From contig NZ_SMJX01000008.1 of NCBI RefSeq assembly GCF_004348535.1, positions 1 through 64,000 on the forward strand: 64,000 nucleotides of DNA, written 5' to 3'. Under the pieces are notes generated by a model, which saw nothing but the letters and a program-made list of their open reading frames with translations, ran no database searches and was not told the origin of the DNA. Source of the stretch: Actinomadura sp. KC216 (GTDB lineage Bacteria > Actinomycetota > Actinomycetes > Streptosporangiales > Streptosporangiaceae). The position numbers and the translations under genes are program-made. This document shows positions 1 to 64,000 of this stretch, piece by piece (the stretch's first letter is position 1; every line of letters begins with the position of its first letter).

Positions 1-2
1 CT

Positions 3-1898
3 CCAACCCCTTCGGAAACGGCGACATCATCTGGAACTCCGTCCGCATCGGCCCCATCGCAAGACTCGCCTCCCACGAGCCCGCCCGCCTCCACAGATCA
101 CCCATTCACGGTGGATCTCCCGTCCGGTGCCGTCGTCGGACTCTCGTTCGCCGCCGGTGTCGGCTCCGCGCTCGTGATCACCCGGCTGCACCGGCGCCGT
201 CGGCATCGCACACCCGCCACCGGCCCTGATCTGGCCCGGAGCGAACCGCCACCGTCGCCGACCATACGACGACTACGGCGCGTCGACCTCGGCCGCGAGG
301 CCTCAAGGCCCGATCCTCAACAGCCGCCCGATGAGCCCACCCGGCTCCACCTGTTTCCGCTGCCATCCAGCGGTCGGATCGTCCTGGGAGTACGTGACGA
401 CCAAGAGATCACGGTTCCGATCGGCGGACTCGTCGTCGGACTGAAAGGGCCCGGCGGGATCGCGACCGCCCGAGCACTGCTGCTGACGCTCCTGATGCAC
501 GCGGGCGACCACGATGTGGAGATCATCATCCCCCGCAGCGACGCTACCCAGGTGCTCGCACTCAACCCCGACCAGGTCGACGAGCTCACCCAGTACGCCC
601 GGGCCCTGCACGTCACCGCTGACCTGAGCGCGGCACTGCGGCTGCTGGAGTCCGAGCGCATCCATCGTGCCCGTCTGCTCGACACCGCACCCGACAACCA
701 GGACCTGGCGGCGGTCCGCCAGGCCGACCCGACCGAGCCCCTGCCCCACCTGGTGTTGCTCGCTACCTCCGCCCCGGAGCAGCAGCGCCGCTTGGAAACC
801 GTAACGGTGGCTGCCTCCGACTACGACATAGCCATCATCACACTCGGCGAGCACCCCGCCGGCCCCACTGTGAATCTCGACAACGCGGCGCAGGTCACCT
901 CCTCAACCGGTGCTGGCAGCGACATCTGGGACGGGCTACGCCTGTTCCACGTCGAGCAACAGGATGCCGACCAGGTCCTCGAACTGATCCGCAGCGCCCA
1001 CGGCGCCCCAGAACCCGAACCAGAATCCCAGCCCGCGGCGCAGACGACGACGGCCGCGCGCTCCCCGGTGTCCGTGGCGCGGTCGGCGCCACCGGCGCCC
1101 CAAGCAGCACAGGCCAGCGGGCACCGCCCCGTCCATTTGCAGGTCCTTGGACATCCGACCGTAAGAGTCGACAGCCAAATCCTGGAGACCGGTATTCGTG
1201 GCAAGGGCCGGGAGCTGCTGACCTACCTGGCCGTCCACGCCGAAGGCGCCAGTCGCGACGCGATCGTGGCGGCGCTATGGCCGGACGTCGACCACAAACA
1301 CGCCGTGATGCGCTTTCACGCCCTGCTGCACGAGACCCGCCAAACCCTCAAACGCGCTACCGGACGAATCGATGAGAACTTCATCGTCCGGACCGCGGAT
1401 CGCTACGGCATCGATCCCGAGCTCATCAGCGTCGACCTGTGGCGTTTCCACACCGCCCTGCATGAGGCGTCACAGGCCGATCGCGACCAAGACCAAGCGG
1501 TGCTGCTGCAGGAGGCCGTCGACATCTACCAGGGGCACCTAGCCGCTGAGGCATCCTATGAGCAGGCATACGAATGGATCGAACCCGAACGGGAGACGCT
1601 ACGGCGCCAAGCCGTCGAAGCCTTGATCCACCTGGCCATCCTCTACGAGCGTCACGAACCCGAGCGCGCTCTCACCATCCTCGAACGCGCACGATCGCTC
1701 GACCGCTACGCCGAAGAGACCTACCAGCACATCATGACCCTGCAGGCCAAGCTCGGCCGGCCAGATGCGGTACGGCGCACCTACCGCCTCTTGGAGACCT
1801 CCCTGGAGGACCTAGCAGTCGACCCGAGCGAGGAAACGCAACAACTCCTCTGGCGCCTTCTCCACCCTCGTGGCCGGTCACAAACTGGCCAGCACTGA
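3..1898 (+). CDS. C-terminal part of a membrane-anchored BTAD-domain protein (5' end outside window)
   Basis: The frame is open to the first codon of the window, so the GTG at 111 is probably not the start. The upstream codons give a Pro/Ser/Thr-rich linker typical of a stretch before a membrane segment. Counted from 111, residues 5-25 form one hydrophobic segment followed by an Arg-rich stop-transfer run (RLHRRRRHR). Residues about 60-310 are a domain I do not recognise. Residues about 340-590 are a winged-helix plus TPR-like bacterial transcriptional activator domain (BTAD), the type shared by SARP regulators. Actinomycete proteins with a LysM or other N-terminal part, membrane segments and a C-terminal BTAD are common in accessory regions; the role of this one is unknown. 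The BTAD assignment is firm, the overall architecture is inferred. Confidence 0.8.
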   Translation, partial: PTPSETATSSGTPSASAPSQDSPPTSPPASTDHPFTVDLPSGAVVGLSFAAGVGSALVITRLHRRRRHRTPATGPDLARSEPPPSPTIRRLRRVDLGREASRPDPQQPPDEPTRLHLFPLPSSGRIVLGVRDDQEITVPIGGLVVGLKGPGGIATARALLLTLLMHAGDHDVEIIIPRSDATQVLALNPDQVDELTQYARALHVTADLSAALRLLESERIHRARLLDTAPDNQDLAAVRQADPTEPLPHLVLLATSAPEQQRRLETVTVAASDYDIAIITLGEHPAGPTVNLDNAAQVTSSTGAGSDIWDGLRLFHVEQQDADQVLELIRSAHGAPEPEPESQPAAQTTTAARSPVSVARSAPPAPQAAQASGHRPVHLQVLGHPTVRVDSQILETGIRGKGRELLTYLAVHAEGASRDAIVAALWPDVDHKHAVMRFHALLHETRQTLKRATGRIDENFIVRTADRYGIDPELISVDLWRFHTALHEASQADRDQDQAVLLQEAVDIYQGHLAAEASYEQAYEWIEPERETLRRQAVEALIHLAILYERHEPERALTILERARSLDRYAEETYQHIMTLQAKLGRPDAVRRTYRLLETSLEDLAVDPSEETQQLLWRLLHPRGRSQTGQH

Positions 1899-1988
1899 AA
1901 GTGATCGGGCCGCGCGGACCTGGAGTTGCCATCGATCGGTTGCTGTCGGCAATTGCGAATGAAAAGTTAGAGTGCGGCCCGCTGGGCC

Positions 1989-2486
1989 TCAGGCTTCAGC
2001 CGAGGATTCGTCATCTAGAAGGGTGCGCAAAAGTGTGTGCCCCGGCATGAGGTCACCGGGGATGAGCGGGACGTTGAACACCTTGGGCTCGGCGAAAACG
2101 GGTTCGCCGCTGGGGCGGCGTGTGTAGGGCACGAGGCCGTAGTCGATACCGTCTTCTTGATCAAAGCCCATCCAGGTGATGCCCTCCTCTTCACCAGCGC
2201 GCAACGGGTGGGGGGAGGGGGACCGGGCGGCCACGTCCCGTTCGTTGATCACCCAGACCTGCGGGACGGCCATGACCCATCGGACTGCCACAACGCGGCG
2301 GGCGTGGGTGGCTGCTCGTTGCTCGAACGCGACTGCGGAGGCGCGGTCTCGCAGGTAGTCGTAGTCACTGAGGATCAACCTGCGTTCCCCGTCGAGTGCG
2401 GCGATCGCCAGGTACTCGTCAGCCCGGATGTGCTGCTCCTGGCGTTCTACGACGTCGAAGAGTACTGCCGCAAGGTCGTCGTTCAT
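1989..2486 (-). CDS. Hypothetical protein
   Basis: A 165-residue protein beginning MNDDLAAVLFDVVERQEQ. The longer frame starts at 2588, but ATG 2486 is preferred because the N-terminal extension has no protein-like composition. It is acidic, with a helical N-terminus (VERQEQHIRADEYLAIAALD) and a central beta-rich part (VRWVMAVPQVWVINERD). I do not recognise a family. It converges with the BTAD gene at 1898, leaving 90 bases between them. Small soluble proteins of this style recur through the 21-63 kb part of the window, so it may belong to the same accessory set. Confidence 0.65.
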   Translation of the reverse strand: MNDDLAAVLFDVVERQEQHIRADEYLAIAALDGERRLILSDYDYLRDRASAVAFEQRAATHARRVVAVRWVMAVPQVWVINERDVAARSPSPHPLRAGEEEGITWMGFDQEDGIDYGLVPYTRRPSGEPVFAEPKVFNVPLIPGDLMPGHTLLRTLLDDESSAEA

Positions 2487-3029
2487 CTGGCACCACCCTT
2501 CCACCCCATCCATGCCGGAGCAAGGTTCCCCGTCGGGGCTGGCCGCGGAAATGAGGGAACCAAGATGGCCTACCGGCATTCGGCTCACCCATCCCTTCTG
2601 GCCTCGCTAGTGAGTAACGAATCTGGCTCAAGCTCTATTGCGCCCTGGTGTTCACCAGATCGTGTGGGTGGCCGTGCGCCAGGCGTGGGAGCCTGATCGG
2701 GAGATCAGGGATCTGCGCTCTTGGGCGTTCAAGGTGGTGGGGCATCAGGTGTGCCGGGCGGCCGATGGGCGCGGTATGTTCCCCGCTGGTCGGCATTGCA
2801 CGGCTAGGATGCGGAGGCCTGCCTGCTCGATGCCGCTCCGGCTCACGACCAGTCGGCTCCGGACCGGGTCAACACTTCGGTGCTAGAGGGTGCAGTGCTG
2901 GAAGGGGAGCTGGCCGAGCCGTCGGGCGATGCAAGGCCGCGCTGCAGGTCGGAGTCAGGGCCGGTCGGTGGCGCGGGCGTCCAGGCGGCAGGTGCCTCGG
3001 TCGTCGCGAGGAACCTTTCGCGGAGCCCC
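2487..3029. other. Stretch without an intact gene
   Basis: Frames on both strands are short and unconvincing. The plus frame at 2638-2880 has a stretch (VWVAVRQAWEP ... LRSWAFKVVGHQVCR) that resembles region 2 of an ECF-type sigma factor. It lacks a proper start and degenerates after about 40 residues, so at most it is a remnant. No RNA gene or promoter was recognised. Confidence 0.4.
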
Positions 3030-3320
3030 TAGTAGATCGGCCAGGCGCTGCGCGGCACATTCCCAAAGAGCCAGGCCGGAGCCCCGGCGCACGAGGTCAT
3101 CTACCAGGCGATTTACCTCCCACACCGCGGTGGTCAGGAGCGCAGGGCGACACGTTGCGCAGCGGCCACCCAGGGTCCAGGCCCGAGGCCCAAGACCGGC
3201 GCGTCGGCCAACGCGCCACCCGCTTCATCGACCCCTGCGCGCTGATCAGCCAGCGGCCCGCCGATGTCGACGACTGCCCGGGTATCCGCCACTGGGAGGA
3301 TGTGCTGGTCGTTAAGGCAT
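3030..3320 (+). pseudogene. Decayed IS30-family transposase fragment
   Basis: The DNA matches the central part of the intact IS30 transposase gene at 6070-7296 (roughly 6580-6860 of that copy). Shared blocks include the stretch encoding IYQAIYLPH and the one encoding RATRFIDP followed by QRPADVDD. The copy has many substitutions and frame changes and no terminal repeats, so it is an old, dead relative of the intact element. It has no link to the neighbouring genes. Confidence 0.75.
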
Positions 3321-3629
3321 GGCTGCGGGCCCACAAGGTCAAGGACGCGCGTGGGCCCTGGCCGTCAACGGGGTCCAAGCGGCACGGTCCCGAACCACCA
3401 ATGATCGCGTGTGGCAGTGGCCGGATCAGCCTTACCGGCTCTGTGTCCGAAGGCGTATCATGAGGGAGCGATCGGTCTCCTGCTGTGATCTGCTATCTAG
3501 TATGGGATTTGATCAAAGGGGTCGACCCTCGCGTGCGGGGGTCGGCCCTCTTGCATCCGGTCACATGGTGAGAACTCGCTTTGGCGGTGGACGCTCCTGG
3601 CTTCCTCGCGCGTGTCCATCGTGGACGCA
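3321..3629. other. Non-coding stretch with a hairpin and a motif shared with the far end of the window
   Basis: There is no supported gene. An imperfect hairpin (GACCCTCGCGTGCGGGGGTC) lies near 3520-3545 and could terminate the minus-strand gene ending at 3630. A motif TGTGATCTGCTATCTAGTAT at about 3485 recurs with two mismatches at about 63380. Confidence 0.4.
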
Positions 3630-4124
3630 TTAAGTGTCGGGGGTCATCGCTGTGACGAATGCGTTGAGCTGTCTGAGGAGCGAGTTTGCAGACTGCTGGG
3701 CTTCACGGAGGATCCCAAGCGCTGCATCAACTCCGCACACTGCATCCTCGCCGAGTTGACCCACCTCCATCGCTGGGCCAGCGAGAGTCACCGCCACAGG
3801 GGCGCTGACGTGCAGTAGGAATCGGTAGCACCAATCATTGCCGTCGTCGATGAACTCAATAGCAGTCGTGGCGTGTTCGGAATTGGATAGCACATCCTTC
3901 TGATCATGGGCTTGCTCGATCAAGCAGGAGACAGCATCCTCCTGGCCCGGCTCGCGGGGCTGCCAAGCAAGATGGACTTGCGGTCCTATTCTTGCCCCTC
4001 GGTTCTCACCTGGGTCATCCAGATCAGCCAGCTCGTGTGCGACGACAAGCTCGCTCAGCCACTCCCGCGCTGCCTCCTCGTTGAGAGTAAAGGGCTTCAT
4101 CACCATTCTCCGATTTCGATTCAT
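3630..4124 (-). CDS. Hypothetical protein, coupled to the PP-loop gene
   Basis: A 164-residue acidic protein. Its ATG overlaps the stop codon of the upstream PP-loop gene (ATGA, 4121-4124), which argues for translational coupling and for this start rather than the internal Met residues 7 or 9. The sequence looks mostly helical (EEAAREWLSELVVAHELADL near the N-terminus, LREAQQSANSLLRQLNAF at the C-terminus), with no motif I can name. The tight coupling suggests it works with, or is co-produced with, the PP-loop enzyme. Confidence 0.7.
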   Translation of the reverse strand: MNRNRRMVMKPFTLNEEAAREWLSELVVAHELADLDDPGENRGARIGPQVHLAWQPREPGQEDAVSCLIEQAHDQKDVLSNSEHATTAIEFIDDGNDWCYRFLLHVSAPVAVTLAGPAMEVGQLGEDAVCGVDAALGILREAQQSANSLLRQLNAFVTAMTPDT

Positions 4125-5014
4125 TTCGGGATCTCCAGCCCATCAACGGCTAGCGGCCCATCGACCCGGTTGATCGCCTCAGCTTCGGCGAGAATCTGTG
4201 CCATGGACACATCGGGCCTGAACTGGTGTCCCATCGCTGCTTCCAGCCCCGCACGGCGGCGGGCGCCAGCCGGGTCGAGCCGGGCTGCGGTCACCAGATG
4301 CCGACGACCCGCCAGAACACAGAACCGGCAGGAGAGCCGGGGCAGCACGGCATAGATTGGATGAATGCGGGTACGTGCTTTGGCGAGTCGTGCCCAGACC
4401 TGCTCCACTTTCCAATCAAGCAACGGTAGCCATTCATCGACCTCACGCTTGGTTTTGTTGGAAGCGCGGGCATCGTTTCTATAGGGGGCCATGGCTGCCC
4501 GATCGATACTCTCCTCAGCCCGCATGCCCATAATATTTAGAATCCGCACTCTGCGGCCGACGACGCCCTGGGCTCGCTTTTCGGCCACGAGCCGGGTCAT
4601 GAGTTTGTGCACAGGGGCCCGCTTCATGTCACTTGTGCAAAATCTACGAGCTTTATCTGGCCATTTTTGCTGTTGTCGAGACTCGATATGCTCAGTCAGC
4701 CCTTGCTGACGTATCGCTCCTGCACCGTCTGACACCTGACGGAATACGATCTCATGGCGTACGCAGTAGTGTGCTGCGTGTTCGGCCGCTAGCTGTTTGG
4801 TTCCCGGCCATTCATCATCATCGCCAAGATCACAAAATACGGTGACGACACGATCGCCGATGCCAGCATCCTTTGCGGCTTCTACGACAACGTCGAGCAT
4901 TGCTTGAGAGTCTTTTCCGCCAGATATGTTGCAAAGAAGTATGTCGTAGGCATTCAAATCCGGTGGTGCGCTGTAATCGGCAGATATGCGTGCGACGTTG
5001 TTTGGCTCGGTCAT
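4121..5014 (-). CDS. PP-loop ATPase family protein (PAPS reductase/DndC-like)
   Basis: A 297-residue protein starting MTEPNNVARIS; the longer frame to 5140 adds an unlikely Arg-rich leader. The PP-loop SGGKDS (residues 31-36), which binds the ATP or nucleotide phosphates, is intact. Further on are CTSDMKR, the basic region expected for PAPS-reductase-type proteins, and a cysteine pair (SCRFC near residue 225) that could bind metal or carry sulfur. Family members include sulfate-assimilation reductases, DndC of DNA phosphorothioation and many phage or island proteins of unknown role. No dndA, B, D or E partner is next to it, so a sulfate-assimilation or DND role cannot be claimed. It is the first gene of a two-gene operon. 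Confidence 0.8.
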   Translation of the reverse strand: MTEPNNVARISADYSAPPDLNAYDILLCNISGGKDSQAMLDVVVEAAKDAGIGDRVVTVFCDLGDDDEWPGTKQLAAEHAAHYCVRHEIVFRQVSDGAGAIRQQGLTEHIESRQQQKWPDKARRFCTSDMKRAPVHKLMTRLVAEKRAQGVVGRRVRILNIMGMRAEESIDRAAMAPYRNDARASNKTKREVDEWLPLLDWKVEQVWARLAKARTRIHPIYAVLPRLSCRFCVLAGRRHLVTAARLDPAGARRRAGLEAAMGHQFRPDVSMAQILAEAEAINRVDGPLAVDGLEIPK

Positions 5015-5397
5015 GTCCGCACCTGGTCTTGCGAGAAAATTCGCACGCCCGTAATCCGGGAAGGACGCCGCTGAATCATGGGCGCTGATAGCCGTGAGAA
5101 GTACCGCTCGACTCGGCCTGCGGCGGTGTGGGCCGGTCATTGCGCAGAGCGGCGGCCCTGCCCCGTCACAGGGCGAACTCGTCCTGGCTGGCAGAGGCCA
5201 GCAGCCGTTTCTGGCGTGGAACAGAGGCGGGGAGCGTCACGCGGTGACCGCCAGTTACTGCTGTGTATGGGGCTGCGCGGCGAGAGGGTTTGAAAGTATT
5301 GGCATGGTGCCAACCGTTGACGGCGTCGATCTCAGATGACCCGCACGACGCGGGCCAAGCGACGAAGACGTCGTCGGAGCGCCGAGCCTTGGAGGTT
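5015..5397. other. Stretch without a recognisable gene
   Basis: It lies between the PP-loop gene and the C-terminal fragment of the gene split by the composite transposon. The frames are short and lack ribosome sites. It presumably holds the promoter of the 5014 gene, but I see no clear -35/-10 pair. Confidence 0.4.
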
Positions 5398-5571
5398 TTA
5401 GACCGTGGTCAAGTGAGTGAATACCTCTTGCGCGATCTGCTGGTTCGGGAAAAACTTCGTGCGAAGTCTTGGGGTGTTCGGCTTGGGTTCCAAGAGATCG
5501 CGGACGATGAACCACCGACTGGCACTGCCCTGAAGCTGGTAGCGATATCCGCTTGCCTCGGCCACATCAAT
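5398..5571 (-). pseudogene. C-terminal half of the gene split by the composite transposon
   Basis: The minus-strand frame reads IDVAEASGYRYQLQGSAS and onward to HLTTV-stop at 5398. It has no start of its own. Joined to the N-terminal half at 20867-21136, after removal of 5572-20863 and one copy of the AAT repeat, it gives one continuous frame of about 147 residues (RVI followed by DVAEAS). The whole gene is a hypothetical protein with a beta-rich N-terminal half that looks like a small nucleic-acid-binding or SH3-like fold (inference). This half is probably not translated now. Confidence 0.85.
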
Positions 5572-5986
5572 GAGCTCTTTCCAACCTCAGTTGGTGTGAT
5601 GGTGCAGGGCGAGAATCGCCTGGACGATGGCGGTCAGCCGTGCTGGTGAGCAGCGTGCGTGGCGGAGGATGTGCCAGCGTTTGAGGGTGGCGGCGCCCTG
5701 TTCGCCCAGTGCTCGAATCTTGGTGTGGTGGCGGTTGAACAGCTTCTTGCGCTTGCCGAGCTTGCGGCCGTGGCGGCGGCGGTAGGGCGTGCCGATTGCG
5801 CCGCCGGCGCCGATGTAGCCCTTGTCGGCGTAGCAGGCGATCGCCTTCCGGGTGAGAGCGTCGATGATGCCGTGGAGGCGGGCGGCGGTCAGGTCGTGGG
5901 TGGAGCCGGGCAGCGCGGCCGAGGCCCAGATCAGGCGGCCGTGCGGGTCGGTGAGGAACTGAACGTTCACGCCGTGCCGCCGGTGT

Positions 5987-6092
5987 GGCTACGACGTTCG
6001 TAAGTGGCCCCGGCAGGACGTCTTGGGTTCTAGAGGTGATCGCAACACCTGACCCTGAGGGGTGTTGCAGTGACCCAGGCGCGTCGCGGACG
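5987..6092 (+). repeat. Left long terminal inverted repeat of the IS30 element
   Basis: It pairs with 7327-7433 with only two mismatches seen (an A/G near the outer end and a G/C about 13 bases in). It contains an inner hairpin (GCAACACC at 6042 with GGTGTTGC ending at 6068) and the GTG start of the transposase at 6070, so the first codons of the gene lie inside the repeat. Confidence 0.9.
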
Positions 6093-7296
6093 TAAGAAGC
6101 GCGGACCTGCTCCGCTTGCGGACAAACGTGATCAATACCTTCGGCTCATGGCGCAGGGGATGAGCAACTCGGCCGCGTGCCGGGAGGTCGGGATCAACCG
6201 CAAGACCGGCAACCGCTGGAGGTACGGACGCAAGGAGGTCGACCGCACCGGGCGGGTGCGCGTCTACGCACCGATCACCGAGCAGCCCGACGACAGCGCT
6301 ATCTCGGCGCGGTTCCTGTCGGAGGATGAGCGGATCGTCATCGCCGAAATGCTTCAGGCCAAGAACTCCCTGCGTGCGATCGCCAAGAAGCTCGGCCGTG
6401 CCCCGTCCACGATCAGCCGGGAGGTGCGCCGCAACCGCGATCCGCGCACCGGAAAGTACCGCCCGTTCCATGCGCATCGGCGCGCAGCGGTACGGCGGGC
6501 GCGTTCCAAGGACGGCAAGATCCGGCGCGACCCGGAGCTGAAGACCTTCATCCAGCAGTGCCTTAACCAGCGCTGGAGCCCGGAGCAAATCAGCCAGGCG
6601 CTGCGCACTGCCTTTCCCGACGAGCCGGACCGGCACCTGGCGCACGAGACCATCTACCAGGCGATCTACCTCCCGCACCGGGGCGGCCTAGAGCGCCGGG
6701 CCGACACGTTGCGCACCGGCCGCCAAGCCCGGCGCCGACGCCGGCGCGTCGACCAGCGCGCCACCCGCTTCATCGACCCCGGCATGCTGATCGGCCAGCG
6801 CCCCGCCGACGTCGACGACCGCCTGGTGGCCGGGCACTGGGAGGGTGACCTGGTCGTTGGCCGAGGCAACCGATCCGCGATCGGCACCCTGGTCGACCGC
6901 ACCACCCGCTACGTCAAGCTGCTCCACCTGCCCGACGGACGCACCGCCGAACACGTCCGCGACGCGCTCCTGCACGCCTTCGCCGACCTGCCCGCCGAAC
7001 TCGCCCGCTCGGTGACCTGGGATCAGGGCAGCGAGATGTGCCGCCATGACGAGTTCACCCGCGCCAGCGGCATCCCGGTCTACTTCTGCGAACCGGCCAG
7101 CCCCTGGCAACGCGGCTCGAACGAGAACACGAACGGACTACTGCGCCAATACTTTCCCAAGGGCACCGACCTGTCCGTCCACACCGCCGAGGACCTCGCC
7201 AACGTCGCCGCCGAGCTCAACAACCGCCCACGCAAGATCCTCGGCTGGCAAACCCCCACCACGCTCTTCGCTAAGCTCGTCGCAACAGTCGAATGA
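6070..7296 (+). CDS. IS30-family transposase
   Basis: A 408-residue DDE transposase. Two N-terminal helix-turn-helix regions are visible: MSNSAACREVGINRKTGNRW near residue 30 and SLRAIAKKLGRAPSTISREV near residue 100. The catalytic core shows HWEGDLVVG (first Asp), TWDQGSEM (second Asp) and the Glu-containing WQRGSNENTNG block near the C-terminus, all typical of IS30. The GTG start at 6070 sits just after a hairpin made by the terminal repeat, with no good ribosome site exposed; the hairpin may limit translation from read-through transcripts (inference). Length and motifs indicate an intact gene. Confidence 0.95.
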   Translation: MTQARRGRKKRGPAPLADKRDQYLRLMAQGMSNSAACREVGINRKTGNRWRYGRKEVDRTGRVRVYAPITEQPDDSAISARFLSEDERIVIAEMLQAKNSLRAIAKKLGRAPSTISREVRRNRDPRTGKYRPFHAHRRAAVRRARSKDGKIRRDPELKTFIQQCLNQRWSPEQISQALRTAFPDEPDRHLAHETIYQAIYLPHRGGLERRADTLRTGRQARRRRRRVDQRATRFIDPGMLIGQRPADVDDRLVAGHWEGDLVVGRGNRSAIGTLVDRTTRYVKLLHLPDGRTAEHVRDALLHAFADLPAELARSVTWDQGSEMCRHDEFTRASGIPVYFCEPASPWQRGSNENTNGLLRQYFPKGTDLSVHTAEDLANVAAELNNRPRKILGWQTPTTLFAKLVATVE

Positions 7297-7326
7297 CCGC
7301 GTGTTGCGACAAATTCTGGAATCCGC

Positions 7327-7433
7327 CGTCCGCGACGCGCCTGGGTCACTGCAACACCCCTCAGGGTCAGGTGTTGCGATCACCTCTAGAACCCAAGACG
7401 TCCTGCCGGGGCCAGTTACGAACGTCGCAGCCA
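7327..7433 (-). repeat. Right long terminal inverted repeat of the IS30 element
   Basis: It is the reverse complement of 5987-6092 with two mismatches. Because the repeat includes the start of the transposase gene, an ORF with the same first residues (MTQARRGR) is mirrored here on the minus strand; it is a shadow. Confidence 0.9.
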
Positions 7434-7787
7434 GCCGGTGTTTGCCGGAGTAGACCCGCCGATCATCGGCGCCTGCGAGCCGGTCGATCGGCACCAGCGT
7501 GCCGTCCAGGATGACAAACGCCTTGCGTGCGGCGATGCGCATCGCAGCTCGCAGGTCGGGTGCCAGCGCGGCGAGCAGCTCGATCACTTCGGTGACGTAG
7601 CGGTGGGCGGTCGCCAGGCCGACGCCGAACGCGGCGGCCAGGGCGGGGAAGGTCTCGTTGCGGCGCAGGTGCACCAGGACCAGCAGGGCTTGGCGCTCGG
7701 ACGGCAGTGCCCGCCAGCGTGAGCCGATCCGACGGCGGTGGTCGCGGACGAGGCCGGCCACGTATCTGCGGACACGGGCGACAGATC

Positions 7788-8293
7788 TTTGTGACACCGT
7801 CCAAGAGCCACCAGAATCGTCCTACACCCGACTCGGCGCCGCCGTCACCACGGCCGACGCCGAGCGGCTGGACACCGCCCAGGACCAGCGCTGATGTGGC
7901 GAGTAAGGTCAGCGATGTCGGGCGGGGGCGGAGGCTTCGGTACTGCTCCGAAAAACCGGCGGCGTCGCATCGCCCCAAGATCCCGCACCGGCAACGACTC
8001 CGACGAAAGAGGAATCTCACAACCCGTCCGGTCAGGTGCCACCCCTACGTTGCACAGCCAAGGGCAGTAGATGGTCGGCGCCTTTGTGCGCTGCTTGTTA
8101 GGAAAGTTCTCGATAGCGCCAGTACGTGCGTAAGAGTCTTGGCAGCGTAACGCGTGGCCGGGTTCGGGCCGACCAACCAACTCGATGCACGAAAATCGGT
8201 CCTGTGATATATAGGATGGACGGCCAGGAGTTTTATAAAACCGATTGCGTTCTGATTGGAATTTACGAGGAGCCTACCCTTGGGCTCGGCACT
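7788..8293. other. Left cargo edge, no intact gene
   Basis: The stretch lies between the truncated inner end of IS5 copy A and the last gene of the cluster. A plus-strand frame ending at 7892 (TRLGAAVTTADAERLDTAQDQ, then stop) looks like the tail of a broken gene whose front was lost at the IS junction. I recognise nothing else. Confidence 0.4.
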
Positions 8294-9196
8294 TCATGGG
8301 GTCGGCTTCTCCGCGAGTTCGGCGGCGAAATCCTGCAGGAGGCCCACGAAGGCATCAAAATGGGAGAAATGAAGCATGTGAGCCGCACCCGGAAACTCCT
8401 CCACTCGGCAGTTCGGCGGCACGACCGTCCGCTCGGCCGTCCACTCCGGCTCGCGCAGCATGCCACCGTGCCTGGGGTCAGCACGCAACAGCAGCACGGG
8501 CACAGTGATCTCGGCCAGGAGCGGTAGTAGTCGCTGCGGAGTGGAACCGTCTTCCACCAGGCTACGCACGACCAGCGGATCCGCCTGCGCAAACCCTTCG
8601 ATCATGCTTTCGACGTCCCGCGGGTCCCAGCCCGGATGCTGCGAGTGAAGACTCCTCCGTAGGACCTCGCGCGGCAACGTTAAGGACCGCTGAAGCCGGC
8701 GCAGTTCGATCTCGTGACCCATCATCCCCGCAGGGGGATCGACCAGCACTAGCCCAGAGACGGACGGCGTGGGCAGGATCGCCTCGGCACCGCTGGCCAG
8801 GACCAGCGCCACGGCCGCCCCCCAGGAGTGGCCGACAAGCAACGGCTCGTGCAGCCCCAGCGCCCTCAGGAGTTCCTCCACGTCGTCGGCGACGGCGCGA
8901 AGCGCGTATCCACCTGGTTCAGGTCGCACACTCGCACCATGCCCACGTAGATCAGGCGCGATGACCCGGGCCTCGGTCGCCAGTACCTGGCCCACCCGCG
9001 CCCAGGTCGCCCCGGAACCGGCGTTCCCGTGGAGCAGCATCACCGGCCGCCCGCCACGCCCGTCTCCCCAGGCCCGATAACGAAATCTTCCCGCAGGAAG
9101 CTCAACGAAATGCGCCGGCTCTCGCTCCCCTGAGTGGGCCGCCGAGCGTCCCACCCCCCGAGGCTCCCGGCCACGACGAACTTCCGGTCCGGCCAT
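8294..9196 (-). CDS. Alpha/beta hydrolase, last gene of the cluster
   Basis: A 300-residue protein. ATG 9196 is chosen because GGAGGA lies 6 bases upstream; the longer frame to 9250 lacks this. HGNAGSG (56-62) is the oxyanion-hole loop, GHSWGA (122-127) the nucleophile elbow with Ser124, Asp240 follows the LLLRAD strand, and His273 lies in GAAHMLH, so the triad is complete. The fold includes esterases, thioesterases and epoxide hydrolases. At the end of an acyl-assembly operon a role in releasing or hydrolysing the acyl product is likely, but this is inference. Confidence 0.85.
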   Translation of the reverse strand: MAGPEVRRGREPRGVGRSAAHSGEREPAHFVELPAGRFRYRAWGDGRGGRPVMLLHGNAGSGATWARVGQVLATEARVIAPDLRGHGASVRPEPGGYALRAVADDVEELLRALGLHEPLLVGHSWGAAVALVLASGAEAILPTPSVSGLVLVDPPAGMMGHEIELRRLQRSLTLPREVLRRSLHSQHPGWDPRDVESMIEGFAQADPLVVRSLVEDGSTPQRLLPLLAEITVPVLLLRADPRHGGMLREPEWTAERTVVPPNCRVEEFPGAAHMLHFSHFDAFVGLLQDFAAELAEKPTP

Positions 9197-9447
9197 TGCA
9201 AATCCTCCGTTTCTGGTGCAGACACCGCTGGCGGCGCTTTCGGTGCTCACGGGCCCCGGCTCGCGGGCTCATTCGTATGAGTGAGGCCGCACCCGGTTTT
9301 GGTCTAGCTGGCCGCACTTGGCCATGTGCTCGGCAGCGGTGACGCCGTGCCCAGCCGCTCCTTGAACTCGTGGTAGCGCGCCGCTGCGACGGCCGCGACG
9401 CTGTGAAGGCCCATCAGGTCGACAATCCGCCGCCAACGGCTCGCGGC
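9197..9447. other. Gap in the cluster with a possible tiny ORF
   Basis: The minus-strand frame that follows the stop of the KAS III-like gene stays open to 9304 and reads LHSVAAVAAARYHEFKERLG, which looks protein-like. It could be a 36-residue peptide starting at an ATG (MGLHS), or the old C-terminus of the upstream gene. No ribosome site supports it. Confidence 0.3.
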
Positions 9448-10491
9448 TCACGGCAGTGCGGCGGAGTCACCGGTGGTCCGGCGGAGCACGACTCCTGTGA
9501 TGTGCATGCCGGCTCCGATGCCGGCCATCACCAGATACTCCGTGGATATCTGGTCGAAGAAGTGCGACAAGTTCACCGGGTAGGTCGCGGTGATTAGGTT
9601 GCCGAACAGGGCCAGCGTCTCGAGATGCTCTTTGGGCTGAATACGCTCCCTCCAGTGATCCAGCAGAGGCCGGATGCCTTGATGGGTGATCAGCATGGTC
9701 TCGTCCGGTCGTATCCCATTTCGATCGAGGAGCGTGCGCACCAACTCGGGCAACCCGTCCTTGATCACGCTGCCCAGGGCCTCCACGCCCGACTGGTTGA
9801 TGTCGATGGTGGCGAGCGGCAGGAGGGTGGCCGGGTCCACCGGCAGGTAGGATCTGCCGGTCAGCTCGATAGGGCGGACGCCCAGAGTGAGGGCGTGGTA
9901 GTTGGAGCTCAGCGTCCGAGATGCATGATCGATGATCGCGAAGGTGGGTGAGGGACCCACGATCACGCTGCCGGCCGCGTCGCCGACACTGGTGGCATGG
10001 CCCTGGGTGTAGTCGAGATGCTGGGACCAGTTGTTTCCCACGGCGACTAGGCAGTGCTGTGCGGTTCCGGAGTTGATCGCTTCCGAGGCCTGAATGAGCC
10101 CGGAAATGAAGTTGGTGAACTCTGTGTTGATGGGCATGACCGCCGCGTCCGGACGCAGCCCGAGCAGATGATGGAGCTCGTAGAGCGGGTTCGGCGTGAG
10201 ATACCGCGGTGCCGTGGCGTACCCGTAGAGCCGGTCGACCGCAGCGGGTTCGAGGTCCGCGGCGGCCAACGCGCGGCGGCAGGACTCGGCCATCAGCTCG
10301 GTGAGAGACTCGCCCGGCTTAAGGTAGTACCGCCGGTCGAGGCCTCGGAAAAGGTGGGATTGGTAGATGCCCTGTGGGTTTCGGCTGCGGTCCATCCCCG
10401 CGAACACCGGATCGTCATTGCGCCGGACGTGCTGGGGCAGGCTGTGGCCGCAGCCGAGGATTCCCGCCTGCTGCCGTTGCGCCTGGTTCAT
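9448..10491 (-). CDS. KAS III (FabH)-like protein lacking the catalytic cysteine
   Basis: A 347-residue thiolase-fold protein; the ATG is preceded by GGAGGA 4 bases upstream. Length and order of motifs fit the KAS III family: a central NSGTAQHCLVAVGNN strand, the VGDAAGSV block (FabH GDGAGA), THQGI with the His, and the FGNLITAT block with the Asn. At the place of the nucleophile Cys (FabH AACAGF) it reads NTEFTNFISG, with Phe125/Thr126 and neither Cys nor Ser. It therefore cannot form the usual acyl-Cys intermediate and may act as an acyltransferase, a chaperone-like partner or a starter-unit selector. Codon use looks like its neighbours. Confidence 0.85.
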   Translation of the reverse strand: MNQAQRQQAGILGCGHSLPQHVRRNDDPVFAGMDRSRNPQGIYQSHLFRGLDRRYYLKPGESLTELMAESCRRALAAADLEPAAVDRLYGYATAPRYLTPNPLYELHHLLGLRPDAAVMPINTEFTNFISGLIQASEAINSGTAQHCLVAVGNNWSQHLDYTQGHATSVGDAAGSVIVGPSPTFAIIDHASRTLSSNYHALTLGVRPIELTGRSYLPVDPATLLPLATIDINQSGVEALGSVIKDGLPELVRTLLDRNGIRPDETMLITHQGIRPLLDHWRERIQPKEHLETLALFGNLITATYPVNLSHFFDQISTEYLVMAGIGAGMHITGVVLRRTTGDSAALP

Positions 10492-10516
10492 CGGTCCTCC
10501 GTAAAGCCAAGAGGCT

Positions 10517-11590
10517 TCAGTAGGTGATCAACGGCTTGATGATGTTCTCTTCCTTGGTGCACATGAGCCGGAAGGCGCGCTCCACCTCATCGAAACGCAT
10601 CCGATGGGTGGTGAGCGGCGTCGGATCGACGCGACCGGTCTCCAGGAGACGGAACATCCGTTGCAGGTGCTCCCGGCCTCCGGATGCGAGGACCGCGCGG
10701 ATAGTCTTGTCGCTGAGGCCCATACCGAAAGAGACGATGGGCACCGGCAGCGGCGCCTGACTCGCCCACCCGTGGTAACCGACGTTAACGATGGTGCCTC
10801 CGGGCTTGGTCGCCCTGATGCACTCTTCGAAGGTCTGATGCGAGCCTAGGGCCTCGATCGCGGAGTCCACCCCGGGTTGGCCCACGACTGCGCGGATCTG
10901 CTCCACGGCGTCCTCCGCCCGCGGGTTTATCACCACGTCCGCCCCCAGCCGACTGGACAAACGAGCCCGGTCAGGCCGCGTGGCCGTGGTGATGACCAGC
11001 CCTGCCCCCAGCAGCCGGACGCCGATCGTGGTGCACAGACCGACCGGCCCCTGCGCGAAGATCGCGACAGTCCCACCGACGGGGATCTGGGCATTCTGCG
11101 CTGCCACGATTCCGGTGCTCATGACATCCAGGGCGTACAGCGCCTGCTCGTCGGAGACCGCCTCTGGGACTGCGACCAGGTTGTAGGCCGCGTCGGGTAC
11201 GCGGAAGTACTCCGCCAGGTTCCCATCGCGCTGCACCGTCCATTTGTAGCCGCCGAGCATCCCGCCGCACTGGGTCGGATGCCCCGACTGGCAATAGTCG
11301 CAACGGCCACATGGAGTGACGCCGCCAACGGCCACGCGGTCACCCTCACGGAAGCCCTTCACCTTTTCCCCCAAGCGGTGAACTATCCCCACGCTCTCGT
11401 GGCCGAGCACTTGGTCGAGTGGGATGGCGACCGCTCCAGAGATGGTGTGGATATCGCTGGTGCAAATGCTCGACATGGTGGTTCGCACTACGACGTCGTC
11501 GGGGCCTGGTTCCGGAATGGGTTTTTCGATCAGTCCCACCCTATTCGTTCCGAGGAACGCCAGCGCCTTCATGCGCGCCCCAGTGGCCAT
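10517..11590 (-). CDS. Zinc-dependent medium-chain alcohol dehydrogenase
   Basis: A 357-residue protein, start ATG 11590 with GAGAGGAG upstream. SICTSD provides the catalytic-zinc Cys, GHESVG the catalytic-zinc His-Glu, and PCGRCDYCQSGHPTQC the four-Cys structural zinc loop. A Rossmann segment (VAIFAQGPVGLCTTIGVRL) follows, so it should oxidise an alcohol or reduce an aldehyde/ketone with NAD(P). It lies 25 bp upstream of the KAS III-like gene in the same operon and probably tailors the chain or its release product. The substrate cannot be read from sequence. Confidence 0.9.
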   Translation of the reverse strand: MATGARMKALAFLGTNRVGLIEKPIPEPGPDDVVVRTTMSSICTSDIHTISGAVAIPLDQVLGHESVGIVHRLGEKVKGFREGDRVAVGGVTPCGRCDYCQSGHPTQCGGMLGGYKWTVQRDGNLAEYFRVPDAAYNLVAVPEAVSDEQALYALDVMSTGIVAAQNAQIPVGGTVAIFAQGPVGLCTTIGVRLLGAGLVITTATRPDRARLSSRLGADVVINPRAEDAVEQIRAVVGQPGVDSAIEALGSHQTFEECIRATKPGGTIVNVGYHGWASQAPLPVPIVSFGMGLSDKTIRAVLASGGREHLQRMFRLLETGRVDPTPLTTHRMRFDEVERAFRLMCTKEENIIKPLITY

Positions 11591-11687
11591 CGTTTTGCTC
11601 CTCTCAGGTGGACATGTCGCACTGCGCGGCATGCGCCGTTTTGAAGTTCGGCAAGGACGAAACTTCCGTCGATCCGTGCCTGTGTGG

Positions 11688-12473
11688 TTAACGCGGCGAT
11701 GCCTCGGGTCCGAGCGGCGCGGCGAGGAAACCTCCGTCGGCGATCACGGTCTGGCCGCTGATCCAGCTCGCTTCCGAAGAGGCGAGGAAGATCGCCACGT
11801 TCGCGAGTTCAGCCGGGGTTCCCAGCCGGCGCAGCGGTGTCACCGACTCAAGCGCGGACCGCAGTCTGGCGGCGTCGGGGAAGCGTTCAGCCGCCTCACT
11901 GTCCAGTGGCCCCGCGGACGCGGCGTTGACCCGGATGCCCTTCGGGCCGAACTCGGCCGCCAAATAGCGGGTCAATGCCTCTAGGGCCGCTTTGCTGGGG
12001 CCGACCCCGGCATAGCCTGGCAGGACGAAGTTGGCGCCGGTCGCCGAGATGTTGACGATGGCAGCACCGGGCGGCATGGATCGGACAGCTTCGGACGCGC
12101 ACCACAACGGCCCCAGATAGTTGGTCGTCACCGCCCGCATCAGGTGCTTTTCGGTAAGGGACGTGAAGGGGGCCATTGCCCCAGACGCCGCGTTGTTGAC
12201 CAGAATATGCAAGCGCTCGTGTCGCTCTCGTACTCTGTCGAACATCGCCACGACCGCTTCGTGGTCGGCTACATTGGCGCGCACCAGCTCCGCTGACCCG
12301 CCGTCGGCGATGATCTGCTGCAGCGTGGCCTCGGCTCGCTCGGAATCGCGGCAGTAGTTGAGGATGACATGTGCACGCCCGCTCGCCAGCCGGGCGGCGA
12401 TCAGCGCGCCCATGCCGTGGCCTGCGCCCGTTACCAAGGCAGTTTGTCCAGAGAAGTCGTAGCTGACAGTCAT
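11688..12473 (-). CDS. SDR enoyl-ACP reductase, FabL-like
   Basis: A 262-residue short-chain dehydrogenase. The true start ATG 12473 overlaps the stop of the KAS II gene (ATGA). It has TGAGHGMG (cofactor loop), NNAAS, and the Tyr154-x6-Lys161 spacing typical of enoyl reductases, not the YxxxK of ordinary SDRs. The segment SKAALEALTRYLAAEF closely resembles Bacillus FabL. Predicted reaction: NAD(P)H reduction of trans-2-enoyl-ACP. With KAS II, FabG, ACP and AT beside it this completes an elongation cycle except for a dehydratase. It could alternatively be an inhibitor-resistant FAS enzyme for self-protection. Confidence 0.82.
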   Translation of the reverse strand: MTVSYDFSGQTALVTGAGHGMGALIAARLASGRAHVILNYCRDSERAEATLQQIIADGGSAELVRANVADHEAVVAMFDRVRERHERLHILVNNAASGAMAPFTSLTEKHLMRAVTTNYLGPLWCASEAVRSMPPGAAIVNISATGANFVLPGYAGVGPSKAALEALTRYLAAEFGPKGIRVNAASAGPLDSEAAERFPDAARLRSALESVTPLRRLGTPAELANVAIFLASSEASWISGQTVIADGGFLAAPLGPEASPR

Positions 12474-13726
12474 GGCATCTCCGGTGGCACGATGACGACG
12501 CTCGCATTCTGGCCGCCGACTCCGAAGGAGTTGGACACCACCGGTCCCGAGTCCACCCGGCGCGGAGCACCGGCGACGACGTCGAGGCCCGCGCAGTCGT
12601 CGGACAACCGGTCGAACCCGCCAGTGGGCGGCACCAGCCCGTCGCGGGCGGACAGCACCGCGACGATCGCCTCGACGGCTCCCGCCGCCCCGACCGCGTG
12701 GCCGAACACGCCTTTGGACGCGGTAACCGGGGGCGGCGCGCCGTTGAACACCGTTAGCAGAGCGCGAGCCTCGGCCGCATCGCCGACCGGGGTCGCCGTG
12801 GCGTGGCAATTGACCTGTGTGATGGCCGCGGGTGTCAGGTCCGCATCGCGAATCGCCGCACGCATGCATTCCACGACCCAACGACCCTCTGGGTGAGGCG
12901 CGGTGATGTGGTGGCTGTCGCTCGTGCGACCACAGCCTGCGATCTCCCCGTAGATCCGTGCTCCGCGCGCTGCAGCCAACTCGTATCGCTCGAGCATCAG
13001 ATACGCGGCACCTTCCCCCATGACATAGCCGTCCCGGTCGGCGTCGAATGGCCGGGATGCCTGTCCCGGATCGTCATTTCGACTGGACAGAGCACCGGTT
13101 TGCCCAAACGCCGCCAACATCAGAATTCCTACACCGTCGGTATCAACCGCACCGGCCAGCACAGCGTCGGCCTCACCTTCGCGGATCATGCGGGTACCCG
13201 CATTGATCGCATCGGTGCCGGTCGCGCAGGCGGTGGTGGTGGTGACCGATGGGCCGTGCCAGCCCAGTTCCGGGCCGATATAGGCGGCAGGGGAGTTGGC
13301 CATGTGCATCGATGCTGTGAAGGGAGACACGAACTGTGGCCCGCGCTGTGAAATCACGAGTGACGTCTCGTGACAGACCTGGGTTCCGCCGAAACAGGAT
13401 CCGGAGGAAATGCCCGCCCGGAGCGGATCGATCGATGGACTTCCGGCGTCCACATATGCGTCCAGCGCGGCAGCCAGGCCCATCTGGGCGAAGCGGCTCA
13501 TCCGGCGCCTCATCTTCGCAGAGGCGTACGTGTTGGGGTCGAAGTCCTGGATCTGGCAGCCGATCCGGGAGGGTAGACCTGTGGTGTCGAACCCGGTGAC
13601 GAGGGCAGCGGTTGGTCGCGCCGAGCGGACCGCCTCGGTGAAGGACTTCAGATCGCACCCCGCCGGGCTTTTCACCCCCATGCCCGTGATGGCCACCCGC
13701 CAGCGGCCGACATGGTCACGCGCCAT
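12470..13726 (-). CDS. 3-oxoacyl-ACP synthase II (KAS II/FabF type)
   Basis: A 418-residue condensing enzyme. ATG 13726 overlaps the ACP stop (TGATG), so it is translationally coupled. The complete Cys-His-His set is visible: Cys167 in TTTTACATG, His308 in NCHATATPVGD, His343 in KGVFGHAVGAAGA, with Lys338. It extends acyl-ACP by two carbons. Only one KS is present, with no chain-length-factor partner, which is unlike aromatic type II PKS and more like dedicated FAS-type chains. It forms an operon with ACP upstream and enoyl reductase downstream. Confidence 0.93.
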   Translation of the reverse strand: MARDHVGRWRVAITGMGVKSPAGCDLKSFTEAVRSARPTAALVTGFDTTGLPSRIGCQIQDFDPNTYASAKMRRRMSRFAQMGLAAALDAYVDAGSPSIDPLRAGISSGSCFGGTQVCHETSLVISQRGPQFVSPFTASMHMANSPAAYIGPELGWHGPSVTTTTACATGTDAINAGTRMIREGEADAVLAGAVDTDGVGILMLAAFGQTGALSSRNDDPGQASRPFDADRDGYVMGEGAAYLMLERYELAAARGARIYGEIAGCGRTSDSHHITAPHPEGRWVVECMRAAIRDADLTPAAITQVNCHATATPVGDAAEARALLTVFNGAPPPVTASKGVFGHAVGAAGAVEAIVAVLSARDGLVPPTGGFDRLSDDCAGLDVVAGAPRRVDSGPVVSNSFGVGGQNASVVIVPPEMP

Positions 13727-13986
13727 CACGACGATGCCATTGCGTCGGTGGCCAGCGTGATCAATTCGGCCGGTGTGGCGACCTGGAGGATCGCGGACTT
13801 GGTGAGCGGTATGCCCCGTTCACGCAGAATAACAGCGACCTCTGCGGAATCCAACGAGTCCAGGCCCAGGTCCTCCACGAGGTTCACCGAAGGGGTGACC
13901 TGCTCGACGTGGATGGAGAGCACTTCTGCGAGTGCCCGGCGGATAGTGGTGTCAAGCTCTGTATTGCTGATGTTTTCTGCGGTCAT
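13726..13986 (-). CDS. Acyl carrier protein
   Basis: An 86-residue protein with the phosphopantetheine site DLGLDSLDS (Ser44) and typical helical layout. Ribosome site AAAGGAGA precedes the ATG. It lies 11 bp after FabG and overlaps KAS II by one base. It is the dedicated carrier for this pathway. The C-terminal half (VAVILRERGIPLTKSAILQV) is more like discrete secondary-metabolism carriers than housekeeping AcpP. Confidence 0.93.
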   Translation of the reverse strand: MTAENISNTELDTTIRRALAEVLSIHVEQVTPSVNLVEDLGLDSLDSAEVAVILRERGIPLTKSAILQVATPAELITLATDAMASS

Positions 13987-13997
13987 GGGAGTCTCCT

Positions 13998-14738
13998 TTA
14001 CATGCCGATGGATGTGCCGCCGTCCACGGGGATGGCGGCTCCGGTGATGTAGGTGCCGTCGGCGCCGCAGAGGAAGCAGACGGCGGCGGCGATCTCTTCG
14101 GCTGTGCCGAAGCGGCCGAGAGGCACCTGGCGTCGCAGCTCTGTGTACCGCTTGTCAGATAGGTGTGAAATGATCTTCGTTTCGACGAAGCCGGGAAGTA
14201 CCGCGTTGCAGGTAATGCCGCGTCCGGCGAGTTCACGCGCCAGCGACCGTGTCAGGCCGAGCAGCCCGGCCTTGGCCGCCGCGTAATTGCCTTGGCCGGC
14301 AGGCCCGATCAGCGCTGTCACCGAGGAGATGTTCACGATCCGGCCCCACCGGGCCCGCATCATGCCGTGTGCGACCTGGCGGCAGCACAGCAGGGGGCCG
14401 GTCAGATTCACTGCGAGGGCGTCGTGCCATTGCTGGTCGGTCATCTCTATGAGCAGTGCATCGAACAACGCACCGGCCGAGTTGACCAGGATGCCCGTTG
14501 GGCCGTGGGCTGCCTCGGCCGCGGCGAACAGTGCCGCCACGTCGGTCGGCTCTGTGACATCGGCACGGACGGGGAGGCAGCGCCCGCCACCGGCGATGAT
14601 TTCCTCGGCCACAGCGGTGGCCGCTGCCTTGTCTTGACGATAGGAAATGGTGACCAGGTGCCCTTCCCTGGCAAGCCGCCGGGCCACGGATGCGCCGATT
14701 CCACCGGACCCACCGGTGACCACTGCGGCGGCAATCAT
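13998..14738 (-). CDS. 3-oxoacyl-ACP reductase (FabG type)
   Basis: A 246-residue classical SDR: TGGSGGIG cofactor loop (8-15), NSAG (86-89), Ser138, Tyr152 and Lys156 in YAAAK. GAAGGAG lies 7 bases before the ATG. It reduces beta-ketoacyl-ACP to the hydroxyacyl form. It sits between the acyltransferase and the ACP in the operon. Confidence 0.92.
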   Translation of the reverse strand: MIAAAVVTGGSGGIGASVARRLAREGHLVTISYRQDKAAATAVAEEIIAGGGRCLPVRADVTEPTDVAALFAAAEAAHGPTGILVNSAGALFDALLIEMTDQQWHDALAVNLTGPLLCCRQVAHGMMRARWGRIVNISSVTALIGPAGQGNYAAAKAGLLGLTRSLARELAGRGITCNAVLPGFVETKIISHLSDKRYTELRRQVPLGRFGTAEEIAAAVCFLCGADGTYITGAAIPVDGGTSIGM

Positions 14739-14817
14739 GACAACGCTCCTTCGAATGCAGGGGGGAGCAGCATTGCGTCCGTGCTCGTGCCCGGTGAATG
14801 CACGTGGTGTAGCCCTC

Positions 14818-15816
14818 TCATCGGGCGCCGACCCGGTTCGGTGTTCTGGACAGCTGCCCGGTGGGGGTGGGTGATTTGAGCCGGGCGGTCTTGGCGACGC
14901 TGCGGGGGGAGCTCGCGTTGTGCAGGAGCAGGCCCGGCACCGATCGTTTGGCTAGACCGGTGAGGGTGCGGCCATAGCCGACCTCGACGATGGTGTTGGC
15001 GCCGAGCTCGGCCAGCGCGAGCTGGGTGTCAAGCCACCGGACCGGGGTAACCAGGTCGACGGCGACGTGGTCGCCCCAGGGGGTGGAGTCGAAGGGGGGT
15101 GAGCTGGTTCCGTTGTGCACGATCGTGGTGCTGGCCCGCCGGAACCTGACGGCCTTCAGGCGTTCGGCGAACTCCTCGGCCGCCTCCCGCATCAGCGGGC
15201 TGTGGAAGGAGCCGGCGATGTCGAGGCGGATAACGTCGCGGGCACCCAGCAGGGAGGCCTGGGTCATGGCCAGGCGCAGCCCGTCGACGGTGCCGGAGAT
15301 CACTGTTTGAGTCGGGGCGTTGTCGTTGGCCACCCAGCAGGCGGTGTCGGCGCAGGCGGCCTCAGCGATTGCGGCCGAGGCCAGCACCGCGGCCATGCCG
15401 CCAGGGGTCCGCTGGCAGGCTCGCTCGCAGATCTCCGCGCGGGTCGAGACCACCGTGACCGTGTCTTCGGCCGAAAGTACCCGGGCTGCGTACAGTGCCG
15501 AGACCAGGCCGAGCGAATGACCGGCCACCGCGATCGGGGTGAAATCGGGGCCGAGGGTTGACCACGCCATCATTGAGCACAGGACCACGGCCATGTGGGC
15601 GTCGACCGTGCCCTGCGGCGGGTGGCCGGGATCCAGCAGCATGGTCGACAGATCCCGCTGCAGTTGCTGTTCCGCCCGCCTGACCAGGTCCCACGCGGCG
15701 TGGGCCTGCCAGGGCACGCCCATGCATGGCGCCTGCGACCCTTGGCCAGGAAACACCGCGGCGGCCGTGGCCGGAGCGCCGGACGTGGGCGGGGTCGCCG
15801 ACGGCAGGGCGCTCAT
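14818..15816 (-). CDS. Acyltransferase (FabD-type malonyl/acyl-CoA:ACP transacylase)
   Basis: A 332-residue protein; the start ATG 15816 overlaps the DUF5988 stop (ATGA), and the upstream extension of the frame to 16098 is not coding. Motifs: VFPGQGSQ (21-28), AGHSLG with Ser101, and DIAGSFHSPLM with His205. The position often read for extender choice shows GSFHS, which differs from the common GAFHS of malonyl AT, so specificity is open. It loads extender or starter units onto the ACP. Confidence 0.9.
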   Translation of the reverse strand: MSALPSATPPTSGAPATAAAVFPGQGSQAPCMGVPWQAHAAWDLVRRAEQQLQRDLSTMLLDPGHPPQGTVDAHMAVVLCSMMAWSTLGPDFTPIAVAGHSLGLVSALYAARVLSAEDTVTVVSTRAEICERACQRTPGGMAAVLASAAIAEAACADTACWVANDNAPTQTVISGTVDGLRLAMTQASLLGARDVIRLDIAGSFHSPLMREAAEEFAERLKAVRFRRASTTIVHNGTSSPPFDSTPWGDHVAVDLVTPVRWLDTQLALAELGANTIVEVGYGRTLTGLAKRSVPGLLLHNASSPRSVAKTARLKSPTPTGQLSRTPNRVGAR

Positions 15817-16055
15817 TCCGCCACCGCCGTCGCGTAGATCCAGCCGAACGCGGGGAGGTCGTCGCCGCCGTCGCGTACGCACTCCCCGGTAAACTCGAAA
15901 TGCTGGTGCTTGCCGTAGTAGTCGACCGTCACTCGTTCGCCGACTGGCGGCCGTCCGTCCGTCACCGTGATCGGAGCCCGGCAGCGGGTCGGCATCCCCG
16001 CCGGGCCGCCGCGCAGAGCGATGATCCGGTGTTCCGTCATCAAGCCCGTGTTCAT
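15813..16055 (-). CDS. DUF5988-like small protein
   Basis: An 80-residue protein with GAGGAGAGGA before the ATG. The pattern of a short N-terminal ALRGGP segment, then YYGKHQHFEFTGE, then FGWIYATAVAE resembles the DUF5988 family, which recurs in actinomycete biosynthetic clusters without known function. It is translationally coupled to the acyltransferase (ATGA). Confidence 0.72.
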   Translation of the reverse strand: MNTGLMTEHRIIALRGGPAGMPTRCRAPITVTDGRPPVGERVTVDYYGKHQHFEFTGECVRDGGDDLPAFGWIYATAVAE

Positions 16056-16436
16056 GTCCTCTCCTCTTCGCCGCTGCTGCTGGTGGATCGGCCGTCACGC
16101 CCCATCAGCCGACGTGGTGGTCCGCCACCGCCCGCACCTCGGCGGGCGCAGTCTCGGCCCGTCCATCCCGGTAGCAGCGGCTCGGGCCACCCGGATCGGG
16201 TCGCGTTCGGCGGGGTCCACGCGTGCCCGTTCGGCACCGTTGTGACCGCCGCAGTCGTTGGCCGCGACGTCATCTCATCTCCTGACGCAGCGGTCGGCGG
16301 AATCGTGCGTGGCCAAGGCAGGCGCCTCGGCGCGCCGGCCAGGCCGATGTAGCCGGCGTCCTCACCCTCGATCTGTCCGACGAACTCTCGGTCCGGTGAA
16401 CACGCGGTTCGGGTTGTGCTGTACTGATCAAGCCAC
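16056..16436. other. Gap between TenA-like and DUF5988 genes
   Basis: The minus-strand frame of the TenA-like gene runs through here only because of a shift; the sequence it encodes is low-complexity and Pro/Arg/Thr-rich. Another minus frame ending near 16100 reads DDVAANDCGGHNGAERARVD and could be the end of a lost gene. Nothing is supported. Confidence 0.35.
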
Positions 16437-17155
16437 TCACGACCAACTGAGGCACGCGCCTGCCCGGTCGTGATCCGTCGTCTCCATAGCTTCATTTCTC
16501 CCGACTTCTGCCTGCGGGGCGAGCACCGATTTCCAGTAATGGACGACGCACTCGTCCATGAGGCCGCCGACTTCGAGAGCCTGGGCGCGTTGTCGCCCTT
16601 GTCCAGCCCTTCCTGGACGAAATCCAGGACTTGCTCGGACAGGCCATCGGGCGTTTCATCGGCGTGGTATTCGATGATCTCGCCGGCGATGGCGGCCGGC
16701 GCGGCAGCGAAGGCTTCGGCGACCCGAAGGGTGGTGTGGTCGTACCGGTGAAGGTCGGCGAAGATGGCCATGCCGAAGTCGGCCTGGCTGCCGTGCAACG
16801 CGGTCCAGCACAGCAACCCCGGGTAGGCGGTGGACTCCTTGGTCCAGGGTGGGGCGGGCAGTGCGGTGCTGCTCAGCCCTACCGAGGACTCAATGGCGGG
16901 CAGTTCGCGCTGCGCGCTGTAGGCCATGGCACTCAGCGGCTGGGACATCGCGTGGGAATAGCGCAGGGCGCCGAGGGCATAGGCGGTGACCTCGGTGTCG
17001 GCCGCGCTCGACTCCAATCTCACCAGATCGCGAAGTCTCTTCTCGGTGGCACCGTCGCAGCGGATGTGTTCGTACACGCAGTCCAGGTGCCGATCGGACT
17101 CCCGGTTTCCGGTCAGGTCGTCGGCGAGGGATCGCGCGTCCGTGCTGGTGAACAT
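16437..17155 (-). pseudogene. TenA/heme-oxygenase-like helical protein, frame broken by one indel
   Basis: The first gene of the main operon (ATG 17155, GAAGG upstream). The first ~190 residues are all-helical (SHAMSQPLSAMAY, LHGSQADFGMAIFADLHRYD, AGEIIEYHADE), reminiscent of the TenA/heme-oxygenase-like superfamily. At about 16582-16590 the frame shifts; adding one base continues it as AQALEVGGLMDECVVHYWKS to a stop at 16437, about 240 residues in all. Some members of this superfamily are di-iron oxidases acting on fatty acids, but I cannot place a full ligand set, so that role is speculation. The gene is either inactivated or carries an assembly error. Confidence 0.6.
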
Positions 17156-17250
17156 GGAACATCAGTGCCTTCGAATATCGTTCCCTGCCTGCTCGGGCAA
17201 CGTTACCCCCGGACTTTGAGATAAACCCGCCATTTGCGAGCTGGCGTGCA

Positions 17251-17278
17251 TGTCAGAAGTTTGTCAGTGCGATGTCAT
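17251..17278 (-). promoter_or_regulatory. SARP-type operator upstream of the main operon
   Basis: Three direct hexamers, TGTCAG (17251), TGTCAG (17262) and TGTCAT (17273), are spaced by exactly 11 bp (one helical turn), the classic SARP recognition layout. It lies about 95 bp upstream of the 17155 start. The same motif and spacing occur at 19818. Confidence 0.75.
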
Positions 17279-17524
17279 CGAAAAATCAGAACGATAGAGA
17301 TCAGCGGGAGAGATGACAGTGGGCAACCACGAAAGAAAGGCCGCCGATGAAAAGTGTCGGCGTATCCCGTGCCTCAAAATCGGCGGCGGCCGGACCGTCG
17401 AGGAGTCGGGGCCGCCGGGTCCCGCGGACCCGCAACGACCCCCGGTGAAGATCACCCGCCTCCACCATCCCCAGGGAACCGGCGGGCCGGCAAGGTCCGG
17501 GGCCGCGCTCGGCGCGGCCATGGC

Positions 17525-17815
17525 TCAGGACGCCAGCAGGACCTTGCCCGTCCGGCCTGGCCGCCCCGCCTGCTGGACGGCGTCCCTCACCTCCGGCTGG
17601 GGGAACCGCCACGTCCGTCGCGACGTCACCGGACCGGGCCGTCGCGCTGACCTCGTCACCGAGCTCGGCACGCTGCGCGGCAGTGAGGGTCCGCACGTGC
17701 TCGGGAGCCAGAAGCCGCTCACATGGACGGACCGGAACACCAGGTCCGCGACCGGTACGACAGCGGGGTCCTCGGTCAGCATGCGTACACGGTGAAGCTG
17801 ACGACAGGCCCGCGC
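17525..17815 (-). pseudogene. C-terminal fragment of an MDR enoyl/quinone reductase
   Basis: Read across frames, the minus strand gives ADLVFRSVHVSGFWLP, then TLTAAQRAELGDEV, then EVRDAVQQAGRPGRTGKVLL and a stop at 17525. This is the tail typical of zinc-free MDR reductases (adLiF...vrGFW ... GKvll). At least two indels break it, and no Rossmann or N-terminal part is present, since the preceding sequence is the desulfurase-like gene. It looks like a deletion that fused the two. Confidence 0.65.
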
Positions 17816-18872
17816 AGTCCCCCGTGCGAGGGCCGATGATCCGGATGCCGGGGACGTCCGCAGCTCGCGGAGGGTGACCTCGGTGAGCCGGGACTCGTGG
17901 GCCGTCAGCGCATGCCGGTCGAGGCGCTCAGGGTAGCGGCATGCCGGCGGCGAGCGCGAGCGCCTGGGCGACCATCGGCGTGCCCGCCTCGAACCGCGCG
18001 GGCGGCGGCGCGTACGGGGTCTGCCGCGGTGTGACGGCGTCCTCCATGTGCGCCCCGCCGAGGTACGGCGGAAGGTCCGCCAGCAGCGCACGCCGTCCCC
18101 AAATGGCGCCGATGCCCGTCGGCCCGTACATCTTGTGGCCGCTGAACACGGCGAGGTCGACGTCGAGGGACGGGAGGTGGAGGGGCATGTAGGCGATTGA
18201 CTGGCAGGCGTCCAGGACCGTCAGCGCGCCCACGGCCGTGCCCTCGCCGCCAGCGGGGCGGGGGAGGTGATGGTGCCGCACACGTTCGACTCGTGGCACA
18301 GTGCGAGGATCTTCGTCCTGGACGTGATCATCTGGTCGAGACCGGCCAGGTCCAAACGGCCGCGATCGGACGGCCGGACACTGACGGGGATGTGGCGCAG
18401 CGCCGCACCCGTCCGCTCGCCGAGCATCTGCCAGGGGATGAAGTTGGCGTGGTGTCAGCTCAGTGATCACGATCTCGTCGTCCGGGCCTGTCACCCGGCC
18501 CGAGTCCTGGCCGACGCGGGCCACGGGGTTGAGCGCCTCGGTCGCGCTCTTTGTGAAGACGATCTCATCCGGCGCGGCGCCGACGAAGTCCGCCACCGCC
18601 CGGCGGCTGTCCCGCAGGATCTCCGTGGTCTTCCGGGCGAGCCGGTGGCCGCCAACATGCGCGTTCGCGTTATGGAAGACATTGAAATCCTGCTCGGCAT
18701 TGAGCGCCAGCGACTGCTTGTGCGTAGTCGCCGCGTTGTCGAGGTAGATGAGTGGGGGCCGGTTGATGAGCGAAAAATCACGGCGGATATCCCAGGGGTC
18801 GTACCGGCCTTCGGCCGTGGCGGCAAAGAACATATCGTGGACCCGGCACGTACACTTTTCTTTGGTCTTCAT
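17816..18872 (-). pseudogene. SufS-like cysteine desulfurase/selenocysteine lyase, several indels, 3' truncated
   Basis: The class V aminotransferase signature is clear: IYLDNAATTHKQ near the N-terminus, LDACQSIAY, and the PLP lysine in SGHKMYGPTGIGAIWG. Between about 18458 and 18236 the sense reading moves to another frame (TGAALRHIPVSV, ALCHESNVCGT) and returns, so two compensating indels are present. Two further shifts occur near 17936 and 17850. The C-terminal domain then runs into the MDR fragment, so the active-site Cys loop is lost. Even if the indels are assembly errors, the missing C-terminus suggests a broken gene. It lies 38 bp downstream of the SARP gene. Confidence 0.75.
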
Positions 18873-18910
18873 GAATTATCTCTGAGGTCACGGATCAGTC
18901 GGTACGGCGC

Positions 18911-19665
18911 TCATTTGTCATCCGTTCTCCCCAGAATCGAATGCATCCGCCGCTCGAGTGCCGGCGATGGCGGAAGGCCGAGTTCGTGCGCCATTCGCGA
19001 CGTAGTTCCTGATATATTTCGAGCGCCTCTTTGGGATGGCCGGCGCGGTCGAGGGCGACCATGAGCTGACCGTAGAGACGTTCATGCAGCGGATTGCGGG
19101 AAATCAGCTCCTCGAGCACGGGAATGATCTCTTCCGGGCGGTACCCCTCGTCCAGGTTGATCTCGATGACCCGGGTCGCGACCAGAGTCTTCATGCGATT
19201 GAGGCGGGCCGCCTCGGCGTCGCGAATCGGCCCGCAAGGGACGTCCTGCAGCGCGGGGCCACGCCACAGGCCAAGCGCCTCCCGGTAGAGGGCGAGCACC
19301 GGCGACGCGCCCTCCCCACGGCGCTGGCGGGCTTGGTTGCACAGTTCCTGGAAGCGCGCGGCGTCGACTCGGTCCGGCGGGACGTCGAGTTGGTAGCCGG
19401 GGTCTCGGGTGAGAAGCGGGAAGTGCGAGCCGCTCCGGTCGTACAGCATCCGGCGCAGCCGCGAGACATGTGCCTGTATGGCGTTCTCCGCGCCTTTCGG
19501 TGGCTCCTCCGGCCACAGTTCCTCACTGATTTCGCCGATGGAGACGATCTGCCCATTCCGGATCAGCAAAGTGGCGAGTAGTTGTCGCTGCTTGCGTCCG
19601 GGGATCCGCTCCGCCCTTCCATGCACCTGAATCTCCAGTGGTCCAAGGTAGGCAAACGAGATCAT
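18911..19665 (-). CDS. SARP-family pathway activator (one suspected indel near the 3' end)
   Basis: About 250 residues. ATG 19665 is chosen (GGAG 8 bases upstream). The N-terminal winged helix (FAYLGPLEIQVHG, GRKQRQLLATLLI, NAIQAHVSRLRRML) is the OmpR-like DNA-binding domain; the rest is the BTAD helical domain. Near 18995 the literal frame goes to a poor tail ending at 18895. With one added A in GAATGG it continues MAHELGLPPSPALERRMHSI, the normal SARP ending, and stops at 18911. SARPs bind direct repeats with 11-bp spacing and switch on clusters; matching repeats lie upstream of this gene and of the main operon. Confidence 0.88.
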
Positions 19666-19817
19666 CAGGTGTGCTCCAACGGGTGGATCGTGCATCGGAT
19701 GCTATCCGAAAAAAAAGGATCTTCCCAGCGGTGCGCGCCATGTCTGATACCCGAAGCCTGCTCACTGATTCACTCAGTTCACAATGGCAACTTCGCAATA
19801 CCGGGATTTCAAGCCCG

Positions 19818-19845
19818 CGTCAGATCGATGTCAGAGGCTTGTCGA
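19818..19845 (-). promoter_or_regulatory. SARP-type operator upstream of the SARP gene
   Basis: CGTCAG (19818), TGTCAG (19829) and TGTCGA (19840) are direct repeats spaced by exactly 11 bp, matching those at 17251-17278. The site is about 150 bp upstream of the SARP start, which suggests autoregulation. Confidence 0.7.
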
Positions 19846-20019
19846 TACCTCGGGGAAGACGAGGTTGGACCGCAGTCGGACAGGCCAAAACATGCCCAAG
19901 GGTCCGCGCGCCCGTTGCGGCGACACCGCCCCATTGGGAAAGTTTGAGAATGAGCCGTTTCCCTCCCGGGAGGACTGGTCACGACCTGGATGCGGTTCGC
20001 CGATTGTGATCGCCAAGCA
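19846..20019. other. Right cargo edge, no gene
   Basis: Short frames only. This is the junction between cluster DNA and the inner end of IS5 copy B. Confidence 0.4.
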
Positions 20020-20863
20020 GTGAAGCTCCCGGTAGATGCGGAGTCGACCAAGACTCGACCGCACCACCAGGAGCTTCAGTGCTGTTCTATCGCGCTACGC
20101 TGGATCTGTCGCCCGTGTCCGCAGATACGTGGCCGGCCTCGTCCGCGACCACCGCCGTCGGATCGGCTCACGCTGGCGGGCACTGCCGTCCGAGCGCCAA
20201 GCCCTGCTGGTCCTGGTGCACCTGCGCCGCAACGAGACCTTCCCCGCCCTGGCCGCCGCGTTCGGCGTCGGCCTGGCGACCGCCCACCGCTACGTCACCG
20301 AAGTGATCGAGCTGCTCGCCGCGCTGGCACCCGACCTGCGAGCTGCGATGCGCATCGCCGCACGCAAGGCGTTTGTCATCCTGGACGGCACGCTGGTGCC
20401 GATCGACCGGCTCGCAGGCGCCGATGATCGGCGGGTCTACTCCGGCAAACACCGGCGGCACGGCGTGAACGTTCAGTTCCTCACCGACCCGCACGGCCGC
20501 CTGATCTGGGCCTCGGCCGCGCTGCCCGGCTCCACCCACGACCTGACCGCCGCCCGCCTCCACGGCATCATCGACGCTCTCACCCGGAAGGCGATCGCCT
20601 GCTACGCCGACAAGGGCTACATCGGCGCCGGCGGCGCAATCGGCACGCCCTACCGCCGCCGCCACGGCCGCAAGCTCGGCAAGCGCAAGAAGCTGTTCAA
20701 CCGCCACCACACCAAGATTCGAGCACTGGGCGAACAGGGCGCCGCCACCCTCAAACGCTGGCACATCCTCCGCCACGCACGCTGCTCACCAGCACGGCTG
20801 ACCGCCATCGTCCAGGCGATTCTCGCCCTGCACCATCACACCAACTGAGGTTGGAAAGAGCTC
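20020..20863 (+). mobile_element. IS5-type copy B
   Basis: About 844 bp, right arm of the composite transposon. The outer end is GAGCTC at 20858-20863 preceded by GGTTGGAAA. The inner end is placed at GAAGCTCC near 20020, 57 bp before the transposase start, by analogy with related elements; it is approximate. It matches copy A from 20103 onward. Confidence 0.8.
20079..20848 (+). pseudogene. IS5-type (DDE_Tnp_4) transposase, possible frameshift at the N-terminus
   Basis: A GTG at 20079 with AGGAGC upstream gives MLFYRATLDLS, the usual start of this transposase family, but the next codons are out of frame with the main body (ARVRRYVAGLVRDHRR onward to 20848). Copy A has the same bases at this point, so the shift is either real and shared, or translation starts elsewhere. 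The body is complete: LDGTLVPIDR, GSTHDLTAARLHG, YADKGYIGAGG and a late Glu-bearing block, about 245 residues. Confidence 0.8.
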
Positions 20864-20866
20864 AAT

Positions 20867-21136
20867 GACGCGGATAGGCCTGAAGGGTGTGCTCTCGGGA
20901 ATATCGGGCCACCAGGACAGAGCATCAGGGATCCAGCGATCTGCTCGTTCCCAGAGCCGAAGCAGTTCATCGGGCGTGTGGGGGACTTCCACGCCGTCGT
21001 CGGTGCGGATCGTGGTCCACCTGGAGTTGAGACCGAACAGGGTGCGCTGCTCGATTCTGACGACCTTGCCGTGGTTGCGCGCCCGCTCGGCTACTCGGTG
21101 TCCAGGTTTTCGCGTGACTCGGTCGCCAACTTGCAC
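20867..21136 (-). pseudogene. N-terminal half of the gene split by the composite transposon
   Basis: GTG start at 21136 with GGGAGGAAAG upstream. It encodes VGDRVTRKPGHRVAERARNH, then VVRIEQRTLFGLNSRW, then RWIPDALSWWPDIPESTPF and RVI, at which point the IS5 end begins. The frame continues exactly in the fragment at 5398-5568. The beta-rich start suggests a small SH3-like domain. As it stands the protein would run into IS sequence. Confidence 0.85.
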
Positions 21137-21391
21137 GCCTTTCCTCCCTTCTTCTGCTTGGGCTGCCCACGAAGGGCGTCCTTCTCGGTTGCCGCTTTTG
21201 GTCGTGGTCAGGCACTGCGGACTGCGGCGCGTGGGGACGGGAGACGCGAGGCCCGGTGGGTGGACTGCGACCCGAGTGGCCCATCGAGAGACTCGGGCAC
21301 GGAGGCCCTCCCATGGGGATGTGGCCACCCGACGCCCATCGATGCGAACACACGTTCGGCCTGTTGTGGTAGATCGGGTAGAACAGGGGCT

Positions 21392-21622
21392 ATGCCCGTG
21401 ATCGCACCCGTCGTCTTCTCGGCCACCGCAGGGGGAGCCGTCTTCCTTCTGCAGTGGCAGCAGGCACCAGACGGGGCATGGGGCGCCGAGGTCGCGTGGA
21501 TGGAATGGAGCGGACTTCAATGGCAGGGTCGGCGGCGACAGGTGATGGCCGACGACCTCACCCGCATCGAAGGTCAGGACTACAGCCGAGTGCCTCGCCG
21601 ACGAGCCAGATGGCCGCGCTGA
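21392..21622 (+). CDS. Small hypothetical protein
   Basis: 76 residues beginning MPVIAPVVFSATAGGAVFLL, with repeated Trp (LQWQQ, WGAEVAWMEW, LQWQGRRRQ) and a basic tail. It is divergent from the split gene, with 255 bp between the starts. The N-terminal hydrophobic run could be a short membrane anchor or just a strand. I know no function. Confidence 0.6.
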   Translation: MPVIAPVVFSATAGGAVFLLQWQQAPDGAWGAEVAWMEWSGLQWQGRRRQVMADDLTRIEGQDYSRVPRRRARWPR

Positions 21623-21746
21623 GCATTCTGGTAACGATCACTGCGAACCGCGCGTGTCCCGGTCGTCGGCAGACCGGGAGGCGGCAGACTCGGCTGCTTC
21701 GACCGTGGAGACCGGGACAGGTCCTGCGGTCAGGTCGGGGATCTGG

Positions 21747-22040
21747 TCAAGGCCGAGCGGCCGCCCCCTGAGCGTCCAACTCGACCACGCGGAACGTCAT
21801 AACGATCTTCTTGTCGAGGCATACGTCGAACCGTCCGCTCTTGACGGCCTCGGCGGCCTCGCGCAGCGCTAACATCCGGCCGAAGCCGGACAGGCCAGGC
21901 AGGAACGACGCCAGGGATTCCAGCGTAAGCGCCAGGTCAGCGCAGGCATCCCCGTGGTTGGTATAGCTCAGCTTGCTGAGGCGCGCTGGTTGGTAGGCGT
22001 GCTGAGAACGGATAACCCAGCGAGGAAGCTGGTGAGACAC
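21747..22040 (-). CDS. Hypothetical protein
   Basis: 97 residues. The GTG at 22040 is preferred over the ATG at 22058 because AAGGGAGG lies 9 bases before it. A helical middle (ADLALTLESLASFLPGLSGF) is followed by a charged beta-rich end (RFDVCLDKKIVMTFRVVELD). Family not recognised. Confidence 0.6.
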   Translation of the reverse strand: MSHQLPRWVIRSQHAYQPARLSKLSYTNHGDACADLALTLESLASFLPGLSGFGRMLALREAAEAVKSGRFDVCLDKKIVMTFRVVELDAQGAAARP

Positions 22041-22334
22041 AGCGACACCTCCCTTCATCTGCGATGGTTGACGGAATACACCCCGAAGTGCGGTTCTCGA
22101 AATACAGAACTTGAGGTCGGCTGTCTAGTGCGAATTGATCTAGTGCCTTTGAAGGGACGCTCAATGATTTGTTTTCCCACGACCCAGATATCGAACGGTA
22201 GCTAGCGGAGCCGCGCTCGGACCGGCCCTGCCCAAAGTTTGGACAGGGCCGGCAGTTGTCACTTACGCGCGTCTCAGGACGGATCGGCGCGCTGGTGAAG
22301 GGATGCACGATGACGAATGAATGGTGGTCCGGAA

Positions 22335-23025
22335 CTAGGATGGACTGTTGGAACCATCGTGGCCTTGGGTGTGCCTCTGCTCGGCGTAGCCAGTGGCAAG
22401 TTCCTCGGGTGTAATGTTCAATCGCACATGTTTTGGTGGAATGCCCGCCACAATGACGTCACGGAGCAGATGCGCCATCGAGTAGGCCGGGTCGGCTGCC
22501 TCGGCGCGGTCAAGGGCGACATTGGCCACTCCGCCGTCGGCAGCAGCCGGGGTCCTGGCAGATGTAGGACCACCACCGATCCTGGTCGATGCGCAACGCT
22601 ACCCACACCGGCAGTTCGGCCTGCTCTGCGGCTAGCAAAACGCTGTTCATCGCGGGAGTGACCAGCTCCTCGGGTCCGTAGCCGAGCAGCAGCACCGCGG
22701 ACATCTCGTTGCGTTTCAGCATGGACATCAAGCATTCGTCGACCGATTCGGCTCCCTCATCACTGCTGAGATCGCTGGCATCGACGTCGGCGACCTGATG
22801 TACCGGCGTAAGATCGCGCCGCATTACCATCACCCCTTCCTGGTCGGAGATACCGACGACCACCAGGCTCAGCGAAGGGTGGAAGCCCACCAGGTAGGCC
22901 GCCACAGCGATCGCGTCCTCAGGAGAGCTGACAACCAGGCGTGACGGCTTGATCCCGTCACCCACATTCTCTGCTGTGTCCTCCGGTCCTGGGGTATTCG
23001 GCATCGGGTCACGCTCGCTCGGCAT
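22335..23025 (-). pseudogene. DUF4192-family protein, frame broken near the C-terminus
   Basis: ATG 23025 with AAGGGA upstream. The first part reads VVSSPEDAIAVAAYLVGFHP and LSLVVVGISD, the DUF4192 signature (SPeDllaavPyLLGF). After CQDPGCC near 22545 the literal frame ends soon at 22510. One indel restores DGGVANVALDRAEAADPAY and the stop at 22335, where DUF4192 proteins usually continue. Function of the family is unknown; it is common in actinomycetes. Confidence 0.75.
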
Positions 23026-23098
23026 TAGAAACCACATCCCTTTGTGTCAATCGGAAAAGGTGTCAAACAATGGGGGGAGGAGAGCGCGCGGATCCGTG

Positions 23099-23752
23099 TT
23101 AACCGGAACCCGGCACCTGCGCCGAGGTGCGATCTCCCGCAGCCCGGATGTCGCGGAGTTCCACGACAAGTTGCTTGGCCAGCATCCGACGCAAGGCACT
23201 GTGATTGGTCAGCGGCACCATGACATTTCGGGCGCAAGGTGCGGCCTGTCCAAGTCGGTACAGATCGCCATGAGCGGCGGCCGGCACTGCGGCCGCCGCC
23301 GTCACGGGGACGGAGCCGACTGTCCGCAGATGCGGGCAAGAACTCGCTGCCAGGGACCAGCAGGCACGACATGTGGGCGGCGTCGGCACCAGGTTGGATT
23401 CGGTCGGAGCGGTCAGCAACGGCCATTCATCACCCGGCAGCAGCCAAGCGATTCGACCGTCAGTCTCGGCTGCATCCCCACCACAGACCTGGCAAATACC
23501 GCTGGTCATGCAGGCCAACTGCCGTCCTGTATGGATTTCGGCGAATTCCGGTTCGCCTGCCCTGCCGGTACGGTTGCGATACCACAACGCTCCGAAACGC
23601 CGGTCGGTGGACAGCTCACGGCGGTAGGCCAGCCGCCCCTCCCGCCAGCCGAGCCGCAGCGAAGGGTCGACCTTTTCTCCGGTCCAGCGGACCACCCATG
23701 GAACGGGCAAGCCTCGCCAGACCGCAGGAGTTGGCATGTGCATATCAGGCAT
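23099..23752 (-). CDS. Hypothetical protein with zinc-ribbon cysteines
   Basis: 217 residues, start ATG 23752 with AAAGGAG upstream. Cysteine pairs CQVCGGD (centre) and CRACWSL (further on) suggest a metal-binding ribbon. The N-terminal part is Trp/Arg-rich (VWRGLPVPWVVRW, LAYRRELSTDRRFGALWY). Proteins of this look occur in actinophages and integrative elements. Function unknown. Confidence 0.65.
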   Translation of the reverse strand: MPDMHMPTPAVWRGLPVPWVVRWTGEKVDPSLRLGWREGRLAYRRELSTDRRFGALWYRNRTGRAGEPEFAEIHTGRQLACMTSGICQVCGGDAAETDGRIAWLLPGDEWPLLTAPTESNLVPTPPTCRACWSLAASSCPHLRTVGSVPVTAAAAVPAAAHGDLYRLGQAAPCARNVMVPLTNHSALRRMLAKQLVVELRDIRAAGDRTSAQVPGSG

Positions 23753-23880
23753 GTTGCACTCCTTTGTTGCTTTCGGTGAAAAGGGGCGGCGACGGCAGAA
23801 TTGGCAATCGAAGGTGCGCTGCGTGCAAGTCACTCGTCCCGGGGGTTAAAGGCGAGCGTGAACAGCTGGTCGCACTCGTC

Positions 23881-24083
23881 CTAGCCGACTATTTCGTCGA
23901 GTTCCTCAAGGTGGCCCACCACGCGCACAGCGTTGCTGCTGGCCGTTTTGGGGTTCAGCTTGGTAAAGCGGAGATCATCGAGGTAGCGGGCCTTGGGTGG
24001 TGCTCGATGACGTATTCGTCGCTGCCTTCGTAGGCTCGCTTGGCGACGTGTGTGAGCGCGGCACCTTTGTCCGGGTCTTTCAT
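23881..24083 (-). pseudogene. Small hypothetical protein, frame broken by one indel
   Basis: Starts MKDPDKGAALTHVAKRAYEG. The literal frame runs out at 23955; adding one base in the C-run near 23995 continues it as YLDDLRFTKLNPKTASSNAV to a stop at 23881, which reads far better. The start is uncertain because the frame is open further upstream without a clear ribosome site. Function unknown. Confidence 0.5.
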
Positions 24084-24220
24084 GTCGTCCCAGCCCGGGG
24101 CATGACCACGTGGTGGGCGTTTGATGCCTGCGGTAGCACCGCGCCGCGCTCTACAGAGCTCATTGAGCGATTGCGTCAGGTGCGCTGCGCCTGAACATCG
24201 AGCAGGGCAGGTCGGCACGG

Positions 24221-24958
24221 TCAGGCTGCTGTGTCATTGATGTCGTCGAGCCAAAAACAGCGGCGGCAAAAGCGTGAGGTCGAAGCGTTGATCCGACCGC
24301 TGATCAACTCCAGAACTACCTGAGTGATGTTGAAGGGCTGAAATTGTTTAGAGGGCGACGCTCTCCCGACTGCGTCCGGGCACATCGGGTCGACGTGCCA
24401 ACACCACGACTCGACCAGCGTCTTACCCGCGGACCACAGGTGCTCCCAATTCTTGCTGACCACCACGGGGAAGAGCCGGCCGAACCGGCGCAGGTTCTCG
24501 GCCCGCCGCAGGTTCTGCCGGTGCATGTTGTGCCCGGGGACGACGTCCAGCAAGGTTCGGCTGGTGAGGACCGGACGTTGATTGATCCTCACCACGACCG
24601 CATCGCCGCCGTCGTTGGGTACCACCCACCGGCTGTTGCCGATGCGGGGCGGTCCCAGAGACCACACCTGTCCACACCGTAGGACGATCTTGTCGTCACG
24701 GCTTTCGGCGAACGTGACCCAGGCACCGACTCCGTATTCTTTGGGTTCATACAGCTTTCGAGTCCGTTGCGGGCGCCGCCAGGTGCGCGCTTTCGGGGTC
24801 CGGGGTTGGGTGCGCCCGTGCACGTCCGCCATGTGTCCAACGAACTCAGCCGGGACGTCGAACTTTGTGTCGCAGAGCCGCATCTGGTTGGTGTCGTCCC
24901 GGTAGGCGAGTCGACACCGCGCGAAGAATCTCCCGACGGGCACACCACTTTCACACAT
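24221..24958 (-). CDS. Hypothetical protein
   Basis: 245 residues, ATG 24958 with AAGGGGGG about 10 bases upstream. It is basic and Trp-rich (WVTFAESRDDKIVLRCGQVW, SLGPPRIGNSRWVV) and ends with a four-Cys stretch (SWCWHVDPMCPD, FCRRCFWL). It could bind nucleic acid or metal. No family recognised. Confidence 0.65.
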   Translation of the reverse strand: MCESGVPVGRFFARCRLAYRDDTNQMRLCDTKFDVPAEFVGHMADVHGRTQPRTPKARTWRRPQRTRKLYEPKEYGVGAWVTFAESRDDKIVLRCGQVWSLGPPRIGNSRWVVPNDGGDAVVVRINQRPVLTSRTLLDVVPGHNMHRQNLRRAENLRRFGRLFPVVVSKNWEHLWSAGKTLVESWCWHVDPMCPDAVGRASPSKQFQPFNITQVVLELISGRINASTSRFCRRCFWLDDINDTAA

Positions 24959-25010
24959 GCGTGAACACCCCCCTTCAGGGCGATGGAAAAACGGAACTGG
25001 CCTGCTTGAG

Positions 25011-26570
25011 TCAGCTGTTCGGTGGTTCGCTGAAGCCGTCCCACAAACGCAGAGCGGTGGTGATGTCCTCGGGGCTCGGCGCGGTGCTGCCGGAGAGGTC
25101 AGCGAGGGTCCAGGCCAGGCGAAGCACCTGGTCGAGGCCGCGCGGAGTCAGTTGGCCGCCGGTCAGCGCGGCGTCGAGTATCGCGGTCGCCTGCGCTGGT
25201 GGGGTGAAACGGCGCCGCAGTTCCGGGCCTGGGATCTCGGCGTTGGTGCGCCATGGCGTGTCCGCCAGCCGACGCGCGGCGCGGTCACGGGCGACCTGGA
25301 CCCGGTCGGCGACGCGTCTGCTGGACTCGGCCGCGGCCAGATCACGGCGAAGCTCGGCTGGAGATGCCGGGGCGAGCCGGACCTTGATGCCGACGCGGTC
25401 CAGCAGTGATCGCGGCAGCCGGGCCAGGTAGCGCTGGCGGACGCCGGGCGGGCACGTGCACGCCTGCGCGTCTGGTGCGCCGCACGGGCACGGGTGGGCG
25501 GCCAGCACCGCGATCGGACGAGCGGGAAAGGTCACGATCCCTTGGGCTCCGCTGACGGTGACCGTCCCGTCCTCCAGCGGCCGGGCCAGCGACTTCAGCG
25601 TCTGGACGGAGAATTCGGGCGCGTCATCTAGGAAGAGCACTCCTCGGTGGGCGAGGGCGACCGCCCCGGGGTGAACGGTGCGGCTGGTCCTGGCGCCGAG
25701 GACGGCGCCGCGCGGATCGGTGTGGTGCGGCGCGCGAAACGGGGGCCGGACTATCAGGGGCTTGTCGGGTGGGAGGATGTTCGCGAGGGAGTGCAGGGCG
25801 GTCACCTCCAGTGCGGTGTCGTGATCGAGGTCGGGCAATAGGCCCGGTAGCCGCTCGGCGAGCATGACCGCACTCGTGCCGGCGGGGCCGACCAGAGCGA
25901 GGTGGTGACCGCCCGCGGCGGCCACTTCGACCGCCTTGCGCCCACCGGCTTGCCCTCGTACCTGAGCTAGATCCAGATCGCCGGGCAGCCCGATCGTGGG
26001 GTGGGCGGTGGGGTGGTAGCTGTCGTGCGGATCGTCGCCGCCTTCGTCGGGCGGTGACATGCCGCGCAGCTGCGCGATCAGCGTGCCCAGCGAGGTGACG
26101 CCGATCACGTCGATGCCGGGCACCAGCGATGCTTCAGCGGCATTGGCCTGAGAGACGACCACCACGCTGACACCAGCTTCGACGGCCGCCAGCACAGCGG
26201 GCAACACGCCGTGAACAGGCCGCACCTGCCAATCCAGCCCCAGCTCTCCGATCAGCGCCATGCTCGCGCACGCTTGGGCCGGGATGACGTTGTTGGCAGC
26301 GAGCACGGCCACGGCGATGGCCAGGTCGAAGACGCTTCCCTGTTTGGGCAGGCTGATGGGGAACAGGCTGACCGCGATATGGCGGTGAGGGAACTGCTGG
26401 TCGGAGTTGATGATGGCGGCTCGAACACGATCGCGGATCTCGTTACGGACCGTGTCCGAGAGCCCGATCAGGTGCAAGCCGGGCGTCCCATCAGTGATCG
26501 ATCCTTCGACGTCGACCACGATGGCCTCGATGCCAAACAGCGCGATCGCGCGCGTACGGGCTATACCCAT
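25011..26570 (-). CDS. ComM/YifB-like Mg-chelatase-fold AAA protein with a lost Walker A
   Basis: 519 residues, the usual length of ComM-type proteins: an N-terminal Lon-protease-like fold (1-165), the AAA part (200-420) and a C-terminal helical domain. The P-loop position reads GPAGTSAV (228-235) where active members have GPPGSGKT, so the Lys and Thr are gone. Walker B reads VLFLDDAPEF, with Asp for the usual Glu. ATP hydrolysis is unlikely. ComM is a helicase that promotes branch migration in recombination; a dead paralogue could be a decoy, scaffold or subunit of a mixed hexamer (inference). Confidence 0.85.
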   Translation of the reverse strand: MGIARTRAIALFGIEAIVVDVEGSITDGTPGLHLIGLSDTVRNEIRDRVRAAIINSDQQFPHRHIAVSLFPISLPKQGSVFDLAIAVAVLAANNVIPAQACASMALIGELGLDWQVRPVHGVLPAVLAAVEAGVSVVVVSQANAAEASLVPGIDVIGVTSLGTLIAQLRGMSPPDEGGDDPHDSYHPTAHPTIGLPGDLDLAQVRGQAGGRKAVEVAAAGGHHLALVGPAGTSAVMLAERLPGLLPDLDHDTALEVTALHSLANILPPDKPLIVRPPFRAPHHTDPRGAVLGARTSRTVHPGAVALAHRGVLFLDDAPEFSVQTLKSLARPLEDGTVTVSGAQGIVTFPARPIAVLAAHPCPCGAPDAQACTCPPGVRQRYLARLPRSLLDRVGIKVRLAPASPAELRRDLAAAESSRRVADRVQVARDRAARRLADTPWRTNAEIPGPELRRRFTPPAQATAILDAALTGGQLTPRGLDQVLRLAWTLADLSGSTAPSPEDITTALRLWDGFSEPPNS

Positions 26571-26767
26571 GGCACGTCAACCTTTCGTCGGGATTGAGGC
26601 GAGCAACGACAGCCAGACGGGATCAAGCCCCGTCCAAATAAGTGGTTCTCCGCTCGGGAGAACGCACGTTCAGGATTTGCGAAAAATCCGGAGCCTCGCA
26701 GGAACCCACGGGCATCAGCACGAAAGAGCGCGGGCGGTAGCGATCCTGATCCTCAGCCCTTTGTGGG

Positions 26768-27856
26768 CTAATTGCCGCTATCGGAATGACGGTTCTCGCT
26801 ATTGGCGTGCGTCATTGCTTCGCGGACCTCCTGGGCCGAAGCACGACCCTCGACCTTGCTATAGGGGATCGTGTCCGTGCTGACCTTCTTGTCCTGTGGG
26901 AACTGCCGACGGGCATCGGCTACGGTGTAGATCCCGCGAGTGACTCCGCCGATCATCCACGGCACCGTGACCGACTTGTTGTTGACCCGCATGACCTCGA
27001 ACCAAGTCCCATGCCGTTTCACGAAATCACCCACGCTGAAATCGTCCTTGCTCCAGACCTTCTGCCCCGCCTTCTGCCTGTCGGTGACAACGTCTCGCCA
27101 GTAGCCCAGCTCCCCGTCGAGATGGATGAGGTCGGCGGTCCACCGGCCCGCATCGGCCGGGGCAGGGGCGACCTTGCGGTAGATCTCGCCGCCGCGGCGC
27201 ATAAGCGCGGGCCCGCCGTCGTCGTGGACCCACCGGTACTCGCCCTCCAGCAGCCGCACCAGTCGCCGGCGCTGCTGCTCCAGCCGCTCGATCCGGCGCA
27301 GCACGGTCGCCAAAGCCTCCCGATGGCGCTGGTGGGCTTGGGCGGCCCGGCGTCGGCCCGCCCAATACCGGACCTCGTCCTGTTCAGCCATGGAGGCGTC
27401 GTGGGCGCTCATCATCCGGCGGTGCGCGGCGCGCGCCGAGTTTGAGATGAGCGGTTGCCCCAAGGGCCAACTGTCGGCGGATTGGCGGTAGCGCGCGTAC
27501 GCCGCCTCAGAACGCGCTGCCGCCTTACCCGCGTAGTCGCCGTAGCGGTCTGCACGCTGGTCGGCGCGTTGGACGCGCTCAGCTTCCTGCTCGGCGAAGC
27601 CAGTCGCGGGCAGCGTCGTGTCATCGATGTCGACCTGGACGTCGTGCCCCGCCGCCCGCAATGCCCGCGCGGCTTGCTCGATCTCATATCGCTTGGCCGC
27701 CTTGAACCGGCTACGCTGCAACCCGATCGTGCCGATCGAGCGCATCCACCGCCATCCACACCGCAAGTCGCGCAGTACCTCATAAACACCATCGCCCTTT
27801 TCAGATCCCTCGATCAAAGTGCCGTCGTCACGGGTATGCCTGATTACAATTGGCAT
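26768..27856 (-). CDS. DUF3560-domain protein
   Basis: 362 residues, ATG 27856 with GGAGGGA upstream. The DUF3560 core is recognisable: alternating Ala/Arg helix, then SWPLGQPLISNSARAAHRRM (family: iPfGQPIlvGHHSe). A coiled coil (LRRIERLEQQRRRLVRLLEG) and a beta-rich C-terminal domain (VGDFVKRHGTWFEVMRVNNK) follow. DUF3560 proteins are carried on plasmids and integrative elements; function unknown. Confidence 0.8.
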   Translation of the reverse strand: MPIVIRHTRDDGTLIEGSEKGDGVYEVLRDLRCGWRWMRSIGTIGLQRSRFKAAKRYEIEQAARALRAAGHDVQVDIDDTTLPATGFAEQEAERVQRADQRADRYGDYAGKAAARSEAAYARYRQSADSWPLGQPLISNSARAAHRRMMSAHDASMAEQDEVRYWAGRRRAAQAHQRHREALATVLRRIERLEQQRRRLVRLLEGEYRWVHDDGGPALMRRGGEIYRKVAPAPADAGRWTADLIHLDGELGYWRDVVTDRQKAGQKVWSKDDFSVGDFVKRHGTWFEVMRVNNKSVTVPWMIGGVTRGIYTVADARRQFPQDKKVSTDTIPYSKVEGRASAQEVREAMTHANSENRHSDSGN

Positions 27857-28093
27857 ACCAATCCCTCCAAAGTCCAAAGAGTCGAAGCTGGGCATTTCCT
27901 GGGCAGGTGAAGAAACTTCTTCAATCTCCGTATATCTGGCGCCAGCGTATAGATCCGGAAACTACCCAGACCCGCTCCACTCCCTGGAGTGGCCGTGGAC
28001 CTTCTTGGCTGATTCTGGAGCCGGGCTGGTTCGCGGAGGATGTTAGGAGTCCAACAAAGTCTCTCCCGTGCCTCATTCGGAATTTCGATTCAC

Positions 28094-28576
28094 TTACTCA
28101 TCCAAGGAAGCCTGATTGTTGGGCTTCGGTGGGAAGCCGCGCTCGAAGTTAAGGCTGAGGACCTCCTCGCCCAAAGTGATGACAAACCAGTGATAGCCGC
28201 GCTCGGCCGCTACACGCAGATCATCTAGCAGACCTGATTCGACCAGCTCCAGGTACTCGGCGAAGTCGTCGCCGGGCAGCCCGGTGCGGTTCCACCGGCT
28301 CCACCAGTCTCCGCATCGGGGATCGAAACCACTGGCATAACAGAGCGGTACGCGGCCCTCAGTGTCCCTCGGTGCGTTCTTGTCAGTCGACATTAAGTAG
28401 ACGCCGTCGTCGCGGACCAGGATCAGGCAAGGTCCGGCATCGACCTCGAAACCAGGGTGACTCAGGGCTGGACCGGGTTCCCAGCGTGTGGTGTGCTCAT
28501 TGGCCGCAGCGGCATCTTCAGCCAGCCGCAAGACCGCGGCCAAGTCGAAGCGCAATTCGACCGATGGTCTGGGCAT
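28094..28576 (-). CDS. DUF3085-like protein
   Basis: 160 residues. The pattern LRFDLAAVLRLAEDAA, then CLILVRDDGVYLMST, matches DUF3085 (Fd...vL.La ... LwLVgDdGVYLMSNG). The C-terminal part is acidic and helical. DUF3085 proteins travel with plasmids and phage-like elements; no function is known. Confidence 0.7.
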   Translation of the reverse strand: MPRPSVELRFDLAAVLRLAEDAAAANEHTTRWEPGPALSHPGFEVDAGPCLILVRDDGVYLMSTDKNAPRDTEGRVPLCYASGFDPRCGDWWSRWNRTGLPGDDFAEYLELVESGLLDDLRVAAERGYHWFVITLGEEVLSLNFERGFPPKPNNQASLDE

Positions 28577-28752
28577 GCCAATGCACTCCTTTCATCCTGG
28601 GAGTGACGCTTTCATCGTCGCCGTGAGACGCGAGATGGTGCGTGAACTGATTAGCGATCAACCGTTAATGCAGGGTAGGCGGAAGTGGAGCCCTATTCGT
28701 TGGCGCGGCTACGAAATCAGAGATCAGGGGGTGAGCTGGGCGCACTGGCTTG

Positions 28753-29109
28753 CTACTCGCTGCCACGCAGTCGCGCGTCCCAGCAGCACTCGCCGCCAAC
28801 CCAACCGCCGTCATGCAGGTGAGCAGTCGCCTTGTCGGCGAGTTCGCCACAGAACTTGCAGCGGACCGTCTCGGGGTACAGCGAGCAGCTCGATGCATGG
28901 TCGACGCTGAGCATTCCCGGGTTGGCGTCATTGATCCACTCGCTACATTCGTCACAGAGGGTGGCGTTGCTAGGGCTAGGATCGAACCCTTTCGCTTGAG
29001 CCTCGGTCAAGACATTTGGAGCTGAGGCGGGCACCCGGTAAGAAGTGGCGGTTGGCTGGCCCGCTTCTCCTTCGTGTTCAAAGTGAACCAGCCGGTTCCT
29101 TTCGTGCAT
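28753..29109 (-). CDS. Small zinc-ribbon protein
   Basis: 118 residues with CDECSEW, CKFCGELAD and GGECCWDARL: two or more cysteine pairs plus His residues (HLHDGGW) that could hold zinc. It probably binds DNA, RNA or protein; no family recognised. Confidence 0.65.
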   Translation of the reverse strand: MHERNRLVHFEHEGEAGQPTATSYRVPASAPNVLTEAQAKGFDPSPSNATLCDECSEWINDANPGMLSVDHASSCSLYPETVRCKFCGELADKATAHLHDGGWVGGECCWDARLRGSE

Positions 29110-29331
29110 CGTCCTCGCTTCTCACTAAAATTCTGGCGATATGCTCTTGACTGCGAACCCAGTGATCGACTGCTGGTTTTCATCGCGGCGTCATCGACGG
29201 CACAGCCATCTCTGGAAGTGTGAATGGCGGTGTCTGATGGGCCGCACTATTTGCAACCGAAGGCTGGGCGCCCCGGCGGCTCGCTTGCTTGCCCCCGGGC
29301 AGTGCTTGGAAAACGATGAGCAGAAGAGCGT

Positions 29332-29982
29332 TTACGGCCTCTGAGTCGATCGCGACGGAGCCGACGGTGGGTATTCGTAGACGAACACGGTTTTTATCCC
29401 ATCGGCCATCGTGTTCGCTCTGGAAGGGTTACTCCAAGTGCCCCCGCCAGCCCAAGGCTTGCACACTCCGGCTTTGCGCCATCCGTCAAATCGGTAGAGG
29501 TTCCCGGTCTTGCCGGGCAATGCGTAACTGACCGCGGCCCGGACGGGCCAGTAGTCCCAGCGGGGCGCCAGGTAGTCACGCCAGAGCCGGAGCATGACTC
29601 GCATGATTCCCGGATGCTGCGGGTGGCGCGCGATCCGGGCGAGGTCGACGACCTCGCGGCGCGCGAAACCAGCGGCACGCGCGCCGACCGTCGAGCCGGA
29701 CACCGCGACGGCGACTGCCTGGCCGTCGATCGCCAGACCCCACGCCTGATAGCCGAAGGGGCGGGTGAACGGGCCGAGTGGGTGACTGAAGGCCGCGAGG
29801 AGCTCGTTGGCCTGCTGCTTGGTGACCGGTGCGAAGAACAAAGGATCGCTTTGACCACGGTCACAGCCCGCCGGCCATAGCGTGCCTGGCAACGTGAGCT
29901 GTTGCTGCTCGCCAACGACGTGAATTGGGCTGGCGCTGTCCGTGCTGGCCGGATCGTGGTCCGATCGGTCTCGGTTGTCCAT
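29332..29982 (-). CDS. Mom-like GNAT-fold protein
   Basis: 216 residues, ATG 29982 with AGGGGGA upstream. The centre (YQAWGLAIDGQAVAVAVSG, then VDLARIARHPQHPGIM, then VRAAVSYALPGKTGNLYRFD, then GWRK) follows the layout of the phage Mu Mom/XF1762 N-acyltransferase-like group: substrate-independent strand, LaRia.hP block, sYa....G.lYr..GW. Mom modifies adenine in DNA and protects it from restriction. The assignment is by pattern only; a general acetyltransferase is the alternative. Confidence 0.6.
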   Translation of the reverse strand: MDNRDRSDHDPASTDSASPIHVVGEQQQLTLPGTLWPAGCDRGQSDPLFFAPVTKQQANELLAAFSHPLGPFTRPFGYQAWGLAIDGQAVAVAVSGSTVGARAAGFARREVVDLARIARHPQHPGIMRVMLRLWRDYLAPRWDYWPVRAAVSYALPGKTGNLYRFDGWRKAGVCKPWAGGGTWSNPSRANTMADGIKTVFVYEYPPSAPSRSTQRP

Positions 29983-30108
29983 GAAGCTTCCCCCTGTTGT
30001 AGTCGGAACGGGGGGATCTTGCATGCATGGAATTGGTGAAGCTACATGCTGCTAACTTGAGGGAATGCGCGAATTGTTCACCCAGGTGTCAACCGGGTTC
30101 GGCCATGG

Positions 30109-30265
30109 TTACGGCGGCGGTGCCTCAGATGGGTCGGTGTCGTCGAAGATGACCTCGTCCCCGCACATCACGCGCAGCGGTACCGTCTGGTCGGGCCGTA
30201 GGAGGGCGGCGTCAGTGGTGTCGAGGCGATGAGGGGTAGTTTCGCTTGCGAGGATTAGCTGGTAT
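30109..30265 (-). CDS. Possible small ORF without a clear start
   Basis: The minus frame ending at 30109 reads RLDTTDAALLRPDQTVPLRV, then GDEVIFDDTDP, which looks like real protein. The frame overlaps the end of the 30712 gene and has no ATG/GTG/TTG with a ribosome site, so a lost base upstream or an unusual start is possible. Confidence 0.35.
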
Positions 30266-30712
30266 TCACCAAGTGGTCTCTTCTGGTGGTGATGTGGGGA
30301 GGTCGTAGCCGAGTTCGTTCAGTCGGTCGATCGCGCCGACCAGTAGGCATGTTTGTGGCGTGGCGTAAATCCAGTGCCAAGCGAATGGGCAGCGACACGA
30401 TGTCGGTTCCACAGTCGCGTCGCGGTGGCAGCGATCCGTGCACTGCGAGGGCGTTCCCAGGTGGCAGGGGAATTCAGGGCAATCGATGACCACCACGTCG
30501 GCGTTTTGTGCGTGGGCGTCCCACCAGTTCGGCTGATTCGGGATCGTTCCGTCGAAGGCCACCAATCCCTGCTCCGACTGGGCAAACCAGAGGTGATACA
30601 GCCATGCCGCTGCTTTTGCCTCGGGAAGGCTTCCGGCGTTCAGTACGTAGGTGTAGGGCTTCTCCCCGTCGTGCCGCTCTGAACCGGACACGTTGATGGT
30701 GTATGGCTGCAT
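30266..30712 (-). CDS. Hypothetical protein
   Basis: 148 residues, ATG 30712 with AAGGAG upstream. The N-terminal part (VLNAGSLPEAKAAAWLYHLW) is helical; a middle Cys/His stretch (CPEFPCHLGTPSQCTDRCHR) may bind metal. No family recognised. Confidence 0.6.
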   Translation of the reverse strand: MQPYTINVSGSERHDGEKPYTYVLNAGSLPEAKAAAWLYHLWFAQSEQGLVAFDGTIPNQPNWWDAHAQNADVVVIDCPEFPCHLGTPSQCTDRCHRDATVEPTSCRCPFAWHWIYATPQTCLLVGAIDRLNELGYDLPTSPPEETTW

Positions 30713-30916
30713 CGGCGGTTCTCCTTGCCCTCTAAGATTCATCTCGCTTTCGCATAGCCGGGCCTGGAATATAAGGAGTTGCGTGACCACGACGGCGGCG
30801 CAACGTAGGGTACGGCGGGTCGCCCGAAACGTGGCCCTTACTCGGGCCCGGGCATCGGGGCCGTCAGGGACGCGCTGTCGGTTGGCGTCACGCCCTCGCT
30901 TGCGCGGTGGTGGGTT

Positions 30917-31192
30917 TCACAGTTCCGGTGTGTCTCCCGGCGCGGGGCGTGCGCCTTGCCAGGTGCCGTTGGGCAGCAGTTCGTCCAGGAACGCGCTCAG
31001 GCTCTTGTGCAGGACCGTGGTGAGGTTGTTGTGGCTGTGCTCATCGCAGATGATCTCAGCTGCTTCGTCGCCGACTCCGTAGACCGACCAGGTTCCGTCG
31101 GCGTGCAGACTGAGCCACAAGGGCGCCCATGCCTCGATCGCGCCCGCACAACCCGGGTGACGGCAGCCGACCCGATCGGGCTCTCGCGGCAT
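30917..31192 (-). CDS. Small hypothetical protein
   Basis: 91 residues with GCRHPGCAGAIEAW at the N-terminus (Cys-His pair) and an acidic DEAAEIICDEHSH segment. The ATG follows the stop of the 31598 gene by one base (TGACATG), so the two are likely coupled. Confidence 0.6.
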   Translation of the reverse strand: MPREPDRVGCRHPGCAGAIEAWAPLWLSLHADGTWSVYGVGDEAAEIICDEHSHNNLTTVLHKSLSAFLDELLPNGTWQGARPAPGDTPEL

Positions 31193-31193
31193 G

Positions 31194-31598
31194 TCAGGTC
31201 ACCTCGATCCTGCCGGTGAAGACATCGTCCAATTCCAGGCTCAAGCTGGGAACGCAGCGTTCCGCCAGTGCGATCTGGATCATTGCGTCGGTGAACCGCT
31301 CGGCCTCGGTGCGGGAGATCCATTGCCGGCCCTCGTCGTCGTACCCGGCGGCAACCCATGCCTCGATCAGCAGATGCCGCGCGGTGTCGGCCTTGGACCG
31401 AGCGGTGCGGGCCTCGTCCTCCAGCTGCTTTCGCCTATAGGCCATCGGCCGTTGCTGGTGGTTGGTTTCCGTTTTGTGCAGCATGGTTGCCGAACGGGCC
31501 GCGTCGTCCTCGCGCTCGCCCGCCAGCCGGGCGAGTGTCTTGAGCATTTCCCGGACTGCCCGCGGCGAGTCCTCGGTGATGTGACTCTTATGGATCAT
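31194..31598 (-). CDS. Hypothetical protein, coupled to the gene ending at 30917
   Basis: 134 residues, ATG 31598 with GGGAGGAG upstream. Strongly helical and charged (AVREMLKTLARLAGERED, KQLEDEARTARSKADTARHL), likely a coiled coil. No family recognised. Confidence 0.65.
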   Translation of the reverse strand: MIHKSHITEDSPRAVREMLKTLARLAGEREDDAARSATMLHKTETNHQQRPMAYRRKQLEDEARTARSKADTARHLLIEAWVAAGYDDEGRQWISRTEAERFTDAMIQIALAERCVPSLSLELDDVFTGRIEVT

Positions 31599-31709
31599 CG
31601 ACACTCCTCCCAGTATCTCGGGTGCAGGAGCGGGCATCCCGGGGCACTAAACCGCTAGGCCGGAGCCCCATGAGGCTCGCCTTCGTGAAAATTCGTGCGC
31701 CGCCCTGCC

Positions 31710-32159
31710 TCATTGTTCGTCGGCCTGGAATCCGGGGTGGATTTCCTGGCATTCAACGCATTCGGGATCGCCCGCGTGTGCTGGGTTGACGAAATGCCCG
31801 GTGTCGGCGTGATGCTGGTCCCGACGCATGCACACCAGGTCGTGGTGGGTCAGCCCGGTGCGGGTGCCGTCGCGCAGGGACGCGCGCAGCACCTCAACGA
31901 GCTTGGGGACGCTGCGGTCTGGCACATTGCAGACCGGCCCTGCGTAGTCGCCGTCGGGGTCGATCAGTTCAACGCCCCAGCCGTGGTTGCTGTCGCCCAG
32001 CGGTCCGTGCATGTCCCCGACCGACAGAACGCCCATCCCTTCGATCGGGACGTAGATGGAGAAGCAGCCGCCACCGGTGTGCTCGACGTAGGCAGTTCCG
32101 AACGCCTTGCGCAGTGCCGCCACGGCCTCGTCCACGCCCGGCCATTGCTCGTGGCTCAT
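31710..32159 (-). CDS. Hypothetical protein
   Basis: 149 residues; the ATG overlaps the stop of the upstream gene (ATGA). It has a beta-rich centre (GGGCFSIYVPIEGMGVLSVG) and a C-terminal CVECQEIHPGF. Probably co-translated with the 32478 gene. Function unknown. Confidence 0.65.
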   Translation of the reverse strand: MSHEQWPGVDEAVAALRKAFGTAYVEHTGGGCFSIYVPIEGMGVLSVGDMHGPLGDSNHGWGVELIDPDGDYAGPVCNVPDRSVPKLVEVLRASLRDGTRTGLTHHDLVCMRRDQHHADTGHFVNPAHAGDPECVECQEIHPGFQADEQ

Positions 32160-32478
32160 GGCGGGTCCAGCGTGTCCAGGGGCCGCCAGTGCCGGTACCG
32201 GACCACCGTCCCGGGCGTCGGCTTGGCCCAGTGGTCATCGGTGCCGCGCAGCTCGGGGTTGAGGACGTGGAACCAGTCCCGATGTATTCGGCGACCGGTT
32301 CACCGCAGCCGCACACCGCGACGGCGGTCTGCCCGGCGGTGACATGGTCCAGGTGAGCGCCCGCCAGACGCACTGCCGCACGGCAGCGCCAACCGGCCAA
32401 GCGTTCGCCATCCCAGACCATCCGTAGCAACGGACTCAAGGTCGCTCGGAGACTCGTTCGCAACGTCGACAGAAACAT
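32156..32478 (-). pseudogene. Small hypothetical protein, frame broken by one indel
   Basis: ATG 32478 with GGAGG upstream. The literal frame continues past 32160 with low-complexity residues. Adding one G in the G-run near 32284 gives DWFHVLNPELRGTDDHWAKP, then RYRHWRPLDTLDPP and a TGA at 32156 that overlaps the next ATG. The exact coupling makes the corrected reading very likely. Function unknown. Confidence 0.6.
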
Positions 32479-32666
32479 GGTTGATCGCCTCCAGCGGGGC
32501 AACGATGTCGTTCAGGCGGTCAGGAGGAGCCACGCCGGAAACCACTCGATTCACGGAGCGATACCGGGTGGCTGAAGTGCGTGCCCCGGCGCCCGGCTTT
32601 AAGCTCTTCGCTTGGCTATGAACCGCCTTGGTGGCCGAGCCGTCGAGCCGCGAGCTCTTGCGGCAT

Positions 32667-32894
32667 TCACCGGACGCGCACCAGCGTGGATGCGTCGAAG
32701 ATGGCGGGTGAGGCTCCATCATCGGAGACGTGGTAGAGGTAGATCTCGTCGCCGTGTTGGACAGGATCTTCCAGCAGTTCTTGCCAAGCGCCGGGACCAT
32801 CCATGTACCAGGGCGCGTAGCTGTCGCCAGCCGTCAAATCAGAAACGAAAGCGCTAGGCTGGTCGTCGTTTTCCCCAAGCGTGATCGTCCGCAC
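32667..32894 (-). CDS. Small hypothetical protein
   Basis: 75 residues, GTG 32894 with a near-perfect AAAGGAGGTCACT site. Acidic, with LTAGDSYAPWYMDG and DEIYLYHVSDDGAS. The strong ribosome site suggests abundant synthesis. No family recognised. Confidence 0.7.
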   Translation of the reverse strand: MRTITLGENDDQPSAFVSDLTAGDSYAPWYMDGPGAWQELLEDPVQHGDEIYLYHVSDDGASPAIFDASTLVRVR

Positions 32895-32935
32895 AGTGAC
32901 CTCCTTTCACATATCACAGGAGCCGGATTTGGCGG

Positions 32936-33604
32936 TTAAGCAGTGAGAGCGTATTTGATGCGCCCGCCCGCCCATTCGGCGATGTTCGAGGGGACGGCAT
33001 TGCCAGTGAGTAGCCCACCTGGTGTGGCACCGTGGGGGACTTTGTCCCGGTCGGCCTTGGGAAACCGGGTGACGAATTTCCAGCTGTCAGGGAACCGTTG
33101 GGCGGAGGCTTTTTCGTGGGTGGTGAACATTCGCACCCGGCAGCCGTCGATGGTCCGGTCGCCACCTGGCTGGACCAGCATGTGGTGGGTGCCCGCGGCG
33201 GTGATCGTGGCGACCGGGCCGTCCAGCGATTCCGACAGTTTGTGCCGCCGCAGGATCGCCACGAAGGGGCGGCCGTCCCAGCGGGTCAGGCCGTGCCGGA
33301 TCCGGGCTCGGGTGGCGGGAGCATACGGTCCGCGCCGGTGCCCGTCGGCGACCAGCCGCATCGGCAGCGACCAGTCGATTCTCGGGGCCATCGTGGTCGT
33401 GGCCGGTTCGACCCGGCCATGCCCGGCCGGGCAGAGGTAGTAGTAAGCGCCGTGCCTGCCGGTGCCGGTGTCGTAGGCGCCGACCAGGTGGCCAGCGATC
33501 CTGGTCGCGGTCGGTTTCCAGCACCGCACGCCCTGCACACGCGGCACCTCGCTGCGGGGCGCACCTCCAGGTCGACTTCGATACCTCGCCTGGCCAGCAC
33601 GGTG
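32936..33604 (-). pseudogene. C-terminal part of a cytosine-C5 DNA methyltransferase
   Basis: It holds the target-recognition and final motifs: GVRCWKPTATRIAGH, IDWSLPMRLV, PFVAILRRHKLSESLDGPVA, TITAAGTHHMLV, RFPDSWKFV and the motif X block GNAVPSNIAEW. Just inside the element junction the frame reads VTVLARRGIEVDLEVRPAAR and joins the N-terminal part at 38879 in frame when the 33605-38878 element is removed. A further single-base shift near 33530 separates this from the rest of the fragment. It is inactive as it stands. Confidence 0.85.
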
Positions 33605-33623
33605 TTATCTGGACACTCTTGCC
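33605..33623 (+). repeat. Left inverted end of the recombinase element
   Basis: TTATCTGGACACTCTTGCC; 15 of 19 positions match the right end read on the opposite strand, with the outer ten identical. Confidence 0.75.
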
Positions 33624-33690
33624 TTGTGCGCTGTTCAGGAGCCGGTGACACCTCCCGGTCTTGCCCTGGTGGGTGTACTACGTTCCGCCC

Positions 33691-34824
33691 ATGCGTGTTG
33701 TGAAGGTTGTCGGTCCAGAGCCGGGTGAGCCGAATGTCGTCCTGGTGGACGAGGACGGCGCTGAGGTAGTCGAGGTGTCGGAGTTCCTTCGAACGTTGAC
33801 GGTGCGGCGGTACTCGCCGAACACCGTGCGCGCCTATGCCTACGACCTGCGCCGATTGATGCTGTTCCTCGACGAGCGCGGGCTGGTTCTTGGCGAGTTC
33901 ACACCAGCTCGGGCCGTGGACTTCCTCGCAACTTTGCGGCGAACGCCGTCCAGGCGTCGTGCTCAGCGGCTGGACTTGGCGGTCACGGTGGACGATGGCC
34001 GGCTGCTGTCGCCGCGGACCTGCAACCGCATCCTGGGCGCGGTCTCCTCGTTCTACGAGTATCTGATCACTATCGAACGTTACAGCGGACCGGATAACCC
34101 GATCACCCAGCGCACAGACCACGCAGCGGCGCGGGTGCCGGGCCGGTGGAAGCCGCCGCTCTTGACGTCGCGCAGCCAAAGGCCGGTCCGGCGGACGCTG
34201 CGGGTCAAGACCACCGACCCCTTGCCCCGGCCGATCGGGGACGAGACCTACCGCGCGCTGATCAAGGCGATGCGCACGCGGCGGGACCGGGCCATGCTCG
34301 AACTCATGCACGAGGGCGGCCTTCGCCCCGGCGAGGTGCTGGGCCTGCGGCTGGAGGACATCTCCTACGGTCGATGCCGCGTCACGATCCGCTGGCGCGA
34401 GGACCATCCACGCGGAGCGCGCCAGAAATCCCGCCGCGAACGCGTCGTGGACCTGTTGGAAGGCCGGGCCTTGCCCGCCCTCAACGACTACGTGCTGCGC
34501 GAACGCCCGCAGGATGCCGAGACCACCCTGATATTCCTAGTCGGCGGCCGCGGTCTTCGCCACTGCGAACCCCTCAGCTACGACGGTCTGGTCCGCATGT
34601 TCGCCCGGGCGGCCGAGCGTGCCGGAGTCAGAGACGCCTGGCTGACCCCCCACAGCCTCCGGCACACCCACGCCACCCGCATGTTCGAGGGCGGCATGCG
34701 TGAGCTGACCCTGATGACCCGGCTCGGACACGCCAGCCCCGACTCCACCAAGATCTACACACGAGTCGGGGCCCCGGAAGTCCTCGCCGATTACCAGCGG
34801 GCCGTCGAGGGAGAGAAAACGTGA
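33691..34824 (+). CDS. Tyrosine recombinase (short partner)
   Basis: 377 residues from ATG 33691 (MRVVKVVG). An N-terminal SAM-like core-binding domain (NTVRAYAYDLRRLMLFLDER) is followed by the catalytic domain with Arg in GLRPGEV, HSLRHTHATR, RLGHAS and the nucleophile Tyr in IYTRV. All catalytic residues are present. Its stop overlaps the GTG of the next gene (GTGA), so both recombinases are made together. They presumably carry out integration and excision of this element as a pair. Confidence 0.92.
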   Translation: MRVVKVVGPEPGEPNVVLVDEDGAEVVEVSEFLRTLTVRRYSPNTVRAYAYDLRRLMLFLDERGLVLGEFTPARAVDFLATLRRTPSRRRAQRLDLAVTVDDGRLLSPRTCNRILGAVSSFYEYLITIERYSGPDNPITQRTDHAAARVPGRWKPPLLTSRSQRPVRRTLRVKTTDPLPRPIGDETYRALIKAMRTRRDRAMLELMHEGGLRPGEVLGLRLEDISYGRCRVTIRWREDHPRGARQKSRRERVVDLLEGRALPALNDYVLRERPQDAETTLIFLVGGRGLRHCEPLSYDGLVRMFARAAERAGVRDAWLTPHSLRHTHATRMFEGGMRELTLMTRLGHASPDSTKIYTRVGAPEVLADYQRAVEGEKT

Positions 34825-36908
34825 CCCACCTGCGTGCGCTCTCATCAGGCAGCCCCGGCCACGAGTTCGTGCCGTCGCACTGCCCGCAGGAGGAGTACAC
34901 GGCCTTCCTGGTCAACCCCGACCTGGGGTCGGAGTATCGCCGCACCCGCCTGCTTCGGGGCTATCGGCGGTTCGTCGCCCATTACCCGGACCTGGGGGCC
35001 TGGCAGCACCGTCCGCTCATCGAGCGGATCGGCTGGCGCAACAATGAGGTGCAGAGCCGACGCAGCGCCCCGGATGAGGGCTTCGACGTCACGACCGGTT
35101 GGATCAACTTCAACGCCCGGCAGTACCTGTTCTATCTGGGGTTCACCGGACGGCTGCGGCTGGACTGGGGCTGGTTGCTCGGCGTCGGCGTGCTCAAGCC
35201 TTGGGGCATCGCCGAGGCCCTCGGCCTGCCGCTGGTCGCGCAGACCGACGCGCTCCTCGCCCGCGCCATCGAGCTGGGCTTGGTTATGAAGAACTGTCGG
35301 CAACGGGTCCACTGGACGATCGCTCGGCTGGTCCTGCATCGCGGCGATCCGAACCTGTCGGCGCTCACACTCGACGACATCGAGGAACTACGGGAAGTGC
35401 TCCGCACGATCGACACGATCCCACAGATCTGGGACGTTCTCAGCGAGCAGAAGCTGCACCGCGCCCAAAAGAACTGGCGAACCATGGTCTTCCAGACCGG
35501 CGTGGTCTTGTTCCACGCCGGAGTGATCGACCAACTCCCCCAGCGACTGCCCACCAAGGAACGGCTGCCGCTCAGCACCCTGCCCCGGGTCCTGCCGATC
35601 ATAGAGCGCTACATCGCTGAACGATTGCTGTTCGACCGGCCCGCCTCCGTCGAGCACGCCCGGCAAGCGTTCCGGCGCCTGTCGGCCTGGCTCGCCCAGG
35701 AAAGGCCCACTGTCGTCAGCCTCGCCGAACTCAACCGTGCTGACCTGCTGGACTTCCTGACCTGGTTGCAGCGACAACGCAAGATCAAGCACCCCGACGA
35801 AGAACTCTCCCTGAGCTATCGGCGCTCGATCGCCTGGCAGATCACCGCGTTCTTCCGCTACGCCTCGCAAGCCGAGTGGAGGAACGTCCCCGTCCGGCCA
35901 CCGCTCACCACCGGAGATGTTCCTCGCGGGACCTTCAGCGTTCCCCGCTACATTCCCACGCACGAGCTCGACCCGCTGATGGAGCACATCCGGCAACTGG
36001 AGTGCCCGCTGCAACGATGCGCCCTGCTGGTCGCCAGATGGAGCGGCGCCCGGCGCACCGAGATCCGCAAGCTGCACCTTGACTGCCTCGACGCCTATCC
36101 CGACGGCACGCCACGCCTGCGGCTGGCAGCGGGCAAGTCCCGCAAGGAACGCACCGTCCCGATCCACCAAGAGGCCGCCGACGCGATCGAAACCCTCATC
36201 GCGATCCGCCAGCAGCAACCCGACCGAGGTGTCTACGACCCCGAACTCGGGCGCCCGGTCCGCCGCCTGTTCCTCAACCACGGACGGCTGGCCAGTAACG
36301 ACTACCTGTTCGCCGACCCGCTCCAGCACGTCTGCGCCGAAGCCGGCCTCCTCGACGAGCAGGGCAAGGCGCAGGTCCACCCGCACCGCTTCCGGCACAC
36401 CCTCGGCACCCAACTCGCCGAGAAAGGCGCCAAGACCCTGACCATCATGAAGGTCCTCGGGCACGTCAGCGCCAACATGTCGATGATCTACGCCCACATC
36501 TCCGACCCGGTCGTCCTCGCCGACTACCAGGCCGTTCTCCAGCCGGGTGCGATCCTAGCCGGCCCGCAAGCCGACGCGATCCGCGCCGGCCGCCTCGACC
36601 AGGAGGCCCTCGACTGGCTGAAGACGAACTTCTACAAGACCGAGCTTGAACTCGGACACTGCCTGCGGCTCCCGCAGGAAGGCCCCTGCGAGTGCGACAT
36701 CTACCTGACCTGCCCCAAGTTCCTCACCACGACCCAGTACGCCCCTCGGCTCCGCGAACGCCTCTGCCTTGAAGAACAGCTCACCGAAGACGCCGCAACC
36801 CGCGGCTGGGACCGGGAAGTCGAACGCCACCAACGCACCGCCGAACGGCTCCGTGCGCTCCTGGACGACCTCGGCGAGCCTATCGATATCCCGCCGCCAG
36901 AGGCTTGA
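34821..36908 (+). CDS. Large tyrosine recombinase with a Cys-rich C-terminus (long partner)
   Basis: 695 residues, about twice the usual length. A unique N-terminal ~290 residues is followed by a core-binding domain (VEHARQAFRRLSAWLAQERP) and catalytic domain: Arg in SGARRTEIRKL, HRFRHTLGTQL, VLGHVSANMS, Tyr in MIYAH. The tail after the catalytic domain has a cysteine cluster (LGHCLRLPQEGPCECDIYLTC shortened here to its Cys residues C-x8-C-x-C-x5-C), likely a zinc site. The 808-residue recombinase at 43109 has a comparable tail. Confidence 0.9.
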   Translation: MTHLRALSSGSPGHEFVPSHCPQEEYTAFLVNPDLGSEYRRTRLLRGYRRFVAHYPDLGAWQHRPLIERIGWRNNEVQSRRSAPDEGFDVTTGWINFNARQYLFYLGFTGRLRLDWGWLLGVGVLKPWGIAEALGLPLVAQTDALLARAIELGLVMKNCRQRVHWTIARLVLHRGDPNLSALTLDDIEELREVLRTIDTIPQIWDVLSEQKLHRAQKNWRTMVFQTGVVLFHAGVIDQLPQRLPTKERLPLSTLPRVLPIIERYIAERLLFDRPASVEHARQAFRRLSAWLAQERPTVVSLAELNRADLLDFLTWLQRQRKIKHPDEELSLSYRRSIAWQITAFFRYASQAEWRNVPVRPPLTTGDVPRGTFSVPRYIPTHELDPLMEHIRQLECPLQRCALLVARWSGARRTEIRKLHLDCLDAYPDGTPRLRLAAGKSRKERTVPIHQEAADAIETLIAIRQQQPDRGVYDPELGRPVRRLFLNHGRLASNDYLFADPLQHVCAEAGLLDEQGKAQVHPHRFRHTLGTQLAEKGAKTLTIMKVLGHVSANMSMIYAHISDPVVLADYQAVLQPGAILAGPQADAIRAGRLDQEALDWLKTNFYKTELELGHCLRLPQEGPCECDIYLTCPKFLTTTQYAPRLRERLCLEEQLTEDAATRGWDREVERHQRTAERLRALLDDLGEPIDIPPPEA

Positions 36909-37197
36909 GCCGCAGCGAAGGGCAACAGCGGCGCCACTCCATCGCCCCGGCAGATCGACGACAGAATCACCAAGAGCATCAACGGCTTGAACGCCTTAGT
37001 GGATGCCTGCAAGTAACGGCCGGCTTCCTCGCCCTCACGCTCCTCGATCTCTCCGGCGTCCTCCCGGTTTTCAAAGAATTAGCAGGTCGGAGGGGTATGT
37101 CGAGATGCTCGATAATTTGTCGGAGGTTCCCGCTAGAGTAACGACACTTGGGCGACGCGGCCCATGGTGGTTGGAGAGCCAGAGGAGTCAAGGCGCG
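36909..37197. other. Stretch between the recombinases and TnpB
   Basis: No supported gene. It should include the left end of the TnpB unit; I see GTCGAGATGCTCGA near 37098 as a short palindrome but no clear boundary. Confidence 0.35.
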
Positions 37198-38784
37198 GTG
37201 ACAGGGGCAACGGTGTTCCGGCGGGCGTACCGCTACCGGCTTGATCCTACGCCTCGTCAGGCACGTATGTTCCTGCGAAGTTGCGGTGCGCGACGCTATG
37301 CCCACAACTGGGCCGTCGACATGATCTACTCCGCTTTCGATGAACGGCGTGTCCGAACCGCCGCCGGTATCCCAGTCGAGGATCTGCCGAGGGCATTAAC
37401 CTTCGCTACCTTGAACAATGCCTTCAACGATTGGAAAAAGGGTCGCACCGGTCCGGAGTCGCGACTGCCGAAGTGGTGGCTTGACCGGCATCCCGATTTG
37501 GAAGCACCCGAGTGGCTGGCAGACCATTCGTGGGACGTCTACATGTGGGCAATCTACGAGGTCTACGACGGATTGCACCGGTGGTTCAATTCCCGCACTG
37601 GTAAACACGGCGGAAAACCGCTCGGTTTCCTCAGTTTTAAATCGAAGAGACGCGACAGCCCTCGGTTCAAGGTCGCGGCCCGTCCTAACGGGGCCCGGCC
37701 GATCGACTATCGACACGTCCGACTCCCCAAGATCGGGGCCGTGCACACACGTGACCACATGAAGCGGCTGGTACGGGGGATCGAAGCGGGACGGGTAAAA
37801 CTCAAACAGGCCACCATTAGGCAAGACCGTCGCGGAGCATGGTGGATCGCTTTCAGCGTGGAGGAGTCCGTTGCTACGCCCGTGCAGCCTACTCGCCGAA
37901 TGCGTCACAATGGTGCCGTTGCGATCGACATCGGCGTGAAGGCTTTGGCCGTCCTGTCGTTCGGTGAAACGGTACTTAACCCACGGTTTATGGACAGTGC
38001 CGACCGTGCATTGCGGCAAGCGCAGCGGGAATTGGCCCGCCGTGTGAAAGGATCGAAGGGGCACGCGGCAGCGCAACGGCGGCACGCTCGACTACACGTC
38101 AAGGTTGCGGGGCTTCGACGCAACTACCTTCACCACCTCACCTCGGTGCTCGCTCAGTCATTCGCGCACATCGCGGTCGAAGACCTCAACGTCAAAGGCA
38201 TGGTCGCCAGCGCTCGTGGCACCAGAGCGCAACCAGGCCGTCAGGTCCGGCAGAAGGCTGGGCTGAACCGGCGCATACATGACGCCGCCTTCGCCGAGAT
38301 TAGGAGACAACTGGACTATAAAACCCGCTGGTATGGCGGGACCATGGCGGCAGTCGACCGGTTCGCACCGACGTCGAAAATCTGCTCCGAGTGTGGATGG
38401 CGAAACCCAAACCTTACGCTCTCGGATCGGACATTCCACTGCGGCGGGTGCGGTATCAGTACCGATCGAGACCTCAATGCCGCCCGGAACATTGCCCGGC
38501 TTGCGTCCGAGCACACCGACCACGCCTTCGCTCAAGGCGTCCAAGCCGTGAGGTTGCGTAAGCCCTTACCTGGCCACGGCCAGATGAGGCACTTCCATCG
38601 AGCGGCGAACCTCGCACCACGACACGGCCACAGCACGATCGAGGCTGCCCTTCCGGGCTTGGTGGGTCAGACGAGGAGACCGGGATCGCAAGGCCCCGGC
38701 GTCCCTGATCCCCACAAACCATCGTCTTGGCAACAAGGCGCTCAGGTTCAAGGGCCGCAATTGCAATCAGGGACGGCACACTAG
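37198..38784 (+). CDS. tnpB: TnpB-family RNA-guided nuclease of an IS200/IS605-type unit
   Basis: 528 residues from GTG 37198; the frame is open further upstream but FRRAYRYRLDPTPRQARMF is the usual TnpB start. The RuvC set is complete: Asp in AIDIGVKALAV, Glu in VEDLNVKGM, Asp in DRDLNAARN. The zinc finger CSECGW ... CGGCG lies between the last two. No tnpA is near. The last ~90 residues are rich in Gly/Pro/Gln and are likely the overlap with the guide-RNA (omega RNA) gene at the 3' end rather than functional protein. Family knowledge: TnpB cuts DNA next to a short motif under RNA guidance and helps elements persist. Confidence 0.92.
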   Translation: MTGATVFRRAYRYRLDPTPRQARMFLRSCGARRYAHNWAVDMIYSAFDERRVRTAAGIPVEDLPRALTFATLNNAFNDWKKGRTGPESRLPKWWLDRHPDLEAPEWLADHSWDVYMWAIYEVYDGLHRWFNSRTGKHGGKPLGFLSFKSKRRDSPRFKVAARPNGARPIDYRHVRLPKIGAVHTRDHMKRLVRGIEAGRVKLKQATIRQDRRGAWWIAFSVEESVATPVQPTRRMRHNGAVAIDIGVKALAVLSFGETVLNPRFMDSADRALRQAQRELARRVKGSKGHAAAQRRHARLHVKVAGLRRNYLHHLTSVLAQSFAHIAVEDLNVKGMVASARGTRAQPGRQVRQKAGLNRRIHDAAFAEIRRQLDYKTRWYGGTMAAVDRFAPTSKICSECGWRNPNLTLSDRTFHCGGCGISTDRDLNAARNIARLASEHTDHAFAQGVQAVRLRKPLPGHGQMRHFHRAANLAPRHGHSTIEAALPGLVGQTRRPGSQGPGVPDPHKPSSWQQGAQVQGPQLQSGTAH

Positions 38785-38859
38785 ACGGAGGTTGCCCCCG
38801 ACACGCCCGAGTAGGTAGTCGGGAAGAAATTCTTCCCGACTACCACCAGACCCATGTGG
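38785..38859 (+). ncRNA. Possible 3' end of a TnpB guide RNA with a 31-base palindrome
   Basis: A perfect palindrome (15-base arms GGTAGTCGGGAAGAA around one A) lies at 38814-38844, 30 bp after tnpB. TnpB guide RNAs end at the right end of the unit, so this hairpin could be the end structure or a terminator. This is inference from position. Confidence 0.4.
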
Positions 38860-38878
38860 CCCAAAAGCGTCCAGATAA
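38860..38878 (-). repeat. Right inverted end of the recombinase element
   Basis: On the minus strand it reads TTATCTGGACGCTTTTGGG, matching the left end at 33605. Confidence 0.75.
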
Positions 38879-39279
38879 ACGAACACCAGGCGCTCACGCA
38901 CTTGCGGGGCGGCGGGGTTGCCGGGCGAGGAGACGTGCGCGGCGTTGACCGAGACGATCTGGGCGGTGTAGTTCATCGCCTCGAAGACCTTTAGCCACGG
39001 CTCGAACAGGTCCCAGCGTGCGAACCGCAGGACGTTCTCCCCGACGATCACGGCCGGACGGTGGATCTCGGCGTAGCGGATCAGGCACCACGCCGTCGCC
39101 CGCGTCGCCGCCCACGGCTGCTGGCGCTGTTGGCGGACGGCGTTACCGCCGGCAGGTGCCGCCTCAGTACAGATCGGGCTGGCGACCAGCACATCGGCGC
39201 CCGGCACGCTCAGCATGTCCAGCCGCGAGACGTCCTCAACAATGCCGTGCACCGGCCGGTTGAGCAGAACTGTTTGCAC
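38879..39279 (-). pseudogene. N-terminal part of the cytosine-C5 DNA methyltransferase (motif I missing)
   Basis: It reads VHGIVEDVSRLDMLSVPGAD, then VLVASPICTEAAPAGG (the catalytic Pro-Cys loop; here ICTE as in one actinomycete group), VIVGENVLRFARW (the ENV motif) and PQVRERLVFV, after which the element begins. The upstream frame to about 39320 has no SAM-binding motif I (FxGxGG), so the true N-terminus is lost or displaced. GTG 39279 is only the first start codon available. Confidence 0.82.
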
Positions 39280-39325
39280 TGCTTCTCTGCACCTGTCAAG
39301 CCGGTTGCGGGCATTGGTGCGGGAC

Positions 39326-39451
39326 CTAGTGATGAGTGATCCACCAGCAGGTGAGGTGGATGAGGGCCGAGCCGGTGGCTGTGGCGGCGCCGCGGATGAC
39401 GGCCTGGATGGCGATGTCGGTGAGGTGGCGCAGATAGGCGCTGCGGGTCAT
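39326..39451 (-). CDS. Small hypothetical peptide
   Basis: 41 residues (MTRSAYLRHLTDIAIQAV, then GSALIHLTCWW near the end), ATG 39451 with GAGGGA upstream. Its second half is hydrophobic enough for one membrane helix. It is the gene just upstream of the methyltransferase fragment and may have been in one operon with it. Confidence 0.5.
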   Translation of the reverse strand: MTRSAYLRHLTDIAIQAVIRGAATATGSALIHLTCWWITHH

Positions 39452-39644
39452 ATCGGGATCCCTCGGTGAGCGGCCGCTGCGGCAGTGCGTTGGCCTGGTG
39501 CTGCCGATTGACCTGTTCCGGCACGTTTTCCGGTTGCCCTGTCAGCTGGACCGGTAGCGGGGCAGGCTGGTGACCTCGCCCTTTCGGGTGCGTGCGGGGT
39601 TTCCGAAAGGGTTCCGGGCCGGATCCGGTGGAAGGAGGCTGGCG

Positions 39645-42600
39645 GTGGAGGAGCCGCTAGGAGCGACGAGGGCATGGGCGGAGGCGTTGCGGGCGCTGTG
39701 GGAGGCGGCGGGTCGGCCGACCGGTGCAGCGATCACACGCCAGGCCGGTAAGCAGAAGCCGCGGCCGTTGAAGGTGACCAATCAGTCGTGGAGCGACTGG
39801 CGCAACGGCAAGAACGTGCCTTCCGATCCGGTTATCGCGCGGTGGCTGGTGGCGCATCTTAAAGGCCAGGCCCGCCAGAAGACGCCGTCGTTTGTCGCCG
39901 AACCGGACAGTTGGTGGGAGCAGCTCTGGCGGCAGGCACGAGCCGAGCGTCGGCGCCTGGGCGGCCGTCCTCCGCTAGCGCATCCGGGCAGATCTCGCTC
40001 GTCGGCTCCGTCGGCGGAGGGCCGAAGGGTCCGGGTCGGAGTGATTCCGCGGCCGGCAGATTGTTTCCAGGACCGTGAAGTCTTCGAACGGGTGCAGGCG
40101 ATAGCAGGCGTGGGCGGGACTCTGGTGCTGGCGCAAGCGGGGTTCGGAGCGGAGGCCCCGGCGGAGACGCAGGTGCTGGCAGGGATGGGCGGGGTTGGTA
40201 AGACCCAGTTGGCCGCCGCTTACGCTCGTCAGGCATGGCGGCAGGGCGTCGAGGTCCTGGTGTGGGTGAACGCCGCCACTCGCGACGGCGTGGTGTCCGC
40301 CTATGCCGACGCGGCCTTGCGTCTGAACCTGCCGATGGTCGGCCGGGACGATCCCGAGCAGAGGGCGCGGGAGTTGCTGACCTGGGCGGAGGACACTGAC
40401 CGGCGCTGGCTGATCGTCCTGGATGACGTGCACCATCCGGGCGACCTCCAAGGATGGTGGCCGCCCGCGGCGGCTTCGCCAGCGGGGCAAGTCCTGGTCA
40501 CCACTCGGCTGCGGGATGCGGCCTTGGCCGGGGCGGATCGCCGCATCCTCGACGTCGGCACCTTCACTCGCGCCGAAGCCCGTTCCTATCTGACTGCAAA
40601 GCTCGGCGCCCAAGGCCCGGTCGCCGATATGGACGGGCTCGCCGCCGACCTTGGGTTTTTGCCGCTGGCGCTGGCGCAGGCGGCGGCCTACGTCCGCAAC
40701 GCCGACATCACGTGCGCGGCTTACCGGCACCGGCTGGCGACTCGGCTGCTGGCCCACTCGGTCCCCGGCCGGGACTACCTGCCCGACGACCATCAGCGGA
40801 TCGTGACCGCGGCATGGGAACTGTCCATCGACCACGCCGATCACGCCGACCCGGCTCTCCCTGTCGGGCTCGCGCGGCAGGTGCTGTATCTGGCCAGTGT
40901 CCTGGACCCGGCCGGCATTCCCCAAGCGGTACTGGCCGGCCCGCCGGCTCTGGACTTCCTGACTGCCCAGCAGCGGCCCAGTTCCCCAGCCACCAGGCTT
41001 ATCGCAGGTGGAGTGGGAGTGGATGCGGACATGGTGGATGCGGCGTTGCGGGTGCTGCACCGCCACAGTCTCCTCGACCACAACCGGGTGACCACCCACC
41101 GGGAGATCCGTATCCATCAGCTCGTTCAACGCGCCACCCGCGAGAACTTGCTTACGCAGCCCGATCTTGGCCCAGCGCCGCTTGCTGAGATCGCGCGCAC
41201 TGCGGCCGACGCGTTACTGCGCTTGTGGCCACAGATCGAACGCGACCAGGCCACCCAGCAGCTCGGTCAGATCCTGCGCGCCAACACCACCGCACTACAC
41301 GACTGCACCAGTAGCGCCCTCTACAGTCCGGACTCCGGTGCACATGCCGTGCTGTTCCAGGCTGCCACTAGCCTCGCCAAGACCGGTCGGACCACCGCCG
41401 CTGTCACCGCGAACACCGACCTGCACGCCAACTGCCTGCATCACCTGGGGCCCGACCACCCCGACACCCTGACCACGCGCAGCAATCTAGCGATTCTGCA
41501 GGGCGTTGTGGGTGATGCCGTTGGTGCGGTCGCCGCCTTTGAGGAGTTGCTCGCTCACCAGCTACGGGTCCTGGAGCCCGACCACCCCGACACCCTGACA
41601 ACCCGCCATCGGCTGGCCCTATGGCGAGGCAACGCAGGTGATGACGTCGGCGCGGTCGCCGCCTTCGAGGAGTTGCTTGCCGATCGGACACGAATGCTGG
41701 GCGCCGACCACCCCGACACCCTCATCACCCGTTCCAACGTGACTCGATGGCGGTACGAGGCGGGCCACGTCTCGGGCTCAGCCACCTACTCCACGTTGGA
41801 GGAACTACTAACTGACTTCTTACGAGTGCTTGGTCCCGACCATCGAGCTACTTTGAGTGTTCGCCACCTCATGGCATGGATGCGAGACGGGATGGGCGAC
41901 GTTGACGGGGCGGCCGCTGAGTACGAGAAGTTGCTGACCGAATATCTACGGGTTCTAGGTCCCGACCACAATCGCACTCTGATCACGCGTCGCAACCTGG
42001 CACGATTGCGCGTTCTTGCGGGTGACGCCACCGGGGCCGTCACCGCCTTCATTGAAGTACTCGCCGACCGGCTGCGAGTGAATGGATCCGACCACCCCGA
42101 CACGCTCTTCGTCCGTCACGATGTGGCCTGGGCGCAGGGTGAGGCGGGAGACGCCGTCGCCGCGGTCACCGCCTTCGAGCAGGTGCTCGCTGATCAGCTG
42201 CGAGTGCTGGGTCCTGATCACCCCCACACCCAGTGGACTCGCGGCGCCCTGGCGTACTGGCGGGGTGAGGCGGGAGACGCCGTCGGCGCGGCCACCGCGT
42301 ACACCGAGTTGCTCGCCAACCGGTTGCGAATGCTTGGACGCGACCACCCAGACACGCTCTCCGCGCGTCACGAGGTGGCTTGGTGGCGAGGTGAGGCGGG
42401 AGACGCCGACGGGGCGGTCACTGCCTTCGAGCAGTTGCTAGCCGATCGGACACGAGTGCTGGGCCCCGACCACCCAGACACTCTCGCCAACCGCCATGAC
42501 TTGGCGTGCTGGCGAGGTGAGGCGGGGGACGCCGCCGGTGCTGCCACCGCATTGCAGGAGTTGCTGACCAAGGTCGGCGAAGTGCTGGGGCCTGACCACC

Positions 42601-42791
42601 CCGACACTCTCCTAACGCGCGGCAATCTGGCCTGGTGGCATGGCGAAACGGGAAACGCCGTGGCTGCGGTTACTGCATTCGAGCAATTGCTGACCGACCG
42701 TATACGAGTGCTGGGCTCTGACGACCCACAAACTCTTTCCACCCGCGACGACCTAGCGCACTGGCGAAAGAAGGCGGAAGCTGCAGAATAG
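39645..42791 (+). CDS. STAND NTPase: NB-ARC with 11 TPR-type repeats
   Basis: 1048 residues. GTG 39645 is chosen (GAAGGAGG 6 bases upstream) rather than 39570. Residues 10-105 are a helical, Trp-rich module (WAEALRALWEAAG, SWSDWRNGKNVPS) that may bind DNA or act as effector. The NB-ARC part has Walker A GMGGVGKT (180-187) and Walker B LIVLDDV (256-262). Residues ~580-1040 are eleven TPR repeats of about 42 residues, each with a DHPDTL-like core. The plan equals that of STAND sensors, many of which defend against phage in bacteria. No separate nuclease or protease domain is visible, so the effector is unclear. Confidence 0.9.
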   Translation: MEEPLGATRAWAEALRALWEAAGRPTGAAITRQAGKQKPRPLKVTNQSWSDWRNGKNVPSDPVIARWLVAHLKGQARQKTPSFVAEPDSWWEQLWRQARAERRRLGGRPPLAHPGRSRSSAPSAEGRRVRVGVIPRPADCFQDREVFERVQAIAGVGGTLVLAQAGFGAEAPAETQVLAGMGGVGKTQLAAAYARQAWRQGVEVLVWVNAATRDGVVSAYADAALRLNLPMVGRDDPEQRARELLTWAEDTDRRWLIVLDDVHHPGDLQGWWPPAAASPAGQVLVTTRLRDAALAGADRRILDVGTFTRAEARSYLTAKLGAQGPVADMDGLAADLGFLPLALAQAAAYVRNADITCAAYRHRLATRLLAHSVPGRDYLPDDHQRIVTAAWELSIDHADHADPALPVGLARQVLYLASVLDPAGIPQAVLAGPPALDFLTAQQRPSSPATRLIAGGVGVDADMVDAALRVLHRHSLLDHNRVTTHREIRIHQLVQRATRENLLTQPDLGPAPLAEIARTAADALLRLWPQIERDQATQQLGQILRANTTALHDCTSSALYSPDSGAHAVLFQAATSLAKTGRTTAAVTANTDLHANCLHHLGPDHPDTLTTRSNLAILQGVVGDAVGAVAAFEELLAHQLRVLEPDHPDTLTTRHRLALWRGNAGDDVGAVAAFEELLADRTRMLGADHPDTLITRSNVTRWRYEAGHVSGSATYSTLEELLTDFLRVLGPDHRATLSVRHLMAWMRDGMGDVDGAAAEYEKLLTEYLRVLGPDHNRTLITRRNLARLRVLAGDATGAVTAFIEVLADRLRVNGSDHPDTLFVRHDVAWAQGEAGDAVAAVTAFEQVLADQLRVLGPDHPHTQWTRGALAYWRGEAGDAVGAATAYTELLANRLRMLGRDHPDTLSARHEVAWWRGEAGDADGAVTAFEQLLADRTRVLGPDHPDTLANRHDLACWRGEAGDAAGAATALQELLTKVGEVLGPDHPDTLLTRGNLAWWHGETGNAVAAVTAFEQLLTDRIRVLGSDDPQTLSTRDDLAHWRKKAEAAE

Positions 42792-42799
42792 AGATCTGT

Positions 42800-42902
42800 C
42801 ATGCTCGGCCAGCAGCGTTCCGGCTACGACGGGCTTGGCGTTGTCGGCGTCGATCAGCACCGCGAGCTTCGCGATGTTCTCGCCAGCGTTGTCAGCGGCC
42901 AT
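42800..42902 (-). pseudogene. N-terminal fragment of a NYN-domain protein
   Basis: ATG 42902 with GGAG upstream starts MAADNAGENIAKLAVLIDAD, then NAKPVVAGTLLAE, the first strand and acidic site (LIDADN) of LabA-like NYN ribonucleases. After LLAE the homology stops where the STAND gene ends on the other strand. The rest of the gene is absent from the window. Confidence 0.65.
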
Positions 42903-43108
42903 GCGCTCGGGCTCCAAGTGGTGGAAGCAGTCGGTTCCCTAGGCGGCAGGGCGGCGAGACGACTCTGAAAAGGGATGGTCGGATCGGCGGTAGTGTTGAT
43001 CTTTGTTTGTCGAGGAGTTCAATCAACGTCACTTTCTTGATCAGTGCGCGGTTCGGCCCGGCAGGACAGACTCGCATCCCTGGGCCCGACCTAGACAATC
43101 GTTCCCTC
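42903..43108. other. Gap, possible left boundary of the second recombinase pair
   Basis: No gene. I searched by eye for inverted ends matching the 46740-46800 side and found only the short common word GACTGC, which is not convincing. Confidence 0.35.
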
Positions 43109-45535
43109 TCAGGCTCGTTCACTGGGAGCCTCCCGGCGTTTGGGTATGCCGATGTCAACCACTGGGAGGCGGCTGAGCCGTAGTGCTTCCTTACGTTTGC
43201 CCTTGAGGAAGCTAAGAGTCAAGTCGATGCCATCTATTTCACCGAGCCAGTTTTCGGTTTCGGCGCGTGCCCGCTTGGCGAGGAGATCGGTTTCGATTTC
43301 AGCCAGCCGATCAAGCATCCTTGGGTCGACGCGGAGCATTGGGCATCGGATGCAAGCGTGCTCATGAGAGCATGGGGTGGAGTAGGGGCGTCCGCAGTTG
43401 CCCAGTTCAAGCCTGCGTTTGTCAAAATGCTCCTCGAACTGGGTCCACTCGATGTCAGTGACCGGCCGGTACTCCTCCTGGGGCCGCATTGCGCGGCGAC
43501 GGGCAAGGTGGCTTTGGTAATGGCGGACGACTTCCTCCTCGAAGACAGCGACGTACCCGCGAGTAGTCTCTAGATTCAGGTGTCCTAGCAATGCCGCACC
43601 GATGTGGATGGGCAGCCCGTTGTTGACCAGCTCGGTCGCGAACAGGCGACGAAAGTCGTGCGGTGCAACCCTCAGGTCGGCAAAGCCTTCGTCGTATTCG
43701 GCGAGCTGTCGGCAAACCCGGTTAAGCATCCCGCGAACCGCTCCGGCGGCCATGACCTCGTTGCGCTGCCCGATGTGGCGTTGGAACAGAAAGGGCTGAG
43801 GCTCGGTGGTAACGCGCTCGTGCTCGTCCCAGCGGATGGCCAGGGGAACTGTCGAGCACCCCAAGGTCAAACGTCTAATAATGCACGCCAGTACGTGGAA
43901 CAACTCGGCCGACACGGGGACGACGCGCTCGCGATCAGCTTTGGAAGGTGCGATGACCAGCAGCGCGATGACCTCCCCGTTGGGACGCTGGTATTGGCGG
44001 ATGCTCAGCTGAGACAGCTCCAGCAGTTCCTCGATTCGCACTCCGGTGTGCCGCAGAGTCTCCACGACCGCCCATTGCCAGAACGTGGTGTCCTCGGTGA
44101 GGGTGGCGTTGATGGCCTTGCCGGTGGCCAGGTCGAGGAACCGAACGTTAGCGGCGCCATGCATGCGGGCCCGGCGATGGTCGGCGGGGGTGAACAGGCG
44201 CCGGTAGGCGCGGGAGCCGACCGCGACGATCTCCCCAGGTAGGGTGTCGGCGGCGGCCAGCAGGCTGCTCATGGTGCGGTGGGCTTGCTCGACATGACGC
44301 GCCAGGACCGGAAGGAGCGGTTGGAGGCGTCGGGTCTGATCGGCGATGCGTTCCCGGTTGCGGCGCCGGCGCTTGGCGCCGGCACGGATCTCGCGGTGCG
44401 GGATCGGGCACGGGGCGGACCACTGTGCCCACCGCTCGGGCTCGTGCGCCGACCACGCCTGGATGTCGTAGTAGAAGGCGCGCACGGTGACCAGCACGCT
44501 GTCCACGTCGCGGCGGGGCCTTCCGCTGTCGCGAGTCTGGATCGCCTCATGCCACTGCTGGTAGATGCTCTCGGACAGCCGCAGGTCTCGCTGGTCAGGA
44601 TTGATGTTCTCGATTTTCTTCCAGAAGACGTGGCTCAGCGTGTTGGTCAGAGTTTTCAGCGTGCTGTAGTCCATGTCGTGGCTGCGCCGTTCAAGGTATT
44701 GCACGAGCAGATCGCTGACGCCTTCGTTGCGCAGATCGTGCCGCTCGACCAATTGGCGGCAGGTCAGCTTCGGAGAGCGCAGCACGGCGCGCAGTGTGCT
44801 GGGCACCGACGGCAGAAAGTGCCCCATCTCGTGCATCACTTGCCAAGCCAGGTGCCCGACATAGGTGGAGTAGCTGTAGGCGGCCAGGCCGCCGTCGCGA
44901 GTGATGCGCGCGTGGTGCAGGAACGCCTCAGGTGTCAGATCAGCGAACGCGATGCCCTGGGTGGTCAGCGCGGCCGACACATCGAACACGGCGCGGCGCT
45001 TCCAGTGCCGGGCGACGTCGGCGGCTTCGACGGCGGCGAAGAATCCCTCCAGCACATCGTCCTGCTGAGCGGTGCGGAACGCCTTGGGGTAATCGGTGAA
45101 GTGGTTCGAGCGAAACGCCTCCAGGGTGGGCTGCAAGATCCGCAGGCAGAACAGGGCCTCCAGCCCCTGGGTCATCCAGGCCCGAGGCCCGTCACCGACG
45201 GCCAGGTCGCGGACCGGCCTGGCGCGGGCGTTCAGACCGCTGGACTCGAACCGCTCCTGCCAGGTCTCGCCCGGCTGGGTCGCGAGACGGCCAAGGAGTC
45301 GACGCAGCCCAGAGGCACGGCTGCGGGTACGGGAGGGAGCGTCCGTGGACCGCCAGGTCACCGTGGCGACCTGGCAAATCTCCTCGATGGTGGCGGCGTC
45401 GAGGATGCCGCGCGGGCGCGGAGGAACCGCTGGCGCTGGTGCCGGTGCGGGAGTGATCGCGGTGCGGGTGAACTTTGTCTTGGGGATTTCGGGTCGGGCC
45501 GGTCGCAGCTTCGGCCGGGACAGCGTTTTAGACAC
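43109..45535 (-). CDS. Large tyrosine recombinase with a Cys-rich C-terminus (long partner, second pair)
   Basis: 808 residues. The catalytic residues lie in HTGVRIEELLELS (Arg), PHDFRRLFATEL (His/Arg), LLGHLNLE (His) and TRGYVAVF (Tyr). The C-terminal tail has LGNCGRP, then CSHEHACIRCPMLR, a likely zinc site, comparable to the tail of the 695-residue recombinase at 34821. It overlaps the upstream recombinase by 8 bases, so the pair is translationally coupled, the same order (short then long) as the first pair. Confidence 0.9.
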   Translation of the reverse strand: MSKTLSRPKLRPARPEIPKTKFTRTAITPAPAPAPAVPPRPRGILDAATIEEICQVATVTWRSTDAPSRTRSRASGLRRLLGRLATQPGETWQERFESSGLNARARPVRDLAVGDGPRAWMTQGLEALFCLRILQPTLEAFRSNHFTDYPKAFRTAQQDDVLEGFFAAVEAADVARHWKRRAVFDVSAALTTQGIAFADLTPEAFLHHARITRDGGLAAYSYSTYVGHLAWQVMHEMGHFLPSVPSTLRAVLRSPKLTCRQLVERHDLRNEGVSDLLVQYLERRSHDMDYSTLKTLTNTLSHVFWKKIENINPDQRDLRLSESIYQQWHEAIQTRDSGRPRRDVDSVLVTVRAFYYDIQAWSAHEPERWAQWSAPCPIPHREIRAGAKRRRRNRERIADQTRRLQPLLPVLARHVEQAHRTMSSLLAAADTLPGEIVAVGSRAYRRLFTPADHRRARMHGAANVRFLDLATGKAINATLTEDTTFWQWAVVETLRHTGVRIEELLELSQLSIRQYQRPNGEVIALLVIAPSKADRERVVPVSAELFHVLACIIRRLTLGCSTVPLAIRWDEHERVTTEPQPFLFQRHIGQRNEVMAAGAVRGMLNRVCRQLAEYDEGFADLRVAPHDFRRLFATELVNNGLPIHIGAALLGHLNLETTRGYVAVFEEEVVRHYQSHLARRRAMRPQEEYRPVTDIEWTQFEEHFDKRRLELGNCGRPYSTPCSHEHACIRCPMLRVDPRMLDRLAEIETDLLAKRARAETENWLGEIDGIDLTLSFLKGKRKEALRLSRLPVVDIGIPKRREAPSERA

Positions 45536-46724
45536 CGAACACCGCCTTGATGTCGTCGGCGTCGTACCCGGACGTGAAGCTTGGTGTCGTAGCGGGGCGG
45601 GCGTAGTGCTCGGCGAGCTTGTCGAACAGTTCCTCAGCCCGCGGTTGCAGGTACCGCTCGGTGGTGGACAACTGGCGGTGACGCAGCACCGTCTGGACCT
45701 CCACGAGTGTCATCCGCGGGTCGGCGGCCATCCGGGCGGCGGCGGTGTGTCGTAGGTCGTGCAGGGTCCAGTTCGTGCCGAGCCGCTCGTCGGCACGCTG
45801 GATCACGCGGCGCATCGCCCAATAGCTCAAGGGCCGCACCGGGCCACGCAGCGTCCGCCAGACCATCTCGTCACTGCCGACGGCGCCGTGCCCGTCGAAG
45901 TACCAGGCCAAGTAGCGGAACGCCTGCGGTGATGCGGGCAGTGGATCAAGTGTCCGAGTGCCCTTGGAGATCACCCAGATCCGCTGGCCAGCCCAGTCGA
46001 CGTGGCCGCCGCGCAGCCCGAGCAACTCGCTGGCGCGGGCTCCGCTAGAGACGTAGAACGCCAGCAGCGCTCTATCACGATGGGTGCCCATCGCGGCGAA
46101 CAGTTCCTCCCACAGCGGATCGGGGATCGAACGCGGAAGACGGTCGGCGGTCTTCTGCCGCAGCGGTGCCCGCCGTATGACTCGGTTCGGCTCGATCGGG
46201 CTGCGGTGCGCTACCAGCATCCGCCGTTCGCTGGCCTCAGGCACTGGATTGATCAGCGGTCCCCGCCCGAAGTGCAGATGGAAGGTGTAGAACGCCGACA
46301 GGACCGACAGGGCATGGTTGATTGTCGAGGGCGCATACCCCGCCCGCAGCACTGGCTTGCCGGTCTTCGGGTTGACCGAGCCCGCCGGTTCGGTATCCGG
46401 CCGGCTCCGGCGCCGCTGCGGGTTGGAGGCCGAGCGCAGCCATCCGACCAGCAACTCAACCTCCGTCCGCGTTGCCCTGTCCCACCCCACCTCGACCAAC
46501 GCCAGCATGCGCCACCAGCGCAGCAAGTCGTGGCCGTACGAGCGGCAGGTCAGCGGGCTTGCGTCACCGAGCACGAGTTCCCGTAGGAAGACGGTGAAGT
46601 ACTCGATTGGGTCGCTGGCACCGTCGACCACCACGAACGGCAACAGGTCGTCTTCGGTTGCCCGTACTTGCCCGACACGAGGCAACTCAGCCCGCCCCTC
46701 CAACAGCGACCGTCGGATGTCCAC
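45528..46724 (-). CDS. Tyrosine recombinase (short partner, second pair)
   Basis: 398 residues; GTG 46724 is preferred because GGGAGG lies 8 bases before it. The core-binding domain (SPLTCRSYGHDLLRWWRML) is followed by SSGARASELLGLR (Arg), LHDLRHTAAARM (His/Arg), VLRHRQLS (His) and TERYLQP (Tyr). The set is complete. Together with the 808-residue enzyme it forms a second recombinase pair, oriented toward the first. Confidence 0.92.
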   Translation of the reverse strand: MDIRRSLLEGRAELPRVGQVRATEDDLLPFVVVDGASDPIEYFTVFLRELVLGDASPLTCRSYGHDLLRWWRMLALVEVGWDRATRTEVELLVGWLRSASNPQRRRSRPDTEPAGSVNPKTGKPVLRAGYAPSTINHALSVLSAFYTFHLHFGRGPLINPVPEASERRMLVAHRSPIEPNRVIRRAPLRQKTADRLPRSIPDPLWEELFAAMGTHRDRALLAFYVSSGARASELLGLRGGHVDWAGQRIWVISKGTRTLDPLPASPQAFRYLAWYFDGHGAVGSDEMVWRTLRGPVRPLSYWAMRRVIQRADERLGTNWTLHDLRHTAAARMAADPRMTLVEVQTVLRHRQLSTTERYLQPRAEELFDKLAEHYARPATTPSFTSGYDADDIKAVFGV

Positions 46725-46782
46725 CTGCACAACCTCCCACACAGACAGCCCACGGAACCGGGGCCGGAGATAGTGCAGTCAA

Positions 46783-46962
46783 CTAGACGGCCTGGAGATG
46801 GTTGACCGCCGCCAGCGTGTCGTAACCGGCCAGCGCGAACCCGGCCAGATCACCTCCACCACCGGCCATCAGGTGCACCGATGTCAGCACGCCGTCCTCC
46901 CCCGAGTACACAAAAGGCTCCGCACCGGTATCCCGCAGCGCGAATTGGTTGGGTCTGTCATC
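46783..46962 (-). pseudogene. C-terminal remnant of an unknown gene
   Basis: A clean frame reads ALRDTGAEPFVYSGEDGVLT, then HLMAGGGGDLAGFALAGYDT and stops at 46783. An in-frame stop lies just upstream at 46963, and no start codon fits. It abuts the second recombinase pair and may be what is left of a gene hit by it. Confidence 0.5.
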
Positions 46963-47110
46963 TCAGGGAGCGCGACCGCATTCACGCAGAGCGCCGCACC
47001 TTCCAGCTAGCGTGAGTCGGCGCCCTTTAGCGCGGTCGGCTTCCCCGTCGTGGCTGGAAGACTCGGCGGCGTCCAACCTCTGCGGGATGCGGTAGTGGGC
47101 CCGCCGCCTG

Positions 47111-47377
47111 CTAGGCGATTTGGGCGGTGATCGGTTGGCCGCACACGTCGCAGATCAAGTCGTCTTCGGCGGTGCCGTCGGGGGTGGTCCAGGGGTAGAC
47201 CTCACCGATCGCGTCAGACCATTCGGGGAACCGATCCGACAGTTCCAGCCCGGTGCCGATCGGCATGCATGACACGCAGATCAGCTGACCGGCCTGCCAT
47301 TGCCAGGCGACGAGGTGCTTGATGGTGTCGCCGTTAGTGGACTGCCATCCCGATGCCGCAGGCCAGCCGAGGGTCAT
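47111..47377 (-). CDS. Small zinc-ribbon-like protein
   Basis: 88 residues with CVSCMPIG in the middle and CDVCGQPIT at the C-terminus, a probable four-Cys zinc site. Trp-rich N-terminus. Of the same style as the other small proteins of this island; function unknown. Confidence 0.65.
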   Translation of the reverse strand: MTLGWPAASGWQSTNGDTIKHLVAWQWQAGQLICVSCMPIGTGLELSDRFPEWSDAIGEVYPWTTPDGTAEDDLICDVCGQPITAQIA

Positions 47378-47444
47378 TAGCGCCTTCCTCCGTTTCGTAC
47401 GTTGCCGTTCGTGGCCGCGCGGACCGACCTGCGTCCCGACGCGA

Positions 47445-47621
47445 TCAGGGTCTCCACGGTTGGGTGCCGTGTTCGCCGTCGTGGGTGGCGGTGATGTCGT
47501 TGGGGGTGTGATCGGTGATGGGCTGCCAGCCGGCCGGTTCGCACGACAGCCACAGCAGCCCGATCTTGACCAGGTCTCCGACGCTGAGTTCCCTCGCAGG
47601 TCTGAGCGTGTTGTTGATCAC
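47445..47621 (-). CDS. Small hypothetical protein
   Basis: 58 residues: ELSVGDLVKIGLLWLSCEPA, then GWQPITDHTPNDI and a His/Thr-rich end. GTG 47621 has no strong ribosome site, so the call rests on protein-like composition. Confidence 0.45.
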   Translation of the reverse strand: MINNTLRPARELSVGDLVKIGLLWLSCEPAGWQPITDHTPNDITATHDGEHGTQPWRP

Positions 47622-48236
47622 TGTTAGTGATCGGTCATCTACAGTTCTCGCGCCGGGCTGGAGATCCCGCTGGGCACGACAAGCTGCTGGATGGGGGTCC
47701 CCCGGCGTTGGTGAGCGGGAGCGGCGTTGGAGATAGAGCGGGAGTGGCCGATCTTGATCGATCCTGCGTGTCGAGTGGATTCACCCGCTGGCCGCGTCCT
47801 TCGAGCTGTCGCAGTTTGCGTTTCTTGCCCGGGTCGCGGCAGTCGTATGTGAAGGAGAACTCCGGCTGGGTTCACCTTCATGTGGCAGCGCGGCAGATAC
47901 CGATGAGGCTGGCTGCTTGTCGGCACGCGGACCGCCGAGCGCCCGCGATGCCTCACAATGAATGTAAGTTCTCCTCGGTTGTTAATGAAATGACTATTGG
48001 AAAGCTCTCGATCATCCGGTCTGTCTGGGATCAGCAGGGGGTGCGGTTGAGCCCGTTCTCGTCCACTTTTCGAGTGGCAGATAAGTGAGTTTGGCCGCTG
48101 CTTCGCCGGGTAGTTGGGCGACACCGGCCCCAAGTACAGAAGCAGAGCGAAGGTTCGGAGATCTCTTAGGTGCCCTCCATGACGAACCAGGGCCTGCCGG
48201 GTCCAGGGATGCCTATCGCACATCGATCCTCCTCCG
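47622..48236. other. Stretch without a supported gene
   Basis: A minus frame near 47850 reads EFSFTYDCRDPGKKRKLRQL and looks coding for ~30 residues, but is cut by stops and has no start; it may be a remnant. The region upstream of the TDO-SDR gene shows no typical ribosome site. Confidence 0.35.
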
Positions 48237-49856
48237 TTGGGAACTCCCGTGGCAATCACGCCGTATGAGCAGTACCTGAACTTGCCGAGTCTCATGGCCC
48301 TGCAATCGCCGGCCACTCCACCTTCCGAGCCGACAACCCGGGCATCCGAACGGCATTTCATTGTCGTGCACCAGGTCGCAGAGCTCCTGCTCAGCCAGCT
48401 CCTGCTGGATTTGAATGCGATTCGCGACGTGATCGACAAGGAGCCGGGCAACGGTTGGGATGGCGGTGAAAGCGGCGACCAGGCCGCCGTTCGCGCCGCC
48501 CAGCGCGCGGAAGGGCTCACGGCGATGCTGGTGCACAACCTCGCATTGCTAGACCATCTGCCACCTGATCACTTTGATGCCTTCAGACCCCGGCTGGGCG
48601 AGGCCAGCGCCGGCCAGTCCCCTCAATTTGCACGGCTGTTCGCCATCGTCCATGACGCTGTGTCCCAGCTGCAGCCCAAGAGTAAACCTCTGCCACCGCA
48701 GGCCGCGCGAAGCGTCCGGGAGATCCACCATCTACTGGGCCAGTGGCAGACCAAGCATCTTGAGATCGTCAAACGAATGATCGGAGACGCGCCCGGTACG
48801 GGCGGCACCTCTGGTATCGGATTCCTACGCGATCGGATACGGCACCACGCTGAGCGGGCCGCTGCGCTCCAGAAGGTCGGAGGTAGGCGGCCTCGGTCTG
48901 CCATGCCCCGAACCGCGATCAATACCCTCCAACAGCTGTCCCTGCGCCGACCTTCGTATCCATCTGGGCGCCGCGCCACCAGCGGCTCGGCGAAGGATCC
49001 CCCTCTCGCCACCGCCCGTGCAATGTCCAGCCGCGATGACTTGTCTGCGGACGTCGGCCGCATGGGAAGCAGGACAGTGCTGGTGACTGGGGGGTCGAGT
49101 GGTATTGGCACCGCGGTGGCGCGTGCAATGGCCGCTCAGGGCGACCAGGTATGGATCACCTATCACCGTGCTCCCGACCGGGCCCATGCCCTGATTGGCG
49201 AACTCCCCACGCACGATTTGGTCCGGCACCGAGCCTTCCCGCTCGATCAAGGCTGCTGGACCCGGGTGAACGAGCTGGTGGATCGCCTGCCGGGGCCGGT
49301 CGATGTTCTGATCAACAATGCCGCGGTGGGTTCCAAGACCGTCGAGGCCCAGGGCGGAGGCTCGCAGCCGCGCGAAGATGAGTTGTTCATGCGCATCAAC
49401 GCCCTGGGACCGCTGTGGCTGACGAAACTGCTGCTGCCAGGCATGCTGGAGCGCGGTTATGGAAAGATCGTGATGGTATCCAGCGTGGGCGGCGGCATCA
49501 CCGCCTTCCCCACCTTTCGCGAAGCCGATGAGATGAGCAAGGCCGCCGTGGCGTTCATGACCCGCCAGTTGGCCGCCCAGCTCACCCACAGCCCCGTGGA
49601 CGTCTACTGCGTGTGTCCGGGAGCCACTGACACACCGATGTTCCATGCCAGCACACTGAACAATCTGTCCCCCTCCGCTCGCCATAGGTTGATCAATCAC
49701 CTGCCCGCAGGCAGGCTCATCGATCCCAGTGAGATCGCGCACATGATCCGGTGGCTTGCCTCACCGCAGGGCGAGGTACTGCATGGAGCCGTTATTGACG
49801 CCTCACTTGGGCTGGGCGCCCACCCCGGCCTGCTGACAGGACCAGCAACGGCGTGA
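48237..49856 (+). CDS. Tryptophan-2,3-dioxygenase-like domain fused to an atypical SDR
   Basis: 539 residues. Residues 8-215 follow tryptophan 2,3-dioxygenase (TDO): YEQYLNLPSLMALQ, HFIVVHQVAEL with His45 at the distal-His position, ASAGQSPQF, QWQTKHLEIVKRMIG with the proximal heme His, and the GTGGTSG loop. The domain is shorter than true TDO, like TDO-superfamily enzymes of natural-product pathways. Residues ~276-530 are an SDR (TGGSSGIG, NNAA, MVSSVGG) in which the Tyr of YxxxK is replaced (ADEMSK), so ordinary reductase chemistry is doubtful. The domains are joined by a Ser/Arg-rich linker. The start is uncertain (TTG 48237 or GTG 48249, neither with a good ribosome site). A lost stop between two genes cannot be excluded. 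Confidence 0.8.
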   Translation: MGTPVAITPYEQYLNLPSLMALQSPATPPSEPTTRASERHFIVVHQVAELLLSQLLLDLNAIRDVIDKEPGNGWDGGESGDQAAVRAAQRAEGLTAMLVHNLALLDHLPPDHFDAFRPRLGEASAGQSPQFARLFAIVHDAVSQLQPKSKPLPPQAARSVREIHHLLGQWQTKHLEIVKRMIGDAPGTGGTSGIGFLRDRIRHHAERAAALQKVGGRRPRSAMPRTAINTLQQLSLRRPSYPSGRRATSGSAKDPPLATARAMSSRDDLSADVGRMGSRTVLVTGGSSGIGTAVARAMAAQGDQVWITYHRAPDRAHALIGELPTHDLVRHRAFPLDQGCWTRVNELVDRLPGPVDVLINNAAVGSKTVEAQGGGSQPREDELFMRINALGPLWLTKLLLPGMLERGYGKIVMVSSVGGGITAFPTFREADEMSKAAVAFMTRQLAAQLTHSPVDVYCVCPGATDTPMFHASTLNNLSPSARHRLINHLPAGRLIDPSEIAHMIRWLASPQGEVLHGAVIDASLGLGAHPGLLTGPATA

Positions 49857-49905
49857 CCACGAAACCGCATCTCCAGAGCCACCCTCCGGCAAAAAGGTGG
49901 ACGCG

Positions 49906-51411
49906 ATGGATGAAACAGCCTCCCCGGAGAATTCCTGGGACATGGCCGAGTTCGAGCGCAGTTCACAGGCATTGATCCGCCACCTGCACGCCTACGTCGC
50001 GGGCGCCCAAAGCGGCGAGGGTCCTGTGGCGCGTCGCCGTCCGCCCCACCAGGTACGCAACCGCCTGAAACTGGACCGTTGGATCCGCGACGGCGGCATG
50101 AACACCACAGCCTTTGAGGAGTTTCTGGACGGCTACCTGGACGAGGGTACGCGGCTGCACCACCCGGGATACCTTTCCCACCAGTGCGCAGTGCCCGATG
50201 TCCCGGCCGCGCTTGCGGACTTGGTCCACGGCACAACCAACAACGCGATGTCCCTCTACGAGATGGGAGCCGCCGGCGCCACCGTTGAACTGGCCGTGAT
50301 CGACTGGATGCTGGAGAAGGTCGGCTGGAGCGCCCAACACGCCACCGGCGTGTTGGTGCATGGCGGCTCGCTAGCCAACCTGACCGCACTGCTGGCCGCC
50401 CGCGCTCGCGCCCTCCCTTGCGCCTGGCGTGCGGGCATGCCATCCGGCGCGGTGATCCTGGCGCCCCCCTCAAGCCATCTGTCGGTGCCGCGTGCCGCCG
50501 CCATCCTCGGGCTCGGCACCGATGGAGTGATCGAAATGCCCTCCGACCGGCTCGGACGCATAGTGGCAGACCAACTTCCCAGCATGATCCGCAAGATCCG
50601 CGACAGCGAGCGCGTCATCCTCGCGATCGTCGCCAACGCCTGCGCACCCGCCACCGGACTGTACGACGACCTCAACGCCATCGCCCGCGTCTGCCGCGAC
50701 GAACGAATCTGGCTGCACGTCGACGCCGCCCATGGCGGCTCGGCCTTGCTGGTCCCCGAGCTCAAGCACCTGATGAACGGCATCCAAGGAGCCGACTCGA
50801 TCGTCTGGGACGCACACAAGATGCTGCGTACCTCCACGCTGGCCGCCGCCGTGCTCGCCCGCGACGCCACTGACCTGGCTAGCGCCTTCCAGCAACACGC
50901 CGACTATCTGTTCTTCGATGACGACCGCGCTGGCCCCGACCTCATGACCCGAACCGTCGAAGGCGCCAAGGCCGAGCTCGGTCTCAAGCTGTTTCTCAAC
51001 CTGGCCTGGCGTGGCGAAGACGGCCTCGGCCGCTACGTAGCCGGACGCCACGCCATCGCCCGCCGGCTATGGGAACTGCTCCGAACCCAGCCGAACTTCC
51101 AAGTGCTGTGCGAGCCCGAAAGCAACGTGGTCTGCTTCCGTTACGGCCGAGACGACCACGACCAGCAACACCTGGATCGCCTGCAGATCACACTACGCGA
51201 TCGGCTACTGGACGACGGCCTGTTCCATCTGGCCTCCTCGGTCGTCGACGGCCGCCGTTGGCTACGGGCAACGGTGATGGCTCCCTCTACCAACGAACCG
51301 ACACTGAGGTCGCTGCTGGATACGGTCCAGCGCTACGCAGCTGAGTCGGCATCCACTGGACCATCCGCTATATCACCACACTCTGCGAATGATCACCGTT
51401 GCTCACCGTAA
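49906..51411 (+). CDS. PLP-dependent group II amino-acid decarboxylase
   Basis: 501 residues from ATG 49906 (AAAAAGG upstream). Features of the glutamate/aromatic-amino-acid decarboxylase family: LHHPGYLSHQ, VHGGSLANLTALLAAR, HVDAAHGGSALLVPE and the PLP lysine in WDAHKMLRTS. It should decarboxylate an amino acid to an amine. It lies 50 bp after the TDO-SDR gene, so a two-step route is plausible in which an aromatic amino acid is oxidised and decarboxylated (inference). Confidence 0.88.
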   Translation: MDETASPENSWDMAEFERSSQALIRHLHAYVAGAQSGEGPVARRRPPHQVRNRLKLDRWIRDGGMNTTAFEEFLDGYLDEGTRLHHPGYLSHQCAVPDVPAALADLVHGTTNNAMSLYEMGAAGATVELAVIDWMLEKVGWSAQHATGVLVHGGSLANLTALLAARARALPCAWRAGMPSGAVILAPPSSHLSVPRAAAILGLGTDGVIEMPSDRLGRIVADQLPSMIRKIRDSERVILAIVANACAPATGLYDDLNAIARVCRDERIWLHVDAAHGGSALLVPELKHLMNGIQGADSIVWDAHKMLRTSTLAAAVLARDATDLASAFQQHADYLFFDDDRAGPDLMTRTVEGAKAELGLKLFLNLAWRGEDGLGRYVAGRHAIARRLWELLRTQPNFQVLCEPESNVVCFRYGRDDHDQQHLDRLQITLRDRLLDDGLFHLASSVVDGRRWLRATVMAPSTNEPTLRSLLDTVQRYAAESASTGPSAISPHSANDHRCSP

Positions 51412-51677
51412 CGAGTGGATGCTTCACCAGCGACGCCATGGTGATCTGATGTGTCCCGGGTTGCGTGGTGTCGGGAGGACGCCCGTCGTTGAGTCCGGGC
51501 CCGCCAGCGCCCCGGCCGAGCGCGGTGACAAATGAGCAGTTGATCGCGATGCCGATGGATTGAATCCGCTCAGAGGGCCTGCACGTGACCAGGGACAGCT
51601 TCGCCTGGCCGGGCAGCATGTTCTCCGGGAAGCACACAGCAGGTCACCGACCCACAACACAACCAGTCGCAACACAA

Positions 51678-51929
51678 CTAACTTCTGGGGAAGCTGAGCG
51701 AGCGAAGGCGGCGGCGGTAATAGTCCGCGCTCAGTTCGTGGAACTCGTTGCCGATCTCGAACGCTGTCTCAGCGAAGAGAACCGGCTCGGTGGCTTCGTT
51801 GGCTTCCATTGGAAATTCGAACACCTTCACCACAGGATGGCCTTGCTGGTAGCCGTCGAAACCTAATGGTCTCCCCGCTGCATCCTTCGATACGTTATGG
51901 AAAACCTCGACCGTCACGGTGACATTCAC
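51678..51929 (-). CDS. Small hypothetical protein
   Basis: 83 residues: VTVEVFHNVSKDAAGRPLGF, then HPVVKVFEFPMEA, then FAETAFEIGNEFHELSADYY. It is acidic and beta-rich, with a Tyr/Arg tail. No family recognised. Confidence 0.65.
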   Translation of the reverse strand: MNVTVTVEVFHNVSKDAAGRPLGFDGYQQGHPVVKVFEFPMEANEATEPVLFAETAFEIGNEFHELSADYYRRRLRSLSFPRS

Positions 51930-52104
51930 AATTTCCCCCTTTTCTGAAGCGATAACTCCCGGCAGCGATACAGAGCGTCACCGGCTGCGCCTTTATGCGG
52001 CCATATGCCCGTGAGGGGGCCGCGATCTCGGCCTTATGTGATCCGCCTTGGCGACGCCCGGCTCGCCTCGCCACCGCCTCCACGCGGGCGGTGCATTGTG
52101 CGGG

Positions 52105-52623
52105 TTACAGCGGGGGTAGGGCGGTGACGGTGGCCTTCGGATGGGCGACCCGCGCCCGCTCCAGGCAGGGAGCGCAGAACGCTGCGTCCGTCAGGGCGGG
52201 CTGTGCGCCGGGCCTGCTCTGGTCGGGCTCAGCCCAGGTGAGGATCGCTACTGGGGTGGCCAGGTCATCGGGCTCACCGGAGTGGGTGTCGCCCTGGCAC
52301 CACACCTCCGACCAGGTCCATGCCTTCCACCCGATCGCGTACATGCCGTCGGGGTCGGGCTCGATCCGTTCTGGCTCGTACCCTTCCTGGCCTTCGGTTC
52401 CCGGGACCCGGCAGATGATCACGTCACCGTCCCAGAACAACTCCTCGGCGTCCTCGTAGGGCGCTCGCTGCTTGGTTTTGGTGACGGCTTCGACGACTCG
52501 TTCGGCGACCTGTCGGGTGAAGCGCGGGCATGCGGCGCCGTTCCATGACGTCCAGGTCGCCACTTCGGCGGGAAAGACATCGTGACCATCGATCGTCACA
52601 TATGCCTTGGCCCAATCGCTCAT
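52105..52623 (-). CDS. Hypothetical protein
   Basis: 172 residues, ATG 52623 with GAGGAG upstream. Acidic centre (YEDAEELFWDGDVIICRV, WKAWTWSEVWCQGD) and C-terminal AAFCAPCLERARV (Cys pair). Function unknown. Confidence 0.65.
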   Translation of the reverse strand: MSDWAKAYVTIDGHDVFPAEVATWTSWNGAACPRFTRQVAERVVEAVTKTKQRAPYEDAEELFWDGDVIICRVPGTEGQEGYEPERIEPDPDGMYAIGWKAWTWSEVWCQGDTHSGEPDDLATPVAILTWAEPDQSRPGAQPALTDAAFCAPCLERARVAHPKATVTALPPL

Positions 52624-52809
52624 GACGTCACTCCTCACTGCTCTCTCCAATCGGCTGCATACGGTTGATCGACATGTCGCTGAGACGCCACCGCACGGGT
52701 AACCGAAACGGGCGCACATGCGCCCTCAAAGCGTTGATTTGCCACCGCGTGATTCGTAGCGCATATTCCTTCGCATCAGGGTGCTTGCTGTTGTTACGCG
52801 GCTTCGGAT

Positions 52810-52844
52810 CGGTGGGGTGCCGTGTCAGGCACGGCGCCCCACCG
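52810..52844 (-). terminator. Hairpin terminator
   Basis: A strong GC stem (CGGTGGGGTGCCGTG with CACGGCGCCCCACCG, one mismatch) just downstream of the DUF932 gene. Confidence 0.7.
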
Positions 52845-52866
52845 AGACCCGGCCCTGGCCGAGGAG

Positions 52867-53958
52867 CTAGGCCGCCAGGAGCGCCGGGTCGTTCTGCACG
52901 GTGGCCAGGGTGTGCAGGGTGGTGTGGTCTAGCTCGTCGACGCCGCCGGTGACGGCGCGGAGCATGTTCCGCTCGGCGCGGACCGCGCCGCGGACGGTCT
53001 GCTCGTGGTGGGTGTAGGTGTTGACGGCTTGGACGACGCCCCAGGCGGTGCCCTTCCAGGGCGCGACCCGGTTGTCGTGGTTCCACAGCCGGGCGAGGGT
53101 GTCGCGCTTGTTCTCGGCCATGGTGCGTGAGCGTCCCGGCTCGTCGGGCATCGGCACGTGGGCGTCCAGGAAGGCGTTCCACTCGGTGTCGCTGACGCTG
53201 GTGCGGCAGAGCGCGGTGACCTCGGCGGCGAAGTCGTCGGCGACCTGGTAGATGATGTTGAGTGCCTCGCGGGCCTCGCCGATGCGCAGCTTGGAGTGTC
53301 GCGAGTGCTTGATCTTGATCTGCTGGCCGGCTTCGCCCAGCCCGGCGGCCATGGTGTTGTCGCACACGATGCTGGTCACGGCCCGTTTGAACGTGGTAGC
53401 CAGCGACCCGTCGAAGGAAGTGGCGCCGAACAGGTGGGGACGGAACTCCACTCCTTCGGGGGTGGTGACGTTGTCGGGGACCTCGACCGACACCCACGCG
53501 ACTGCGCCGTTCTTGAGCAGCCCGGCGGACCCGATCGACAGGTCGTCGTCCAGCAGCGTGGCGATGGTGTTGATCAGCCACTCGTTGTATTCGTGCGGCT
53601 GGTAGGAATCGGTGAAGATCCCCATGGTGTGGCCGGTGTCGGAGCGCTGGATGGCCTTGCGATCCGGGAGCGGGGCCAGCTTGAGCACGCCGGTGTCGGT
53701 GACCGCTTCCACCGTGCCGGGGATCGGGACGTGCCCGTTAGGGGCCCACTCCATCCCCGAGGAGGGGACGTAAATCGGCTGCTCGACCGGTTCCCAGTGG
53801 AACAGCCGACGGCTGACATCGCCGACCGGGATGGCGCCCGAGTAGTGGTTGGGTTCGGCGCCTTGCAGGTCGGCCCGGTAGTGCCAGGCCGTGCCGCGCT
53901 TGTCGGTGAACCCGATCAGCGTGTTCTGGTTCAGCCATTGCAAGGTCTCTTTGGACAT
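52867..53958 (-). CDS. DUF932-domain (plasmid/phage-type) protein
   Basis: 363 residues. It begins MSKETLQWLNQNTLIGFTDK and has the family order: FHWEPVEQPIYV, a long middle with GIFTDSYQPHEYNEWLINTI, TSFDGSLATTFKRAVTSIVC and KHSRHSKLRIGEAREAL. The DUF932/TIGR03299 group is widespread on plasmids and phages; its role is not established. Flanked by hairpins on both sides, so it is probably a single-gene transcript. Confidence 0.85.
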   Translation of the reverse strand: MSKETLQWLNQNTLIGFTDKRGTAWHYRADLQGAEPNHYSGAIPVGDVSRRLFHWEPVEQPIYVPSSGMEWAPNGHVPIPGTVEAVTDTGVLKLAPLPDRKAIQRSDTGHTMGIFTDSYQPHEYNEWLINTIATLLDDDLSIGSAGLLKNGAVAWVSVEVPDNVTTPEGVEFRPHLFGATSFDGSLATTFKRAVTSIVCDNTMAAGLGEAGQQIKIKHSRHSKLRIGEAREALNIIYQVADDFAAEVTALCRTSVSDTEWNAFLDAHVPMPDEPGRSRTMAENKRDTLARLWNHDNRVAPWKGTAWGVVQAVNTYTHHEQTVRGAVRAERNMLRAVTGGVDELDHTTLHTLATVQNDPALLAA

Positions 53959-54075
53959 GCGGGACTCTCCCCTTTCTGCGGGAACGGCCCGGGGCGCCGC
54001 TGACCCAGCGTGGGCAGGGGCGGTCGGGCTGCGTGGGCGGCCCGTGTGCGGGCAGCGACGCCCCGGGGAACAAGC

Positions 54076-54104
54076 ACGCCCCGAGGACCCAGCCCTCGGG
54101 GCGT
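54076..54104 (-). terminator. Hairpin terminator
   Basis: ACGCCCCGAGG pairs with CCTCGGGGCGT, loop ACCCAGC; it lies between the 54172 stop and the DUF932 start. Confidence 0.7.
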
Positions 54105-54171
54105 TAGCAGTCAGCCGGTGCGGCGCAGGACGGGTTGTTCGCGCCGCTGGGCCGCACGTGTGGACGCGCGG

Positions 54172-54960
54172 TCAGGAATGGAACTGCCAGATGCCCGGGT
54201 GGGGCGCGTCCAGCGGGTAGGACGGTGCGTGGTCGCCGTCAGGGCATTTCGGGTCATCGCACAGGTAGGTCCAGGCGTGACCGTCGTCGTTGATCACCGC
54301 GCGGCACCCGTCCCGGGTACACCGTCGCTGCACCGGGTGGAAGACGATCCCGTAGACGAACCCACGCTCGCAGCGCACCAGCAGCGACAGCTCACCATCG
54401 CGGGTGACGTAGGTCCGGGCACCCAAGCCCATCGCGAACAGCCGGGACAGGCCGCGCTGCCAGGACGTGACCGCCTCCCGGTATTCCGGCGAGCCGACGC
54501 CGAAAGCGGCGCCGAGCCGGTCACAGTGCGCGCTGGCGGCGGCGATGACGTCGGTGGCCTCCCGCGCGACGGTTAGCACATGCTCATACGGGCGCTGATC
54601 GACCCGCTCTACCGGTGGGACGGGCGCGTCCGGGTCCTGATAGGTGCACGGCATCACGTCGATCAGCTCCAACGCCAGCAGGGCGCGGGCGGCGAAGGCG
54701 TCGGCCCGGTCCAGCGCCGCGTCGCTGATCGCCTCCCATTGCGTCTGCGGGATGGCGAACTGGCCGGGAATGAGCTGACGGTCGCGGTTGTAGTCGTCCA
54801 GCGACTCGCCCAGTGGCGCCAGCAAGGCGGTGAACACCGCGCGCACCACCGTGGCGACGATCTCCGCTGGGCTACCGGCGGCCTCGATTTGATTCCTGAT
54901 CGCGGTCAGCTCGTCACCGGTCAGGGCCCGCTGTGCGCGATAGGTCGTGGTTGAAGACAT
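54172..54960 (-). CDS. Hypothetical protein with a C-terminal zinc ribbon
   Basis: 262 residues. The first ~200 are helical (LTAIRNQIEAAGSPAEIVAT, EHVLTVAREATDVIAAASAH); the last ~50 have CTRDGCRAVI and CDDPKCPDGDHAP, a likely four-Cys zinc site. The layout suggests a protein that binds nucleic acid through the ribbon (inference). No family recognised. Confidence 0.7.
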   Translation of the reverse strand: MSSTTTYRAQRALTGDELTAIRNQIEAAGSPAEIVATVVRAVFTALLAPLGESLDDYNRDRQLIPGQFAIPQTQWEAISDAALDRADAFAARALLALELIDVMPCTYQDPDAPVPPVERVDQRPYEHVLTVAREATDVIAAASAHCDRLGAAFGVGSPEYREAVTSWQRGLSRLFAMGLGARTYVTRDGELSLLVRCERGFVYGIVFHPVQRRCTRDGCRAVINDDGHAWTYLCDDPKCPDGDHAPSYPLDAPHPGIWQFHS

Positions 54961-55050
54961 TGGCGCTCCCTTTTTCCGAGCTGGACCTAGGACGGTCCAT
55001 GGCTGGTCATTCGCAGAGTTGGCGCGACGGGAGGAGTCGCCTTCCTCCCA

Positions 55051-55527
55051 TCAACGTGACGTCACGTCCCGGGCTGTCCACACCTGGTGAGCGGTCACCG
55101 GCTCTGGTTCGCCCTGGCGGCGAGCGCGCCGGTGGGCAACAAGGAAGGCCAGCAGGCGGGTGGCTTTGGTCTCGGCCTGTTCGCGGACCTCGTCCGGGCA
55201 CCCGGTGACGATGCGGGTAGTGCGGGCCCGCAGGTCGATGTGGATGCGGACATCCACGACGATGGCACCGAGCCCTTGCGGACGGCAGTGCAGCGTGGCC
55301 TTGGCCGTCACGCCCGCGTCGGTGCCAGGGCGAAGCGTGACGTATTCGTTGCGCCAGGCGCGGTAATCAGTGTCGGGACTGACCCGGATCCCGCACGGGC
55401 GCCCATCGCGGTAGAAAGGCCACCAGCCGGGGCCATAATGGACACTGAAGTCGTCCAGAATGTAGTTCCACTCACCAGGCGGTGGGGACTGTCCGTAGGG
55501 GTCAAAGTACGTTTCGGCGCTACTCAT
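55051..55527 (-). CDS. Hypothetical protein
   Basis: 158 residues with an aromatic-rich start (YILDDFSVHYGPGWWPFYRD) and a helical Arg-rich end (LLAFLVAHRRARRQ). No family recognised. Confidence 0.65.
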   Translation of the reverse strand: MSSAETYFDPYGQSPPPGEWNYILDDFSVHYGPGWWPFYRDGRPCGIRVSPDTDYRAWRNEYVTLRPGTDAGVTAKATLHCRPQGLGAIVVDVRIHIDLRARTTRIVTGCPDEVREQAETKATRLLAFLVAHRRARRQGEPEPVTAHQVWTARDVTSR

Positions 55528-55581
55528 GAATGCTTCTCTCGGGGCGGAGCGTTACTGGTCTCTCTTCACCGCATTTCCGAT

Positions 55582-55932
55582 TCACGGCGAGCAAGGGACC
55601 TTGTCGCCGCCGAAGATCCGCACCTGGTATTCCTGGTCTTCATCCAGAACCACGATCGGCAGCTCGGTGACACCGTCGCGCTGAGCGCGGGCGACGCGAT
55701 GCCACCCGTCGATGATCATTGCCGCCCCGTCGGCCTCGCGGAGCCGCACCGCGATGATCGGGCGATCCAGATCCACGGCGGGGATGTGATCCTCGTCAAG
55801 GGCGACCGCGGCGAGCCATCCGAACCACGGCTGCGGGTCGCATCGGTGAACCGGCAGGTCGGCTGCGATCTGCTGGGCCTTGGTGATGTCCCACCGGAAG
55901 GCCAGGAACTGAAACACTTCGCGATCGCTCAT
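55582..55932 (-). CDS. Small ParB/sulfiredoxin-like protein
   Basis: 116 residues. RPIIAVRLREADGAAMIIDG followed by WHRVARAQRDGV and LPIVVLDEDQ resembles the ParB N-terminal/sulfiredoxin fold (substrate-loop DGxHR then LPv.vl). It lacks the DNA-binding helices of true ParB. Related small proteins occur on mobile elements. Confidence 0.6.
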   Translation of the reverse strand: MSDREVFQFLAFRWDITKAQQIAADLPVHRCDPQPWFGWLAAVALDEDHIPAVDLDRPIIAVRLREADGAAMIIDGWHRVARAQRDGVTELPIVVLDEDQEYQVRIFGGDKVPCSP

Positions 55933-56053
55933 CGGTCTCCCTCCGTCTGTCTGCTGGCGATCGATAGCGGCGTCTCCTGGACGCTCGCCAGGCCACGGGT
56001 GCGCCCGGCACCGCGCGGCTATGGTCGAACGAGGTGTCAGTAGGTCTGATCGG

Positions 56054-56572
56054 TCACGGTGTCTGGCCGGTCAGGGTGGTCCAGCGGTGCCCGTCCCAGA
56101 TCTCCCAGCGGGCACCGTCGGGCACGGGCACGTCGGCAAGATGCGCAATCAGGGCAGCGCGCTGGGCATCTGTTGCCGGCGGGTCGACCTCAACCACGTT
56201 GGTCGGGTAGCGGTCCATGACGACCGCGCGGATTAGGGTCCGCCCCAGCCGTGTCGCGGTGGCGATGCGCCGGGCGAGGTCGTACTCATCGACCAGGCAG
56301 TCCAGCACCCCACCGACGTCCACCGGTTCGCCGCCATGTCGGCACTGCGCGGCGAAGTCTTCCATGTCCCGCCACGTGAAAACGTTGCTCGCTCCGGGCT
56401 GGAAGCTCGTCGGACCGCCGCGCCCGTCGTTCTCGGCGACGCCGACGACTCGCTGGCCCACAGCAATTACGGCGGTGAACGAAACGCCATAGGCGTGCAT
56501 GGCTTCACGAAGGCTGACAACATGCAGGTCGGTATGCGGCACGCTAAGGCCGCTGTGCGGTAGTTCGATCAT
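56054..56572 (-). CDS. Hypothetical protein
   Basis: 172 residues, ATG 56572 with CAGGAGGTGACC upstream. The first part (HVVSLREAMHAYGVSFTAVI) suggests an alpha/beta fold; the end (ARWEIWDGHRWTTLTGQ) is Trp-rich. Function unknown. Confidence 0.65.
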   Translation of the reverse strand: MIELPHSGLSVPHTDLHVVSLREAMHAYGVSFTAVIAVGQRVVGVAENDGRGGPTSFQPGASNVFTWRDMEDFAAQCRHGGEPVDVGGVLDCLVDEYDLARRIATATRLGRTLIRAVVMDRYPTNVVEVDPPATDAQRAALIAHLADVPVPDGARWEIWDGHRWTTLTGQTP

Positions 56573-56659
56573 CAACAGGTCACCTCCTGTCCTGGGGTGT
56601 GGTGTCGGCCGCGCCGAGGGCTGTTCAGTCGGCTTCACAAGCCGCCCGGGAGGCTGGGC

Positions 56660-56868
56660 TCACCAGCACCAGCGGTTGATGCCGGGCACGATCGTGGCGA
56701 CGGTGGCGCGGTAGTCGTGGGCCCGGCGTGCGGTCATCGCGTCCTGGAGCCGCCGGGCGGCGACCCCTTCTGCCTCACAAGCGCGCGGCGTTCTCGATCG
56801 GTGACGTATCTCTACGCACAGCCCGATGGCTCCTCGGTGACGTTCAGCGTCACGGTGTACTCGTTCAC
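56660..56868 (-). pseudogene. Small hypothetical protein, frame broken by one indel
   Basis: GTG 56868 (ACGGAG upstream) starts MNEYTVTLNVTEEPSGCA and stops at once. One added base near 56818 continues it as EIRHRSRTPRACEAEGVAAR, then MTARRAHDYRATVATIVPG to a stop at 56660. The corrected protein has 69 residues. Confidence 0.5.
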
Positions 56869-57046
56869 GGACTCCGTCTTTCCTGCGGGCGGCAAGTGCG
56901 TTGCGTAGGGACGGGGGGAGTTGAACCCCACCTTCAGGGCATCCGCCCAGGACCACGTTCCCGACAGCGGCTTTCGCCCCTTCGAGTTCCGTCCCCATGG
57001 GGCGCTCCACCGAGGGAGCGCGCCTGCTCGGCTAAGGAAGTCCGGG

Positions 57047-57667
57047 CTAGATCCACACCTCGACGGTCAGCGGAGCCTGGCAGCACGGGCAGAACAGCCC
57101 GTCGCGGGTCCAACCGTCCTCGTCGATGCGGGTCAGGTCGGTCCAGGTGATGCGGTCGTGTCCGGTGTCCAGCGCGAAGTCGCAGGCGGTGCAGCCGATC
57201 TCGACCTCGGTGGAGTTGACCGTGATGACGTAGGCCGGTTCCTCGCACGTGATCGCGCGCACCTCGACGGCGGCTTTCATGAACCCGCGCTCGCCGGATT
57301 CGATGGTCAGGTACCGGCGGCCGTCGGCGACATCCCACAGGGTGCCGCCGAGGTCTTCGGACAGGTGGTTCTCAAAGTTGCAGGTGCAGAAGGAGTAGTC
57401 GGTGGACACCTCATCGGCGTCGATGCCCAGCGCGGTTGCCAGTGCGTGGTGCAGCACCTTTCGTGAGTCGCGTTCGTGGAGCAGGCTGTACCACCGTTCG
57501 GACTGGTAGTAGGCGTGCTCGTCGACGTAGGAGTCCAGCGCTTCGTTCAGCGCGTCCTCGACCTTGCGGTCGACCGGTCCGATCGCCTCCAGGAACTCGC
57601 CGGTGTCGACCGTGAAGGTCACATCGTCGGTGCGGTGGACGTCGATGCTCACCGCGATCGTGGTCAT
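57047..57667 (-). CDS. Hypothetical protein with a C-terminal zinc ribbon
   Basis: 206 residues. Acidic N-terminal part (IDVHRTDDVTFTVDTGEFLE), then a Tyr-rich helix, CTCNFENHLSEDLGG, and at the end CTACDFALD with CPCCQAPLTVEVW, a clear four-Cys site. Function unknown. Confidence 0.7.
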   Translation of the reverse strand: MTTIAVSIDVHRTDDVTFTVDTGEFLEAIGPVDRKVEDALNEALDSYVDEHAYYQSERWYSLLHERDSRKVLHHALATALGIDADEVSTDYSFCTCNFENHLSEDLGGTLWDVADGRRYLTIESGERGFMKAAVEVRAITCEEPAYVITVNSTEVEIGCTACDFALDTGHDRITWTDLTRIDEDGWTRDGLFCPCCQAPLTVEVWI

Positions 57668-57689
57668 GTAATCCCTCCCGCAGATGGGA

Positions 57690-57729
57690 GGTCCCGCAGG
57701 CCCCGTCCCCCTTCGGGACCTGCGGGACC
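57690..57729 (-). terminator. Hairpin terminator, related to the one at 58274
   Basis: GGTCCCGCAGG pairs with CCTGCGGGACC. It follows the 57840 gene. Confidence 0.7.
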
Positions 57730-57839
57730 GGATCGGAAAAGAGTGGGTTCGCGGGCTCGCGGCAGTAGCGGCCCGGTGTAGATCCCGGACGTTGCGGGCT
57801 CAGGAGCGTCCGCCCGTACGAGCGCACCAACACGGGCGC

Positions 57840-58208
57840 TTACGCGAAGCCGGGTTCGATCAGGTCGCCGTAAAGGCGCGGCTCGTCGTGATCGTCGTAG
57901 TCGAAGGCCGTGATGAATTCGGTGACCGGCTCCGGAACCGCCGCGCTGACCGACCGGTAGCCGTCACCGCTTGGCGCATCGATGTCGACGAACACCTTGT
58001 CGGTGACGGTGACCAGCACCGGGCCGGACGGCACGTGCGCACGGACCCGGGCAAGGACGTAGCGCGCGATGGGGCACGCGCACGGGTCTCCCGGGCGGCC
58101 GGTGACCAGCGCCGTGCGCAGCCTCGCGGCGACCGCTGAGTGAGTGTTTCCCAGCTTGCTCAGCACGTGCGCCAGCCACTGATCAGTGATCGCCTCGTTG
58201 ATAGGCAC
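57840..58208 (-). CDS. Hypothetical protein, tandem paralogue of the 58381 gene
   Basis: 122 residues; GTG 58208 is preferred (AAGGGGG 8 bases upstream). Shared pattern with the next gene: NEAITDQWLAHVLSKLG, then CPIARYVLARVRAHVPSGPV, then GYRSVSAAVPEPVTEFITAFD. The two arose by tandem duplication. No family recognised. Confidence 0.7.
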   Translation of the reverse strand: MPINEAITDQWLAHVLSKLGNTHSAVAARLRTALVTGRPGDPCACPIARYVLARVRAHVPSGPVLVTVTDKVFVDIDAPSGDGYRSVSAAVPEPVTEFITAFDYDDHDEPRLYGDLIEPGFA

Positions 58209-58273
58209 GCAAGAACCCCCTTCGTCCAGGACGGCATGCGCCAAGCCGAGCGTCGGCGCACCGATCGGTCGGG

Positions 58274-58314
58274 GTCCCGCAGGTCCCCACCCCCTCGCCA
58301 GGGACCTGCGGGAC
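58274..58314 (-). terminator. Hairpin terminator, related to the one at 57690
   Basis: GTCCCGCAGGTCCC pairs perfectly with GGGACCTGCGGGAC (14 bp). It follows the 58381 gene. Confidence 0.75.
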
Positions 58315-58380
58315 GATCAGACCGGCTCGTACCGCGCCGCGCGGGCGCATTAGCCGGAACCTCGGGAATAGCTGTCGGCT

Positions 58381-58740
58381 TCAGGCGGCTTCCCGGTCAA
58401 CCAGGTCGAGGTAGTAGCCGCCGTCGAACGCCTGCACGAACCGCTTCACGGCCTCGGGCTGCTCCACGCCGACCTCGCGGTACCCGCCGGTGTCGGATTC
58501 CTCGATCTCCACGACGACTGCACCCTCGTAGACACGGACCCTCACCTGGGCCGACGGCACCCGCTTGCGGGCATGGTCGGCGACGTACCGGGCCAGGGGG
58601 CAGTCATACCGGCTGCCTCGCTGACCAGTGATCTTCGCGTTGCGGAGGGCGGTGTGAATCTGATCGGGGCCGTCACCGAGTCCGGTCAGTAGCTCCGACA
58701 GCCACTGCTCGGTAATCGCGTCGCCGGTGGGTGTGGACAT
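58381..58740 (-). CDS. Hypothetical protein, tandem paralogue of the 57840 gene
   Basis: 119 residues from ATG 58740. DAITEQWLSELLTGLGDGPD, then CPLARYVADHARKRVPSAQV, then GYREVGVEQPEAVKRFVQAF align along the full length of the neighbour. The conserved Cys-Pro-x-Ala-Arg-Tyr block may be the functional core. Confidence 0.7.
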   Translation of the reverse strand: MSTPTGDAITEQWLSELLTGLGDGPDQIHTALRNAKITGQRGSRYDCPLARYVADHARKRVPSAQVRVRVYEGAVVVEIEESDTGGYREVGVEQPEAVKRFVQAFDGGYYLDLVDREAA

Positions 58741-59020
58741 TGTGGATTCCCCCTTCTCGATTGACCGCCCGCACGAGACGCGAGCGGCGACTGCGCGCCT
58801 TGACCTGGTCACGGACCGGACGTACTCATGCCTCCGGCAAATCGGAGACGGTGGGTCTAGACCGAGAACCGGTATTGGCGGACGTGGAGAGGTGAGCGGA
58901 CGGGCACCGTGGCGCTCCGTGGTCGAGGTAATGCCCGAGCCGACAATGGCGGAGGGGAACGGGCGTGCTTCAATTGCCGACTGTTACTCTGTCTCGTGTT
59001 GCTGGGCCAGATGGATTTAG

Positions 59021-59290
59021 CTACGCGGCAATAGCTGAGCAGTCTTCACACTCGTCATCCGGAGGGCAGATCTTCACGGGCTTCGCTCGGGCTGGTTCGC
59101 CAAGAATGTCTTGCACGCGGCGCACGATCTCCACGGCTTGGTCATCCGAGCCGTGCCAATCGCTGAAAGCACCGCCTTCGTGGTTCTCCTTGTGTGAAAT
59201 GCGCCAGCGATCCGCGTCCCACTCCCTGATATCCCGTGCTAGTTCGTTCAGTTGCTCTCGTAGCTGAATCAGCCGCTTGGTCTCGTTCAT
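59021..59290 (-). CDS. Small hypothetical protein
   Basis: 89 residues. N-terminal coiled-coil-like helix (RLIQLREQLNELARDIREWD), C-terminal KICPPDDECEDCSAIAA with three Cys. Function unknown. Confidence 0.6.
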   Translation of the reverse strand: MNETKRLIQLREQLNELARDIREWDADRWRISHKENHEGGAFSDWHGSDDQAVEIVRRVQDILGEPARAKPVKICPPDDECEDCSAIAA

Positions 59291-59346
59291 TTGCTATCGG
59301 GAACCTTATGGGTTGGTCTCCTTCGGGAACGAGAAATCGCTCCCAA

Positions 59347-59382
59347 GTCCCGCGCTTCCTTCAATGGAAGGGTGCGCGGGAC
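59347..59382 (-). terminator. Hairpin terminator
   Basis: GTCCCGCGC ... GCGCGGGAC with an inner CCTTC/GGAAGG pairing, downstream of the 59419 gene. Confidence 0.65.
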
Positions 59383-59418
59383 AGGTGGCGGGAGGCCGGT
59401 GACGGCCACGGTGGGGTG

Positions 59419-59871
59419 TCAGTCGAGCCAGGGACAGGCGTCCCAGGGCACGTAGCGGGTGCCGCAGCACCAGCACCACGGGTCAGGGTCGGTGACCGGC
59501 GTGACGGTGCGGCACCGGTCGTCAGGGCAGTACCGCAAGCAATCATGTTCGTCGCAAACGGCGATCTCGAACGACCGCGACCCGACGATCTCGCACACCT
59601 CGTGGCCGCACCCCAAGCGGTTCAGCGCAATGTAGCCCTTCCCGCTGGCCTCCTGATCTGGAGCCAGGTAGGCGGCGGCGACATCGGCGGCGTGCGCGCC
59701 GTCGGCCGTGTCGTTGCTTTCACCCCAGTCGGCCAGCAGACTCGCCAGCGTCTCCACCGCATCGTCCAGGTCGTTGGTGACGTAGGGATCAGACTCGGGC
59801 AGGCAACCGAGGGATGAGTCGCACACGTGGTAGTGCCGCACGGCCCGTACTGGGCTGATGATCTGGGTCAT
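59419..59871 (-). CDS. Hypothetical protein with cysteine clusters
   Basis: 150 residues; ATG 59871 overlaps the stop of the upstream gene (ATGA). The C-terminal half has CGHEVCEIVG, CDEHDCLRYCPDDRC and WCWCCGTRYVPWDACPW, enough for two zinc sites. Probably a metal-stabilised binding protein; function unknown. Confidence 0.65.
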   Translation of the reverse strand: MTQIISPVRAVRHYHVCDSSLGCLPESDPYVTNDLDDAVETLASLLADWGESNDTADGAHAADVAAAYLAPDQEASGKGYIALNRLGCGHEVCEIVGSRSFEIAVCDEHDCLRYCPDDRCRTVTPVTDPDPWCWCCGTRYVPWDACPWLD

Positions 59872-60212
59872 GCCGCTGCCGCTCCGTCCTCTGCCGGAGC
59901 GGCGGCGCCCAGCCAGGCGCGGCACAGGTTCTGGTGCCGGGTCGTGGTCGCTGAATACGACACCGGCGGGATGACCGTCCGTCCGTCGGCACGCACCCAG
60001 GCGATCGGTGTGGCATAGGAGCGGACGGTGTAGACGATCCCCGGCCCGCGACCGTCACTGTCGTACTGGCGCGCCCACGGCAGCGGCAACCGTCCCGTCG
60101 AGGACGGCGCGTAGGGCGCGGCGCTCATGGCGCCGTGAGTATCGAACGGCTGAAGGCGGGCCAGGGGACCGTCCGGGTCGCCAACGCCATAGCGGATGGA
60201 CACCTTGCCCAT
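59868..60212 (-). CDS. Hypothetical protein
   Basis: 114 residues from ATG 60212 (MGKVSIRYGVGDPDGPLARL). Coupled to the next gene by an ATGA overlap. C-terminal Ala-rich tail. No family recognised. Confidence 0.6.
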   Translation of the reverse strand: MGKVSIRYGVGDPDGPLARLQPFDTHGAMSAAPYAPSSTGRLPLPWARQYDSDGRGPGIVYTVRSYATPIAWVRADGRTVIPPVSYSATTTRHQNLCRAWLGAAAPAEDGAAAA

Positions 60213-60242
60213 CGCGATCACCTCGCAAAACGCAGGGGAGGA

Positions 60243-60276
60243 CTCCCGCCCGGGGGGACGAGGCCCCGGGCGGGAG
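60243..60276 (-). terminator. Hairpin terminator
   Basis: CTCCCGCCCGGGG pairs perfectly with CCCCGGGCGGGAG; it directly follows the 60289 gene. Confidence 0.75.
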
Positions 60277-60288
60277 GCTGGGATGGGG

Positions 60289-60495
60289 TCACTGGACGGG
60301 GCTGTCCGTCCGGCGGTGGCGCAGGTTGATGTAGGTCTCGCGGCCGAACGCGCCAACCGCCAAGGCCAGGTGCAGGGCCACCATGTGCAGGTGCAGGATG
60401 ATCGCCAGTTCGGCCAGCAAGATGGCGACCGGGGCGATCAGGTGAGCGCGGTGGTGGTGGTCGTGGTGGAGGTGAGGGTGAAGCAGGGGCCGCAA
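60289..60495 (-). CDS. His-rich small membrane protein with a TTG start
   Basis: 68 residues. TTG 60495 is supported by AAAGGAGG 8 bases upstream. It starts MRPLLHPHLHHDHHHRAHL, then one or two hydrophobic segments (IAPVAILLAELAIILHLHM, VALHLALAVGAF) and a basic tail. The His-rich N-terminus could bind metal. Small membrane proteins of this kind are often missed; the function is unknown. Confidence 0.6.
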   Translation of the reverse strand: MRPLLHPHLHHDHHHRAHLIAPVAILLAELAIILHLHMVALHLALAVGAFGRETYINLRHRRTDSPVQ

Positions 60496-60794
60496 CGGGA
60501 CCGCCTCCTTTGCGGAACTGAGGGGTTGTTCGCAGGTCGGCGTTCACGCAGGCCGTAGGCCGCGTGATGCGTTGTGCTCGGGAGCCGGTGGCGTGGACTG
60601 GCCGCGTCCACTAGCCGGGAGACTGCGCGCCGCCTCGTAACTCCGCACCTCACACCGCCCGCAGGTACGCGGGTGGTGTGCCGGAAGCCACCTAGAACGG
60701 AGTCAAGTTCGAGACTCGCCGAGCACAGTCGGGACCGAGGGGCCCTGATCTCGGTCCGTAAGCCCGTCCGCCTCTCACCGGGCGGATGAGCCAG
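60496..60794. other. Stretch without a gene
   Basis: Several short inverted repeats (for example CCGCCCGCAGG near 60657) but no supported frame or RNA gene. Confidence 0.4.
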
Positions 60795-60834
60795 CCCCGC
60801 CTGTGGGTGACCGGGCACGATCACCCGGGCGGGG
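60795..60834 (-). terminator. Hairpin terminator
   Basis: CCCCGCC pairs with GGCGGGG, with an inner GGGTGA/TCACCC stem; it follows the 60846 gene. Confidence 0.65.
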
Positions 60835-60845
60835 TGTCTATGGGA

Positions 60846-61025
60846 TCAGTCGACCGGCCGCGCTTCTGCGGGCTGGCCGAGCACACGGTTGATCTTGCGG
60901 GCTTCTCGCTGGGCGCAGCGTTCGCCCCGGTAGATCAGACCATCGTGGACGAGTACACCGGTGGCCGGGTTGCGGGTGTACACCCGCCACGGCGACCGGT
61001 CCTTACCGGCGCGTAGTGCGGACAT
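60846..61025 (-). CDS. Small hypothetical protein
   Basis: 59 residues, ATG 61025 with TGGAGG upstream. Basic: RSPWRVYTRNPATGVLVHDG, then CAQREARKINRVLGQPAEAR. Function unknown. Confidence 0.6.
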   Translation of the reverse strand: MSALRAGKDRSPWRVYTRNPATGVLVHDGLIYRGERCAQREARKINRVLGQPAEARPVD

Positions 61026-61050
61026 GGCGATCCTCCAGTCGGACGGGGCA

Positions 61051-61079
61051 GGGCCGGGAGACACGCGACATCCCGGCCC
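61051..61079 (-). terminator. Hairpin terminator
   Basis: GGGCCGGGA pairs with TCCCGGCCC; it follows the 61092 gene. Confidence 0.65.
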
Positions 61080-61091
61080 CGCAACCTGCGG

Positions 61092-61427
61092 TCACAGCCG
61101 CACGGCCTGGGCCTGGACCTGGTAGCGCTGCCCGCCGATCTCGGCCTTGCCGGTGGCGTAGTAGCCACTCCGGCCCGAGGAGAACGTCTTGGGCGCCAGG
61201 TTCTCGGCGATGGCCGCCAGCACGGAGACCGCCTCGTCCCGCTTGGCCTGGACCTTGACCTTCAGGTTGGCCTTCGAACCGATCAGCACGGCCTGAGCCT
61301 GCGCCTGGTACCGGTCACCGTCCACGGTGATCTTGCCGGTGGCGTGGAAGCCCTTGGACCCGCTGGAGAAGGTCTTGGCCTTCAGGTCGTCCTTGACCAT
61401 GTTCGCGAGCGCCTGCTGCACACTCAC
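61092..61427 (-). CDS. Small protein made of two repeats
   Basis: 111 residues, GTG 61427 with AGGAGG upstream. A short helix (QQALANMVKDDLK) is followed by two similar halves, each KTFSSG-x2-G-x2-ATGK-x4-G-x-RYQ-x-QAQAV. The halves (about residues 20-58 and 75-111) must derive from an internal duplication and probably form matching beta units. No family recognised. Confidence 0.7.
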   Translation of the reverse strand: MSVQQALANMVKDDLKAKTFSSGSKGFHATGKITVDGDRYQAQAQAVLIGSKANLKVKVQAKRDEAVSVLAAIAENLAPKTFSSGRSGYYATGKAEIGGQRYQVQAQAVRL

Positions 61428-61790
61428 TTCAGCCTCCTGAACGGCAGGGCCCAGGCCCGATGCCCAGGCCACAACCAGGTGGCGTGTCGGAAATGCCGTC
61501 CAGGAGCTACGCTGCCGCCGCCCGCCCGCTGGCCTGGGACGGTCTGCTCCTCCAGTGCCGGCGATCAGGCAGACGGGTTGTCCAACCACGCTCCCAGCGC
61601 GCGATCCCTGGCCCGCCGGACCGCGCGGCCGGGAACAGTGGTGGGCGTCCCGCAAAAGGTGCTGTGCCGCTGGGGAGACCGGGACGCATCCCTCCCCGAG
61701 CGGGGGCCAGAGCCACAGCGAGCCCGATATCCGGCGGCGACGATCCCGCACGCGCCATGGCACGTGCGGCATGCGCCGCCCCCGTTTCGG
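61428..61790. other. Stretch without a gene
   Basis: Frames on both strands lack starts and protein-like composition. It should hold the promoter of the 61427 gene. Confidence 0.4.
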
Positions 61791-61848
61791 GCTCTCACTT
61801 GAATACGGGCACCGGAATGGCCGAACCGTCGGCGACATTCAAGATTTT
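61791..61848 (+). repeat. Direct repeat, first copy
   Basis: About 58 bp shared with 61996-62053, including GGAATGGCCGAACCGTCGGC unchanged and flanking TCACT and TTCAAGATT words. Copies lie 205 bp apart in non-coding DNA. Confidence 0.8.
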
Positions 61849-61995
61849 GTGTTCGCCCGGCGAACGGCTTTCTCCGTTCCTCGTATTCCGTCTCCCGTGT
61901 GCGTGCACAACGGGGACGTGCCGCGCGCGATACGCGCGGACGATACCGTGAGCGGCACACAGTCAGCGCGTTGTCCGCGCTGTGACGTGAAATCC

Positions 61996-62053
61996 GCTCT
62001 CACTCTAATACGGGCGCTGGAATGGCCGAACCGTCGGCACTCTTCAAGATTCT
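61996..62053 (+). repeat. Direct repeat, second copy
   Basis: See 61791-61848; about 9 differences over 58 bp. It may be a duplicated promoter or protein-binding site upstream of minus-strand genes. Confidence 0.8.
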
Positions 62054-62180
62054 TTGCGGGATGATCTGGACGGCTACGGTCAAGATTTCGCCGTTTGGTG
62101 CGTGCGCATCTATGCGCGCAGACTGGCCAGTCAGGGCATGACAGCGGCTGGACCGGTGGCAGGCTCTCAGAGCAGTTGTG

Positions 62181-62206
62181 ACCCCCTAGGGCATGCCCTA
62201 GGGGGT
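62181..62206. terminator. 26-bp perfect palindrome
   Basis: Arms ACCCCCTAGGGCA/TGCCCTAGGGGGT. It lies 22 bp downstream of the 62228 gene stop and probably ends its transcript; an operator or recombination site is possible. Confidence 0.6.
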
Positions 62207-62227
62207 CTGGCATCGGTCGGAGAGCCG

Positions 62228-62431
62228 TTACAGGCTTTCGGTTGCTGCTTCGCGCGTAGGATACCCGCCCGCGTACGGATTTTGATCACCCGGCGTCCAA
62301 ACATGGAGGTGACGCCAATAGGTGATCTCTCCAATGATCAGCCGATCGTCACGGATCACGTCATACGTCTCCGTGACGCACTGATCATGACTGTCCGTTC
62401 GGCATTCGTGATTGAGCTCGTAAGTGATCAT
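62228..62431 (-). CDS. Small hypothetical protein
   Basis: 67 residues, ATG 62431 with GGGAGG about 9 bases upstream. ITYELNHECRTDSHDQCVTE, then WRHLHVWTPGDQNPYAGGY. Function unknown. Confidence 0.6.
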   Translation of the reverse strand: MITYELNHECRTDSHDQCVTETYDVIRDDRLIIGEITYWRHLHVWTPGDQNPYAGGYPTREAATESL

Positions 62432-62451
62432 GCTCGGGGCCTCCCAGAGTT

Positions 62452-62482
62452 AGGGAGGGACCCCCTAAGGGGGTCCCTCCCT
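62452..62482. terminator. 31-bp palindrome between two minus-strand genes
   Basis: Arms AGGGAGGGACCCCCT and its complement around one A. It lies just after the 62495 gene stop and also overlaps the leader of the 62431 gene. It shares the ACCCCCT/AGGGGGT core with the palindrome at 62181. Confidence 0.65.
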
Positions 62483-62494
62483 ACTGCCCTCCCT

Positions 62495-63337
62495 CTACTC
62501 TGCCTGCTCCGCGTGACCGGTCGTTTCGCTCGGGCGCATGCTCTTGTGGACCATTTCGTCGCGCGCGTCGTCAAGACGCTCGGAAAGCGTCTCCCACTCC
62601 CGACGTCCCTTGTCCCGCGTGCGGCGGACGTTCCAGCGTGACCCGTAGGCTCCGCCGTGTTCGGCTTGCGCGACGGTAGAGAGGACGCCCGCACGCTTCA
62701 GATCGTCCGCCTCGCTAGCCAGGAAGATGATCTTTGCCAGCGTCGGGAACTCGCTACCGTCACCCCATGCTTTGCGCATGATCGCTTCGCTGAGCTGTGA
62801 GACGCCGGTTGCCGTTGCGAGTGCCGTCACGTTCTCGGCGTGCGGTACTCCCCGCATGCGCTGAGCACCGGGGGTTTCTGTGATCTCGTCTGGCGGAACG
62901 TCCAGCCGGTACCCGTTGCGCGCCGCAGCGTCCCGCACTGCCCAGCGCAGAAGAGTCTTGCGCGTGATGATCGTGGTCTGACCGTCCTTACGGCGGTACT
63001 GCCACGCTGCCACTTCGCGGGAGTCGACCCACAGCGAAGCGGTAGGGCAGGACTTCAGTACGTCCCGCAGACGTGAGGCGAACATCAGAACGGCATCTTG
63101 AGTGACGTCGTCCGACACGTCATCCGTGCCGTAGACGCCGTGCCCGCTTCGCGTGACGGTTGCGCTTCCGTCCATGCGCTTACGTGACCGCGTTCCGTCG
63201 ACCGCGCGGCAGTAGCCGCGTGCCAGCGTGCGCACGTCCGCCCAATCATCGGGGGTCACTCGGGACATGTCCTCTGGGGTGAGATCATCACCCGGAACGT
63301 TGATCGGGATTGCCCTTCCCGGAATCCAGTTCGACAC
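62495..63337 (-). CDS. Hypothetical protein
   Basis: 280 residues, GTG 63337 with GGAG 9 bases upstream. A helical protein; the stretch DDVSDDVTQDAVLMFASRL faintly recalls sigma-70 region 2, but the rest does not follow that family. ALATATGVSQLSEAIMRKAW could be a helix-turn-helix. It may be a regulator of this island (inference). Confidence 0.6.
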   Translation of the reverse strand: MSNWIPGRAIPINVPGDDLTPEDMSRVTPDDWADVRTLARGYCRAVDGTRSRKRMDGSATVTRSGHGVYGTDDVSDDVTQDAVLMFASRLRDVLKSCPTASLWVDSREVAAWQYRRKDGQTTIITRKTLLRWAVRDAAARNGYRLDVPPDEITETPGAQRMRGVPHAENVTALATATGVSQLSEAIMRKAWGDGSEFPTLAKIIFLASEADDLKRAGVLSTVAQAEHGGAYGSRWNVRRTRDKGRREWETLSERLDDARDEMVHKSMRPSETTGHAEQAE

Positions 63338-64000
63338 GATCCGACTCCGATCGTTTCGTGACGCTTGCGCGTCACTCTTGTGATCTGCTACCTACTATTA
63401 AACCTCCCATTGTCCGGGAATGCAATATGTCCGGAGCTGCTATTTTAAGGCCATTGACGGCCGTGTGACCAGGCATTTTGCGGAGCCGCACGCGCCACAC
63501 ATTGATCATTGTCAGAGGATTGATGATCGGCGCAGGGTCCATTCTAGGGCTATATCAAGGAATAATGACAGCAAAACCTTCCCTCTCGTAGCAGCAAGAG
63601 ACAGAATCCATTCAGCTTTTATCAAAGCCCCGTTCCACCTCAACCACGCCACCTCCGCTTCTAGATAGTCCTTCTGACTAGCCAGTCGCGGTTTCATAGA
63701 AGTGTGCTCAGACGTCCTGAACTGGTCAAATGTGCCAGTTCTCCCACCTGATCCTAAGTGGGCGGGCTATTGGGTCCCCTAATAGGGGGCACTGCAGGTT
63801 CCTAGGTCCGTTTTGGTGAATACAGCGAGAGGGCACACGAATGGTGGCCGAGCTCCTGTTCTCTGCGCCGATTGCATCTGGGCGCGTTGCTGCTAGCCCG
63901 GCCTGAACTGGCGGGCTGCCTCCAGGTAAGCCGCGAGGCACATGCGCGAGAAAGCGCCTGCAATGATAGGACGGTCAATGCCTAGACTGTCCCGGTCGGC
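63338..64000. other. AT-richer stretch without a gene
   Basis: Notably lower GC than the rest of the window. It holds two TGTCCGG words 17 bp apart near 63414 and 63431, the TGATCTGCTACCTACTAT motif at about 63381 (shared with ~3485) and weak inverted repeats near 63770. It is likely a promoter or regulatory region of the 63337 gene; I see no supported ORF or tRNA. Confidence 0.4.

What the first reader, a model, noticed from the sequence alone, without database searches (positions are those of the whole stretch)
33605..38878. Element of two coupled tyrosine recombinases plus TnpB, precisely inserted in a DNA methyltransferase gene
The ends are imperfect inverted repeats starting TTATCTGGAC, no target repeat is seen, and removing exactly this segment joins ERLVFV to TVLARRGIEV in frame. 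A recombinase pair (short plus double-length) with a TnpB passenger and defined ends is not an element type I can name; it is related in idea to recombinase-in-trio elements but has only two enzymes.
Basis: partly seen in the sequence, partly recalled or inferred. Interest (0 to 1): 0.75.

Follow-up and report, generated by a model that had tools for sequence, protein, structure and literature searches.

The report
Two-recombinase transposon inside methyltransferase gene
A small jumping element, related to the known transposon Tn554 but with only two of its three enzymes, has inserted exactly into one conserved spot of a DNA-methylating gene, and several of its relatives each sit at one conserved spot of one gene family, often genes of plasmids and other transposons.

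Summary
Three same-genus genomes carry the methyltransferase without the insert. The element is 5,274 bp between inverted ends matching at 15 of 17 bp, plus a 6-bp core exchange (empty site ACGAAC; left junction ACGGTG, right junction ACGAAC). It is nameable: a Tn554-related element with one normal and one double-length tyrosine recombinase and no TnpC. Nineteen relatives with both ends found, in actinobacteria and alphaproteobacteria, have closely similar ends. In the window's clade all 7 copies whose right flank could be read sit at the same C5-methyltransferase motif; relatives sit in transglycosylase, Tn3 transposase, resolvase, ParB-like and DUF6915 genes, clustered on the tree by target. 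In two direct empty-site comparisons the target's own 6 bp is at the recombinase-distal end, opposite to reports for Tn554-type and SE elements. TnpB occurs only in this copy among 20 complete elements; its probable guide-RNA scaffold ends about 175 bp before the element's end, so it does not appear aimed at the methyltransferase. A second recombinase-pair element sits in the same gene. New variant of a known kind.

The parts
33599..33604 (.). Left junction 6-bp core ACGGTG (foreign; the empty site has ACGAAC here)
33605..33621 (+). Left inverted end TTATCTGGACACTCTTG
   Evidence: 15/17 match to the right end; similar ends in relatives
33691..34824 (+). Recombinase A, tyrosine recombinase of ordinary size (about 377 aa; ORF open from 33661); HxxR and LGH...Y motifs present
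   Evidence: PF00589 3.6e-27; motifs; start inferred from where relatives begin to align
34821..36908 (+). Recombinase B, double-length tyrosine recombinase, 695 aa; R, HxxR and LGH...Y motifs present, conserved C-terminal Cys region
   Evidence: PF00589 2e-23; alignment; motifs
37198..38784 (+). TnpB-type RNA-guided nuclease gene (passenger); D, E, D and CxxC motifs found
38600..38703 (+). Match to Rfam Transposase-2 RNA, probable guide-RNA scaffold of the TnpB (below the curated cut-off: 37.1 against 42.7 bits)
   Evidence: the 7 copies found in same-genus genomes lie at the 3' end of TnpB genes; the genome-wide search did not list this one
38814..38844 (.). Palindrome GGTAGTCGGGAAGAA-A-TTCTTCCCGACTACC, role unknown (terminator or inner binding site)
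   Evidence: self-match; sequence; fold
38862..38878 (-). Right inverted end (reads TTATCTGGACGCTTTTG on the minus strand)
38879..38884 (.). Right junction 6-bp core ACGAAC, identical to the empty site of L032 and L033
38885..39282 (-). Middle piece of the interrupted C5 methyltransferase gene
   Evidence: PF00145; 95% identical to L032
32936..33598 (-). C-terminal piece of the same methyltransferase gene, out of frame through a 10-bp difference from L032
39283..46787 (.). Second insert in the same gene: another short (45528-46742) and long (43109-45535) recombinase pair plus an NB-ARC/TPR protein (39570-42791)
   Evidence: absent from L032, L033 and L034; Pfam

Best explanation
It is an autonomous Tn554-related transposon that has no TnpC. 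Recombinases A and B bind the inverted TTATCTGGAC ends, join them into a circle with a 6-bp spacer taken from one junction, and insert the circle into a 6-bp core at conserved codons of a C5-cytosine methyltransferase gene (the RERxxFV-like motif). The target's own core ends up at the right, the core brought from the previous site at the left. Shown from sequence: the ends, the insertion, the 6-bp exchange, the clade-wide target. Inferred: that A and B are the enzymes, the circle, strand order, the origin of the left core, and current activity. TnpB is cargo.
For: Empty sites: L032, L033, L034 for the window and plasmid L091 for relative L045 (empty GGCG-GCGAGG-AAGG, left junction ACGAAG, right GCGAGG). 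Similar ends: both ends found in 20 of 34 loci, the window included. Target: the window clade has 8 loci; 7 gave a right end and all 7 flanks show the same methyltransferase motif, L049 gave none; PF00145 hit in 6 of 6 tested, the window through L032. Targets follow the recombinase tree: 6 changes, the least possible, against 16.0 in shuffles, 11 rows of unread or unassigned target left out. Left cores fit codons of the same gene family in the Rpf-type clade (my reading); in L076/L077 the right core of one (CATCGA) is the left core of the other at the same gene position in opposite orientation, elements 96.5% alike. In 10 of 20 complete elements at most 245 bp lie between the end of the B match and the right end, so no third gene is needed there.
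Against: No circle, excision or transposition was observed; the element is single-copy in its genome. Ends in relatives were sought by near-match to the window's ends, so their similarity is partly by selection; 8 of 34 loci gave no left end and 14 of 34 not both (truncated, at a contig edge, or not found). Some of the 20 are near-duplicates (L026/L071, L076/L077). The window clade's branch has moderate support (85/77). Homology to more distant (Tn554-type) long recombinases is weak (24-31%) and often only over the C-terminal half. That the left core comes from a previous site was not shown directly.
Confidence: 0.86

Rival explanations
1. TnpB is a working part: its guide comes from the methyltransferase flank, so it cuts empty sites and drives homing or retention of the element.
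For: TnpB keeps its catalytic and CxxC motifs and lies towards the element's right end. The Transposase-2 RNA match that argues against it is below the curated cut-off and was not listed for this genome in the genome-wide search.
Against: The probable guide-RNA scaffold ends at 38703, and in 5 of 7 same-genus TnpB copies the sequence they share runs only about 40 nt further (my reading), which would put the guide inside the element. None of the 19 other complete elements holds a TnpB at 1e-3.
Confidence: 0.06
2. An insertion by some other enzyme with a 3-bp duplication (ACG), the recombinases being bystanders.
For: ACG is present in both flanks of the window copy.
Against: In L045 against its empty site L091 the exchange is a clean 6-bp replacement without a duplication, and the 6-bp rule gives frames that run through the junction in L043, L044, L028, L029, L065, L074, L076 and L077. 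L044 has room for little besides A and B.
Confidence: 0.04
3. The element is already dead: a relic in a decayed gene that also took a second insert.
For: The methyltransferase has a further 10-bp difference and a second insert; single copy.
Against: Both recombinase frames are open with catalytic motifs, and both ends are present.
Confidence: 0.25

Closest known systems
Tn554 and the Tn554-related Tn552-II (Staphylococcus; PMC12486829 passages seen; PMC10214605 passages seen)
   Same: Short plus long tyrosine recombinase, imperfect inverted ends, gene-specific target, 6-7 bp core brought in, for Tn552-II through a circle shown by PCR.
   Different: They have tnpC. As I read the passages, the target's core is at the left, tnpA-proximal end and the brought-in core at the far end, the reverse of what is seen here. 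Long recombinases of that kind are 24-31% identical.
Actinobacterial Tn554-related transposons of Van Houdt 2012 (PMC3414803; outline with abstract, section 10 and passages seen)
   Same: Two adjacent recombinases, one abnormally long; one class (Famint 36/41) without TnpC.
   Different: In three of their TnpC-less records a long protein matches the window's SECOND insert over 718-799 residues at 36-37%, while this element's B finds there only pieces of 155-266 residues at 24-34%, or in pBD2 a longer 28% match that is probably the TnpC class. I did not check by name that the matched genes are the Famint 41 proteins. Section 10 gives no end sequences or target motifs for them.
Strand-biased circularizing integrative elements, SE (PMC10214605 passages)
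   Same: One ordinary and one large recombinase; 6-bp fingerprint and footprint.
   Different: SEs have four genes (IntA, Tfp, IntB, Srap) and put the attB core at the intA-proximal end.
RIT elements (PMC3414803 and PMC10214605 passages)
   Same: Terminal inverted repeats; tyrosine recombinases as the only enzymes.
   Different: Three recombinases of ordinary size.

Membership tests
Tn554 family | Adjacent short and long tyrosine recombinases | tested here: met
Tn554 family | Third gene tnpC | tested here: not met
   10 of 20 complete elements have at most 245 bp between the end of the B match and the right end; no profile search for TnpC was run on the cargo of the other 10. The 29-31%-identity loci looked at (L014, L016, L018, L023) do have a third ORF after the long gene (by eye)
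Tn554 family | No duplication; 6-7 bp core brought in | tested here: met
   (origin of the foreign core inferred)
Tn554 family | Target core at the tnpA-proximal end | tested here: not met
   Target core is at the A-distal end in both direct comparisons
Tn554 family | Sequence relation of the long recombinase to Tn554 TnpB | tested here: inconclusive
   24-31% identity to distant long recombinases of actinobacteria, enterococci and staphylococci, often over the C-terminal half; Tn554 itself not aligned
Van Houdt TnpC-less class (Famint 36/41) | Long recombinase of the same sequence family | tested here: not met
   in 3 of 3 records the window's second insert has a near full-length match, this element's B does not
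SE elements | Tfp and Srap genes | tested here: not met
   no room for them in the 10 of 20 complete elements with at most 245 bp after B
RIT elements | Three recombinases | tested here: not met
Circle-forming copy-out elements | Circular intermediate with spacer | not testable with these tools
   no reads or PCR

The most novel reading that the evidence does not exclude
A TnpC-less branch of Tn554-like transposons runs with inverted core polarity and evolves by clade-wise retargeting: each lineage's recombinase pair reads the DNA of one conserved protein motif, preferentially in genes that travel on plasmids, phages and other transposons (C5 methyltransferase, Tn3 transposase, resolvase, ParB, Rpf-type transglycosylase), so that the element rides other mobile DNA across species.
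Probability: 0.5. Interest if true: 0.72.

Novelty: new variant of a known kind. Interest (0 to 1): 0.58.

Why it matters
It gives defined ends, a target rule and a minimal two-gene form (3.35 kb, L044) for a group of transposons known so far mostly as recombinase annotations. It makes testable how a pair of tyrosine recombinases without TnpC picks a site, which end supplies the carried 6 bp, and how site choice changes between lineages. The different targets of related pairs (methyltransferase, transglycosylase, Tn3 transposase) are a natural experiment in recombinase retargeting.

Tried and rejected
Target duplication: rejected by L045/L091. Homing by TnpB: disfavoured. Identity with the Famint 36/41 class: rejected. 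Viral contigs: no match to B, from exact short patterns only. No near DNA match of the element on plasmids. Family search with the whole 528-aa TnpB: only the window itself among 298 genomes at 1e-120; the nearest relatives found are about 42% identical, too far to transfer its borders. Transposase-2 RNA was not seen beside four TnpB relatives of 41-42% identity. A class-wide search found a B relative at 1e-120 in only 1 genome besides the window's among 394. An empty-site search for L043 by genus did not run; plasmid homologues were used instead. L071 against L026 (element part 2142/2147 identical, flanks 144/160 and 152/160) is only suggestive of separate insertions, because the regions are homologous further out.

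Errors of mine, corrected: the TnpB query was out of frame (repeated). In one search the distances from B's stop to the right end are unsafe (L045 and L029 are plainly artefacts); one search measures from the end of the B match instead. In one search the script chose wrong frames for L042, L045, L050, L066 and L076; L042, L045 and L050 were then read from the flanks, L076, L066 by motif only.

Full report
WHAT IS THERE. The window is part of a 9.06-Mb assembly (G000, contig 656), by its relatives an actinomycete. On the plus strand lie recombinase A (to 34824), recombinase B (34821-36908) and a TnpB gene (likely 37198-38784). A and B both hit PF00589 and keep HxxR and LGH...Y motifs. The ends are TTATCTGGACACTCTTG and TTATCTGGACGCTTTTG as inverted repeats, alike at 15 of 17 positions.

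THE EMPTY SITE. A search of 345 genomes of the order with the methyltransferase piece found a match at 1e-20 in 11, the window's own included; three of them, of the same genus, are 93-96% identical (L032, L033, L034). Aligned to the window, L032 position 1507 meets window 33601 and position 1505 meets 38879, and likewise in L033; L034 gives the same junction on its other strand. The junctions read GGCCAGC-ACGGTG-TTATCTGGAC and GTCCAGATAA-ACGAAC-ACCAGG; the empty site reads GGCCAGC-ACGAAC-ACCAGG in L032 and L033, and L034 has ACGAAA as its core. So the insertion adds 5,274 bp plus a second 6-bp core, and the core of the right junction is the target's own. The window's methyltransferase also lacks 10 bp that L032 has, about 70 bp from the junction, so it is out of frame apart from the inserts.

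RELATIVES AND THEIR ENDS. A scan of genome contigs gave 13 loci, 9 of them 53-69% identical to B in the best segment and 4 at 22-25%. In plasmids 139 records match at 1e-20, 24 with at least 80% coverage, some of these 24 at only about 25% identity. In family genomes 18 of 298 match at 1e-40, the window's own included; in the class 2 of 394 at 1e-120, own included. In all, 34 loci with a B relative, the window included, were examined for ends (29, 5; the left end of L026 is). A left end was found in 26 of 34, both ends in 20 of 34. Of the 20, 19 have a left end of the form TTAYNTGGAC (L050 has TTCTCTGGAC); 14 have GTCCANRTAA on the right, and six have variants (GTTCGGATAA in four Pseudonocardia copies, GTCCGGATAA in L076 and L077). 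Because these were sought by near-match, conservation is partly by selection; the independent check is the target reading below. Some copies are near-duplicates (L026/L071, L076/L077; L046/L047 among the 34).

MINIMAL FORM AND CARGO. In 10 of 20 complete elements at most 245 bp lie between the end of the B match and the right end (L074, L044, L046, L081, L026, L071, L077, L076, L065, L029), too little for a gene the size of Tn554 tnpC (size recalled). In L044 (3,353 bp) A and B each match in one piece and fill nearly all of the element. The 29-31%-identity loci looked at (L014, L016, L018, L023) do have a third ORF after the long gene (by eye). Cargo differs: none to speak of in L044; a DUF6000 protein in L043 (PF19463) with a similar ORF in L045 (by eye); an APH-family phosphotransferase in L050 (PF01636); an ORF without Pfam match in L042; an efflux-type gene set in L080 (annotation). 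Only the window's copy of the 20 holds TnpB.

TARGETS. In the window's clade the right flanks of window, L042, L043, L044, L045, L048 and L050 all read, on the minus strand, as an RERxxFV-like motif of C5 methyltransferases; L049, the eighth locus of the clade, gave no ends. PF00145 was hit in 6 of 6 tested (the window through L032; L048 by motif only). That this is the motif usually numbered VIII is from recall. In the Pseudonocardia copies (L026, L027, L046, L071) the two flanks read ESGG...GNGY-x-G and GGLQF..., as in Rpf-type transglycosylases (recalled); 'transglycosylase family protein' is annotated at L026 and L027 and the L027 gene hits PF06737, ending at position 32 of 77 of the profile. 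L029 and L065 are in Tn3 transposase genes (PF01526), L074 in a resolvase (PF00239), L028 in a gene with a ParB_N domain (PF02195, not reaching the junction, though the frame does). L066, L067 and L081 read like Tn3 transposase by motif only. L076 is in a DUF6915 gene, the domain spanning the junction (PF21866); L077, L079 and L080 show the same motif. For the other loci of the 34 the target was not identified. On a maximum-likelihood tree of 36 B proteins the seven groups (six targets and the group with a third ORF) need 6 changes, the least possible (shuffled mean 16.0, as low in 0 of 200); 11 rows without a group are not counted. The methyltransferase group has support 85/77, the transglycosylase group 100/100, window plus L042 98/97; Tn3 targets need two changes.

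THE 6-BP CORE. A second direct empty site supports the rule: L091, a Streptomyces angustmyceticus plasmid 88.9% identical to 217 bp of L045's flank, reads GGGCCAGGCG-GCGAGG-AAGGTCC, while L045 has ACGAAG at the left and GCGAGG at the right. With the right core, reading frames run through the junction in L043, L044, L028, L029, L065 and L074 and in L076 and L077; the targets of L042, L045, L050 and perhaps L066 are frame-broken elsewhere. The left core is foreign but fits the same gene family: in the transglycosylase clade CACCAT, CACCCT and CACCTT would encode the residue before the Gly-Gly pair (my reading). L076 and L077 are 3269/3389 identical and lie at the same point of the same gene in opposite orientations; the right core of L076 (CATCGA) is the left core of L077. 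They need not be donor and offspring, and a common core could recur by chance. In L081 the two cores are identical, so it tells nothing. SE elements are reported to put the attB core at the intA-proximal end and the carried core at the far end, and Tn552-II has att on the left and the brought-in core on the right (passages only). Here it is the reverse in 2 of 2 direct comparisons.

SECOND ELEMENT. The same methyltransferase gene carries a second insert, 39283-46787, absent from L032, L033 and L034, with a 404-aa and an 808-aa recombinase and an NB-ARC/TPR protein. Relatives of this second pair lie near the first pair also in L028, L026/L071 and (long protein only) L030. The second long recombinase, not the first, has near full-length matches in 3 of 3 tested records that Van Houdt 2012 lists with a TnpC-less pair.

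TNPB. A sub-threshold match to Rfam Transposase-2 RNA covers 38600-38703 (37.1 bits, cut-off 42.7, E 2.6e-5). Against it: the genome-wide search with the same family over 26 genomes did not list the window's copy, and four TnpB relatives of 41-42% identity show none. The 7 copies that search found, in 4 of 26 genomes, lie at the 3' end of TnpB genes, and in 5 of the 7 the shared sequence ends about 40 nt after the RNA (my reading). By analogy the guide would start inside the element, well before 38878. So TnpB is most likely a nested passenger; this is inference.

WHAT IS KNOWN AND WHAT IS NEW. The kind is known (Tn554-related, short plus long recombinase). In the listings of my searches of the held open-access library and the passages I opened I saw no report of these ends, of methyltransferase targeting by such elements, or of the inverted core polarity; most subscription papers are not held. 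I therefore call it a new variant of a known kind.

Noticed in passing
window 39283-46787: A second, different short-plus-long recombinase element with an NB-ARC/TPR cargo protein sits in the same methyltransferase gene; relatives of its long recombinase lie near the first pair in L026/L071, L028 and L030 as well.
   Followed up: partly
window about 47599-51690: A third insert relative to L032, with a pyridoxal-dependent decarboxylase and a short-chain dehydrogenase, ends TTCCC...GGGAA and GCTGAG at both borders; no transposase noticed, though its smaller ORFs were not searched.
   Followed up: no
L076 and L077: Two 96.5% identical elements in the same plasmid gene (DUF6915) in opposite orientations, the right core of one equal to the left core of the other.
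   Followed up: yes
L080 8740-13518: A relative with 4.8 kb between B and its right end, annotated as a TetR-type regulator, cytochrome b domain protein and efflux components.
   Followed up: no
L081: A relative whose two junction cores are identical (CGCTCG), unlike the other 19 complete elements.
   Followed up: no
window 36909-37017: A short open stretch between B and TnpB ending ...QIDDRITKSINGLNALVDACK that may be the remnant of an older cargo gene.
   Followed up: no
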